From positions 1,736,001-1,800,000 of the forward strand of contig CM060985.1 in NCBI GenBank assembly GCA_030765065.1: 64,000 bases of DNA. The letters run 5' to 3'. The notes below the pieces were generated by a model. It saw nothing but the letters and a program-made list of their open reading frames with translations. It was not told where the DNA came from and did not search any database. Shown here piece by piece: positions 1-64,000 of the stretch. The first letter of the stretch is position 1. Each line of letters begins with the position of its first letter. The position numbers were made by a program, and so were the translations under genes. Origin of the DNA: Deroplatys truncata. Its lineage: Eukaryota; Arthropoda; Insecta; Mantodea; Mantidae.

Positions 1-3000
1 GGACAGCCGATATAGTACAGTTTCTGTAAAACAAATACACTCCTTAAAGAAGCATTGCGAGGACAGCCGATATAGTACAGTTTCTGTGAAACAAATACAC
101 TCCTTAAAGAAGCATTGCGAGGACAGCCAATATAGTAGAGTTTCTGTGAAACAAATACACTCCTTAAAGAAGCATTGCGAGGACAGCTGATATAGTACAG
201 TTTTTGTGAAACAAATACACTCTTTAAAGAAGCATTGCAAGGACAGGCGATATAGTACAGTTTCTGTGAAGTAAATGCCCTCTTTAAAGAAGCATTGCGA
301 GGACAGCCGATATAGTAAAGTTTCTGTGAAACAAATACACTCCTTAAAGAAGCATTGCGAGGACAGCTGATATAGTACAGTTTCTGTACAACAAATACAC
401 TCCTTAAAGAAGCATTGCAAGGACAGGCGATATAGTACAGTTTCTGTGAAGTAAATGCCCTCTTTAAAGAAGCATTGCGAGGACAGCCAATATAGTACAG
501 TTTCTGTGAAAAAAAATACACTCCTTAAAGAAGCATTGCGAGGACAGCCGATATAGTAGAGTTTCTGTGAAACAAATACACTCCTTAAAGAAGCATTGCA
601 AGGACAGCCAATATAGTACAGTTTCTGTAAAACAAATACACTCCTTAAAGAAGCATTGCGAGGACAGCCGATATAGTACAGTTTCTGTAAAACAAATACA
701 CTCCTTAAAGAAGCATTGCGAGGACAGCTGATATAGTACACTTTCTGTAAAACAAATACACTCCTTAATGAAGCATTGCAAGGACAGCTGATATAGTACA
801 GTTTCTGTAAAACAAATACACTCCTTAATGAAGCATTGCAAGGACAGCTGATATAGTACAGTTTCTGTAAAACAAATACACTCCTTAAAGAAGCATTGCG
901 AGGACAGCTGATATAGTACAGTTTCTGTAAAACAAATACACTCCTTAAGGAAGCATTGCGAGGACAGCTGATATAGTACAGTTTCTGTACAACAAATACA
1001 CTCCTTAAAGAAGCATTGCGAGGACAACCAATATAGTACAGTTTCTGTAAAACAAATACACTCTTTAAAGAAGCATTGCAAGGACAGCTGATATAGTACA
1101 GTTTCTGTACAACAAATACACTCTTTAAAGAAGCATTGCGAGGACAGCTGATATAGTACAGTTTCTGTACAACAAATACACTCCTTCAAGAAGCATTGCA
1201 AGGACAACCAATATAGTACAGTTTCTGTAAAACAAATACACTCCTTCAAGAAGCATTGCGAGGACAGCTGATATAGTACAGTTTCTGTACAACAAATACA
1301 CTCCTTAAAGAAGCATTGCGAGGACAACCAATATAGTATAGTTTCTGTGAAACACATACACTCTTTAAAGAAGCATTGCGAGGACAGCTGATATAGTACA
1401 GTTTCTGTAAAACAAATGCACTCTTTAAAGAAGCATTGCGAGGACAACCGATATAGTACAGTTTCTGTAAAACAAATACACTCCTTAAAGAAGCATTGCG
1501 AGAACAGCTGATATAGTACAGTTTCTGTGAAACAAATACACTCTTTAAAGTAGCATTGCGAGGACCGCTGATATAGTACAGTTTCTGTAAAACAAATACA
1601 CTCTTTAAAGTAGCATTGCGAGGACAGCTGATATAATACAGTTTCTGTGAATCAAATACACTCCTTAAAGAAGCATTGCGAGGACAGCCAATATAGTACA
1701 GTTTTTGTACAACAAATACACTCTTTAAAGAAGCATTGCAAGGACAGGCGATATAGTACAGTTTCTGTAAAGTAAATGCCCTCTTTAAAGAAGCATTGCG
1801 AGGACAGCCGATATAGTACAGTTTCTGTGAAACAAATGCACTCTTTAAAGAAGCATTGCGAGGACAGCCGATATAGTACAGTTTCTGTGAAGTAAATACA
1901 CTCCTTAAAGAAGCATTGCGAGGACAGCCGATATAGTACAGTTTCTGTGAAGTAAATACACTCCTTAAAGAAGCATTGCGAGGACAGCCGATATAGTACA
2001 GTTTCTGTACAACAAATACACTCCTTCAAGAAGCATTGCGAGGACAGCCGATATAGTACAGTTTCTGTGAAGTAAATACACTCCTTAAAGAAGCATTGCG
2101 AGGACAGCCGATATAGTACAGTTTCTGTGAAGTAAATACACTCCGTAAAGAAGCATTGCGAGGACAGCCGATATAGTACAGTTTCTGTGAAGTAAATACA
2201 CTCCTTAAAGAAGCATTGCGAGGACAGCCGATATAGTACAGTTTCTGTGAAGTAAATACACTCCTTAAAGAAGCATTGCGAGGACAGCCGATATAGTACA
2301 GTTTCTGTGAAACAAATACACTCCTTCAAGAAGCATTGCGAGGACAGCCAATATAGTACAGTTTCTGTACAACAAATACACTCTTTAAAGAAGCATTGCG
2401 AGGACAGCCGATATAGTACAGTTTCTGTGAAGTAAATGCCCTCTTTAAAGAAGCATTGCGAGGACAGCCGATATAGTACAGTTTCTGTACAACAAATACA
2501 CTCCTTAAAGAAGCATTGCAAGGACAGCCAATATAGTACAGTTTCTGTGAAACAAATACACTCCTTCAAGAAGCATTGCGAGGACAGCCAATATAGTACA
2601 GTTTCTGTACAACAAATACACTCTTTAAAAAAGCATTGCGAGGACAGCCAATATAGTACAGTTTCTGTACAACAAATACACTCCTTAAAGAAGCATTGTG
2701 AGGACAGCTCATATAGTACAGTTTCTGTACAACAAATACACTCCTTCAAGAAGCATTGCGAGGACAGCTGATATAGTACAGTTTCTGTACAACAAATACA
2801 CTCCTTCAAGAAGCATTGCAAGGACAGCCAATATAGTACAGTTTCTGTGAAATAAATACACTCTTTAAAGAAGCATTGCGAGGACAGCCAATATAGTAGA
2901 GTTTCTGTGAAATAAATGCCCTCTTTAAGGAAGCATTGCGAGGACAGGCGATATAGTACAGTTTCTGTGAAGTAAATACACTCTTTAAAGAAGCACTGCG

Positions 3001-5180
3001 AGGACAGGCGATATAGTACAGTTTCTGTGAAGTAAATACACTCTTTAAAGTAGCATTGCGAGGACAGGCGATATAGTACAGTTTCTGTGAAGTAAATACA
3101 CTCTTTAAAGAAGCATTGCGAGGACAGCCGATATAGTAGAGTTTCTGTGAAGTAAATGCCCTCTTTAAAGTAGCATTGCGAGGACAGCCGATACAGTAGA
3201 GTTTCTGTGAAGTTAATACACTCTTTAAAGAAGCATTGCGAGGACAGGCGATATAGTACAGTTTCTGTGAAGTGAATACACTCTTTAAAGAAGCATTGCG
3301 AGGACAGCCGATATAGTACAGTTTCTGTGAAGTAAATACCCTCTTTAAAGAAGCATTGCGAGGACAGTCGATATAGTAGAGTTTCTGTGAAGTAAATACA
3401 CTCCTTAAAGAAGCATTGCGAGGACAGGCGATATAGTACAGTTTCTGTGAAGTAAATACCCTCTTTAAAGAAGCATTGCGAGGACAGCCGATATAGTAGA
3501 GTTTCTGTGAAGTAAATACCCTCTTTAAAGAAGCATTGCGAGGACAGGCGATATAGTAGAGTTTCTGTGAAGTAAATACACTCTTTAAAGAAGCATTGCG
3601 AGGACAGCCGATATAGTACAGTTTCTGTACAACAAATACACTCTTTAAAGTAGCATTGCGAGGACAGCTGATATAGTACAGTTTCTGTGAAACAAATACA
3701 CTCTTTAAAGTAGCATTGCGAGGACAGCTGATATAATACAGTTTCTGTGAAGTAAATACACTCTTTAAAGAAGCATTGCGAGGACAGCTGATATAGTACA
3801 GTTTCTGTGAAACAAATACACTCTTTAAAGTAGCATTGCGAGGACAGCTGATATAGTACAGTTTCTGTGAAGTAAATACACTCCTTAAAGAAGCATTGCG
3901 AGGACAGCTGATATAGTACAGTTTCTGTGAAGTAAATACACTCCTTAAAGAAGCATTGCGAGGACAGTTGATATAGTACAGTTTCTGTGAAGTAAATACA
4001 CTCCTTAAAGAAGCATTGCGAGGACAGGCGATATAGTACAGTTTCTGTGAAGTAAATACACTCTTTAAAGAAGCATTGCGAGGACAGGCGATATAGTACA
4101 GTTTCTGTGAAGTAAATACACTCCTTAAAGAAGCATTGCGAGGACAGGCGATATAGTACAGTTTCTGTGAAGTAAATACACTCTTTAAAGAAGCATTGCG
4201 AGGACAGGCGATATAGTACAGTTTCTGTGAAGTAAATACACTCCTTAAAGAAGCATTGCGAGGACAGGCGATATAGTACAGTTTCTGTGAAGTAAATACA
4301 CTCCTTAAAGAAGCATTGCGAGGACAGCTGATATAGTACAGTTTCTGTGAAACAAATACACTCTTTAAAGAAGCATTGCGAGGACAGGCGATATAGTAGA
4401 GTTTCTGTGAAGTAAATACCCTCTTTAAAGTAGCATTGCGAGGACAGGCGATATAGTAGAGTTTCTGTGAAGTAAATACCCTCTTTAAAGAAGCATTGCG
4501 AGGACAGGCAATATAGTAGAGTTTCTGTGAAGTAAATACCCTCTTTAAAGAAGCATTGCGAGGACAGGCGATATAGTAGAGTTTCTGTGAAGTAAATACC
4601 CTCTTTAAAGAAGCATTGCGAGGACAGGCGATATAGTACAGTTTCTGTGAAGTAAATACACTCTTTAAAGAAGCATTGCGAGGACAGGCGATATAGTACA
4701 GTTTCTGTGAAGTAAATACACTCTTTAAAGAAGCATATCGAGGACAGCCGATATAGTACAGTTTCTGTGAAGTAAATACACTCTTTAAAGAAGCATTGCG
4801 AGGTCAGCCGATATAGTACAGTTTCTGTGAAGTAAATATACTCTTTAAAGAAGCATTGCGAGGACAGGCGATATAGTACAGTTTCTGTGAAGTAAATACA
4901 CTCTTTAAAGAAGCATTGCGAGGTCAGCCGATATAGTACAGTTTCTGTGAAGTAAATACACTCTTTAAAGAATCATTGCGAGGACAGGCGATATAGTACA
5001 GTTTCTGTGAAGTAAATACACTCTTTAAAGAAGCATTGCGAGGACAGCCGATATAGTACAGTTTCTGTGAAGTAAATGCCTTCTTTAAAGAAGTATTGCG
5101 AGGACAGCCGATATAGTACAGTTTCTGTGCAACAAATGCCCTCCTTACAGAGGTATTGAGAAGACAGCCGATATAGAACA
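1..5180. repeat. 60-bp tandem satellite array, about 86 copies
   Basis: Head-to-tail 60-bp monomers fill the left edge almost without a break. The phase shifts by one base near position 510, where an extra A sits in an A-run, and is then held to about 5160. Monomers differ at a few fixed sites: GTGAAGTAAA versus GTGAAACAAA or GTACAACAAA, CTCC versus CTCT before TTAAAGAAG, and GCCG, GCTG or GGCG after GGACA. The AAC types dominate the first 2.9 kb and the AGT types the rest. The last monomers (5101-5180) are decayed, marking the array edge. The array continues off the left side of the window. Its position places it in the ABCA intron after exon 3. The long 20-residue-repeat open frames it contains come from the 60-bp length and are not genes. 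Confidence 0.97.
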
Positions 5181-5510
5181 CTTTTCATACACCATCGCCA
5201 CACTTGCAGAAATTACCACCAGGAAATAGGGTAGAAAAATTATATATTATTTTGGTAAGTTTTGTTAATACATTAAAATCCATAATTTACACATTCTGGT
5301 TTATATTTAATTCGCTAAATAGTTTTGGAAAGTTGTGAGCTAACAACTTAGGCATGTCCTGAATTAGGAAAGTTGAAAGTAAGGGCAGCAATATGTTTAG
5401 GAGAAGCTATCATGTTTGCGGAGTACCAAAACCCATACCAAAAATATTAATCAATAAATGTTTAATGTATTTGGAGCAAAACACTCCTAATTAGCCGTGC
5501 ATGAACTTAC
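5181..5510. other. Unique intronic sequence between the 60-bp array and ABCA exon 3
   Basis: AT-rich, non-repetitive sequence of about 330 bp separates the decayed array edge from the splice donor of the third ABCA exon. I see no open frame, RNA gene or transposon end. It is read as the 5' part of the ABCA intron that contains the 60-bp array. Confidence 0.6.
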
Positions 5511-5692
5511 TTGAGCATGCCTTTGACAGGATCATCTGTTTCAAATATAACTGCTATAGGGATAGAAGCGGGGTCCTTCCAGTAGGCTGTAAGCAGTTCC
5601 TCTGTTGTGTTGAACTTCTTGAATATGATTGGGTGACGTCCAGGATCTAAGTGCATTGTCTGCCACAGCTCGTTCACCTTGTCCAAGAATTG
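5511..5692 (-). CDS. ABCA-type transporter, third coding exon (partial gene)
   Basis: This 182-nt exon encodes 60 codons plus two bases. On the minus strand it is preceded by a pyrimidine tract ending TTTTCAG and followed by the donor GTAAGT. It enters in phase 0, matching the exit phase of exon 2, and leaves in phase 2. The peptide runs from QFLDKVNELW through KKFNTTEELLTAYWKDP to PIAVIFETDDPVKGML. The block in which the N-terminal extracellular segment of insect ABCA proteins mentions a mismatch or target residue and then IAVIF resembles the start of the first large extracellular domain of that family. ABCA proteins are full-length ATP-driven lipid transporters with two membrane domains and two nucleotide-binding domains, none of which is in this window. 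The remaining exons must lie left of position 1. Which ABCA subgroup it belongs to cannot be judged from about 150 residues. Confidence 0.82.
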
Positions 5693-6218
5693 CTGAAAAG
5701 TCACACACATTTAAAAACAAATACTGATACATGCCATATGTACTCTAAGGATTACAATGTAATTAAATGTTACTTTCTTTCTTTCTTTTTAATTTCTGTA
5801 CCATTTGTCTATAGTAGGTAAAGGAAGTACTATATTCTGCCCAAAATGAAAAGTTGTCATATGAATACGAAAGTACAGCATCTTCCAAGGATCTTTAATG
5901 GAAGAACTTTCATTAGTTTACATTTTCTCAAAAATGGCTCTAAAGAGTTTTATTAAAATACGATATGTTTACATGACTAATAAAATGTGCACTGCCATTT
6001 GTGAAAATTGCAACACCAAGAAAGAATTTCCCGAATAACTCCAAACTTGGTCGAAGTGTAGAAGACTGTGCAAGCAATAAGTGATTAGGTTTGCAGAGAG
6101 ATGGGGAATACATAGGCCGAGCAGAGCCCTCTCGTGTTGGTCCGACAAGGTAGTGTTGCACCCAGTGTAGTCAGTGCAAAGCTGTCAAATAAGGTGAAAA
6201 AATTAAAGTAATGCCAGT

Positions 6219-7570
6219 ATGCCTCGTCGACGTCAAAGGGAGCCATATCAGCATGTGAGCGAGTTCGAACGGGGCAGAATGATCGGTCTCCAGGAAGCGG
6301 GTTTGTCATACCGTGACATTTCGGCTCATACAGGGCATGCTGCTATGACAGTGATGCGTGTGTGGAAGCAGTGGATAGATGAAGGTCATACGCAGCAAAG
6401 AGTGGGTACTGGACCAGGGAACATGACCACAGCACGGGATGACTGTCATCTTGTCTACATGGCCATAACAGACCATACAGCTTCATCCACAGTGTTGGCT
6501 CAACAAGTGTGAACTGTATGCATTAACAGTTCGTCACCATCTGCTGCAGGTTGGACTGGTTGCATGCATGCCATTATGTCCAGAAACCACAAACTCCTCC
6601 GACTGCAATGGGCACGTGAACACCATCACTGGGGTACTGAGTGGTAAAATGTAGTCTTTCGGATGAGTTCCGCTTCAACGTGTCCTACAGTGATGGCCAT
6701 ATATTGTGACATTTGGTTAGGGTAATGTTTGTTTGTTGGTTGGGAAATTTATGTACTAGTGTGTGGGTTGGTAACAGAGATTGTATGATGTCAGAATAGT
6801 GGGGGAAACCAGTTCGTGCCTCTCTCTTGCAAGGGAGCACTCGTGTAGCATGGCCACCACAGGATTGACGCGTCGCAGATGGCAAACAGGTAACATTTTG
6901 TGTCTCTATTAACATCCAATACATCTTGGTTAAAATAAAGCCCTGGCATGTGATTTCTAGTAGATATTTGATCCTTCTTCCCTCCCATACAATGTTTTAG
7001 GAATCTTTAGGTATATTTAGGATTTTGAGCTCGCCCTGTCGGACCTTGTGTAGTTTGTTTGATCCTATTCACGGTACCTATCGCTCTACTCCCATTGAGT
7101 TAAAATATGTAAAGAGGTTATGACAATATGTGTCCGGTGATACCGTGGTGAGCGCAACCTGGAGGGCTGCATTGTTGAGCAGCATAGCGGACAAATACCA
7201 GGTGTGATGGTTTGGGGTGCCATTGGTTACAACAACTGATCTTGCCTCCTACGAATTCAGGACACTTTGAACAGCAACCGATACCTAACGGTGGTTGTTG
7301 AGCCTGAGGTACTACCCCTGCTTCAGGCATCTCCACAGGCCACATTTCAACAGAACAATGCCCGGCCACATATTGCAAGGAATGTACAAGCCTTCTTCAA
7401 AGAGCGATGAGTACCATTTGTCTCACATGTCGCCCATCGAACATGTCTGGGATATGGTTGGTTGGGCGTCACGGTCCTCCAGTAACCAGTGTCACGGATT
7501 TGTGGGCTCAAATACAAACTGCGTAGAGGGAAATCTCTCAGGAACTCATTCAGAACCTGTTTTATTCAAT
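6219..7570 (+). pseudogene. Tc1 transposase pseudogene
   Basis: The first open part (6219-6512) starts MPRRRQREPYQHVSEFERGR and contains the N-terminal helix-turn-helix typical of Tc1 transposases (LSYRDISAHTGHAAMTVMRVW). Beyond it the reading frame is broken several times, but later blocks are clear: a WGTEW-like stretch, SDGHICVR split by an inserted element, FQQNNARPH at about 7347 and SPIEHVWD at about 7430. In active relatives the second catalytic aspartate lies in FQQDNARPH; here it is asparagine. The spacing to the PIE glutamate is also some six residues short. The gene cannot make an active enzyme. Confidence 0.87.
6704..7126. mobile_element. 423-bp MITE-like insertion inside the Tc1 transposase gene
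   Basis: The insert interrupts the coding sequence between codons for SDGHI and CVR. Its ends are weakly inverted (TTGTGACATTTG at the left, GTTATGACAA at the right) and it is flanked by TA on both sides (6702-6703 and 7127-7128). Leaving out the insert plus one TA makes the transposase frame continuous across the site. No coding capacity is evident inside. TA duplication and short inverted ends suggest a non-autonomous Tc1/mariner-type element; the family is unknown. Confidence 0.6.
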
Positions 7571-7754
7571 GCCACGGTGTATAGCAGCTCTAATTGCAGT
7601 GCCACACTAAATACTGAACATTAAGGCTCAAAGATCATAAAAAGATTTGAAACGTTTATCATTTGTTACTTGTGATGTACCTAACCTGTGGTATTGAATT
7701 AATTGAATTCATGCATTTCCTTCTTGGTGTTGCAAATTCACAAACGGTAGTGTA

Positions 7755-9322
7755 TATCTTGAATTTTCTGGGAACAGAAGTTCTCTTCATTCAGAAAGAC
7801 TTTTGTATAATTGGTAAACGACAAGAAATAGATAACAAATGTAAAGCTCATTGAAATATATAATTTACATCAAATAATCTTTCTGTAGCATTAGCTGTGT
7901 TTTAAATACTCCTTGTTACATCTTTAACTTTTCGCAGGTTGATCTGCTGTGTGTAATGTATGTGGGTTCATTGGTAACAAAAACTCACTTATGATATGTA
8001 AACAACTGTCTTCTGTATTGTCCATATTGCTTAATTTGTGGTTACAAGTTTATATAACGTAACATGAACAGAAGAATTACTTTTATATCTGTGTGTGTTC
8101 TTTATTGACTTCTACATCATTGCACTGACTTCAACCAAGCTCGACACAGATAACCTTTGACACAAGGCTTCTAGCTTAGAATTCAAAATTCTGCACCACT
8201 TCACGCGATTAATTATTTAATTTTTATGTTATACCTTGTAAAGCTCACAAGATCATCCACATCTTTGTCAATGTTAATGATAATATTGTCAACATAAGAA
8301 CAATTACTTAGGCTTTCACGGCCTCACAAAGGAACAGCGACTTCGCATATTATTCGTCAATCTTCTCTACAACATTGATCATGGAGTAATAACACAGTCA
8401 AATAAATAAATTACAAGCACCTGTGGCTACAATTGCTTGGTAAAAAATTAACAACTTATTGTACTGGACTTGACAGCAGACTTGTGTATCTTCACGTGAT
8501 TATTTATTGTATAATGACTACAAAAGTCTCTATGGTGCTCAAACATGTAATAAATCATATCCATTTTCACTTATTACAATTTGTAGTTTGTTATTTTTTG
8601 TAAGCAGCAAGTTTCTTTCTCTGTGGGAAGTTTGTGATGCTTTTATAAGCATCAAACCAGCCAAATACTGCTATTCCTCTTTTCGGCTTTGATGTTACTT
8701 AAACTGCTATTATTTCTTCCCAACCGAGATTTTCTCAATAAATAACAATGAGGCATTCCGAATGTGACAGCATTAACAAGAAATCATCATTACAAACTGT
8801 GGTTCTTCAGCATTTATCATCATCATTGTTTATAGACCCTGAGAGTTTTAAATATCTTATGTAATACCTCCAAAGAAACTCAACGGTAATGGGTAAGTGC
8901 AACCTAAGGCTAAATGTAGGGATAAAAAGTCAAACCATGAGCAACGCGGAGTATTTCACCTAGGAAGTACTATATTATATTTAAGGGATTATGTGAAAGC
9001 GCAAATAAAATTCTTTAAATAATTTTCTTTTAACTTTGTCATCTATGTTAAAAACTTAAGTGTTTTAAATCCCCCCTTTTTAATTCATTTTTACTTTATT
9101 GCTTATTTACAGTAGGATGAGAAATAATACATTTTCATAAGTGTAGTGCTTAAAATGTTGGAAAATTCACAGAACAGGAAATTTATTGTAAAGGCTATTT
9201 TATATAAAAATTGTTATTCCACACAACACATGCTTTAATGAGCTCTATTTGTCTATCACTTATGCTTTGTTGGAATGAAGAGGACTATTCACCATATACA
9301 TGTGGTATTTCAATTAAGAGCT
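7755..9322. other. Unique AT-rich intronic DNA
   Basis: About 1.57 kb between the Tc1 and mariner relics. I found no protein similarity, tandem repeat or RNA gene. Short open frames (for example 8507-8692) have no recognisable motif. It is read as original ABCA intron sequence. Confidence 0.5.
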
Positions 9323-10214
9323 CTGAGGGTCATTCAATGTGTAATGCCCCATACTTTTTATTATAGACAAATGTCCTTGAAGGTGCTTCACTTCCGGCAA
9401 ATGGCATCTACATACGACTTGTGCTGTTATTGAATTCTTGAAACCATGGTTAACATCGTTTGTGTGCAGTGTATGGTAATGATGCAGTTGGGTAAAGAAA
9501 GTTAAAGCGTCAGGAGATGCAGAAACATCCTGTCACAGCTCGACAGTTATCAGTCAGCATTCCAAGTGTATGTGCAATCGAGATATTCAAACACGTGCTA
9601 ACGATGGGTTCCATGAGTACTCACAGCAGACCACAAGATTCAAAGAAAGACCATTTTATCTGAATTGTTGCAGCATTTTGACATTGACAGAAAGGCCTTT
9701 CTATCATTACAGAGTACAAAAGCTGAGTGCACCACTTTGCGCCGGAAACAAAAAGGCTTTCCCTGGAATGGCATCATCCTCATTCACCACAAAAGAACAA
9801 GTTCAAGGCAAATCCCTCTGCCAGAAAAGTCATGATCACAGGATTGTGATGGCGTCATTCTCATAGCATACGTGAAGAGTCTGAATAAACTCAGGAATCG
9901 TTTCCGATGTGTTCGGTCTGACAGAAATCTTGCCTTACCCACCCAGACCTGGCACCCTCGGACTACCATCTTAAAGATTCTCCTTGAAGATGACAAGAGG
10001 TAATTCATGCAATGGCTATGCGTACGGGACAAGAGCTTTTACTGGTAGGAAATACGTGCTCTCACACAACGTTGGCTGTAGAACATGATGGAAATTATGT
10101 AGAATAGGAAATGGACAAGAAATGTTGATTTATATCGTCACCAAATTCTCACTCTTAAAAATAAATATGTTCTGAGAAACAAAATGTGAGGCATTACTTA
10201 TTGAACGACCCTTG
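9323..10214 (+). mobile_element. Mariner-like transposon relic
   Basis: The ends are inverted repeats: AGGGTCATTCAATGTGTAAT at the left and, read on the minus strand, AGGGTCGTTCAATAAGTAAT at the right. The right end is followed by TA. Inside, on the plus strand, broken transposase blocks can be read: ARQLSVSIPSV (helix-turn-helix part), VHHFAPETKRLSLEWHHPHS, SARKVMITG, a DCDGVILIAY stretch in another frame, and near the right end FYW plus EIRALTQRW. These match the order in mariner transposases (VHHYEPESKRQSMEW, AGKVM, WDCDGVILIDF). Full elements are about 1.3 kb; this 0.89-kb copy has internal losses and several frame breaks and is dead. Confidence 0.82.
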
Positions 10215-10530
10215 TATTATTGAGAAAATATAAAATAATGATGATATGGGGTTAAGGGCGCTAAACATCAAAGGTCATCAGCGCCCTTACAAGATGTAAA
10301 TATAAGTCAAGAACTAAAACAGGAAAAGTCGATAAGTAAAAACACTAAAAGCACGCACAAAAAGGCTAAAACCACCACACTAAAACATGTTACACAAAAC
10401 AATAAAAGAGTAAAACCACATGTCAAGAGCTGTAGAACGTTTTGGACATGAGCGCCATATGTCCGCTGGGGAGTAGAGCCCCCATTAAAAAGGCAATATA
10501 ATAGCACAACATTAAAAGGCGCTCAGCACA

Positions 10531-12618
10531 TCATATGCGCCTATTAAAATCACTGTCATGGATAAAACGTAAAAGATATTCTACAGCATGCGCGTTGTCT
10601 GCCAAAACGTTCGCTATGCCAACAGGCAGACCCACACGACTGCGCAATGGAGCTAAAACTTGACACTCTGTTAAAATGTGACGCACCGTTAAGGGCGCAT
10701 CACACTGTTTGCATACTGGTGCGGGGTCACCACTGGGCAAGTACCTATGAGTAAAAATGCAATGTCCGATACGAAGGCGTGTTAAAATTACCTCTTCCCG
10801 ACAAGAAGCACGGGAAGAGGTAGCCCAGACTAGCGGAAGAGGTTCAACCTCCCGCAACTTGTTCCCCCGGAGGGCCGTCCACTCATCGCGCCAGCGCGAG
10901 AGGATGCGGCGACGTAAAATAACACACGAATCTGACGAGGGAACAACAGGGGTAAAAAATCTGGGTAATAAAATCGCCGATTTCGCAGCGGCGTCGGCCG
11001 ACTCGTTCCCTGAGATGCCCACATGACCTGGAATCCACATAAAAGAGACGCTGATGCCAGAGGCACCAAGCGAGTGGAGCAGGTCATGTATGCGCTGTAC
11101 GAGGGGGTGGTAAGTGTACAGTGCGCGAATACTTTGAAGAGCACTCAGGGAGTCTGAACAAATAAAACAGAGTCGTAGGTCGTACCGCTGGACGTATAAA
11201 AGTGACTGATAAATACTAAAAAGTTCGGCGGTAAAAATCGAACATTGCCCGGGTAAACGAAATGTAAAACTACGATTATCATCAATAAAGGCACACCCTA
11301 CTCCAACATCACTCTTAGACCCATCAGTATATATAAAACGAAAGTCCCCGAACTGCGACCGAAGTTCTAAAACGGCCGATCTAAGAACTGAAGAAGGGGT
11401 CTCATTCTTCGACATAGACGTCAACCCAAGGTGACACTGGGCCTCAGCGTGCAACCATGGAGGAAAACGCGTTTCCCCCCTGGGAAGGGCCGGCGCTGTC
11501 GTAAAGTCCAAATGCCGAAGAAGCTTTCGAAAGAGAACCCCTGGAGGTAGTAATGCAGAGGAGCTAACGAAATATTGTCGATCAAGCGAATCCTCGTAAA
11601 ATAAATCGAAGGACGGGTGGTTAGGCAAGCTTGAGAGCCGACAAGCATAGCTGCACAAAAGCATCTCACGCCGGAAGGACAGCGGAGGCTCTGCAGCTTC
11701 TGCGTACAGACTGGGTACAGGGCTAGTTGGAAAGGCCCCTATTGCGACTCTTATGCCACGATGGTGAACGGCATTCAATCGACGTAACACAGATGGACGT
11801 GCCGACGAATAAACAATACACCCGTAATCAAGCTTGGATCGGACCAAAGAGCGATAAAGGCGAAGAAGGACGGTCCGATCAGCTCCCCAGGATGTGCCAC
11901 TTAAAACACGTAAAAGATTAAGAGAACGCTCACACTTAGCTTTTAAAAAGGAAATGTGCGAGGTCCAACACAACTTCCTATCAAAAATCAACCCCAAAAA
12001 TTTCACCTCGTCTGCAAACGGAAGCATCTCCGGCCCAAGATGGAGAGAGGGCGGAGGGAAATATTTCCGGCGCCAGAAGTTGATGCAGACAGATTTCTCG
12101 GCGGAGAAATTAAAGCCGTTGGCGTTACTCCAGGCGTAGAGACGGTCGATACAGCTCTGGAGACGGCGTTCGAGTAGACAGGTCCGCCGTGAACTGCAGT
12201 AAATGGCAAAATCGTCAACAAAAAGGGACGATGACGTGCCAGGTGGAATACAATCAACAATGGGGTTGATAGCAATCGCAAAAAGTGTGACACTGAGTAC
12301 AGAGCCCTGCGGTACTCCGTTCTCTTGAATAGAACGACGAGATAAAGCCGAGCCCACACGTACACGAAAAACGCGGTGCGTCATGAAATCCCGAAAAAAT
12401 ATGGGAAGACGACCGCGGATATTCCATGCGTGAAGTGTACGTAAAATGCCGCCCCTCCAACAAGTGTCATAAGCTTTCTCCAGGTCAAAAAACACAGCCA
12501 CGGTTTGACACTTTCTCAGAAATCCATTCATAACATGCGTCGACAGGGACACCAGATGGTCGACGGTAGAGCGATAGCGACGAAATCCGCACTGAGCGTT
12601 CGCTAGAAGGTTCTGAAC
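10531..12618 (-). pseudogene. LINE reverse transcriptase (C-terminal part) and RNase H
   Basis: Open from just after an in-frame TGA at 12619-12621; the first methionine is at 12552. In order there are an RT block CGFRRYRSTVDHL (before that methionine), FFDLEKAYD, GVPQGSVLS, the catalytic FVDDFAIYC, and then an RNase H with IYTDGSK, TAEL, CSDSLSAL and PGHVGISGNESADAAAK. All four acidic RNase H positions are present. The C-terminal cysteine/histidine block (CKQCDAPLTVRHILTEC) usual for this LINE group follows. The gene is intact from here to its stop at 10531. It is separated from its N-terminal part only by the single TGA, so decay is light. Confidence 0.9.
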
Positions 12619-14105
12619 TCAAGCCACCAATGTCAACAGTCCGTTGATCATGCGCTCCATCACCTTGCAAATGCAACTGGTGAGGGAGATAGGGCGGTAG
12701 CTGGAAGGTAGTTGGCGATCCTTCCCAGGCTTAAGAATAGGGACAATGGTAGCTTCGCGCCAAACGGAAGGGAAAATGCCGTCTTGCCAAATACGGTTAT
12801 AGACCTGTAAGAGAAAGAGTTTACTGTCGGCTGAAAGGTGCTTTAACATCAGGACATGAATGCCGTTCGGGCCAGGTGCGGAGTGCCTAGAGCAATGAAG
12901 AGCGTGCTCCAGCTCCCTCATTGTGAAAAGTTCATTATAACACTCATTATTAGCAGACCGAAAATTAAAGGTGTCGGAATCCAGCCGGTCTTTGATAGAG
13001 CGAAAGCCGGCGGAATAATGGTCTGAACTAGATACCGCCTGAAAGGCAGCACCCAGAGTGTTAGCGATGGCAACCGGATCCACTATAGTGGCATTGGAAA
13101 CCTGAAGGCCAGAAACAGTACAATGCGACACTTTACCTGAGAAGCGACGAAGTTTATCCCAAACAACAGATGAAGGCGTAAAGCGATTAAAAGATTCGAC
13201 AAAACGAGTCCACGACGCCTTCTTGCTATCCTGAATAATGCGACGAGCCCTGGCGCGCAATTGTTTAAAAGTCACCAAATTATCAAGTGTAGGGTGTCGC
13301 CGAAACACCCTAAGTGCAGTCCTACGGGCACGAACGGCGTCCCGACAATCCTCGTTCCACCACGGAACAGGTGGTCGCCGAGGTTTAGAGGATGAACGGG
13401 GAATTGCGCGTTCGGCGGCAGAGAAAATCGTATACGTAAGGTGCTGCACTAGTTGGTTAATGTCGGCGAAGGGCTGATCGTAAAAATGCACGAGGCTGGA
13501 ATACAAGCTCCAGTCGGCTTTTGTGAATATCCAGGTAGGTACTCTGGAATGCTGTACGTGGTGTGACAGAAGAGAAACGATGCAGGGATAATGGTCGCTG
13601 GAGTAGGTGTCAGCGACGACGTTCCACTGAAGACGACTAGCAAGCTGAAGTGAGCAAATGGCAAGGTCCAGGTGAGAGAATGTACCAGAAGAATCAGAAA
13701 TAAAAGTAGGTGCACCTGTATTGAGGATGGAAAGATTGAACTGGTAAAAAATGTCGGAAAGAAGAGTTCCCCTCGCACAAGCCCTTGGCGAACCCCACAG
13801 TGGGTGATGGGCATTAAAATCTCCCAACAGAAGAAATGGTGTTGGGAGAGCGGACAGGAGAGCTCGAATGTCCGCGGGAGCGAGGGGAGACGATGGAGGT
13901 GAATACACAGAGCAAACAGAAAACAAAAAGCCGGGTAAGTGAAGGCGAACGGCAACAGTTTGCAAGTCGGATGTAAGTGTGATAGTTTGAAAATGAACGT
14001 CGTTACGCACCAACAACATGACTCCTCCATGAGCAGGAGTACCCTCCTCCGGTTCAAGGTCATAGCGAGCCGGAGTATATCCTCGGAGATCAAAAGGATC
14101 ATATA
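12619..14105 (-). pseudogene. LINE endonuclease and N-terminal reverse transcriptase
   Basis: The open frame formally begins at 14112, but its first two or three codons belong to the flanking satellite, so the start is not genuine. The peptide begins DPFDLRGYTPARYDLEP, an internal part of an APE-type endonuclease, followed by HGGVMLLVRND, LLLGDFNAHHPLWGS and SSDHYPCIVSL, the conserved GDFN and SDH motifs. The RT fingers follow (ATIVPILKPGKD, YRPISLTSCICKVMERMI). It ends at TGA (12619-12621), after which the same frame continues the RT. Since LINE RTs of this type have no stop here, the TGA is probably a recent mutation, for example from TGG or CGA. Confidence 0.88.
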
Positions 14106-17100
14106 CCATCATTCCGTTGATATAAACAAACTAACCTAGAACATCATAACATAACCTCAGACTAAATTATGATACTGCAATATACCATCATCTTGCTGAT
14201 ATAAAATAACTAATCTAGACATCATAACATAATGTCAGACTAATTTATGATACTAGAATATACCATTATTCTGTTGATATAAAATAACTAATCTAGACAT
14301 CATAACATAACCTCAGACTAAATAATGATACTAGAATATACCATCATCCTGCTGAATAAAATAACTAATCTAGAAATCATAACATAACCTCAGACTAAAT
14401 TATGATACTACAATATACCATCATTCTGTTGATATAAAACAACTAATCTAGACATCATAACATAACCTCAGACTACATTATGATACTACAATATACCATC
14501 ATCCTGCTGATATAAAATAACCAATCTCGACATCATAACATAACCTCAGACTAAATTATGATATTACAATATACCATCATTCTGTTGATATAAAACAACT
14601 AACCTAGAACATCATAACATAACCTCAGACTACATTATGATACTACAATATACCATCATCCTGCTGATATAAAATAACCAATCTCGACATCATTACATAA
14701 CCTCAGACTAAATTATGACACTACAATATACCATCATCCTGCATATAAAAAAACTAACCTATACATCATAACATAACCTCAGACTATATTGTGATACTAC
14801 AATATACCATCATTCACCTGATATAAACAAACTAATCTAGACATCATTACATAACCTGACTAAATTTTGATACTACAATATACCATCATCCAGCTGATAT
14901 AAAAAAACTAACCTACTCATAACTAAAACCTCAGACTAAATTTTGAAACTATGATATACCGGCATCCTGTTGATATGAAAAAGCTAACCTACGCATGACT
15001 TCATCTCAGACCTACTTTTGGTACTTCAATATACCATCATCCTGTTGATATAAACAAATTAACCTAGACATAACTTAACCTCAGACTAAATTTTATACTA
15101 CAATATACCATCAAACTCTTGATATAAACAAACCAACCTAGGTATAACATAACCTGACTGAACTGTGATACTGCAATATACCATCATTTAGCTGATATAA
15201 ACAACCTAACCCAGGCATAACTTAACCTCATACTACATTTTGGTACCACAATATACCATCATCCTGCTGATATAAACAAACTAACTGAGACATCATAACT
15301 TAAGCTCAGAGTAAATTTAATACTACAACATACCATCATCCTGTTGATATAAACAAACTAACCTACACATCATATACTTAACCTCAGAATAAATTATGAT
15401 ACTACAAGATACCATCAACCTGCTGATATAAACAAACTAAAATACACATCTTAACTTAATCTCAGCGACAATTTTGATATCACAATATACCATCATTCTG
15501 CTTATCTAGACATACTAACCTAGGCATAACTTAACCTCATACTAAATATTGATACCGCAAAATACTATCATCCTGTTGATATAAATAAACTACCCTTGGC
15601 ATAACTTAACCTCAGACTAAATTTTCAATCTACAACATACCATCATTATGTTGATATAAAATAAATAACCTAGACATCATAACTTAACCTCAAAGTAAAC
15701 TTTGCTACTAGAATATACTATCATCCTGTTTATATAAACAAACTACCTACGCATAACTTAACCTGAGACTAAATCTTGATACTACAATATACCATCATCC
15801 TGCGATATAAACAAACTAACCTAGGCATCTTAATCTCAGCATAAATTTTGATACTACAATATACCATCATCCTGTTTATATAAACAAATTAACCTAAACA
15901 TCATAACTCAATCTCAGACTAAATTATGATACTACAATATACCATCATCCTGCTGATATAAACAAACTAACCTAGGCATAACTGAACCTCAGACTAAATT
16001 TTCACACTACAATATACCATCATACTGCTGATATAAACAAACTAACCTACGCATAACTTAACCTCAGACTAAACTTTGATACTACAATATACGGTCATAC
16101 TGCTAATATAAACAAACTAACCTAAGCATAATCTAACCTCTGACTAAAAATTGATACCACAAGATCCTATCATCTTGTTCATATACACACACTAACCTAG
16201 GTATCGAAATCTAACCACAGACTAAATATTGATACCACAAGATCCTATCATCCTGTTCATGAACACACACTAACCTTGCCATCGCAGCGTAATACCAAAC
16301 TAAATATTGATACCACAATATCCCATTATCCTGTTCATATATACACACTAATCTAGGCATCGTATTCTAACACCAGACTAACGTTGATACCACAAGATGC
16401 TATCATCTTGTTCATATACACACTAACTTAGGCATCGTAATCTAACACCAGACTAAATATTGATACCACAAGATGCTATCATCTTGTTCATATGCACACT
16501 AACTTGGCATCATAATCTAACACAGGACTGAATATTGATACCACAAGATCCTATCATCCTGTTCATAATACACAAACTAACGTAGGCATTGTACTCTAAC
16601 ACCAGACTAAATATTGATACAACAAATGCTATAATCCTGTTCATATACACACTAACTTAGGCATCATAATCTAACACCAGACAAAATATTGATACCACAA
16701 GATGCTATCATCTTGTTCATATACACACTAACTTAGGCATCATAATCTAACACCAGACTAAATATTGATACCACAAGATGTTATAATCCTGTTCATATAC
16801 ACAAACTAACGTAGGCATTGTAATCTAACACCAGACAAAATATTTATACCACAAAATGTTACCATCATGTTCATCTACAAATACTAACCTAGGCATCGTA
16901 ATATAACACCAGACTAAATATTGAAACTACAAGATGCTATCATTCTGTTCATATACACATACTAACCTAGGTATCCTAATCTAACAACAGACTAAATATT
17001 GATACCATAAGATGCTCTCATCCTGTTCATATACACATACTAACCTAGGCATTGTAATCAAACACCAGAATAAATATTGATACCACAAGATGCTATCATT

Positions 17101-17644
17101 CTGTTCATATACACATATTAACCTAGGTATCCTAATCTAACAACAGACTAAATATTAAATATTGATACCATAAGATGCTCTCATCCTGTTCATATACACA
17201 TACTAACCTAGGTATTGTAATCAAACACCAGAATAAATATTGATATCACAAGATGCTATCATCCTGTTCATATACACACACTAACCTAGGTATCGTAATC
17301 TAACAGCAGACTAAATAGTGATACCACAAGATGCTATCATCTTGTTCATATACACACTAACCTAGGTATCGTAATCTAACAGCAGACTAAATAGTGATAC
17401 CACAAGATGCTATCATCCTGTTATATACACACTAACTTAGGCAGCGTAAAAGTAACACTAAACTAAATATTGATACCACAAGATGCTATCATCTTGTTCA
17501 TATACACACTAACTTAGGCAGCGTAAAAGTAACACTAAACTAAATATTGATACCACAAGATCCCATCATCCTGTTCATATATACATTCTAACCTAGGCAT
17601 CGTAATATTGTTACCACATGATCCTATTATCCTGTTCATATATA
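14106..17644. repeat. 78-bp satellite array, left segment (types A then B)
   Basis: Tandem monomers of about 78 bp. Up to about 16.1 kb the type A form is CATAACCTCAGACTAAATT, then ATGATACTACAATATACCAT, then CATCCTGCTGATATAAA. From about 16.1 kb type B takes over: AACACCAGACTAAATATTGA, then TACCACAAGATGCTATCATC, then CTGTTCATATACACACTAAC. The register and the shared AACCTAGGCAT word show that the two types are related. The left edge is joined directly to the LINE. Type A copies nearest the LINE are more uniform (four to five similar copies), then copies become more divergent towards 16 kb. Confidence 0.96.
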
Positions 17645-18872
17645 CACTACGTGATCAAAAGTATCTGAACACCTGGCTGAAAATGACGTACAAGTTCGTG
17701 GCGTCCTACATCGGTAATACTGGAAGTCTATATGATATTGGCCCACCCTTAGCCTTGATGACAGCGTTCACTCTCACAGGCATACTTTCAATCAGGTGCT
17801 GGAAGGTTTCTTTGGAAATGGTAGCCCATTCCTCACGGAGTGCAATACTGAGGAGAGGTATCAATGTAGGCCGGTTAGGCCTGTAATGAATTCGGCATTC
17901 CAAAACATTCCAAAGTTGTTTTATAGCATTCAATTCAAGACTCCGTGCAGGCCGGTCCATTACAAGGATGTTATTGTTGTGTAACCACTCCGCCACAGCC
18001 CATGCAGTATGAGCAGGTGCTCGATCATGTTGAAAGATGCAATCCCCATTCCCGAATTGCTCTTCAACAGCAGGAAGCAAGAAGGTGCTTAAAATATCAA
18101 TGTACGTCTGTACTGTGATCGTGACACGCAAAACAACAAAGGGTGCAAACCCCTCCAGGAAAAACACGACCACACCATAACACCTCCACCTCCAAATTTC
18201 ACTGTTAGCACTACACACGCTGGCAGATGACATTCACAGGGCATTCGCCATACCCACACCCTGCCATCGGATCGCCACATTGTGTACTGTAATTCATCAC
18301 TCCACACAATGTTTTGCCACTGTTCAACCATGTAATGTTGACGCTGCTTACATCAAGCAAGGCGTCATTTGACATTTTCCTGCGTGATTTGTGGATTATG
18401 AGCAGCCGCTCAACCATGTAATCCAAGATTTCTCACCTCACACCTTTCATAGTACTTGGAGTGGATCCTGATGCAGTTTAGAATTCCTGCGTGATGGTCT
18501 GGATAGATGTCTGCCTATTACTATTTACGATCCTCTTCAAATGTTGATGGTCTCTGTCAGTCAACAGACGAGGGTGGTCTGTATGCTTTTGTGATGTACA
18601 TGTCCCTTTATGTTTCTCCTTCACTATCACATCAGAAACAGTGGTCCTAGGATTTTTAGGAGTCTGGAAATCTCGCATACAGAATTCTGACACAAGTGAT
18701 AATTACCTGACAATGTTCGAAATCCGTGAGTTCCACGGTGCATCCCATTCTGCAGCTTCACGATGTCTAATGACTGAGGTCGGGGATGAATACCAGGCAG
18801 TAGGTGACAGCTCAATGCACCTAAGATGAAAAACGTATGTTTGTGGGGGAAGGGTCAAGAAACTTTTGATCA
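17645..18872 (-). mobile_element. Tc1-like (DD34E-type) transposon, copy 1, degenerate
   Basis: The left end CACTACGTGATCAAAAGTAT is preceded by TA. The right end contains its inverted counterpart (ACTTTTGATCA) and then runs into satellite without a clear TA. About 40 bp of the interrupted satellite monomer are missing across the insertion. The transposase lies on the minus strand and is broken into several frames: a helix-turn-helix region near 18.55-18.65 kb, QNIVWSDELQYTMW near 18.3 kb, and an open C-terminal part at 18233-17706 with FQHDRAPAHTA and LNAIKQLWNVLE. The DD34E spacing is kept, but the final acidic residue of the PIE motif is lysine (AIK), so the enzyme is dead. Confidence 0.88.
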
Positions 18873-21774
18873 AAATATTGATACAAGATGCTATCATCCT
18901 GTTCATATATACACACTAACCTAGGCATCGTAATCTAACACCAGACTAAATCTTGAAACCACAAGATACTATAATACTGTTCATAAATATACACTAACCT
19001 AGGCATCGTAATCTAACACCAGACTAAATATTGATACCATAAGATGCTATCATCCTGTTCAAATACAGATACTAACCTAGGCATCGTAATCTAACACCAG
19101 ACTAAGTATTGATAACACAAGATGCCATCATCCTGTTCATATATACATACTAACCTAGGCATCGTAATCTAACAGCAGACTAAATATTGATACCACAAGA
19201 TGCCATCATCCTGTTCATATACACATACTAACCTAGGCATCATAATCTAACACCAGACTAAATATTGATACCACAAGATGCTATCATCCTGTTCATATAT
19301 ACACACTAACCTAGCAACGTAATCTAACACCAGGCTAAATCTTGAAACCACAAGATGCTATCATCCTGTTCATATATATACACTAACCTAGGCATCGTAA
19401 TCTACTACCAGACTAAATATTGATACCATAAGATGCTATCATCCTGTTCATATACACATACTAACCTATGCATCGTAATCTAACACCAGACTAAATATTG
19501 AAACCACAAGATGCTATCATCCTGTTCATATACACATACTAACCTAGGCATTGTAATGTAACACCAGACTAAATATTGATACCACAAGATGCTATCATCC
19601 TGTTCATATATACACACTAACCTAGGCAACGTAATCTAACACCAGACTAAATATTGATACCACAAGATGCTATCATCCTGTTCATATACACATACTAACC
19701 TAGGCATTGTAATCTAACAACAGACTAAATATTGATACCACAAGATGCTATCATCCTGTTCATATATACACACTAACCTATGCATCGTAATCTAACAGCA
19801 GACTAAATATTGATACCACAAGATCCTATCATCCTGTTCATATATACATACTAACCTAGGCATTGTAATCTAACAGCAGAGTAAATATTGATACCACAAG
19901 ATCCTATCATCCTGTTCATATATACACACTAACCTATGCATCGTAATGTAACACCAGACTAAATATTGATACCACAAGATCCTATCATCCTGTTCATACA
20001 TACACACTAACCTATGCATCGTAATCTAAAAGCAGACTAAATATTGATACCACAAGATGCTATCATCCTGTTCATATATACACACTAACCTATGCATCGT
20101 AATCTAACAGCAGACTAAATATTGATACCACAAGATGCTATCATCCTGTTCATATATACACACTAACATATGCATCGTAATCTAACAGCAGACTAAATAT
20201 TGATACCACAAGATCCTATCATCCTGTTCATATATACATACTAACATAGGCATCGCAATCTAACACCAGACTAAATGTTGATACCACAAGATCCTATCAT
20301 CCTGTTCATATATACATACTAACCTAGGCATCGTAATCTAACAACAGACTAAATATTGAAACCACAAGATGCTATCATCCTGTTCATATACACACTAACT
20401 TAGGCAGCGTAAAAGTAACACTAAACTAAATATTGATACCACAAGATGCTATCATCTTGTTCATATACACACTAACTTAGGCATCATAATCTAACACCAG
20501 ACTAAATATTGATACCACAAGATATTATAATCCTGTTCATATACACAAACTAACGTAGGCATTGTAATCTAACACCAGACAAAATATTGATACCACAAGA
20601 TGCTATCATCTTGTTCATATACACACTAACTTAGGCATCATAATCTAACACCAGACTAAATATTGATACCACAAGATGTTATAATCCTGTTCATATACAC
20701 AAACTAACGTAGGCATTGTAATCTAACGCCAGACTAAATATTGATACCACAAGATGTTATAATCCTGTTCATATACACAAACTAACCTAGGCATTGTAAT
20801 CTAACACCAGACAAAATATTGATACCACAAGATGCTATCATCTTGTTCATATACAACCTAACTTAGGCATCATAATCTAACACCAGACTAAATATTGATA
20901 CCACAAGATGTTATAATCCTGTTCATATAGACAAACTAACGTAGGCATTGTAATCTAACACCAGACAAAATATTTATACCACAAAATGCTACCATCATGT
21001 TCATCTACAAATACTAACCTAGGCATCGTAATATATCACGAGACTAAATATTGATACCACAAGATGCTATCATTCTGTTCATATACACATATTAACCTAG
21101 GTATCCTAATCTAACAACAGACTAAATATTGATACCATAAGATGCTCTCATCCTGTTCATATACACATACTAACCTAGGCATTGTAATCAAACACCAGAA
21201 TAAATATTGATACCACAAGATGCTATCATTCTGTTCATATACACATATTAACCTAGGTATCCTAATCTAACAACAGACTAAATATTAAATATTGATACCA
21301 TAAGATGCTCTCATCCTGTTCATATACACATACTAACCTAGGTATTGTAATCAAACACCAGAATAAATATTGATATCACAAGATGCTATCATCCTGTTCA
21401 TATACACACACTAACCTAGGTATCGTAATCTAACAGCAGACTAAATAGTGATACCACAAGATGCTATCATCTTGTTCATATACACACTAACCTAGGTATC
21501 GTAATCTAACAGCAGACTAAATAGTGATACCACAAGATGCTATCATCCTGTTATATACACACTAACTTAGGCAGCGTAAAAGTAACACTAAACTAAATAT
21601 TGATACCACAAGATGCTATCATCTTGTTCATATACACACTAACTTAGGCAGCGTAAAAGTAACACTAAACTAAATATTGATACCACAAGATCCCATCATC
21701 CTGTTCATATATACATTCTAACCTAGGCATCGTAATATTGTTACCACAAGATCCTATTATCCTGTTCATATATA
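18873..21774. repeat. 78-bp satellite array, middle segment
   Basis: Type B 78-bp monomers (AACACCAGACTAAATATTGA, TACCACAAGATGC, TATCATCCTGTTCATATA). The last part (about 20.81-21.77 kb) is a near copy of 16.68-17.64 kb, offset by 4130 bp, including a rare 7-bp duplication AAATATTAAATATT. This shows that the right-hand copy of the Tc1 element arrived by duplication of the satellite with its cargo. Confidence 0.95.
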
Positions 21775-23001
21775 CACTACGTGATCAAAAGTATCTGAAC
21801 ACCTGGCTGAAAATGACGTACAAGTTCGTGGCGTCCTACATCGGTAATACTGGAAGTCTATATGATATTGGCCCACCCTTAGCCTTGATGACAGCGTTCA
21901 CTCTCACAGGCATACTTTCAATCAGGTGCTGGAAGGTTTCTTTGGAAATGGTAGCCCATTCCTCACGGAGTGCAATACTGAGGAGAGGTATCAATGTAGG
22001 CCGGTTAGGCCTGTAATGAATTCGGCATTCCAAAACATTCCAAAGTTGTTTTATAGCATTCAATTCAAGACTCCGTGCAGGCCGGTCCATTACAAGGATG
22101 TTATTGTTGTGTAACCACTCCGCCACAGCCCATGCAGTATGAGCAGGTGCTCGATCATGTTGAAAGATGCAATCCCCATTCCCGAATTGCTCTTCAACAG
22201 CAGGAAGCAAGAAGGTGCTTAAAATATCAATGTACGTCTGTACTGTGATCGTGACACGCAAAACAACAAAGGGTGCAAACCCCTCCAGGAAAAACACGAC
22301 CACACCATAACACCTCCACCTCCAAATTTCACTGTTGGCACTACACACGCTGGCAGATGACGCTCACCGGGCATTTACCATACCCACACCCTGCCATCGG
22401 ATCGCCACATTGTGTACTGTAATTCATCACTCCACACAATGTTTTGACACTGTTCAATCATGTAATGTTGACGCTGCTTACATCAAGCAAGGCGTCATTT
22501 GACATTTTCTGCGTGATTTGTGGATTATGAGCATCCGCTCAACCATGTAATCCAAGATTTCTCACCTCACACCATTCATAGTACTTGTAGTGGATCCTGA
22601 TGAAGTTTTGAATTCCTGTGTGATGGTCTGGATAGATGTCTGCCTATTACTCTTTACGATCCTCTTCAAATGTCGATGGTCTCTGTCAGTCAACAGACGA
22701 GGGCGCTCTGTATGCTTTTGTGATGTGCATGTCCCTTTATGTTTCTACTTCACTATCACATCACAAACAGTGGTCCTAGGATGTTTAGGAGTGTGGAAAT
22801 CTCGCATACAGAATTCTGACACAAGTGACAATTACCTGACAATGTTCGAAATCCATGAGTTCCACGGAGCATCAAATTCTGCAGCTTCACGATGTCTAAT
22901 GACTGAGGTCGCGGATGAATACCAGGCAGTAGGTGGCAGCTCAATGCACCTAAGATGAAAAACGTATGTTTGTGGGGGGACGGTCAAGAACCTTTTGATC
23001 A
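21775..23001 (-). mobile_element. Tc1-like transposon, copy 2 (duplicate of copy 1)
   Basis: Same structure, orientation, end sequences and satellite junctions as the element at 17645-18872, offset by 4130 bp. The C-terminal transposase frame (22348-21836) has the same FQHDRAPAHTA and the same AIK change. The first half, to about 22335, looks identical to copy 1. The second half differs at about 30 places in some 650 bp. The shared junctions and shared missing satellite segment indicate a segmental duplication rather than two insertions. Confidence 0.9.
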
Positions 23002-26000
23002 AAATATTGATACAAGATGCTATCATCCTGTGCATAAACAAATACTAACCTAGGCATCGTAATCTAACACCAGACTAAATATTGATACCACAAGATGCTA
23101 TCATCCTGTTCATATATACACACTAACCTAGGCATCCTAATCTAAAACCAGACTAAATCTTGAAACCACAATATACTATCATACTGTTCATAAATATACA
23201 CTAACCTAGGCATCGTAATCTAACACCAGACTAAATATTGATACAATAAGATGCTATCATCCTGTTCAAATACACATACTAACCTAGGCATCGTAATCTA
23301 ACACCAGACTAAGTATTGATACCACAAGATGCCATCATCCTGTTCATATATACATACTAACCTAGGCATCGTAATCTAACACCAGACTAAATATTGACAC
23401 CACAAGATGCCATCATCCTGTTCATATACACATTCTAACCTAGGCATCATAATCTAACACCAGACAAAATATTGATACCACAAGATGCTATCATCCTGTT
23501 CATATATACACACTAACCTCGTAATCTAACACCAGACTAAATCTTCAAACCACAAGATGCTATCATCCTGTTCATATATATACACTAACCTAGGCATCGT
23601 AATCTACTACCGGACTAAATATTGATACCATAAGATGCTATCATCCTGTTCATATACACATACTAACCTAGGCATCGTAATCTAACACCAGACTAAATAT
23701 TGATACCACAAGATGCTATCATCCTGTTCATATACACACACTAACCTAGGCATTGTAATCTAACAACAGACTAAATATTGATACCATAAGATGCTATCAT
23801 CCGGTTCATATACACATACTAACCTAGGCATCGTAATCTAACACCAGACTAAATATTGATACCACCAGATGCTATCAACCTGTTCATATATACACACTAA
23901 ACTAGGCATCGTAATCTAACACCAGACTAAATATTGATACCATAAGATGCTATCATCTGGTTCATATACAAATACTAAGCTAGGCATCATAATCTAACAC
24001 CAGACTAAATATTGATACCACCAGATGCTATCATTCTGTTCATATATACACACTAACCTAGGCATCCTAATCTAACAACAGACTAAATGTTGAAAACACA
24101 AGATGCTATTATCCTGTTCATATATACACACTAACCTATGCATCGTAATCTAACACCAGACTAAATATTGAAACCACAAGATGCTATCATCCTGTTCATA
24201 TATACACACTAACCTATGCATTGTAATCTAACACCAGACTAAATATTGAAACCACAAGATGCTATCATCCTGTTCATATACACATACTAACCTAGGCATC
24301 GTAATCTAACACAAGACTAAATATTGATACCAACAGATGCTATCAACCTGTTCATATATACACACTAACCTAGGCATCCTAATCTAACATCAGACTAAAT
24401 ATTGAAACCATAAGATGCTATCATCCTGTTCATATATACACACTAACCTATGCATCGTAATCTAACACCAGACTAAATAATGAAACCACAAGATGCTATC
24501 ATCCTGTTGATATATACACACTAATCTATGCATCGTAATCTAACACCAGACTAAATATTGAAATCACAAGATGCTATCATCCTGTTCATATACACATACT
24601 AACCTAGGCATTGTAATCTAACAGCAGACTAAATATTGATACCACAAGATGCTATCATCCTGTTCATATACACATACTAACCTAGGAATTATAGTCTAAC
24701 AACAGACTAAATATTGAAACCACAAGATGCTATCATCCTTTTCATATATACACACTAACCTAGGCATCGTAATCTAACACCAGACTAAATATTGATACCA
24801 CAATATCCTATCATCCTGTTCATATATACACACTAACCTAGGCATCGCAATCTAACACCAGACTAAATATTGATACCACAAGATCCTATCATCCTGTTCA
24901 TATACACACACTAACCTAGGCATTGTAATCTAACAACAGACTAAATATTGATACCACAATATCCTATCATCCTGTTCATATATACACACTAACCTAGGCA
25001 TTGTAATCTAACACCAGACTAAATATTGATACCACAATATCCTATCATCCTGTTCATATATACACACTAACCTAGGCATTGTAATCTAACACCAGACTAA
25101 ATATTGATACCACAATATCCTATCATCCTGTTCATATACACACAATAACCTAGGCATCGTAATCTAACACCAGACTAAATATTGATACCACAATATCCTA
25201 TCATCCTGTTCATATATACACACTAACCTAGGCATTGTAATCTAACACCAGACTAAATATTGATACCACAAGATGCTATCATCCTGTTCATATACACACA
25301 CTAACCTATGCATTGTAATCTAACACCAGACTAAATGTTGATACCCCAAGATCCTATCATCCTGTTCATATATACATACTAAACTAGGCATCGTAATCTA
25401 ACACCAGACTAAATGTTGATACCACAAGATCCTATCATCCTGTTCATATATACATACTAAGCTAGGCATCATAATCTAACATCAGACTAAATGTTGATAC
25501 CACAAGATCCTATCATCCTGTTCATATATACATACTAAGCTAGGCATTGTAATCTAACACCAGACTAAATGTTGATACCACAAGATCCTACCATCCTGTT
25601 CATATATACATACTAAACTAGGCATCGTAATCAAACACCAGACTAAATGTTGATACCACAAGATCCTATCATCCTGTTCATATATACATACTAAGCTAGG
25701 CATCGTAATCTAACACCAGACTAAATGTTGATACCACAAGATCCTATCATCCTGTTAATATATACTAACTAACCTAGGCATTGTAATCTAACACCAGACT
25801 AAATATTGATATCACAAGATCCTATCATCTTGTTCATATATACTAACTAACCTAGGCATCGTAATCTAACATCAGACTAAATGTTGATACCACAAGATCC
25901 TTTTATCCTGTTCTTATATACTAACTAACGTAGGCATAGTAATCTAACACCAGACTAAATATTGATACCACAAGATCCTATCATCCTGTTCATATATACT

Positions 26001-29000
26001 AACCTAGGCATCGTAATCTAACATCAGAATAAATGTTAATACCACAAGATCCTATCATCCTGTTCATATATACTAACCTAGGCATCATAATCTAACACCA
26101 GACTAAATGTTGATACCACTAGATCCTATCATCCTGTTCATATATACTAACTAACCTAGGCATTGTAATCTAACACCAGACTAAATATTGATATCACAAA
26201 ATCCTATCATCCTGTTCATATATACTAACTAACCTAGGCATTGTAATCTAAGACCAGACTAAATGTTGATACCACAAGATCCTATCATCCTGTTCATATA
26301 TACTAACTAACCTAGGCATTGTAATCTAACATCAGACTAAATGTTGATACCACAAGATCCTATTATCCTGTTCATATATACTAACTAACCTAGGCATTGT
26401 AATCTAACATCAGACTAAATGTTGATACCACAAGATCCTATCATCCTGTTCATATATACATACTAAGCTAAGTTTCGTAATCTAACACCAGACTAAATGT
26501 TGATACCACAATATCCTATCATCCTGTTCATATATACTAACTAACCTAGGCATCATAATCTAACACCAGACTAAATGTTGATACCACAAGATCCTATCAT
26601 CCTGTTCATATATACTAACTAACCTAGGCATTGTAATCTAACACCAGACTAAATATTGATACCATAAGATGCTATCATCTGGTTCATATACAAATACTAA
26701 GCTAGGCATCATAATCTAACACCAGACTAAATATTGATACCACCAGATGCTATCATTCTGTTCATATATACACACTAACCTAGGCATCCTAATCTAACAA
26801 CAGACTAAATGTTGAAAACACAAGATGCTATTATCCTGTTCATATATACACACTAACCTATGCATCGTAATCTAACACCAGACTAAATATTGAAACCACA
26901 AGATGCTATCATCCTGTTCATATATACACACTAACCTATGCATTGTAATCTAACACCAGACTAAATATTGAAACCACAAGATGCTATCATCCTGTTCATA
27001 TACACATACTAACCTAGGCATCGTAATCTAACACAAGACTAAATATTGATACCAACAGATGCTATCAACCTGTTCATATATACACACTAACCTAGGCATC
27101 CTAATCTAACATCAGACTAAATATTGAAACCATAAGATGCTATCATCCTGTTCATATATACACACTAACCTATGCATCGTAATCTAACACCAGACTAAAT
27201 AATGAAACCACAAGATGCTATCATCCTGTTGATATATACACACTAACCTATGCATCGTAATCTAACACCAGACTAAATATTGAAATCACAAGATGCTATC
27301 ATCCTGTTCATATACACATACTAACCTAGGCATTGTAATCTAACAGCAGACTAAATATTGATACCACAAGATGCTATCATCCTGTTCATATACACATACT
27401 AACCTAGGAATTATAGTCTAACAACAGACTAAATATTGAAACCACAAGATGCTATCATCCTTTTCATATATACACACTAACCTAGGCATCGTAATCTAAC
27501 ACCAGACTAAATATTGATACCACAATATCCTATCATCCTGTTCATATATACACACTAACCTAGGCATCGCAATCTAACACCAGACTAAATATTGATACCA
27601 CAAGATCCTATCATCCTGTTCATATACACACACTAACCTAGGCATTGTAATCTAACAACAGACTAAATATTGATACCACAATATCCTATCATCCTGTTCA
27701 TATATACACACTAACCTAGGCATTGTAATCTAACACCAGACTAAATATTGATACCACAATATCCTATCATCCTGTTCATATATACACACTAACCTAGGCA
27801 TTGTAATCTAACACCAGACTAAATATTGATACCACAATATCCTATCATCCTGTTCATATACACACACTAACCTAGGCATCGTAATCTAACACCAGACTAA
27901 ATATTGATACCACAATATCCTATCATCCTGTTCATATATACACACTAACCTAGGCATTGTAATCTAACACCAGACTAAATATTGATACCACAAGATGCTA
28001 TCATCCTGTTCATATACACACACTAACCTATGCATTGTAATCTAACACCAGACTAAATGTTGATACCCCAAGATCCTATCATCCTGTTCATATATACATA
28101 CTAAACTAGGCATCGTAATCTAACACCAGACTAAATGTTGATACCACAAGATCCTATCATCCTGTTCATATATACATACAAAGCTAGGCATCATAATCTA
28201 ACATGAGACTAAATGTTGATACCACAAGATCCTATCATCCTGTTCATATATACATACTAAGCTAGGCATTGTAATCTAACACCAGACTAAATGTTGATAC
28301 CACAAGATCCTACCATCCTGTTCATATATACATACTAAACTAGGCATCGTAATCAAACACCAGACTAAATGTTGATACCACAAGATCCTATCATCCTGTT
28401 CATATATACATACTAAGCTAGGCATCGTAATCTAACACCAGACTAAATGTTGATACCACAAGATCCTATCATCCTGTTAATATATACTAACTAACCTAGG
28501 CATTGTAATCTAACACCAGACTAAATATTGATATCACAAGATCCTATCATCTTGTTCATATATACTAACTAACCTAGGCATCGTAATCTAACATCAGACT
28601 AAATGTTGATACCACAAGATCCTTTTATCCTGTTCTTATATACTAACTAACGTAGGCATAGTAATCTAACACCAGACTAAATATTGATACCACAAGATCC
28701 TATCATCCTGTTCATATATACTAACCTAGGCATCGTAATGTAACATCAGAATAAATGCTAATACCACAAGATCCTATCATCCTGTTCATATATACTAACC
28801 TAGGCATCATAATCTAACACCAGACTAAATGTTGATACCACTAGATCCTATCATCCTGTTCATATATACTAACTAACCTAGGCATTGTAATCTAACACCA
28901 GACTAAATATTGATATCACAAAATCCTATCATCCTGTTCATATATACTAACTAACCTAGGCATTGTAATCTAAGACCAGACTAAATGTTGATACCACAAG

Positions 29001-30690
29001 ATCCTATCATCCTGTTCATATATACTAACTAACCTAGGCATTGTAATCTAACATCAGACTAAATGTTGATACCACAAGATCCTATTATCCTGTTCTTATA
29101 TACATACTAAGATAGGCATCGTAATCTAACACCAGACTAAATGTTGATACCACAAGATCCTATCATCCTGTTCATATATACTAACTAACCTAGGCATTGT
29201 AATCTAACATCAGACTAAATGTTGATACCACAAGATCCTATCATCCTGTTCATATATACATACTAAGCTAAGTTTCGTAATCTAACACCAGACTAAATGT
29301 TGATACCACAAGATCCTATCATCCTGTTCATATATACTAACTAACCTAGGCATCATAATCTAACACCAGACTAAATGTTGATACCACAAGATCCTATCAT
29401 CCTGTTCATATATACTAACTAACCTAGGCATCGTAATCTAACACCAGACTAAATATTGATATCACAAGATCCTATCATCCTGTTCATGTATACTAACTAA
29501 CCTAGGCATTGTAATCTAACACCAGACTAAATGTTGATACCACAAGATCCTATCATCCTGTTCATATATACACACAAACCTATGCTTCGTAATCTAACAC
29601 CAGACTAAATATTGATATCACAAGATCCTATCATCCTGTTCATATATACTAACTAACCTAGGCATCGTAATCTAACACCAGACTAAATGTTGATACCACA
29701 AGATCCTATCAACCTGTTCATATATACTAACTAACCTAGGCATTGTCATCTAAAATCAGACTAAATGTTGATACCACAAGATCCTATTATCCTGTTCTTA
29801 TATACTAACTAACCTAGGCATAGTAATCTAACACCAGACTAAATATTGATACCACAAGATCCTATCATCCTGTTCATATATACTAACTAACCTAGACATA
29901 GTAATCTAACACCAGACTAAATGTTGATACCACAAGATCCTATCATCCTGTTCATATATACTAACTAACCTAGGCATTGTAATCTAACATCAGACTAAAT
30001 GTTGATACCACAAGATCCTATCATCCTGTTCATATATACACACTAAGCTAAGTTTCGTAATCTAACACCAGACTAAATGTTGATACCACAATATCCTATC
30101 ATCCTGTTCATATACACACACTAACCTAGGCATCATAATCTAACACCAGACTAAATGTTGATACCACAAGATCCTATCATCCTGTTCATATATACTAACT
30201 AACCTAGGCATCGTAATCTAACACCAGACTAAATATTGATATCACAAGATCCTATCATCCTGTTCATATATACTAACTAACCTAGGCATCGTAATCTAAC
30301 ACCAGACTAAATGTTGATACCACAAGATCCTATCATCCTGTTCATATATACACACTAACCTATGCATCGTAATCTAACACCAGACTAAATATTGATATCA
30401 CAAGATCCTATCATCCTGTTCATATATACTAACCTAGGCATCGTAATCTAACACCAGACTAAATGTTGATACCACAAGATCCTATCATCCTGTTCTTATA
30501 TACTAACTAACCTAGGCATAGTAATCTAACACCAGACTAAATATTGATACCACAAGATCCTATCATCCTGTTCATATATACTAACTAACCTAGGCTTAGT
30601 AATCTAACACCAGACTAAATATTGATATCACAAGATCCTATCATCCTGTTCATATATATACACACACTAACCTAGGCATCGTAACCTAAC
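23002..30690. repeat. 78-bp satellite array, right segment with higher-order duplication
   Basis: Type B monomers again, with local subfamilies. TACACACTAACC forms dominate to about 25.3 kb, ATGTTGATACC/ACATACTAAGC forms follow, and a TACTAACTAACC form is common from about 25.8 kb to the end. A block from about 23.93 kb recurs from about 26.65 kb (offset 2722 bp, rising to 2800 bp where one 78-bp monomer was gained). The array ends at about 30690 in CTAACCTTGATAGACTAACC and passes into unique DNA. No coding content. Confidence 0.95.
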
Positions 30691-31360
30691 CTTGATAGAC
30701 TAACCAGAGGCAATAGATAAAGAAGCTTGTTGGTAATGTTATAGCATACATTTTAGTATTCCATTCCTGGTAAGTTTACAATCAACACTTCCAATGAATC
30801 TGCAAAACCCACAATAAGAGAATCCATATGAACATTTCCCTAATTTGTTCTGAAAATTACCTATTTCCCTGATTTTTTGACATATTTAAAACATGTCCAT
30901 AACTCTGACAGATGTTTTTTTTATTTCCTTGACAATCTCTACCTTTCCAAACAAATGTGAATCATGTTAACAGAAATATGCATATCATCTTTGGACAAAT
31001 TATAAATCTTGTAAATAGGGAAATGTAAATACAATCCAAATTATATTGTCACCACTACCACCATTATGCCCTCTGGATTATTAATCAGGCATCAAGCAAC
31101 AAACCACCTTCATCTTCAGAATGAATTCTTTAATTTAGCATTACACATTAGAATATACTTAAGCAAAGGACAAATGTTCCAGAGCAATTGCCTCTAGATA
31201 ATCACATATCTAGCTTACACTTTATAAATATTACGGGAATGTGAAGTTGGTTACCATTTCAAAATGTAAGAAAAATACTGATTCTCTCTGCCTGAGAAGC
31301 TGGGAATGTATATTTACAAAATCTCGCAAACCTATTCCTCTACCAACATTGGTTAGCAGT
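30691..31360. other. Unique AT-rich intronic DNA
   Basis: About 670 bp between the right edge of the 78-bp array and the inverted-repeat element. It has no tandem structure, no recognisable protein similarity and no RNA gene. Confidence 0.5.
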
Positions 31361-33906
31361 AGAGGGTAGGGGTTGGGCTATTGAGTCAAGCTGTTATTCT
31401 AAGTCCTGGCACATGCGCACAGGGTAGAACATCTTCATGACGTTGTCTGGTAAGATGCGGGACGGGGAGAAGCAGGGTGACCATATGCGCAAAATAAGCA
31501 TTAAAAGCACTAGAGGAGACCGTGTAACCGTCACACAATGGCTTTAAGCACGTATTTATTTGTACACCAAATAAAACGCGGCGTGACAGTCAGACAACGT
31601 ACGTATTTATGACGTGTTTAAAACACAGTGTAACAGTCAGTCACATGACATACGTTTTTATAGCCTGTTTATCTCTCCACTTAATACTTAAGAAACGGTG
31701 TGTCAGTTACTCGACGTGCGTACGTTTTTAATACTATATCTTAATAATAGTACCAAAAACAGTAGATAACACTAGAAAATTGCACGCAAAATGTGAAAAT
31801 AGAAATTGAAGGACAAAATGTTCATGAAATTTCAGCGTAATAGCACTAGATCTTAAATTAGGTTTATCGGAAAAATGATAAGCAAGTGACCAATTTAATG
31901 CCGTACTTGCATGTTGCCATGGTAGCTCAATGGTTAGAACTGGAAGGTTCATGGTTCAAATCCCGCCGATGGCATTGGATTTTTCAGTTGTCTGATTACT
32001 CTACCTTTAGTATTGTTACTAAAGCTTCCTACTTTCTCTATTATGTATAGAAACAGAGCAAGTATTGCATTCCACCCAAAATTTCGATATCGAGATTCCA
32101 CAGGAAATGCATGTTTTGAGGTGCCCTGAATCCAAATAAAGCATTTTTGAAACGTGTCTGTCAGGCTGCGAACAGCATAACTTAAAAACGAAAAGTCAGA
32201 TAAATACAGAACTTGGTACTTGAGTTTACTATCGTATCTTTCAAGGATGCTACACGAAGGTTTTAAAGGAAATCCGCCACCCCAGACTACCCTTTACATG
32301 GAACATTTCGATTTTCTCAAATACACCCTTTTCTTTTTTTTTTTTTGTCGAGTGAACCATTACCGAGCTATTCCTTGTTATTTGTTTGAATTTTCCAATA
32401 CTTAAACTTTTTCTCAAATGGAAATTCGTTATTCTTTTTTTTTATGTCCTGGACATGCTAAGAGAATGGAATGCTCAACATAGCAACCAGCTCTTAAAAT
32501 ATTTGACTATCGCTTAAAGTTTACCATATTCCCTTACACCTACAAGAAAATTAGCAACAAGATTAACATGAAGTAGATGGAGAATAAGCATTTGTACAAA
32601 AGCGTGTACAAGAATAGAGAAAGTCATGTGAGTGCAATACATCAGATTATTTTTCTGTCTATACACTGAAATCCAAATAAACTGTTGTAGAAATAGCTAC
32701 ATTACACATTACGTTATAGTGGGAACAGCGATAGTCAAATGTTTTAGAACTGGACGCTATACACTGGCCCTAAAATTTCATACTGTTTCAATGCAATCGC
32801 CAGAAACATCGAAAATCTATGGAACTTAAAAAGAACGACAAAGCACTGAACAAATCGAACCATTAATAACAAATATCTCGGAAGTGGTGATGCCACCAAA
32901 AAAAAAAAAAAAAGCTTATTTGAAATAAATTGGTTATAAAGCAGTATACATTTGTTGTGCAGTACATTTTCGTCTATCGCCTAACGTTTACCAGTTATAC
33001 AAGATTATACAAAATTCCTTCCAAATGAAGTACACTTCACGACTATTCCCAGAAAATTCAAGGCATACGTTATATCTGTCATGTAAATATCTTTAATACA
33101 TGGCGTTTTCATCAAAATAGTTACAGCCATTTTTTAGAAAATAAAGAATCGGAAAATGTTCTATGAAAACAGTAGTTTGGGCTGGAGGAATTTTCTTGAA
33201 ATTCTTCGTGTCGCATCTTTGAAAGTCACTGAGCCTAAATATAATGTTTGGTATTTATCTAACTTTTCGGTTTTGAGTTATGCTGTTAAAACACACACAT
33301 GCACACAAGTGCGCGGACTTTTTTTCTAAACGTGCTCTTTTTGGATTCAGGGGCTCTCAAAAATATTTTCCTGTAAAATCTCGGTATTGAATTTTTGGGT
33401 GGAATGCAATACCTTCCCTACCTACCAGGTACGTGGTAGAGAAAGTAAAAACTGAACTTTGAAATCTACCTCCACTTATAGGATGAATAGAAAAGGTTTC
33501 CCCTTCCCATAGAATATTCATACAACTTTTGCATTAAAGCACTTTTAAAATTGAACCAAGTATTTTTGGGAGCAATGTGCATAATTATGTGGAACCTGGC
33601 CAAAGACTAGTTCCTTACATTTGTCGTCCATTGATATGATTAAAAAATATTTCATACTCAAGTGCCCAACCTCACAAATACGGTGCTCTGCCTTGCTGGC
33701 AAAAGTTAAAGTGCCAGCGCGTGTGCACTGGCTTGACCCGAGTGCCCAACTCCACAAAGACGGTGCTAGCAAATGCGCGTATGGTCACCCTGCTTCTCCC
33801 CGTCCCGCATCTTACCAGACGAAGTCATGCAGATCTATTACCCTGTGCGCATGCGCCAGGACTTAGAATAACAGCTTGACCCAATAGCCCAACACCTACC
33901 ATAGAG
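31361..33906. mobile_element. Composite inverted-repeat (foldback-like) element, 2.5 kb
   Basis: The outer arms, about 31367-31496 and 33775-33900, are inverted copies at roughly 85-90 percent. Both contain GTTGGGCTATTG, AAGCTGTTATTCTAAGTCCT, GCATGCGCACAGGGTA and GATGCGGGACGGGGAGAAGC. An inner pair, about 32065-32320 and 33130-33412, is also inverted but more diverged; both contain GTATTGCATTCCACCCAAAA and AACAGCATAACT. Between outer and inner pairs the two sides differ in length (567 versus 362 bp) and content. No transposase frame is present. It is therefore a non-autonomous foldback-type element or two nested inverted elements. Target duplications were not clear. Confidence 0.7.
31918..31984 (+). 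other. tRNA-like / SINE-like fragment with A and B box
   Basis: The sequence TGCCATGGTAGCTCAATGGT continues TAGAACTGGAAGGTTCATGG and TTCAAATCCCGCCGATGGCA. The first and last bases can pair like an acceptor stem (TGCCAT with ATGGCA). TAGCTCAATGG resembles a pol III A box and GGTTCAAATCC a B box. The anticodon arm is too short for a working tRNA, and a T-run follows. It is best read as a tRNA-derived relic or SINE head captured in the inverted-repeat element. Confidence 0.5.
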
Positions 33907-34038
33907 AGAATATAAAGAAGGTATTCATTTGTTTCGATCTCAAATATGAATTCAATAGTGTTTTTTTCAAGTTAGGTAATAGCATTTTCCATTTGTTTTT
34001 ATCAAGATGTCACCTGCAAGAACAAATTTGTTAGTTAC

Positions 34039-34212
34039 CTGTGTCTCATTGGTGTTTGGAACTATGGCAACTGTGTGGTTCTTCAGTTGATGGAAGTGCT
34101 CGAACAGATCTGCTTCTCCACGGGGTGTCCTCATGGCAGGGAGGTTGGGATTTGGTATAACTAACTTCATCAAAACGAGTACACAAAGCGAATACAAGGG
34201 TAGGACGAGTTC
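34039..34212 (-). CDS. ABCA-type transporter, second coding exon
   Basis: This 174-nt exon of 58 codons starts after the acceptor TTGTTTGCAG and ends CAG before the donor GTAACT; both junctions are phase 0. The peptide begins ELVLPLYSLCVLVLMKLVIP, the first membrane span, followed by NPNLPAMRTPRGEADLFEHF and HTVAIVPNTNETQ. A LPLY...IPNPN.P order straight after a KKREKRRT segment is characteristic of the N-terminus of insect ABCA transporters. The end of the exon starts the large extracellular domain. Confidence is high for the family, moderate for the exact boundaries. Confidence 0.87.
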
Positions 34213-34291
34213 CTGCAAACAATTCATAAATGTAAGATTCCTTTTCTACAAATACTACAGATTAATACCTCCATTAGAACAATATACTTAC
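34213..34291 (-). other. ABCA intron 1, 79 bp
   Basis: A short intron between exons 1 and 2, from GTAAGT after the ATGGCA codons to TTTGCAG. The contrast with the 28.3-kb second intron is marked. Confidence 0.8.
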
Positions 34292-34387
34292 TGCCATTGT
34301 CCTCCGTTTTTCTCGCTTCTTGAGGAGGATATTTCTGATTATCATTGCTTTGAGCTGTGAGAAATACGTTGATCCTTTCTCTCCCAT
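34292..34387 (-). CDS. ABCA-type transporter, first coding exon with start codon
   Basis: This exon has 32 codons, MGEKGSTYFSQLKAMIIRNI followed by LLKKREKRRTMA, ending before GTAAGT in phase 0. The short cytoplasmic leader with a basic LLKKREKRRT stretch just before the first membrane helix is the usual ABCA N-terminus. The ATG at 34387 was chosen because it is the first in frame after an upstream TGA about 33 nt away, and because the leader length fits the family. A second methionine at codon 15 is a possible alternative start. Together with the other two exons it gives the first 150 residues of a protein that in the family exceeds 1500 residues. Confidence 0.83.
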
Positions 34388-36048
34388 TGTGCTCTCTCTT
34401 TCGTCCCTCCTTTTATATCAGTTTTGGATTTACAGTGCAGTGTTAACAGCCTCTACAAGCAAAATAATGCATCACGTGTTAAAACTACACACAAACGAAA
34501 GTGATACTGCCACAGTGTTTATAAAACTGCAAAGTTTAAAGAGCAAGAAATGAGCAAGTCCTATTTCTTTATCAAATTGTGTTTACTCTAATCCTTCTAC
34601 CTTAAGCGTGAATGAAAATACAAGGCCAAAACTCGCAATCTATTTCATAAATAACCTTAAAACTTTAAGCAATTAGCGCAATGCTGATTATTCCGTGTAT
34701 CTGTGACATTCAGAAAGGATAAGTCACTACGTAAAGGCGTGCATTACGGTTCCGTAAGTTTCGTAAAATTTCACAGCCCCTATCCGGATATGGAATAATG
34801 TCCGACCCAACGCTTCACTTTTCATATTTCATCCAGGAACGAATAAGTTGAAATGGGAACCAAGATTACCTATTTTGCGAAATTTTTTTATCGATTGACA
34901 GTTAACCTCAAAAGGACGCAGTCCGTTTAAGAAAAATAACTTCGTGCAACAATCACAGAGGTTATCATGTATAAGCACTCTCTGCAGAGTGTAACTTTTT
35001 TCTTCGCCCTATTGCCCAGCTCCATATCCGTGTTCCAACTCCGTTTGACATAATATACAATTGCAGTACAACCATTTTCCAATCCAAACATTGTAGCCAA
35101 CCTGTAAGGAGCAAATTTCGAAACGCGAGAACATAATTAGCCTTTGGGGCAGAGACAAGGTGAGAAGAAAACAGTGTGGAGATTTTTCCTTTTTCTGCCG
35201 TTGAACTATTGTAATCCATAGAAAAATTGAAGAACCGGGAATTTGTCCTTTGAGATCCCCTGAACCCCCAAAACATTGGTCCGTGTAGGTGTGTCTTAAA
35301 GCATATATCATATAATTTTTTTACATCGTTGATCATGAGCAAATACATGAAATGGGTAATTACTTACTTTAGCACCCGGTGAATGTTTTGTTTCACACCT
35401 CTTTTAGTATGTGCTAAATAATACCCTAATGACATTTTTATGGTTTCTTTAGGGTAGAGGTTCCGGCAAAAGCATAGTTTAGCCACAATAAATGTTTCAA
35501 ATCCATATTATTACCACGAACATGCGACATAGCGAACACGGGAAAACAAAATACTATCCCACGGGTATGCATTTGAACTTACCTAATAAGATTCATCTCT
35601 CTGAAGTCCAGTATATTAGGAACTAAGATAAAATGGGTTCCCCAACGTTATACTAGAGTCAGTTGTGCTTAATAAACGAGCTTTAAGATATGTCACTTTC
35701 TGCAGATTTCTTCCATATACTTTCCAGTTAGTTTATTTTGGGGGTTTTCGGCAGCGATAGATAAGATAAGATAAACTTATTTCGTCAACATAGTTACGTG
35801 CTTACGTACATTAATATTCGGGTGGATAACCATATTATATAACTCAATTCCTAACTAATCATATCGTGAACCACCCTTGAATACTCCAATGGTCCTGGTA
35901 ACTTTAAACACTGCAGTTATCTTGCTAACGGGACAACTCATATTTACCCACTACCTATATTCATAGAATTTGTCCCATCTTCCTTAATTAATTTTTTCCT
36001 AATTTTCTTTATCACTTTCCTAAACAATCAATAAACTGCTTAATTCAT
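34388..36048. other. Upstream region of the ABCA gene, no other gene seen
   Basis: About 1.66 kb of mostly unique sequence between the ABCA start codon and the 45-bp satellite. On the minus strand TATAAAAG lies at 34417-34410. It matches a TATA box but is only 30 nt before the ATG, so it would give an almost leaderless mRNA; it may be chance. A GATAAGATAAGATAA run is at about 35760. Open frames at 34965-35348 have no recognised similarity. The promoter of the gene is presumably in this interval. Confidence 0.5.
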
Positions 36049-39000
36049 TACCTATGTTGTCTCCCCTTCAACATGGTAGGTAGAGAAATATGTAACCTTG
36101 GCTCTCTACCCCTTCACATGGTAGGTAGAGAAATATGTTACCTACGTTCTCTACCACTTTATTTGGTAGGAAGAGAAATATGTTAACTATGTTCTCTACT
36201 CCTTCATATGGTGTAGCTAGAGAAATATGTTACCTATGTTCTCTACTCCTTCATATGGTGTAGCTAGAGAAATATGTTACCTATGTTCTCTACCCCTTTA
36301 TATGGTGTAGCTAGAGAAATATGTTACCTATGTTCTCTACTCCTTCATATGGTGTAGCTAGAGAAATATGTTACCTATATTCTCTGTTCCTTTATATGGT
36401 AGGTAGAGAAATATGGTACCTATGTTCTCTACCCCTTTATATGGTAGGTAGAGAAATATGGTACCTATGTTATCTGCCCCTTTATATGGTAGGTGGAGAA
36501 ATGCGTTACCTATGTTCTCTACCCCTTTATATGGTAGGTAGAGCAATATGGTACCTATGTTCTCTACCCCTTTATATGCTAGGTAGAGAAATGCGTTACC
36601 TATGTTCTCTACCCCTTTATATGGTAAATAGAGAAATGCGTTACCTATGTTCTCTACCCCTTTATTTGGTAGGTAGCGAAATATGTTACCTATGTTCTCT
36701 ACCCCTTTATATGGTAGGTAGAGAAATGCGTTACCTATGTTCTCTACCCCTTTATATGGTGTAGCTAAAGAAATATGTTACCTATGTTCTCTACTCCTTC
36801 ATATGGTGTAGCTAGAGAAATATGTTACCTATGTTCTCTATTCCTTCATATGGTGTAGCTAGAGAAATATGTTACCTATGTTCTCTACTCCTTCATATGG
36901 TGTAGCTAGAGAAATATGTTACCTATCTTCTCTATTCCTTCATATGGTGTAGCTAGAGAAATATGTTACCTATGTTCTCTACTCCTTCATATGGTGTAGC
37001 TAGAGAAATATGTTACCTATGTTCTCTACTCCTTCATATGGTGTAGCTAGAGAAATATGTTACCTATGTTCTCTACCCCTTTATATGGTGTAGCTAGAGA
37101 AACATGTTACCTATGTTCTCTACTCCTTCATATGGTGTAGCTAGAGAAATATGTTACCTATGTTCTCTACTCCTTCAGATGGTAGCTAGAGAAATATGTT
37201 ACCTATGTTCTCTACCCCTTCATATGGTAGCTACAGAAATATGTTACCTATGTTCTCTACCCCTTCACATGGTAGCTAGAGAAATATGTTACCTATGTTC
37301 TCTACCCCTTCACATGGTAGCTAGAGAAATATGTTACCTATGTTCTCTAACCCTTCATATGGTAGCTACAGAAATATGTTACCTATGTTCTCTACCCCTT
37401 CACATGGTAGCTAGAGAAATATGTTACCTATGTTCTCTACTCCTTCACATGGTAGCTAGAGAAATATGTTACCCATATTCTCTAACCCTTCATATGGTAG
37501 GTAGAGAAATATGGTACCTATGTTCTCTACCCCTTTATATGGTAGGTAGAAACATGGTACCTATGTTCTCTACCCCTTTATATGGTAGGTAGAGAAATAT
37601 GGTACCTATATTCTCTACCCCTTTATATGGTAGGTAGAGAAATATAGTACCTATGTTCTCTACCCCTTTATATGGTAGGTAGAGAAATATGGTACCTATG
37701 TTATTTGCCCCTTTATATGGTAGGTAGAGAAATGCGTTACCTATGTTCTCTACCCCTTTATATGGTAGGTAGAACAATATGGTACCTATGTTCTCTACTC
37801 CTTCATATGGTAGGTAGAGAAATATGTTACCTATGTTCTCTACCCCTTCACATGGTAGGTAGAGAAATACGTTACCTATGTTCTCTACTCCTTCATATGG
37901 TAGGTAGAGAAATATGTTACCTATGTTCTCTACTCCTTCATATGGTAGCTAGAGAAATATGTTACCTATGTTCTCTAACCCTTCATATGGTGTAGCTAGA
38001 GAAATATGTTACCTATGTTCTCTACCCCTTCATATGGTAGCTAGAAAAATATGTTACCTATGTTCTCTACCCCTTCATATGGTAGCTAGAGAAATATGTT
38101 ACCTATGTTCTGTACTCCTTCATATGGTAGCTAGAGAAATATGTTACCTATGTTCTCTACCTCTTCTTATGGTGTAGCTAGAGAAATATGTTACCTATGT
38201 TCTCTACTCCTTCATATGGTGTAGCTAGAGAAATATGTCACCTATGTTCTCTACCCCTTCATATGGTGTAGCTAGAGAAATATGTTACCTATGTTCTCTA
38301 CTCCTTCATGTGGTGTAGCTAGAGAAATATGTTACCTATGTTTTCTACCACTTTATATGGTAGCTAGAGAAATATGTTACCTATGTCCTCTACTCCTTCA
38401 TATGGTAGCTAGAGAAATATGTTACCTATGTTATCTACCCCTTTATATGGTAGGTAGAGAAATATGTTACCTATGTTCTCTACAACTTCACATGGTAGCT
38501 AGAGAAATATGTTACCTATGTTCTCTACACCTTCATATGGCAGCTACAGAAATATGTTACCTATGTTCTCTACCCCTTCACATGGTAGCTAGAGAAATAT
38601 GTTATCTATGTTCTCTACCCCTTCACATGGTAGCTAGAGAAATATGTTACCTATGTTCTCTACCCCTTCATATGGTAGCTAGAGAAATATGTTACCTATG
38701 TTCTCTACTCCTTCACTTGGTAGCTAGAGAAATATGTTACCTATGTTATCTACCCCTTCACATGGAAGGTAGAGAAATATGTTACCTATGTTCTCTACTC
38801 CTTCATATGGTAGCTAGAGAAATATGTTACCTATGTTCTCTACTCCTTCATATGGTGTAGCTAGAGAAATATGTTACCTATGTTCTCTACTCCTTTATAT
38901 GGTAGTTAGAGAAATATGTTACTTATGTTCTCTACCCCTTTATATGGTAGCTAGAGAAATATGTTACCTATGTTCTCTACTCCTTCATATGGTACCTAGA

Positions 39001-42000
39001 GAAATATGTTACCTATGTTCTCTACTCCTTCATATGGTGTAGCTAGAGAAATATGTTACCTATGTTCTCTACCACTTTATATGGTAGCTAGAGAAATATG
39101 TTACCTACGTTCTCTACTCCTTCATATGGTAGCTCGAGAAATACGTTACCTATGTTCTCTACTCCTTCATATGGTGTAGCTAGAGAAATATGTTACCTAT
39201 GTTCTCTACCACTTTATATGGTAGCTAGAGAAATATGTTACCTATGTTCTCTACCCCTTTATATGGTAGGTAGAGAAATGCGTTAGAGAAATGCGGTACC
39301 TATGTTCTCTACCCTTTTATATGGTAGGTAGAGCAATATGTTACCTATGTTCTCTACCCCTTTATATGGTAGGTAGAGAAATGCGTTACCTATGTTCTCT
39401 ACCCCTTTATATGGTAGCTAGAGAAATGCGTTACCTATGTTCTGTACCCCTTTATATGGTACGTAGAGAAATGCGTTACCTATGTTCTCTACCACTTTAT
39501 ATGGTAGGTAGAGCAATATGTTACCTATGTTCTCTACTCCTTTATATGGTAGGTAGAGCAATATGTTACCTATGTTCCCTACTCCTTCATATGGTAGGTA
39601 GAGCAATATGTTACCTATGTTCTCTACTCCTTCATATGATAGCTAGAGAAATATGTTACCTATGTTCTCTACCCCTTCATATGGTAGCTAGAGAAATATG
39701 TTACCTATGTTCTCTACTCCTTCATATGATAGGTAGAGCAATATGTTACCTATGTTCTCTACTCCTTCATATGGTAGCTAGAGAAATATGTTACCTATGT
39801 TCTCTACTCCTTCATATGGTAGCTAGAGAAATATGTTACCTATGTTCTCTACTCCTTCATATGGTAGCTAGAGAAATACGTTACCTATGTTATCTACTCC
39901 TTCATATGGTAGGTAGAGCAATATGTTACCTATGTTCTCTACTCCTTCATATGGTAGCTAGAGAAATATGTTACCTATGTTCTCTACTCCTTCATATGGT
40001 AGCTAGAGAAATACGTTACCTATGTTCTCTACTCCTTCATATGGTAGCTAGAGAAATATGTTACCTATGTTATCTACTCCTTCATATGGTAGGTAGAGCA
40101 ATATGTTACCTATGTTCTCTACTCCTTCATATGGTAGCTAGAGAAATACGTTACCTATGTTCTCTACTCCTTCATATGGTAGCTAGAGAAATATGTTACC
40201 TATGTTCTCTACTCCTTCATATGGTAGCTAGAGAAATATGTTACCTATGTTCTCTACTCCTTCACATGGTGTAGCTAGAGAAATATGTTACCTATGTTCT
40301 CTACTCCTTCGCATGGTGTAGCTGGAGAAATATGTTACCTATGTTCTCTACTCCTTCACATGGTAGGTAGAGAAATATGTTACCTCTGTTCTCTACCCCT
40401 TCAAATGGTAGGTAGAGAAATACGTTAGCTATGGGATCTACCCCTTCACATGATACGTAGAGAAATACGTTAGCTATAATCTCTACCCATTCACATGGTA
40501 GGTAGAGAAATATGTTACCTATGTTCTCTACCCCTTCACATGGTAGGTAGAGAAATACGTTAGCTATGTTGTCTACCCCTTCACATGGTACGTAGAGAAA
40601 TACGTTAGCTATGTTGTCTACTCCTTCATATGGTGTAGCTAGAGAAATATGTTACCTATGTTCGCTACCCCTTTATATGGTGTAGCTAGAGAAATATGTT
40701 ACATATGTTCTCTACTCCTTCATATGGTGTAGCTAGAGAAATATCTTACCTATGTTCTCTACCCCTTTATATGGTAGCTAGAGAAATATGTTACCTATGT
40801 TCGCTACTCCTTCATATGGTGTAGCTAGAGAAATATGTTACCTATGTTCTCTACCCCTTTATATGGTAGCTAGAGAAATATGTTACCTATGTTCTCTACT
40901 CCTTCATATGGTAGATAGAGAAATATGTTACCTATGTTCTCTACCCCTTCATATGGTAGATAGAGAAATATGTTACCTATGTTCTCTACTCCTTCATATG
41001 GTAGGTAGAGAAATATGTTACCTATGTTCTCAACTCCTTCATATGGTAGGTAGAGAAATATGTTACCTAAGTTCACTACCCCTTCACATGGTAGGTAGAG
41101 AAATATGTTACCTATGTTCTCAACTCCTTCATATGGTAGGTAGAGAAATATGTTACCTATGTTCTCAACTCCTTCACATGGTAGATAGAGAAATATGTTA
41201 CCTATGTTCGCTACCCCTTCACATGGTAGGTAGAGAAATATGTTACCTATGTTCTCTACTCCTTCATATGGTAGCTAGAGAAATATGTTACCTATGTTCT
41301 CTACTCCTTCATTATGTAGGTAGAGAAATATGTTACCTATGTTCTCTACTCCTTCATATGGTAGGTAGAGAAATATGTTACCTATCTTCTCTACCCCTTC
41401 ACATGGTAGGAAGAGAAATACGTTACCTATGTTCTCTACTCCTTCATATGGTACGTAGAGAAATATGTTACCTATGTTCTCTACTCCTTCATATGGTAGC
41501 TAGAGAATTATGTTACCTATGTTCTCTACCCCTTCATATGGTGTAGCTAGAGAAATATGTTACCCATGTTCTCTACCCCTTCATATGGTAGCTAGAGAAA
41601 TATGTTACCTATGTCCTCTACTCCTTCATATGGTAGCTAGAGAAATTTGTTACCTATGTTCTCTACTCCTTCATATGGTAGCTAGAGAAATATGGTACCT
41701 ATGTTCTCTACTCCTTCATATGGTGTAGCTAGAGAAATATGTTACCTATGTTCTCTACTGCTTCATATGGTGTAGCTAGAGAAATATGTTACCTATGTTC
41801 TCTACCCCTTCATATGGTGTAGCTAGAGAAATATGTTACCTATGTTCTCTACTCCTTCATATGGTGTAACTAGAGAAATATGTTACCTATGTCCTCTACT
41901 CCTTCATATGGTAGCTAGAGAAATATGTTACCTATGTTCTCTACCCCTTTATATGGTAGGTAGAGAAATATGTTACCTATGTTCTCTACCCCTTCACATG

Positions 42001-42691
42001 GTAGCTAGAGAAATATGTTACCTATGTTCTCTACCCCTTCATATGGTAGCTACAGGAATATGTTACCTATGTTCTATACCCCTTCACATGGTAGGTAGAG
42101 AAATACGTTACCTATGTTCTCTACTCCTTCATATGGTAGGTAGAGAAATATGTTACCTATGTTCTCTACTCCTTCATATGGTGTAGCTAGAGAAATATGT
42201 TACCTATGTTCTCTACTCCTTTATATGGTAGTTAGAGAAATATGTTACCTATGTTCTCTACCCCTTTATATGGTGTGGCTAGAGAAATATGTTACCTATG
42301 TTCTCTACTCCTTCATATGGTGTAGCTAGAGAAATATGTTACCTATGTTCTCTACTCCTTCATATGGTGTAGCTAGAGAAATATGTAACCTATGTTCTCT
42401 ACTCCTTCATATGGTGTAGCTTGAGAAATATGTTACCTATGTTCTCTACCCCTTCATATGGTGTAGCTAGAGAAATATGTTACCTATGTTCTCTACTCCT
42501 TCATATGGTGTAGCTAGAGAAATATGTTACCTATGTTCTCTATCCTTTTATATGGTAGCTAGAGAAATATGTTACCTATGTCCTCTACTCCTTCATATGG
42601 TAGCTAGAGAAATATGTTACCTATGTTCTCTACCCCTTTATATGGTAGGTAGAGAAATATGTTACCTATGTTCTCTACCCCTTCACATGGT

Positions 42692-44597
42692 AGCTAGAGA
42701 AATATGTTACCTATGTTCTCTACCTCTTCATATGGTAGCTACAGAAATATTTTACCTATGTTCTCTACCCCTTCACATGGTAGCTAGAGAAATATGTTAC
42801 CTATGTTCTCTACCCCTTCTCATGGTAGCTAGAGAAATATGTTACCTATGTTCTCTACCCCTTCATATGGTAGCTACAGAAATATGTTACCTATGTTCTC
42901 TACCCCCTCACATGGTAACTAGAGAAATATGTTACCTATGTTCTCTACCCCTTCACATGGTAGCTAGAGAAATATGTTACCCATATTCTCTAACCCTTCA
43001 TATGGTAGGTAGAGAAATATGGTACCTATGTTCTCTACCCCTTTATATGGTAGGTAGAAACATGGTACCTATGTTCTCTACCCCTTTATATGGTAGGTAG
43101 AGAAATATGGTACCTATATTCTCTACCCCTTTATATGGTAGGTAGAGAAATATAGTACCTATGTTCTCTACCACTTTATATGGTAGGTAGAGAAATATGG
43201 TACCTATGTTATCTGCCCCTTTATATGGTAGGTAGAGAAATGCGTTACCTATGTTCTCTACCCCTTTATATGGTAGGTAGAACAATATGGTACCTATGTT
43301 CTCTACTCCTTCATATGGTAGGTAGAGAAATATGTTACCTATGTTCTCTACCCCTTCACATGGTAGGTAGAGAAATACGTTACCTATGTTCTCTACTCCT
43401 TCATATGGTACGTAGAGAAATATGTTACCTATGTTCTCTACTCCTTCATATGGTGGCTAGAGAAATATGTTACCTATGTTCTCTACCCCTTCATATGGTG
43501 TAGCTAGAGAAATATGTTACCTATGTTCTCTACCCCTTCATATGGTAGCTAGAGAAATATGTTACCTATGTTCTCTACCCCTTCATATGGTAGCTAGAGA
43601 AATATGTTACCTATGTTCTCTACTCCTTCATATGGTAGCTAGAGAAATATGTTACCTATGTTCTCTACCTCTTCATATGGTGTAGCTAGAGAAATATGTT
43701 ACCTATGTTCGCTACTCCTTCATATGGTGTAGCTAGAGAAATATGTTACCTATGTTCTCTACCCCTTCATATGGTGTAGCTAGAGAAATATGTTACCTAT
43801 GTTCTCTACTCCTTCATATGGTGTAGCTAGACAAATACGTTACCTATGTACTCTACCCCTTTATATGGTAGCTAGAGAAATATGTTACCTATGTCCTCTA
43901 CTCCTTCATATGGTAGCTAGAGAATTATGTTACCTATGTTCTCTACCCCTTTATTTGGTAGGTAGAGAAATATGTTACCTATGTTCTCTACCCCTTCACA
44001 TGTTAGCTAGAGAAATATGTTACCTATGTTCTCTACCCCTTCATATGGTAGCTACAGAAATATGTTACCTATGTTATCTACCCCTTTATAGTGTAGCTAG
44101 AGAAATATGTTACCTATGTTCTCTACAACTTCACATGGTAGCTAGAGAAATATGTTACCTATGTTCTTTACCCCTTCATATGGTAGCTACAGAAATATGT
44201 TACCTATGTTCTCTACCCCTTCACATGGTAGCAAGAGAAATAAGTTACCTATGTTCTCTACCCCTTCACATGCTAGCTAGAGAAATATGTTACCTATGTT
44301 CTCCACCCCTTCATATGGTAGCTAGAGAAATATGTTACCTATGTTCTCTACTCCTTCACTTGGTAGCTAGAGAAATATGTTACCTATGTTCTCTACCCCT
44401 TCACATGGAAGGTAGAGAAATATGTTACCTATGTTCTCTACTCCTTCATATGGTAGCTAGAGAAATATGTTACCTATGTTCTCTACTCCTTCATATGGTG
44501 TAGCTAGAGAAATATGTTACCTATGTTCTCTACTCCTTTATATGGTAGTTAGAGAAATATGTTACCTATGTTCTCTACCCCTTTATATGGTAGCTAG
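42692..44597. repeat. Segmental duplication inside the 45-bp array, copy 1
   Basis: Recurs at 45640-47544 with offset 2948 bp (2947 after a one-base loss near 47444). Rare variants such as AGCTACAGAAATATTTTACC, GGTAGAAACATGGTACC and CTTTATAGTGTAGC occur at matching places, so this is a copied block and not simply shared monomers. Confidence 0.88.
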
Positions 44598-45639
44598 AGA
44601 AATACGTTACCTATGTTCTCTACTCCTTCATATGGTAGCTAGAGAAATATGTTACCTATGTTCTCTACTCCTTCATATGGTGTAGCTAGAGAAATATGTT
44701 ACCTATGTTCTCTACCACTTTATATGGTAGCTAGAGAAATATGTTACCTACATTCTCTACTCCTTCATATGGTAGCTAGAGAAATATGTTACCTATGTTC
44801 TCTACTCCTTCATATGGTGTAGCTAGAGAAATATGTTACCTATGTTCTCTACTCCTTTATATGGTAGTTAGAGAAATATGTTACCTATGTTCTCTACCCC
44901 TTTATATGGTAGCTAGAGAAATATGTTACCTATGTTCTCAACTCCTTCATATGGTAGCTAGAGAAATATGTTACCTATGTTCTCTACACCTTCATATGGT
45001 GTAGCTAGAGAAATATGTTACCTATGTTCTCTACTCCTTCATATGGTAGCTAGAGAAATATGTTAACTATGTTCTCTACCCCTTTATACGGTAGGTAGTG
45101 AAATGCGTTAGAGAAATGCGGTACCTATGTTCTCTACCCCTTTATATGGTAGCTAGAGAAATATGTTACCTATGTTCTCTACCCCTTTATACGGTAGGTA
45201 GGGAAATGCGTTAGAGAAATGAGGAACGCATGTTCTCTACCCCTTTATATGGTAGGTAGAGAAATGCGTTAGAGAAATGCGGTACCTTTGTTCTCTACCC
45301 CTTTATATGGTAGCTAGAGAAAAATGTTACCTATGTTCTCTACCCCTTTATATGGTAGGTAGAGAAATGCGTTAGAGAAATGCGGTACCTATGTTCTCTA
45401 CCCTTTTATATGGTAGGTAGAGCAATATGTTACCTATGTTCTCTACCTCTTTATATAGTAGGTAGAGAAATGCGTTACCTATGTTCTCTACCCCTTTATA
45501 TGGTAGCTAGAGAAATGCGTTAGCTATGTTCTGTACCCCTTTATATGGTAGGTAGAGAAATGCGTTACCTATGTTCTCTACCACTTTATATGGTAGGTAG
45601 AGCAATATGTTACCTATGTTCTCCACTCCTTCATATGGT

Positions 45640-47544
45640 AGCTAGAGAAATATGTTACCTATGTTCTCTACCTCTTCATATGGTAGCTACAGAAATATTT
45701 TACCTATGTTCTCTACCCCTTCACATGGTAGCTAGAGAAATATGTTACCTATGTTCTCTACCCCTTCTCATGGTAGCTAGAGAAATATGTTACCTATGTT
45801 CTCTACCCCTTCATATGGTAGCTACAGAAATATGTTACCTATGTTCTCTACCCCTTCACATGGTAACTAGAGAAATATGTTACCTATGTTCTCTACCCCT
45901 TCACATGGTAGCTAGAGAAATATGTTACCCATATTCTCTAACCCTTCATATGGTAGGTAGAGAAATATGGTACCTATGTTCTCTACCCCTTTATATGGTA
46001 GGTAGAAACATGGTACCTATGTTCTCTACCCCTTTATATGGTAGGTAGAGAAATATGGTACCTATATTCTCTACCCCTTTATATCGTAGGTAGAGAAATA
46101 TAGTACCTATGTTCTCTACCACTTTATATGGTAGGTAGAGAAATATGGTACCTATGTTATCTGCCCCTTTATATGGTAGGTAGAGAAATGCGTTACCTAT
46201 GTTCTCTACCCCTTTATATGGTAGGTAGAACAATATGGTACCTATGTTCTCTACTCCTTCATATGGTAGGTAGAGAAATATGTTACCTATGTTCTCTACC
46301 CCTTCACATGGTAGGTAGAGAAATACGTTACCTATGTTCTCTACTCCTTCATATGGTACGTAGAGAAATATGTTACCTATGTTCTCTACTCCTTCATATG
46401 GTGGCTAGAGAAATATGTTACCTATGTTCTCTACCCCTTCATATGGTGTAGCTAGAGAAATATGTTACCTATGTTCTCTACCCCTTCATATGGTAGCTAG
46501 AGAAATATGTTACCTATGTTCTCTACCCCTTCATATGGTAGCTAGAGAAATATGTTACCTATGTTCTCTACTCCTTCATATGGTAGCTAGAGAAATATGT
46601 TACCTATGTTCTCTACCTCTTCATATGGTGTAGCTAGAGAAATATGTTACCTATGTTCGCTACTCCTTCATATGGTGTAGCTAGAGAAATATGTTACCTA
46701 TGTTCTCTACCCCTTCATATGGTGTAGCTAGAGAAATATGTTACCTATGTTCTCTACTCCTTCATATGGTGTAGCTAGACAAATACGTTACCTATGTACT
46801 CTACCCCTTTATATGGTAGCTAGAGAAATATGTTACCTATGTCCTCTACTCCTTCATATGGTAGCTAGAGAATTATGTTACCTATGTTCTCTACCCCTTT
46901 ATATGGTAGGTAGAGAAATATGTTACCTATGTTCTCTACCCCTTCACATGTTAGCTAGAGAAATACGTTACCTATGTTCTCTACCCCTTCATATGGTAGC
47001 TACAGAAATATGTTACCTATGTTATCTACCCCTTTATAGTGTAGCTAGAGAAATATGTTACCTATGTTCTCTACAACTTCACATGGTAGCTAGAGAAATA
47101 TGTTACCTATGTTCTTTACCCCTTCATATGGTAGCTACAGAAATATGTTACCTATGTTCTCTACCCCTTCACATGGTAGCAAGAGAAATAAGTTACCTAT
47201 GTTCTCTACCCCTTCACATGCTAGCTAGAGAAATATGTTACCTATGTTCTCCACCCCTTCATATGGTAGCTAAAGAAATATGTTACCTATGTTCTCTACT
47301 CCTTCACTTGGTAGCTAGAGAAATATGTTACCTATGTTCTCTACCCCTTCACATGGAAGGTAGAGAAATATGTTACCTATGTTCTCTACTCCTTCATATG
47401 GTAGCTAGAGAAATATGTTACCTATGTTCTCTACTCCTTCATATGTGTAGCTAGAGAAATATGTTACCTATGTTCTCTACTCCTTTATATGGTAGTTAGA
47501 GAAATATGTTACCTATGTTCTCTACCCCTTTATATGGTAGCTAG
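45640..47544. repeat. Segmental duplication inside the 45-bp array, copy 2
   Basis: Near-identical to 42692-44597; only a handful of substitutions were noticed. Its right end is cut by the assembly gap, so the duplicated unit may be longer. Confidence 0.88.
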
Positions 47545-48544
47545 NNNNNNNNNNNNNNNNNNNNNNNNNNNNNNNNNNNNNNNNNNNNNNNNNNNNNNNN
47601 NNNNNNNNNNNNNNNNNNNNNNNNNNNNNNNNNNNNNNNNNNNNNNNNNNNNNNNNNNNNNNNNNNNNNNNNNNNNNNNNNNNNNNNNNNNNNNNNNNNN
47701 NNNNNNNNNNNNNNNNNNNNNNNNNNNNNNNNNNNNNNNNNNNNNNNNNNNNNNNNNNNNNNNNNNNNNNNNNNNNNNNNNNNNNNNNNNNNNNNNNNNN
47801 NNNNNNNNNNNNNNNNNNNNNNNNNNNNNNNNNNNNNNNNNNNNNNNNNNNNNNNNNNNNNNNNNNNNNNNNNNNNNNNNNNNNNNNNNNNNNNNNNNNN
47901 NNNNNNNNNNNNNNNNNNNNNNNNNNNNNNNNNNNNNNNNNNNNNNNNNNNNNNNNNNNNNNNNNNNNNNNNNNNNNNNNNNNNNNNNNNNNNNNNNNNN
48001 NNNNNNNNNNNNNNNNNNNNNNNNNNNNNNNNNNNNNNNNNNNNNNNNNNNNNNNNNNNNNNNNNNNNNNNNNNNNNNNNNNNNNNNNNNNNNNNNNNNN
48101 NNNNNNNNNNNNNNNNNNNNNNNNNNNNNNNNNNNNNNNNNNNNNNNNNNNNNNNNNNNNNNNNNNNNNNNNNNNNNNNNNNNNNNNNNNNNNNNNNNNN
48201 NNNNNNNNNNNNNNNNNNNNNNNNNNNNNNNNNNNNNNNNNNNNNNNNNNNNNNNNNNNNNNNNNNNNNNNNNNNNNNNNNNNNNNNNNNNNNNNNNNNN
48301 NNNNNNNNNNNNNNNNNNNNNNNNNNNNNNNNNNNNNNNNNNNNNNNNNNNNNNNNNNNNNNNNNNNNNNNNNNNNNNNNNNNNNNNNNNNNNNNNNNNN
48401 NNNNNNNNNNNNNNNNNNNNNNNNNNNNNNNNNNNNNNNNNNNNNNNNNNNNNNNNNNNNNNNNNNNNNNNNNNNNNNNNNNNNNNNNNNNNNNNNNNNN
48501 NNNNNNNNNNNNNNNNNNNNNNNNNNNNNNNNNNNNNNNNNNNN
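47545..48544. other. Assembly gap of exactly 1000 N
   Basis: A run of 1000 N, evidently a placeholder of unknown true size. On its left is 45-bp satellite and on its right the left arm of a palindrome, so both the satellite edge and the left end of the polymerase unit are hidden here. Open frames through the N run are meaningless. Confidence 0.98.
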
Positions 48545-50332
48545 CTCAAGACTAATTAGCACAATGAAGTCCAATGCCCTAGATCACCATATTTATAGAG
48601 GGAGCACGAACCTTTTAGATCAATCATAAACTCGCTCCATAACCACCTGTATATGATCGCTCAACGTGTACTAACCCCCCAGCCATATAACCTCAAGTCT
48701 AGAGACAGGATGTTTATGACGTCACACCCAGAGACAGGATGTCTGGCAGCATCAAACACGTTTAAACTCGTCTCATAACTACCTGCTTATGCTGTCACAC
48801 CAGCAAGAGAAGTATTCCCACACGCTCATTCAGACATATATTTCAAATTCAAGCCCACTACCACCATCACCACCTATTGTACCAAGGTTAATTCAAGCTG
48901 TATTATCACAATACTTAAAAGTAAAAGCTTAAAAGGAAACCTAGAAGATTTTCCCCCTTATTTACTTAATTATTTCATGTTTTTATTCCCTTTTCAATTC
49001 TTCCTTTCCATCTTCTCACAGAAAGACCATTACATTTCACTACAATCATGAGAAAAGCAATTTTTCCAGAGTTACACAGATTCTAAGCTTCTAAATCGAA
49101 CCTGGTAATACTTTTAATAAATGTATTTTAGCTCCCCAATATCAGCAGCTACCATTTAATCTTTACTCGAACCTGATATGATCCATAAGCTTGAAGATAT
49201 ATGAAATCACCCTTCGGGATTCGATCTGAGTACTTTAAAGTAATATTTGTCACGATAACGATATTTAAGGACTAGATACTCTGTTTGCGTTTACCTTGAC
49301 ATGTTTATCTAAATTAAATTACGAGTTATTAAATTTTTGCAAGTAAATTTCATTGAATCGGTATTCGAACCCGGAACACCAGGAACAAAATAATTTATAA
49401 TATTAGTCTGACATGTTAAACAAAGCTGTATGTAGTTACATCATTGATCTAAGTGATATATTCTAGTGTACAGAGGAAAATTAAGAAAGTCATTAAAAGA
49501 TGGGGAATCGAACCAAGCACAACTGATTGGCAATTATATACAGCATTAATTACCCATCATAGAAGCTATCAATCATGCTTTAGTCCACTCCTCTACCTCA
49601 CTTAGTTCCTGAGATAATGAAAATTTTAAAATTAGGATCGAACCCAGGACGTCATGTATCTAATTACACATCCACAAGATACCACCTAATAACATAAACG
49701 CAATAAAGTTTATTTGGCGTCTTTATCTTAATTGGTTTAGGAGTTATTAAATTTATAAGTAAATTCCATCGAATCAGTATTCGAACCCAGAACACCAAGA
49801 ACAAAATAATTTATAATATGAGTTTGGTATGCTTAAAGGCGCTGTATGTAGTTACAGCATCAATCTAACTGATATTTTCTAGAGTATAGAGTAAAATTAA
49901 GGAAGTCATTAAAAAATCGGGATTCGAACTAGAGACAACCGATTAAAAATTATATACAGTGTTAATTACACATTATAACAGCTATCAAACATGCTTTGGT
50001 CCATTCCTCTAGCTTTCTTAGTTTCCGAGATAATAAAGTTTTTAAAATTAAGGATCGAACCCAGGACACCAGGTACCAAAATATACATCCACAAGAAAGT
50101 ACATAATGACATTAATGTAATAAAGTTTACTTGGCGTCTTTATCTTAATTAGTCTCCGAGTTATTAGAAGATGAATTTGTATTCACTCCTAGGATTCGAG
50201 CCCAGGCATCCCGGTCAACTTGGAACAATACCCTAATGACGCGGCGCATTCCAAAGAATTGATTAGTTTTTATCCCAATGTTGTATCTCTTTTCATTCAG
50301 GAGATATAAGCGATTAAACAGTAGAAATAAAA
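48545..50332 (-). repeat. Left arm of a near-perfect palindrome
   Basis: This 1788-bp arm is the reverse complement of 50406-52193 (positions sum to 100738). In my reading the two arms differ only at 49650/51088 and 50130/50608, both transitions, with no indels. The arm begins at the first base after the N gap, so the real arm may be longer. It carries the mirror image of everything in the right arm, including the TATA motif and the TCGA-core motif ladder. Confidence 0.95.
48561..48597 (-). promoter_or_regulatory. Mirrored copy of the candidate promoter, facing the gap
   Basis: The inverse of the TATAAATA and initiator-like pair upstream of the polymerase, on the minus strand within the left palindrome arm. 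It would drive transcription into the N gap. The gap could therefore hide an inverted second copy of the polymerase region, but nothing in the visible sequence shows this. Confidence 0.4.
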
Positions 50333-50405
50333 ACCCGGTTCTGGCACACAGAGAGATGCCGACATCTGATAAAGTTCTTTGATCTATGCCGGCATGCCCC
50401 GCCCA
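50333..50405. other. 73-bp centre of the palindrome
   Basis: Non-palindromic spacer between the two arms, except for a perfect 10-bp palindrome ATGCCGGCAT at 50386-50395. It is GC-richer than the arms. If the arms are element ends joined head to head, this would be the junction. Confidence 0.9.
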
Positions 50406-52193
50406 TTTTATTTCTACTGTTTAATCGCTTATATCTCCTGAATGAAAAGAGATACAACATTGGGATAAAAACTAATCAATTCTTTGGAATGCGCCGCGTC
50501 ATTAGGGTATTGTTCCAAGTTGACCGGGATGCCTGGGCTCGAATCCTAGGAGTGAATACAAATTCATCTTCTAATAACTCGGAGACTAATTAAGATAAAG
50601 ACGCCAAATAAACTTTATTACATTAATGTCATTATGTACTTTCTTGTGGATGTATATTTTGGTACCTGGTGTCCTGGGTTCGATCCTTAATTTTAAAAAC
50701 TTTATTATCTCGGAAACTAAGAAAGCTAGAGGAATGGACCAAAGCATGTTTGATAGCTGTTATAATGTGTAATTAACACTGTATATAATTTTTAATCGGT
50801 TGTCTCTAGTTCGAATCCCGATTTTTTAATGACTTCCTTAATTTTACTCTATACTCTAGAAAATATCAGTTAGATTGATGCTGTAACTACATACAGCGCC
50901 TTTAAGCATACCAAACTCATATTATAAATTATTTTGTTCTTGGTGTTCTGGGTTCGAATACTGATTCGATGGAATTTACTTATAAATTTAATAACTCCTA
51001 AACCAATTAAGATAAAGACGCCAAATAAACTTTATTGCGTTTATGTTATTAGGTGGTATCTTGTGGATGTGTAATTAGATACATGACATCCTGGGTTCGA
51101 TCCTAATTTTAAAATTTTCATTATCTCAGGAACTAAGTGAGGTAGAGGAGTGGACTAAAGCATGATTGATAGCTTCTATGATGGGTAATTAATGCTGTAT
51201 ATAATTGCCAATCAGTTGTGCTTGGTTCGATTCCCCATCTTTTAATGACTTTCTTAATTTTCCTCTGTACACTAGAATATATCACTTAGATCAATGATGT
51301 AACTACATACAGCTTTGTTTAACATGTCAGACTAATATTATAAATTATTTTGTTCCTGGTGTTCCGGGTTCGAATACCGATTCAATGAAATTTACTTGCA
51401 AAAATTTAATAACTCGTAATTTAATTTAGATAAACATGTCAAGGTAAACGCAAACAGAGTATCTAGTCCTTAAATATCGTTATCGTGACAAATATTACTT
51501 TAAAGTACTCAGATCGAATCCCGAAGGGTGATTTCATATATCTTCAAGCTTATGGATCATATCAGGTTCGAGTAAAGATTAAATGGTAGCTGCTGATATT
51601 GGGGAGCTAAAATACATTTATTAAAAGTATTACCAGGTTCGATTTAGAAGCTTAGAATCTGTGTAACTCTGGAAAAATTGCTTTTCTCATGATTGTAGTG
51701 AAATGTAATGGTCTTTCTGTGAGAAGATGGAAAGGAAGAATTGAAAAGGGAATAAAAACATGAAATAATTAAGTAAATAAGGGGGAAAATCTTCTAGGTT
51801 TCCTTTTAAGCTTTTACTTTTAAGTATTGTGATAATACAGCTTGAATTAACCTTGGTACAATAGGTGGTGATGGTGGTAGTGGGCTTGAATTTGAAATAT
51901 ATGTCTGAATGAGCGTGTGGGAATACTTCTCTTGCTGGTGTGACAGCATAAGCAGGTAGTTATGAGACGAGTTTAAACGTGTTTGATGCTGCCAGACATC
52001 CTGTCTCTGGGTGTGACGTCATAAACATCCTGTCTCTAGACTTGAGGTTATATGGCTGGGGGGTTAGTACACGTTGAGCGATCATATACAGGTGGTTATG
52101 GAGCGAGTTTATGATTGATCTAAAAGGTTCGTGCTCCCTCTATAAATATGGTGATCTAGGGCATTGGACTTCATTGTGCTAATTAGTCTTGAG
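50406..52193 (+). repeat. Right arm of the palindrome, with a ladder of T-loop-like motifs
   Basis: Mirror of 48545-50332. Inside are ten TCGA-core motifs resembling the tRNA T-loop or pol III B box (mostly GGTTCGANNCC or close variants), all in one orientation. They lie at 50539, 50680, 50811, 50954, 51097, 51227, 51370, 51514, 51568 and 51639. Seven intervals are 130-144 bp and the last two 54 and 71 bp. A 416-bp three-motif block is present twice in tandem (about 50590-51005 and 51006-51421) at roughly 80 percent identity. No complete tRNA can be folded around the motifs. Confidence 0.88.
52141..52177 (+). promoter_or_regulatory. Candidate core promoter of the polymerase gene
   Basis: TATAAATA at 52141-52148 is followed 30 bp later by TTCATTGT at about 52170-52177, a fair match to an arthropod initiator. 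The polymerase start codon is at 52307, giving a leader of about 135 nt. The motif lies in the palindrome, so an identical mirrored copy exists at 48590-48597, reading left. Confidence 0.5.
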
Positions 52194-52306
52194 GTGTTAA
52201 CATCGTGTTCTCTCCAAGAATAATCAGCTTTCTAAAGTGGTGTCAAGGTGAAGAGGTCTACATTTCATTGATCAGTGATTAATACGTTATTGCATCAAGA
52301 ATAAAG

Positions 52307-55300
52307 ATGAATAACTCAGCGTATAAGGATATTATTCCAAGCGCTACTGGATATGCATGTGGAAAATGTGGGAAGAAGTTCCTCCGAGGTTATGACAAGA
52401 GAAGACACGAGATGAGCTGTAAGAAGCTCTTCAAATGTAAACATTGTAATGTAACCTTCAAAGATGGTTATAAGGGGCAGCGACACGAAGATATATGTGA
52501 AATAAGCAGCCCTCAGAAGAAAAGAAGATTGGAGCCAACTAAACATCAGTTACTGTCAACAATGGAGGACTGTGATATGAAAGAATACGAAACTTCATTC
52601 GAAGGACGATTGAAATCGTATTTTATACGATGCGAATCAGCTAAGGACCTGAATATGTATCTGCAAGAGGCAAAACAACGTATAATCCAGGCTGTGCATA
52701 AAGAGCTTAGCATTCATAAGAGTGTTAAAATTAATCTGCTGGCTGAGTGTCGATTTGTTAACAGTATTGGAGAAACCTGTGACAAAACATTTAAAACACG
52801 GAATCAAGCTGTTTTCCTGGAAACTGATCTGGAGTCAACGATGGAAGTGAAATTCAAGAAATTGGTGACTGAAATGGAGGAGTCTCAGCTTAAGGGTAGC
52901 AGCTGGGCTTTGCTTGCTGTGGAAGGAGTTCGACTTCGTATCAACAAGTACAACCCGTTACGAGGAAGTAGCTACATACCACTACCGTCATCTGTCGGAG
53001 CTAAAGAAGCGTGTATAAACATTCAGAACTTTACCGACGATAAATGTTTCATGTACTCTATATTAGCTAAATTCATAGGGAAGGATGCGCAACGTGTGAG
53101 CAAATACAAACAACTTCAAGATAAGTACGACTTCAGCTGTGTTTCCTACCCTACTCCACTTTCTCAAATACCTAAATTTGAGAAGTTTAACAATATGTCT
53201 ATTAACGTTTTCGGGTTGGATGAGAAGCACGAAGTGTATCCGATAAAGGTTGCTGATATTGAACTACCTGAACATCGCGACCTGCTACTATTGAATGACA
53301 GCAGTGGAAAACATCACTACGTGTATATAAAGAATTTTGAGAAACTCGTTCGACGCCAGAAAACTAACCATAATGGACGGGTTTATACTTGTAAGCGCTG
53401 CTTTACACATTTTGATGATCGATATGGACGAAGTGGACAGGAAAAACTACAAGAACATGCAGCCGTCTGTATTCAACATGGTGTTGCAAGGGTAGTTATG
53501 CCTACCAAGGAGAAATCAATTGTACAGTTTAAAAATGTTGAGAGGATGCTGAAAGTACCTTATGTCATCTATGCTGATTTTGAGAGTATTCTCACTCCAT
53601 GCCATACGTGTATACCCAATCCTGAAACTTCCTATACAACCCCTTATCAAGAGCACACACCAATGAGCTTCTGTGTTTACGTGAAGCCTACATCCAGTGT
53701 TGAACATCTCGAAACTGGTCTTCCTAAGCAACCCTATGTGTATCGTGGTGCTGATGCTGCTCAGAAGTTTATGCTGTACCTTACATCTCTTGCAGAAATG
53801 ATTGGTAATATATACAAATCTGCTGAGCCTCTGAAACTTACGGATCAACAGCAAAAGGATTTCGAATCTTCTACGACATGCTACTTGTGTGGAAAACCCT
53901 TTACAGAAGAGAACTATAAAGTACGCGACCATGATCACATCAGCGGTGAATATCGTGGAAGTCTTCATAATGAATGTAATTTAGCCTGTAAAACACCTAA
54001 ATATATACCAGTCTTCATGCATAACCTTAGCGGATATGACTCGCATTTCATTGTAAAGGACCTGGGGTGCACAAGTGAACGTGTGGAGGTAATTCCTAAC
54101 TCTGAAGAAAGCTATATCTCATTCACCAAGTATGTAGGAGATATAAAGCTTCGATTTGTGGATAGCTTCCGATTCCTCAGTACAAGCTTGGATAAGTTGG
54201 TAAAAAATCTAACCTCGTATCCTGAAACGCTAAAGTACTTTGGAGAAGACAAATTGAAGTTGATGACCCGTAAGGGTGTATTTCCATATGATTTTGTTAC
54301 GTCATGGGATGTCCTGAACGAGACCTGTTTGCCTCCTAAGGACTACTTCTACAATAGATTAAATGAAGAAGAAATTACTGATACTGACTACGATCATGCT
54401 AGAAATGTATGGGAGCTGTTTAATGTGAGAAACCTGGGAGAGTACAGCGATCTCTACTTAACTTCGGATGTACTTCTCCTAGCTGATGTCTTTGAGACAT
54501 TCAGAGAGCAAACCCTTAAAACACACAAAGTTGATCCTGCCCATTATTTTACCTCTCCAGGTCTTACATGGGACGCCATGTTACTGTATACTGGAATTAA
54601 GTTAGAGCTGTTACAAGATTATGATCAACTACTCATGGTGGAATCAGGTATAAGAGGAGGTTTATGCCAAGTTTCCCATCGGTATGCTGAGGCTAATAAC
54701 ACTTATATGGATAAGTTTGATCCGTCGAGACCAACCCAATTTATCACATACGAGGACGCTAATAACCAATATGGGTGGGCAATGTGTCACGCTCTTCCTT
54801 TTGCTGGATTTCAGTGGGTGTCACCTGAAGAAATCAACTTAGAAACACTACAAGAAAATGATCCTCATGGGTACATATTAGAAGTCGACATCGAGTATCC
54901 TGCTGAACTTCACGATCTACACAACGATCTACCTTTCCTGCCAGAGTGTATGAAACCATTGGAATCATCTACAAAGAAACTGATACCTCATCTTGGACCT
55001 CGAAAGAAGTATGTAGTGCATTACATGGCTTTGAAGCAAGCTCTTAGTCATGGACTACGACTAACAAAAATCCATCGTGTGCTACAATTCCGACAGTCTC
55101 AGTGGTTGAAACCTTATGTGGAATTTGACAACAGGCTACGACAACAAGCTGCAAATGATTTCGAGAAGGATCTCTACAAGCTCTTTAACAACGCTATGTT
55201 TGGAAAAACTATGGAGAACCTGCGTAACCGCATGGATATACGACTGGTGACCAATGAAAAAACTCTAGAGAAGCTGATCGCCAAGCCTACGTTTATCGAC

Positions 55301-55960
55301 AGGACGATATATGCTGATAATCTAGCTGCTGTACATATGGCCTCTCGTCAGATTGTATTCAACAAGCCTATATACATTGGTATGAGTGTGTTGGACATCT
55401 CCAAGACATTAATGTATAACTATCATTACGACATTTTGTTGCCTTATTATGGAGCTGAAAACCTGAAGCTTATGTATATGGACACTGATTCGTTCATTCA
55501 TCGTGTAACAACTGAAGATGTGTACCAGGACAAGCTACGTTTTCTTGAGCATCTCGATACATCTGATTACCCTGCCAACCATATATGTTACTCTACTCAG
55601 AACAAGAAGGTATTGGGAAAATTTAAAGATGAGGCTAATAGCAAAATCATCCTACGCTTTGTTGGACTACGTCCTAAGATGTATGCCTTAGATATTCAAG
55701 GGTCAATGATAAAAAAGATTAAAGGTATAAAACGTAGCGCTATTAAGCAGTACATTTCGTTTGACAGCTATACAGACTGTCTTAAAACCTGTGAAATCAT
55801 CAGAACACCTATGAATCTGATCCTATCACGAAAGCATGCTCTTGCTACAGTGCAAGTGAATAAAATTGCATTGACTCCGTTTGATGATAAAAGAATTATT
55901 GCTGAGGATGGGATAACGACATATGCGTATGGACATTACGCCATTACAAACAGTGCTTAA
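52307..55960 (+). CDS. Protein-primed family B DNA polymerase (Polinton/adintovirus-like)
   Basis: An intact 1217-codon gene. Its product would copy linear DNA from a protein primer. N-terminal residues 18-64 form two C2H2-type zinc fingers (CGKCGKKF, CKHCNVTF). The region around residues 197-390 carries blocks usual in these large invertebrate proteins (YNPLRGSSYIPLP, DDKCFMYSI, IPKFEKFN, and a third cysteine/histidine cluster CKRCFTHF). The 3'-5' exonuclease follows with D424/E426 (YADFES), HNLSGYD at 572-578 and SDVLLLAD near 721. A CxxC...RDHDH...CN segment at 525-561, between the first two exonuclease motifs, resembles endonuclease VII-type HNH domains. Polymerase motifs are D817 (EDANNQYGW), KLFNNAMFGK at 958-967 and MDTDS at 1058-1062. 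The gene looks whole. No partner genes are seen, so the host element family is uncertain. Confidence 0.88.
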   Translation: MNNSAYKDIIPSATGYACGKCGKKFLRGYDKRRHEMSCKKLFKCKHCNVTFKDGYKGQRHEDICEISSPQKKRRLEPTKHQLLSTMEDCDMKEYETSFEGRLKSYFIRCESAKDLNMYLQEAKQRIIQAVHKELSIHKSVKINLLAECRFVNSIGETCDKTFKTRNQAVFLETDLESTMEVKFKKLVTEMEESQLKGSSWALLAVEGVRLRINKYNPLRGSSYIPLPSSVGAKEACINIQNFTDDKCFMYSILAKFIGKDAQRVSKYKQLQDKYDFSCVSYPTPLSQIPKFEKFNNMSINVFGLDEKHEVYPIKVADIELPEHRDLLLLNDSSGKHHYVYIKNFEKLVRRQKTNHNGRVYTCKRCFTHFDDRYGRSGQEKLQEHAAVCIQHGVARVVMPTKEKSIVQFKNVERMLKVPYVIYADFESILTPCHTCIPNPETSYTTPYQEHTPMSFCVYVKPTSSVEHLETGLPKQPYVYRGADAAQKFMLYLTSLAEMIGNIYKSAEPLKLTDQQQKDFESSTTCYLCGKPFTEENYKVRDHDHISGEYRGSLHNECNLACKTPKYIPVFMHNLSGYDSHFIVKDLGCTSERVEVIPNSEESYISFTKYVGDIKLRFVDSFRFLSTSLDKLVKNLTSYPETLKYFGEDKLKLMTRKGVFPYDFVTSWDVLNETCLPPKDYFYNRLNEEEITDTDYDHARNVWELFNVRNLGEYSDLYLTSDVLLLADVFETFREQTLKTHKVDPAHYFTSPGLTWDAMLLYTGIKLELLQDYDQLLMVESGIRGGLCQVSHRYAEANNTYMDKFDPSRPTQFITYEDANNQYGWAMCHALPFAGFQWVSPEEINLETLQENDPHGYILEVDIEYPAELHDLHNDLPFLPECMKPLESSTKKLIPHLGPRKKYVVHYMALKQALSHGLRLTKIHRVLQFRQSQWLKPYVEFDNRLRQQAANDFEKDLYKLFNNAMFGKTMENLRNRMDIRLVTNEKTLEKLIAKPTFIDRTIYADNLAAVHMASRQIVFNKPIYIGMSVLDISKTLMYNYHYDILLPYYGAENLKLMYMDTDSFIHRVTTEDVYQDKLRFLEHLDTSDYPANHICYSTQNKKVLGKFKDEANSKIILRFVGLRPKMYALDIQGSMIKKIKGIKRSAIKQYISFDSYTDCLKTCEIIRTPMNLILSRKHALATVQVNKIALTPFDDKRIIAEDGITTYAYGHYAITNSA

Positions 55961-56319
55961 AAGAATGTAAGTTAAAGATAAAGATTTTATCGTGAGTCTA
56001 CAATCTTAAAAAAGAAGGTTATCTGTGTGCTGTATATGCATATAGCTGACGCCTGATGAAGAAAGAAGAAGATGGAAGGGAAGGTGGTAACCCTGCCATT
56101 AGGAGCAATCCTAGTGCTAGTCTCAAGCCTAGATAAAAGGGGAGAGACATCTACACCGAACCAAAATAAAGGTATGTTGACGTAAAGCTTTTCAATTTGT
56201 GAACCAATATGCAGTTTATCCCTCTCCGCATCGTACAATAACTGTTTAACATATAATAAGTTTGTAAGATTTAGAAAAAAAGTATATAAATTGTTGTAAC
56301 GTTGGTGAGAAATGTTTTA
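55961..56319. other. 3' flank of the polymerase gene
   Basis: About 360 bp of unique sequence. AATAAA at 56165-56170, some 205 bp after the stop codon, is a candidate polyadenylation signal. A 37-codon open frame at about 56073-56186 has a hydrophobic stretch but no recognisable similarity and is not called as a gene. Confidence 0.45.
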
Positions 56320-57430
56320 TAATTTAATTACTCTCTATATTACCATGAGTACCTGTGATACTAGTTGAATTGCCCGTTAAAATGACTTAAATACCTGTGA
56401 TACTACTCGAATCAAGTGAAATTACATTAAATAGCTCTGATACGAAACCCTGATCATTGAATCTAGCCTCCTGTGATACTAGCTGAGTTACTCTAAACAC
56501 CTATGATGCTTGAATCGCCCAAATACCTAGACACTATCTGAATTACCTGTTAAAATGACACAAATACCATTGATACAACCTGAATCACCTGCATTTACCT
56601 TAAATAGCTGTGATACAAATCTCTGATCGAAATTATCACGAGCATCTGTGAAACTATGCTGATTACCCAAATACTTACGATATTACCTGAACTATCTGTA
56701 AAATACGAAACTATGCTATAACCAACCCCTGGAACCTACCCTCCTGTAATGCTTGCTTAATTACTCTAAACACCTATGTTACTTGAATTATCCTAAATAC
56801 CTACGATACCCTCTGAATTACCTGTGAAATATGAAACTATGCTATACCCAACCCTGGAATCTAACCTCCTGTGATACTAGCTGAATTAGCCTAAATACCT
56901 ACGATACTAGCTGAATTAGCTGTGAAATCATGCATAGCTATGATGCAGTTAGCCTCTGGAATCTAGCCTCCTGTGATACTAGCTGAATTAGCTTAAATGC
57001 TCAAGATACTAGCTGAATTGGCTGTGAAAATGATTTAAATACCTGTGATACTACCCGAATCATGTGAAATTACCTTAACTAGCTCTGATACGAATTCCTG
57101 CTCTAAATTAGCGCGAGCATCTGAGATACTATATGGTTTGCCTTAAATACCAATGATACTAGATGAATTACCTGTGAAATACGACACTAAGCTATACCCA
57201 ACCTAGAATCTATCCTCTTGTGATACTAGCTGAATTAGCCTAAATACCTACGATACTAGCTGAATTACCTGTGAAATCGTGCAGAGCCATGATGCAGTTA
57301 GCCTCTGGAATCTAGTCTCCTGTGATACTAGCTGAATTAGGTTAAATGCTTACGATACTAGCTGAATTACCTGTGAAATCATACACTGCTATGATACAGT
57401 CAGCCTCTTGCAATACTAGCTGAATTACTT
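56320..57430. repeat. Degenerate tandem repeats with GATACTAGCTGAATTA core
   Basis: About 1.1 kb of irregular repeats with a submotif of roughly 33-36 bp built on TGTGATACTAGCTGAATTA and CCTGTGAAAT. These are grouped into larger blocks that start near CTGGAATCTAGCCTCCTGTG. Copies at the left (56.32-56.7 kb) are more decayed than those at the right. Confidence 0.8.
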
Positions 57431-57439
57431 AACTGTTAG

Positions 57440-57640
57440 TGTGGGTGGGTTAGCTTTTCCCGTTGCAGGGCACCTTTTTCCCTTTGGTGGTCGCCTTTTT
57501 TCCCTTTGCTGGTGACATTTTTCCCTTTGCTGGTCACGTTTTTCCCTTTGCTAGTCAACTTTTTCCCTTTGTGGGCCTCCTTTTTCCCTGAGCAGTCACC
57601 TTTTTCCCCTGAACGAGTCACCTTTTCCCTGAATAGGTTA
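57440..57640. repeat. Short ~30-bp tandem repeat, TTTTTCCCTTTG core, about 7 copies
   Basis: Direct repeats of TTTTTCCCTTTGCTGGTCAC about 29-30 bp apart, changing to TTTTTCCCTGA forms at the right end. On the minus strand they give a lysine-rich 10-residue repeat (TSKGKNV) open for 61 codons, considered accidental. Confidence 0.85.
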
Positions 57641-57689
57641 CGTGATGGGCATGTCTAGAATTAGCGTTCTAACATTGACATGAAACAGT

Positions 57690-59095
57690 TTTCCACTAAG
57701 TTCACGTCTAAAGTCGCTTTCAAGTCTAGCCCTCCTATTCCCTATCTCTCCTGTATATAAGTCCATATTCCTACTGCTACACTACCTGTCTAGCCTAACA
57801 CCTCTTCTCCTGTTCCTATACCTCTCATATAAACCATACTCTATTCCTCTAGCTCTGTCTAGCCTAACGCCTCTCTCGTTTACCCATGACTCTCACATAA
57901 ACCATACTCTGCTCCTCGACCTCTGTCTAGTCTAACTCCTCTCCTCGTTTTCCTATACCACTCATATAAACCATACATTACTCAGCATCTGTCTAGCCTA
58001 ACACCTCCCCTCGTTTTCCTATACCTCCCATATAAACGTATACTCTACTCCTCAAACCATGTCTAGACTAGCACCTCCCCTCGTATTCCCTATCTGTCTC
58101 ATATAAAGCGCACTCCTCCTCATACCACTGTCTAGCCTAGCGTCAGTCCTCGTATTCCCTATCTCGCCCATATAAATGCATTTTCCTCCTTGAAGACTCT
58201 CTCAACCTATCACCTACCTTCGTTTTCCCTATCTTTTCCCTATTAGACGTATACTCTCTCATTCAGACCTTCCCGACTAGCCTAGCACTTCTCCTCATAT
58301 TCCCCTACCTCTCTCATATAAGATGCATTCCCTCATTCAACACCGTCTAGCCTAGCATCGACCCTCGTATTCCCTATCTCTCGCATATAAACGCCTACTC
58401 CATCATTCAAAACTCCTATCCTAATACCTCTCCTCGGTTTGCTATATCGCTCATATTCTACCCTTCAAGTCCTGTTTGGTATAGCATCTTTCCTTGTATT
58501 CCCTATCTCTCTCGTATAAAGCATATACCTCCCTCCTTTAGCATCTGACTAGCCTAGCATCAGCCCTGGTATTACCTATCTCTCCTGTATATAAGTCCAT
58601 ATTCCTACTGCTACACTACCTGTCTAGCCTAACACCTCTTCTCCTGTTCCTACACCTCTCATATAAACCATACTCTATTCCTCTAGCTCTGTCTAGCCTA
58701 AGGCCTCTCTCGTTTACCTATGACTCTCACATAAACCATACTCTGCTCCTCGACCTCTGTCTAGTCTAACTCCTCTCCTCGTTTTCCTATACCACTCATA
58801 TAAACCATACATTACTCAGCCTCTGTCTAGCCCAACACCTCCCCTCGTTTTCCTATACCTCTCATATAAACTATACTCTACTCAGCCTAGCACCTCCCCT
58901 CGTATTCCCTATCTTTCTCATATAAAGCGCACTCCTCCTCCTACCACTGTCTAGCCTAGCGTCAGTCCTCGTATTCCCTATCTCGCCCATATAAACGCAT
59001 TTTCCTCCTTGAACCGTCGCATCTAGCCTCGTTTTCCCTATCCTTTCCCATATAAACGCAAAAAACTGCGCTCGATCTCTCCTATATATCCTACT
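57690..59095. repeat. ~70-bp pyrimidine-rich tandem array with TATA-like words
   Basis: Roughly 19 degenerate monomers of 69-72 bp, each with CTCGTTTTCCTATACCTCTC, ATATAAACCATACTC and GTCTAGCCTAACACCTC or close variants. The plus strand is strongly rich in C and T. A block at about 57748 recurs at about 58582 (offset 834 bp), so there is a higher-order unit of about 12 monomers. The array ends in CCTATATATCCTACTCC, where the 45-bp satellite resumes. Confidence 0.88.
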
Positions 59096-62000
59096 CCTAT
59101 GTTATCTACCCCTTTATAGGATAGCTAGAGAAATATGTTACCTATGTTCTCTACAACTTCACATGGTAGCTAGAGAAATATGTTACCTATGTTCTCTACC
59201 CCTTCATATGGTAGCTACCGAATTATGTTACCTATGTTCTCTACCCCTTCACATGGTAGCTAGAGAAATATGTTACCTATGTTCTCTACCCCTTCACATG
59301 GTAGCTAGAGAAATATGTTACCTATGTTCTCTACCCCTTCATATGGTAGGTAGAGAAATATGTTACCTATGTTCTCTACTCCTTCACTTGGTAGCTAGAG
59401 AAATATGTTACCTATGTTCTCTACCCCTTCACATGGTAGGTAGAGAAATATGTTACCTATGTTCTCTACTCCTTCATATGGTAGTTAGAGAAATATGTTA
59501 CCTATGTTCTCTACTCCTTCATATGCTGTAGCTAGAGAAATATGTTACCTATGTTCTCTACTCCTTTATATGGTAGTTAGAGAAATATGTTACCTATGTT
59601 CTCTACCCCTTTATATGGTAGCTAGAGAAATATGTTACCTATGTTCTCTACTCCTTCATATCGTAGCTAAAGAAATATGTTACCTATGTTCTCTACTCCA
59701 TCATATGGTGTAGCTAGAGAAATATGTTAGCTATGTTCTCTACCACTGTATATGGTAGCTAGAGAAATATGTTACCTACGTTCTCTAGTCCTTCATATGG
59801 TAGCTAGAGAAATATGTTAACTATGTTCTCTACCCCTTTATATGGTAGCTAGAGAAATATGTTACCTATGTTATCTACTCCTTCATATGGTAGCTAGAGA
59901 AATACGTTACCTATGTTCTCTTCTCCTTCATATGGTGTAGCTAGAGAAATATGTTACCTATGTTCTCTACCCCTTCATATGGTGTAGCTAGAGAAATATG
60001 TTAGCTATGTTCTCTACTCCTTCATATGGTGTAGCTAGAGAAATATGTTACCTATGTTCTCTACCCCTTTATATGGTAGCTAGAGAAATATGTTACCTAT
60101 ATCCTCTACTTCTTCATATTGTAGCTAGAGAAATATGTTACCTATGTTCTCTACCCCTTTATATGTTAGGTAGAGAAATATGTTACCTATGTTCTCTACT
60201 CCTTCATATGGTGTAGCTAGAGAAATATGTTACCTATGTTCTCTACCCCTTTATATGGTGTAGCTAGAGAAATATGTTACCTATGTTCTCTACTCCTTCA
60301 TATGGTGCAGCTAGAGAAATATGTTACCTATGTTCTCTACCCCTTTATATGGTAGCTAGAGAAATGCGTTACCTATGTTCTCTACCCCTTTATATGGTAG
60401 CTAGAGAAATATGTTACCTATGTTCTCTACCCCTTTGTATGGTAGCTAGAGAAATACGTTACCTATGTTCTCTACCCCTTAATATGGTAGCTAGAGAAAT
60501 GCGTTACCTATGTTCTCTACCCCTTTATATGGTAGCTAGAGAAATTTGTTACCTATGTTCTCTACCCCTTCATATGGTTGGTAGAGCAATATGTTACCTA
60601 TGTTCTCTACTCCTTCATATGGTAGGTAGAGAAATTTGTTACCCATGTTCTCTACTCCTTCATATGGTAGGTAGAGCAATATGTTACCTATGTTCTCTAC
60701 TCCTTCATATGGTAGGTAGAGCAATATGTTACCTATGTTCTCTACTCCTTCATATGGTAGGTAGAGCAATATGTTACCTATGTTCTCTACTCCTTCATAT
60801 GGTAGCTAGAGCAATATGTTACCTATGTTCTCTACTCCTTCATATGGTAGGTAGAGCAATATGTTACCTATGTTCTCTACTCCTTCATATGGTAGGTAGA
60901 GAAATATGCTACCTATGTTCTCTACCCCTTCATATGGTAGCTAGAGCAATATGTTACCTATGTTCTCTACCCCTTCTCATGGTAGCTAGAGAAATATGTT
61001 ACCTATGTTCTCTACCCCTTCACATGGTAGCTAGAGAAATATGTTACCTATGTTCTCTACCCCTTCATATGGTAGCTACAGAAATATGTTACCTATGTTC
61101 TCTACATCTTCACATGGTAGCTAGAGAAATATGTTACCTATGTTCTCTACCTCTTCATATGGTAGCTAGAGAAATATGTTACCTATGTTCTCTACTCCTT
61201 TACTTGGTAGCTAGAGAAATATGTTACCTATGTTCTCTACCCCTTCACATGGTAGGTAGAGAAATATGTTACCTATGTTCTCTACTCCTTCATATGGTAG
61301 CTAGAGAAATATATATACCTATGTTCTCTACTCCTTCATATGGTGTAGCTAGAGAAATATGTTACCTATGTTCTCTACTCCTTTATATGGTAGTTAGAGA
61401 AATATGTTGCCTATGTTCTCTACCCCTTTATATGGTAGCTAGAGAAATATGTTACCTATGTTCTCTACTCCTTCATATGGTAGCTAGAGAAATATGTTAC
61501 CTATGTTTTCTACTCCTTCATATGGTGTAGCTAGAGAAATATGTTTCCTATGTTCTCTACCCCTTTATATGGTAGCTAGAGAAATATGTTACCTATGTTC
61601 TCTACTCCTTCATATGGTAGCTAGAGAAATATGTTACCTATGTTCTCTACCCTTTTATATGGTAGCTAGAGAAATATGTTACCTATGTTCTCTACTCCTT
61701 CATATGGTGTAGCTAGAGAAATATGTTACCTATGTTCTCTACTCCTTCATATGGTGTAGCTAGAGAAATATGTTACCTATGTTCTCTACTCCTTCATATG
61801 GTGTAGCTAGAGAAATATGTTACCTATGTTCTCTACTCCTTCATATGGTGTAGCTAGAGAAATATGTTACCTATGTTCTCTACTCCTTCATATGGTGTAG
61901 CTAGAGAAATATGTTACCTATATTCTCTACTCCTTCATATGGTGTAGCTAGAGAAATATGTTACCTATGTTCTTTACTCCTTCATATGGTGTAGCTAGAG

Positions 62001-64000
62001 AAATATGTTACCTATATTCTCTACTCCTTCATATGGTGTAGCTAGAGAAATATGTAACCTATGTTCTCTACTCCTTTATATGGTAGCTAGAGAAATATGT
62101 TACCTATGTTCTCTACTCCTTCATATGGTGTAGCTAGAGAATATGTAACCTATGTTCTCTACTCCTTTATATGGTAGCTAGAGAAATATGTTACCTATGT
62201 TGTCTAACCCTTTATATGGTAGGTAGAGAAATGCGTTACCTATGTTCTCTACCCCTTTATATGGTAGGTAGAGAAATGCGTTACCTATGTTCTCTACCCC
62301 TTTATATGGTAGGTAGAGCAACATGTTACCTATGTTCTCTACCCCTTTATATGGTAGGTAGAGAAATATGTTACCTATGTTCTCTACCCCTTTATATGGT
62401 AGGTAGAGCAATATGTTACCTATGTTCTCTACCCCTTTATATGGTAGGTAGAGCAATATGTTACCTATGTTCTCTACCCCTTTATATGGTAGGTAGAGAA
62501 ATATGTTACCTATGTTCTCTACTCCTTCATATGGTGTAGCTAGAGAAATATGTTACCTATGTTCTCTACCCCTTTATATGGTGTAGCTAGAGAAATATGT
62601 TACCTATGTTCTCTACTCCTTCATATGGTGTAGCTAGAGAAATATGTTACCTATGTTCTCTACCCCTTTATATGGTAGCTAGAGAAATGCGTTACCTATG
62701 TTCTCTACCCCTTTATATGGTAGCTAGAGAAATATGTTACCTATGTTCTCTACCCCTTTGTATGGTAGCTAGAGAAATACGTTACCTATGTTCTCTACCC
62801 CTTAATATGGTAGCTAGAGAAATGCGTTACCTATGTTCTCTACCCCTTTATATGGTAGCTAGAGAAATTTGTTACCTATGTTCTCTACCCCTTCATATGG
62901 TAGGTAGAGCAATATGTTACCTATGTTCTCTACTCCTTCATATGGTAGGTAGAGAAATTTGTTACCTATGTTCTCTACTCCTTCATATGGTAGGTAGAGC
63001 AATATGTTACCTATGTTCTCTACTCCTTCATATGGTAGGTAGAGCAATATGTTACCTATGTTCTCTACTCCTTCATATGGTAGGTAGAGCAATATGTTAC
63101 CTATGTTCTCTACTCCTTCATATGGTAGCTAGAGCAATATGTTACCTATGTTCTCTACTCCTTCATATGGTAGGTAGAGCAATATGTTACCTATGTTCTC
63201 TACTCCTTCATATGGTAGGTAGAGCAATATGTTACCTATGTTCTCTACTCCTTCATATGGTAGCTAGAGCAATATGTTACCTATGTTCTCTACTCCTTCA
63301 TATGGTAGGTAGAGCAATATGTTACCTATGTTCTCTACTCCTTCATATGGTAGGTAGAGCAATATGTTACCTATGTTCTCTACTCCTTCATATGGTAGCT
63401 AGAGCAATATGTTACCTATGTTCTCTACTCCTTCATATGGTAGCTAGAGCAATATGTTACCTATGTTCTCTACTCCTTCATATGGTAGGTAGAGCAATAT
63501 GTTACCTATGTTCTCTACTCCTTCATATGGTAGGTAGAGCAATATGTTACCTATGTTCTCTACTCCTTCATATGGTAGGTAGAGCAATATGTTACCTATG
63601 TTCTCTACTCCTTCATATGGTAGCTAGAGAAATATGTTACCTGTGTTCTCTACTCCTTCATATGGTAGGTAGAGCAATATTTTACCTATGTTCTCTACCC
63701 CTTTATATGGTAGGTAGAGCAATATGTTACCTGTGTTCTCTAATCCTTCATATGGTAGGTAGAGCAATATGTTACCTATGTTCTCTACTGCTTTATATGG
63801 TAGGTAGAGAAATGCGTTACCTATGTTCTCTACCCCTTTATATGGTAGGTAGAGCAATATGTTACCTGTGTTCTCTAATCCTTCATATGGTAGGTAGAGC
63901 AATATGTTACCTATGTTCTCTACCCCTTTGTATGGTAGGTAGAGCAATATGTTACCTGTGTTCTCTAATCCTTCATATGGTAGGTAGAGCAATATGTTAC
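59096..64000. repeat. 45/47-bp satellite array, right block
   Basis: Same family as 36049-47544. The first monomers after the insert match, variant by variant, those starting at about 47021 and 44073 (TTATCTACCCCTTTATA, then CTACAACTTCACATGG). This places the right flank in the same higher-order phase. A block at about 60.27-60.90 kb is repeated at about 62.59-63.22 kb (offset 2323 bp). From 62.9 kb to the edge AGCAATATG variants dominate. The array runs off the right edge. Confidence 0.97.

Follow-up and report, generated by a model that had tools for sequence, protein, structure and literature searches.

A near-perfect palindrome of 3.65 kb abuts an assembly gap in the window, the whole stretch of 64,000 nucleotides of Deroplatys truncata DNA that was analysed, and we regard it as rather more probably a technical fold-back at a contig end than a recent real inverted duplication. 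The palindrome stands beside a gene for a family-B DNA polymerase, which is an ordinary member of an already known kind and to which we would not attribute the structure.

Geometry and edges of the palindrome

Reverse-complement comparison gave two inverted arms of 1788 nt each, complementary at 1786 of 1788 positions (0.11% apart) and free of indels, on either side of a loop of 73 nt; a repeat search gave the same pair (Table 1). The initial annotation had reported these arms, the absence of indels and two transitions, all of which were confirmed to the base, and it had placed the start of the left arm at the first base past the gap, as we also find. The gap is the single run of N in the window. 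The palindrome has no unique left flank, its left arm abutting the N run directly. The right edge is the mirror of the gap edge and is no demonstrated boundary of its own; the palindrome may be longer than seen or may end within the gap. Outside 48.5-52.2 kb, inverted 20-mers are common to only four pairs of 200-nt bins in the window, all at 31.2-34.0 kb. A chance origin of the palindrome was rejected on this rarity together with the identity of the arms.

Table 1. Features of the palindrome and its neighbourhood, in window positions.
Feature	Position	Strand	Found by
45-nt satellite array ending at the gap, 11.5 kb	36048..47544	+	tandem-repeat search
Assembly gap, exactly 1000 N, cutting off the left side	47545..48544	.	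arm comparison
Left arm, inverse copy of the right arm, beginning directly after the gap	48545..50332	-	arm comparison and repeat search
Loop, 73 nt, GC 55% against 34% in the arm	50333..50405	.	arm comparison
Imperfect hairpin core of the loop	50356..50395	.	self-inverse score (1.1% of 2000 shuffles scored at least as high); two folds
Right arm	50406..52193	+	arm comparison and repeat search
Tandem repeat of 416-nt units, old (2.1 copies, about 82% alike); its mirror copy lies in the left arm	50572..51434	+	tandem-repeat search and self-comparison
Arm difference, left-arm counterpart 50130	50608	.	arm comparison
Arm difference, left-arm counterpart 49650; the left-arm version makes a CpG	51088	.	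arm comparison
TATAAATA within the arm, 166 nt upstream of the polymerase start codon; mirrored at 48590-48597	52141..52148	+	motif search
Family-B DNA polymerase, Polinton/adintovirus type, 1217 aa, with an endonuclease-VII-like zinc motif	52307..55960	+	ORF, Pfam, BLASTP and fold search
Array of the 45-nt satellite on the right side of the polymerase block	59096..64000	+	tandem-repeat search

Both arm differences are C versus T in the orientation of the left arm; in that of the polymerase each site reads G in the left arm and A in the right, and one of the left-arm Gs lies in a CpG. When the other 416-nt unit is taken as the reference, it agrees with the right arm at 50608 and with the left arm at 51088, a pattern that fits one change having arisen in each arm. 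The pattern at these two sites would, however, fit base damage, residual error or heterozygosity equally well. The earlier suggestion that the differences speak mildly for a real structure is weak for this reason, and they do not decide between a real palindrome and an artefact. The 416-nt units within one arm are about 18% apart as against 0.11% for the arms, and the arms therefore parted very recently or never, a point in favour of a technical fold-back.

Contents of the loop, the arms and the surrounding sequence

The loop contains an imperfect hairpin, and one of its two folds also took in 13 nt of each arm. On reading the sequence, the 23 nt to the left of the stem and the 10 nt to its right are no inverse copies, and simple priming at that stem therefore did not make the arms; formation of the arms by self-priming at the loop's own hairpin was rejected. 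The loop was also compared with six adapter sequences. The SMRTbell score was reached by 6.4% of 500 shuffles, that of the old ONT hairpin adapter by 4.8%, and those of the other four by 61-100%. As there is no clear match to the SMRTbell sequence, a missed adapter of this type is not favoured; only some types of artefact would leave an adapter in the loop.

The octamer TATAAATA sits near the outer end of the arm and may serve as a promoter of the polymerase gene. The arm is also rich in the motif TTCGA, with 9 occurrences against 1.5 expected and a highest count of 6 among 1000 simulated sequences. Many of those in the right arm occur as GGTTCGA, with spacings of about 131, 143 and 143 nt, and resemble a tRNA B box. 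Scans of the window gave no Rfam match at the gathering threshold and no tRNA gene, so these motifs are not recognised genes.

The 45-nt satellites to the left and right of the polymerase block are the same satellite in the same orientation, and the block may be an insertion into a 45-nt array. As 45 nt correspond to 15 codons, the long repetitive ORFs of this satellite are by-products. Elsewhere in the window there are a 60-nt satellite (1-5184) and a 78-nt satellite (14101-30690), the latter with a strong GC skew of about -0.2 to -0.5 (2-kb windows, 14 to 30 kb). Two 1.29-kb copies of a Tc1/mariner-like (DDE_3) element, 97.3% identical, lie within the 78-nt array at 17600-18890 and 21730-23019, as if a stretch of the array had been duplicated together with its insertion. 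A LINE occupies 10531-14112 on the minus strand in two frames, one with the endonuclease and the start of the reverse transcriptase (12619-14112), the other with reverse transcriptase and RNase H (10531-12552). The presence of LINE and Tc1-type elements would by itself suggest an animal host. Inverted arms at 31365-31491 and 33774-33900 (127 nt, 92% alike, 2.3 kb apart) are probably the ends of an old DNA transposon (TIR-like element).

The polymerase gene and its relatives

The palindrome had been described as lying directly upstream of a protein-primed DNA polymerase. The position holds, with 113 nt between the arm and the ATG, and the polymerase is borne out as a matter of family by its PF03175, BLASTP and fold matches. 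Its reading frame is uninterrupted. Two C-terminal pieces of the protein matched PF03175 (DNA_pol_B_2) with E values of 1.1e-25 and 7.6e-26. The full-length Pfam scan did not return PF03175; the Endonuclease_7 motif narrowly passed its cut-off, four families fell short of theirs, and at E<=1 the scan found in the N-terminal part no domain of the kind sought. By BLASTP, 429 of 1124 aligned positions are identical to the PolB of IMG/VR contig IMGVR_UViG_3300028392_002905.

Residues 401-1217 were modelled with low confidence (mean pLDDT 57). In a fold search of this model against the PDB, the eight best matches were phi29 polymerase (E 5.4e-11 to 1.4e-8, TM-scores 0.31-0.46), whereas searching the solved structures by sequence brought up no polymerase at E<=1. 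The first entries in a viral-library fold search were PolBs of MELD virus, of densovirus-labelled records and of adintoviruses. Residues D817, D1059, D1061, N573, D578, Y717 and D721 (numbering +400) are invariant across six aligned sequences, and D424 and E426 are shared with the PolB of the viral contig; all of these would be motif residues of the family. Together, the sequence and model comparisons support "protein-primed DNA polymerase" as a predicted family assignment. Adintoviruses are in part defined by PolBs of this kind, according to a preprint (PMC11071296), and the Polinton PolB is described in PMC4061559 as protein-primed, with a possible N-terminal terminal protein.

Besides its PolB, the IMG/VR contig encodes a Pox_A32-like ATPase and an rve integrase that scored just above the cut-off; for another of its proteins, of 477 aa, the capsid match (E 0.028) stayed below the threshold. 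Among viral contigs, the protein scan and a second motif pattern found nothing, the first pattern found one contig, and two alignment scans found that same contig. The scan of prokaryote genome contigs yielded 6 relatives from 114 candidate stretches, all 6 in metagenome-bin records. Contigs with Polinton-type PolBs (loci L005-L010) are filed under bacterial bins (Gastranaerophilales, Spirochaetes, Alphaproteobacteria and others), labels that probably reflect binning contamination from eukaryotes or their viruses. At L009 an rve integrase lies downstream of PolB on the opposite strand, as in L002. None of the seven loci compared (L002, L005-L010) has an inverted self-match of more than 59 columns; contigs of this length could scarcely contain one, and the result counts in neither direction.

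Origin of the palindrome

The initial annotation had considered a head-to-head pair, a fold-back replication product and an artefact, a list that is sound, and had tied the structure to linear replicons, a connection that our data do not support. The weights that we attach below to a technical, a chromosomal and an element-made origin are a matter of judgement.

If the fold-back is technical, the true sequence would probably be single-copy, comprising the loop, the right arm, the promoter and the polymerase gene. A chimeric long read at the left end of the contig, either self-primed or made of template plus complement, would have turned back on itself at the loop, so that 1788 nt or more of the arm followed in inverted form. 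As no overlap existed on the left, the assembler would have retained this read, and consensus building or polishing would have brought the arms to near-identity. The fold-back would then have originated in a read and not in the chromosome, and the neighbouring solitary PolB would not be its cause. What we find is a near-perfect inverted copy at a contig end with no unique flank. A left side that never reaches unique DNA is as a read-level fold-back predicts, unlike a small real palindrome crossed by long reads; and since the 11.5-kb array of the 45-nt satellite was assembled, reads should have crossed a real palindrome of 3.65 kb. Reads of this kind are on record: figures given in PMC12870357 put fold-backs at about 0.55-0.6% of ONT genomic reads, and those given in PMC6218980 put palindromes at 4,714 of 940,162 reads in an unamplified PacBio control and at 221,001 of 462,138 and 195,263 of 447,364 reads in two amplified sets. 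PMC12870357 illustrates an artefactual fold-back whose halves are separated by about 2 kb, so the loop does not exclude an artefact. On the other side, the PacBio HiFi set described in the same source had virtually no fold-backs, which counts against an artefact, as does a loop with no clear adapter match. The absence of indels over 1788 nt means that the left arm is no unpolished noisy read, and a contig would also be expected to break here if the palindrome were real and large.

A recent real inverted duplication is the less probable reading, though one that we consider quite possible. A break or stalled fork near the loop would have folded on a short inverted repeat and been copied outward, to give arms that are either young or kept alike by gene conversion. 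The duplication may exceed the visible length, and a second copy of the polymerase may have disappeared through collapse at the gap; collapse of a large palindrome would likewise end the contig here. Arms that are identical except for two transitions agree with such an event, as do the distribution of the shared base over the two arms, as if each had changed once, and the loop, whose sequence is specific and contains a hairpin core. For yeast mutants, the review PMC7999016 documents fold-back priming at inverted repeats 5-9 nt long; it also describes longer and more similar arms with shorter spacers as riskier for genome stability, which speaks against a real duplication, as does the missing unique left flank. 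When the left contig (35000-47544) was compared with 52194-64000, there were 182 plus-strand matches and no minus-strand match; provided that the contigs are joined correctly and the gap has its stated size, the palindrome therefore cannot extend across the gene, and a much larger one is excluded as well.

We hold it to be very unlikely that a linear, protein-primed element of Polinton/adintovirus type supplied the arms as its terminal inverted repeats, whether through head-to-head joining or through fold-back in replication. The neighbouring gene is indeed a PolB of this type with an intact frame, and Polintons carry long inverted terminal repeats (as described in PMC4061559). However, no third copy of the arm occurs in the window, whether beyond the gene or in any other part, and while PolB itself matched there with an E value of 0, none of seven query proteins for integrase, ATPase and other virus proteins (the L009 integrase and, of the 11 other ORFs listed for L002, 6) matched below E 0.1, whereas L002 and L009 have an rve integrase directly downstream of PolB. 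Matches to capsid, rve integrase and packaging ATPase genes beside PolB, and terminal inverted repeats flanking a single element on both sides, were likewise absent from the window, the far side of the gap being unread. What follows the gene is a series of tandem repeats of 102, 21, 69 and 45 nt, not the rest of an element, and in the readable sequence the polymerase gene is solitary among satellites. Nor does the inner arm end carry the GTGTGTGT tip that is reported for one Polinton and for BmBDV in PMC4061559, though tips may vary. Because the window lacks an integrase, an ATPase, a capsid remnant and a further copy of the arm, head-to-head terminal repeats are unsupported, and Polinton terminal repeats were rejected. 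Even less probable is a real palindrome made by the polymerase's own linear protein-primed replicon through a fold-back or head-to-head joining upstream of the gene, which would leave the promoters in mirror image and another copy of the polymerase concealed in the gap; among the literature matches listed, no title concerns a palindrome upstream of a Polinton-type PolB.

Should the palindrome be an artefact, it illustrates that contig ends at gaps can bear convincing false inverted duplications, which are then taken for the biology of the nearest gene. Should it be real, it is a very young palindrome with a 73-nt spacer, of a class expected to be unstable, adjoining a gene for a polymerase of protein-primed type, and fold-back duplication or element-driven joining becomes testable at one locus.

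Three known systems invite comparison. With Polinton/Maverick and adintovirus (MELD virus) elements the locus shares a PolB of the protein-primed kind, at the identity given above; here, however, the gene stands alone among satellites, and neither a match to integrase, ATPase or capsid nor proven terminal repeats occur in the window. Chromosomal fold-back and inverted-duplication palindromes resemble ours in their long, near-identical arms and in a short spacer with inverted repeats; the difference is that here neither side shows an outer boundary by which a duplication would be recognised. Fold-back artefacts of reads and assemblies differ in their centres, since fewer than half of the fold-back artefact reads described in PMC12870357 have a centre longer than 11 nt, as against 73 nt in our loop, and they are alike, in the accounts of PMC12870357 and PMC6218980, in having near-perfect inverted copies, a short centre and a contig end at a gap.
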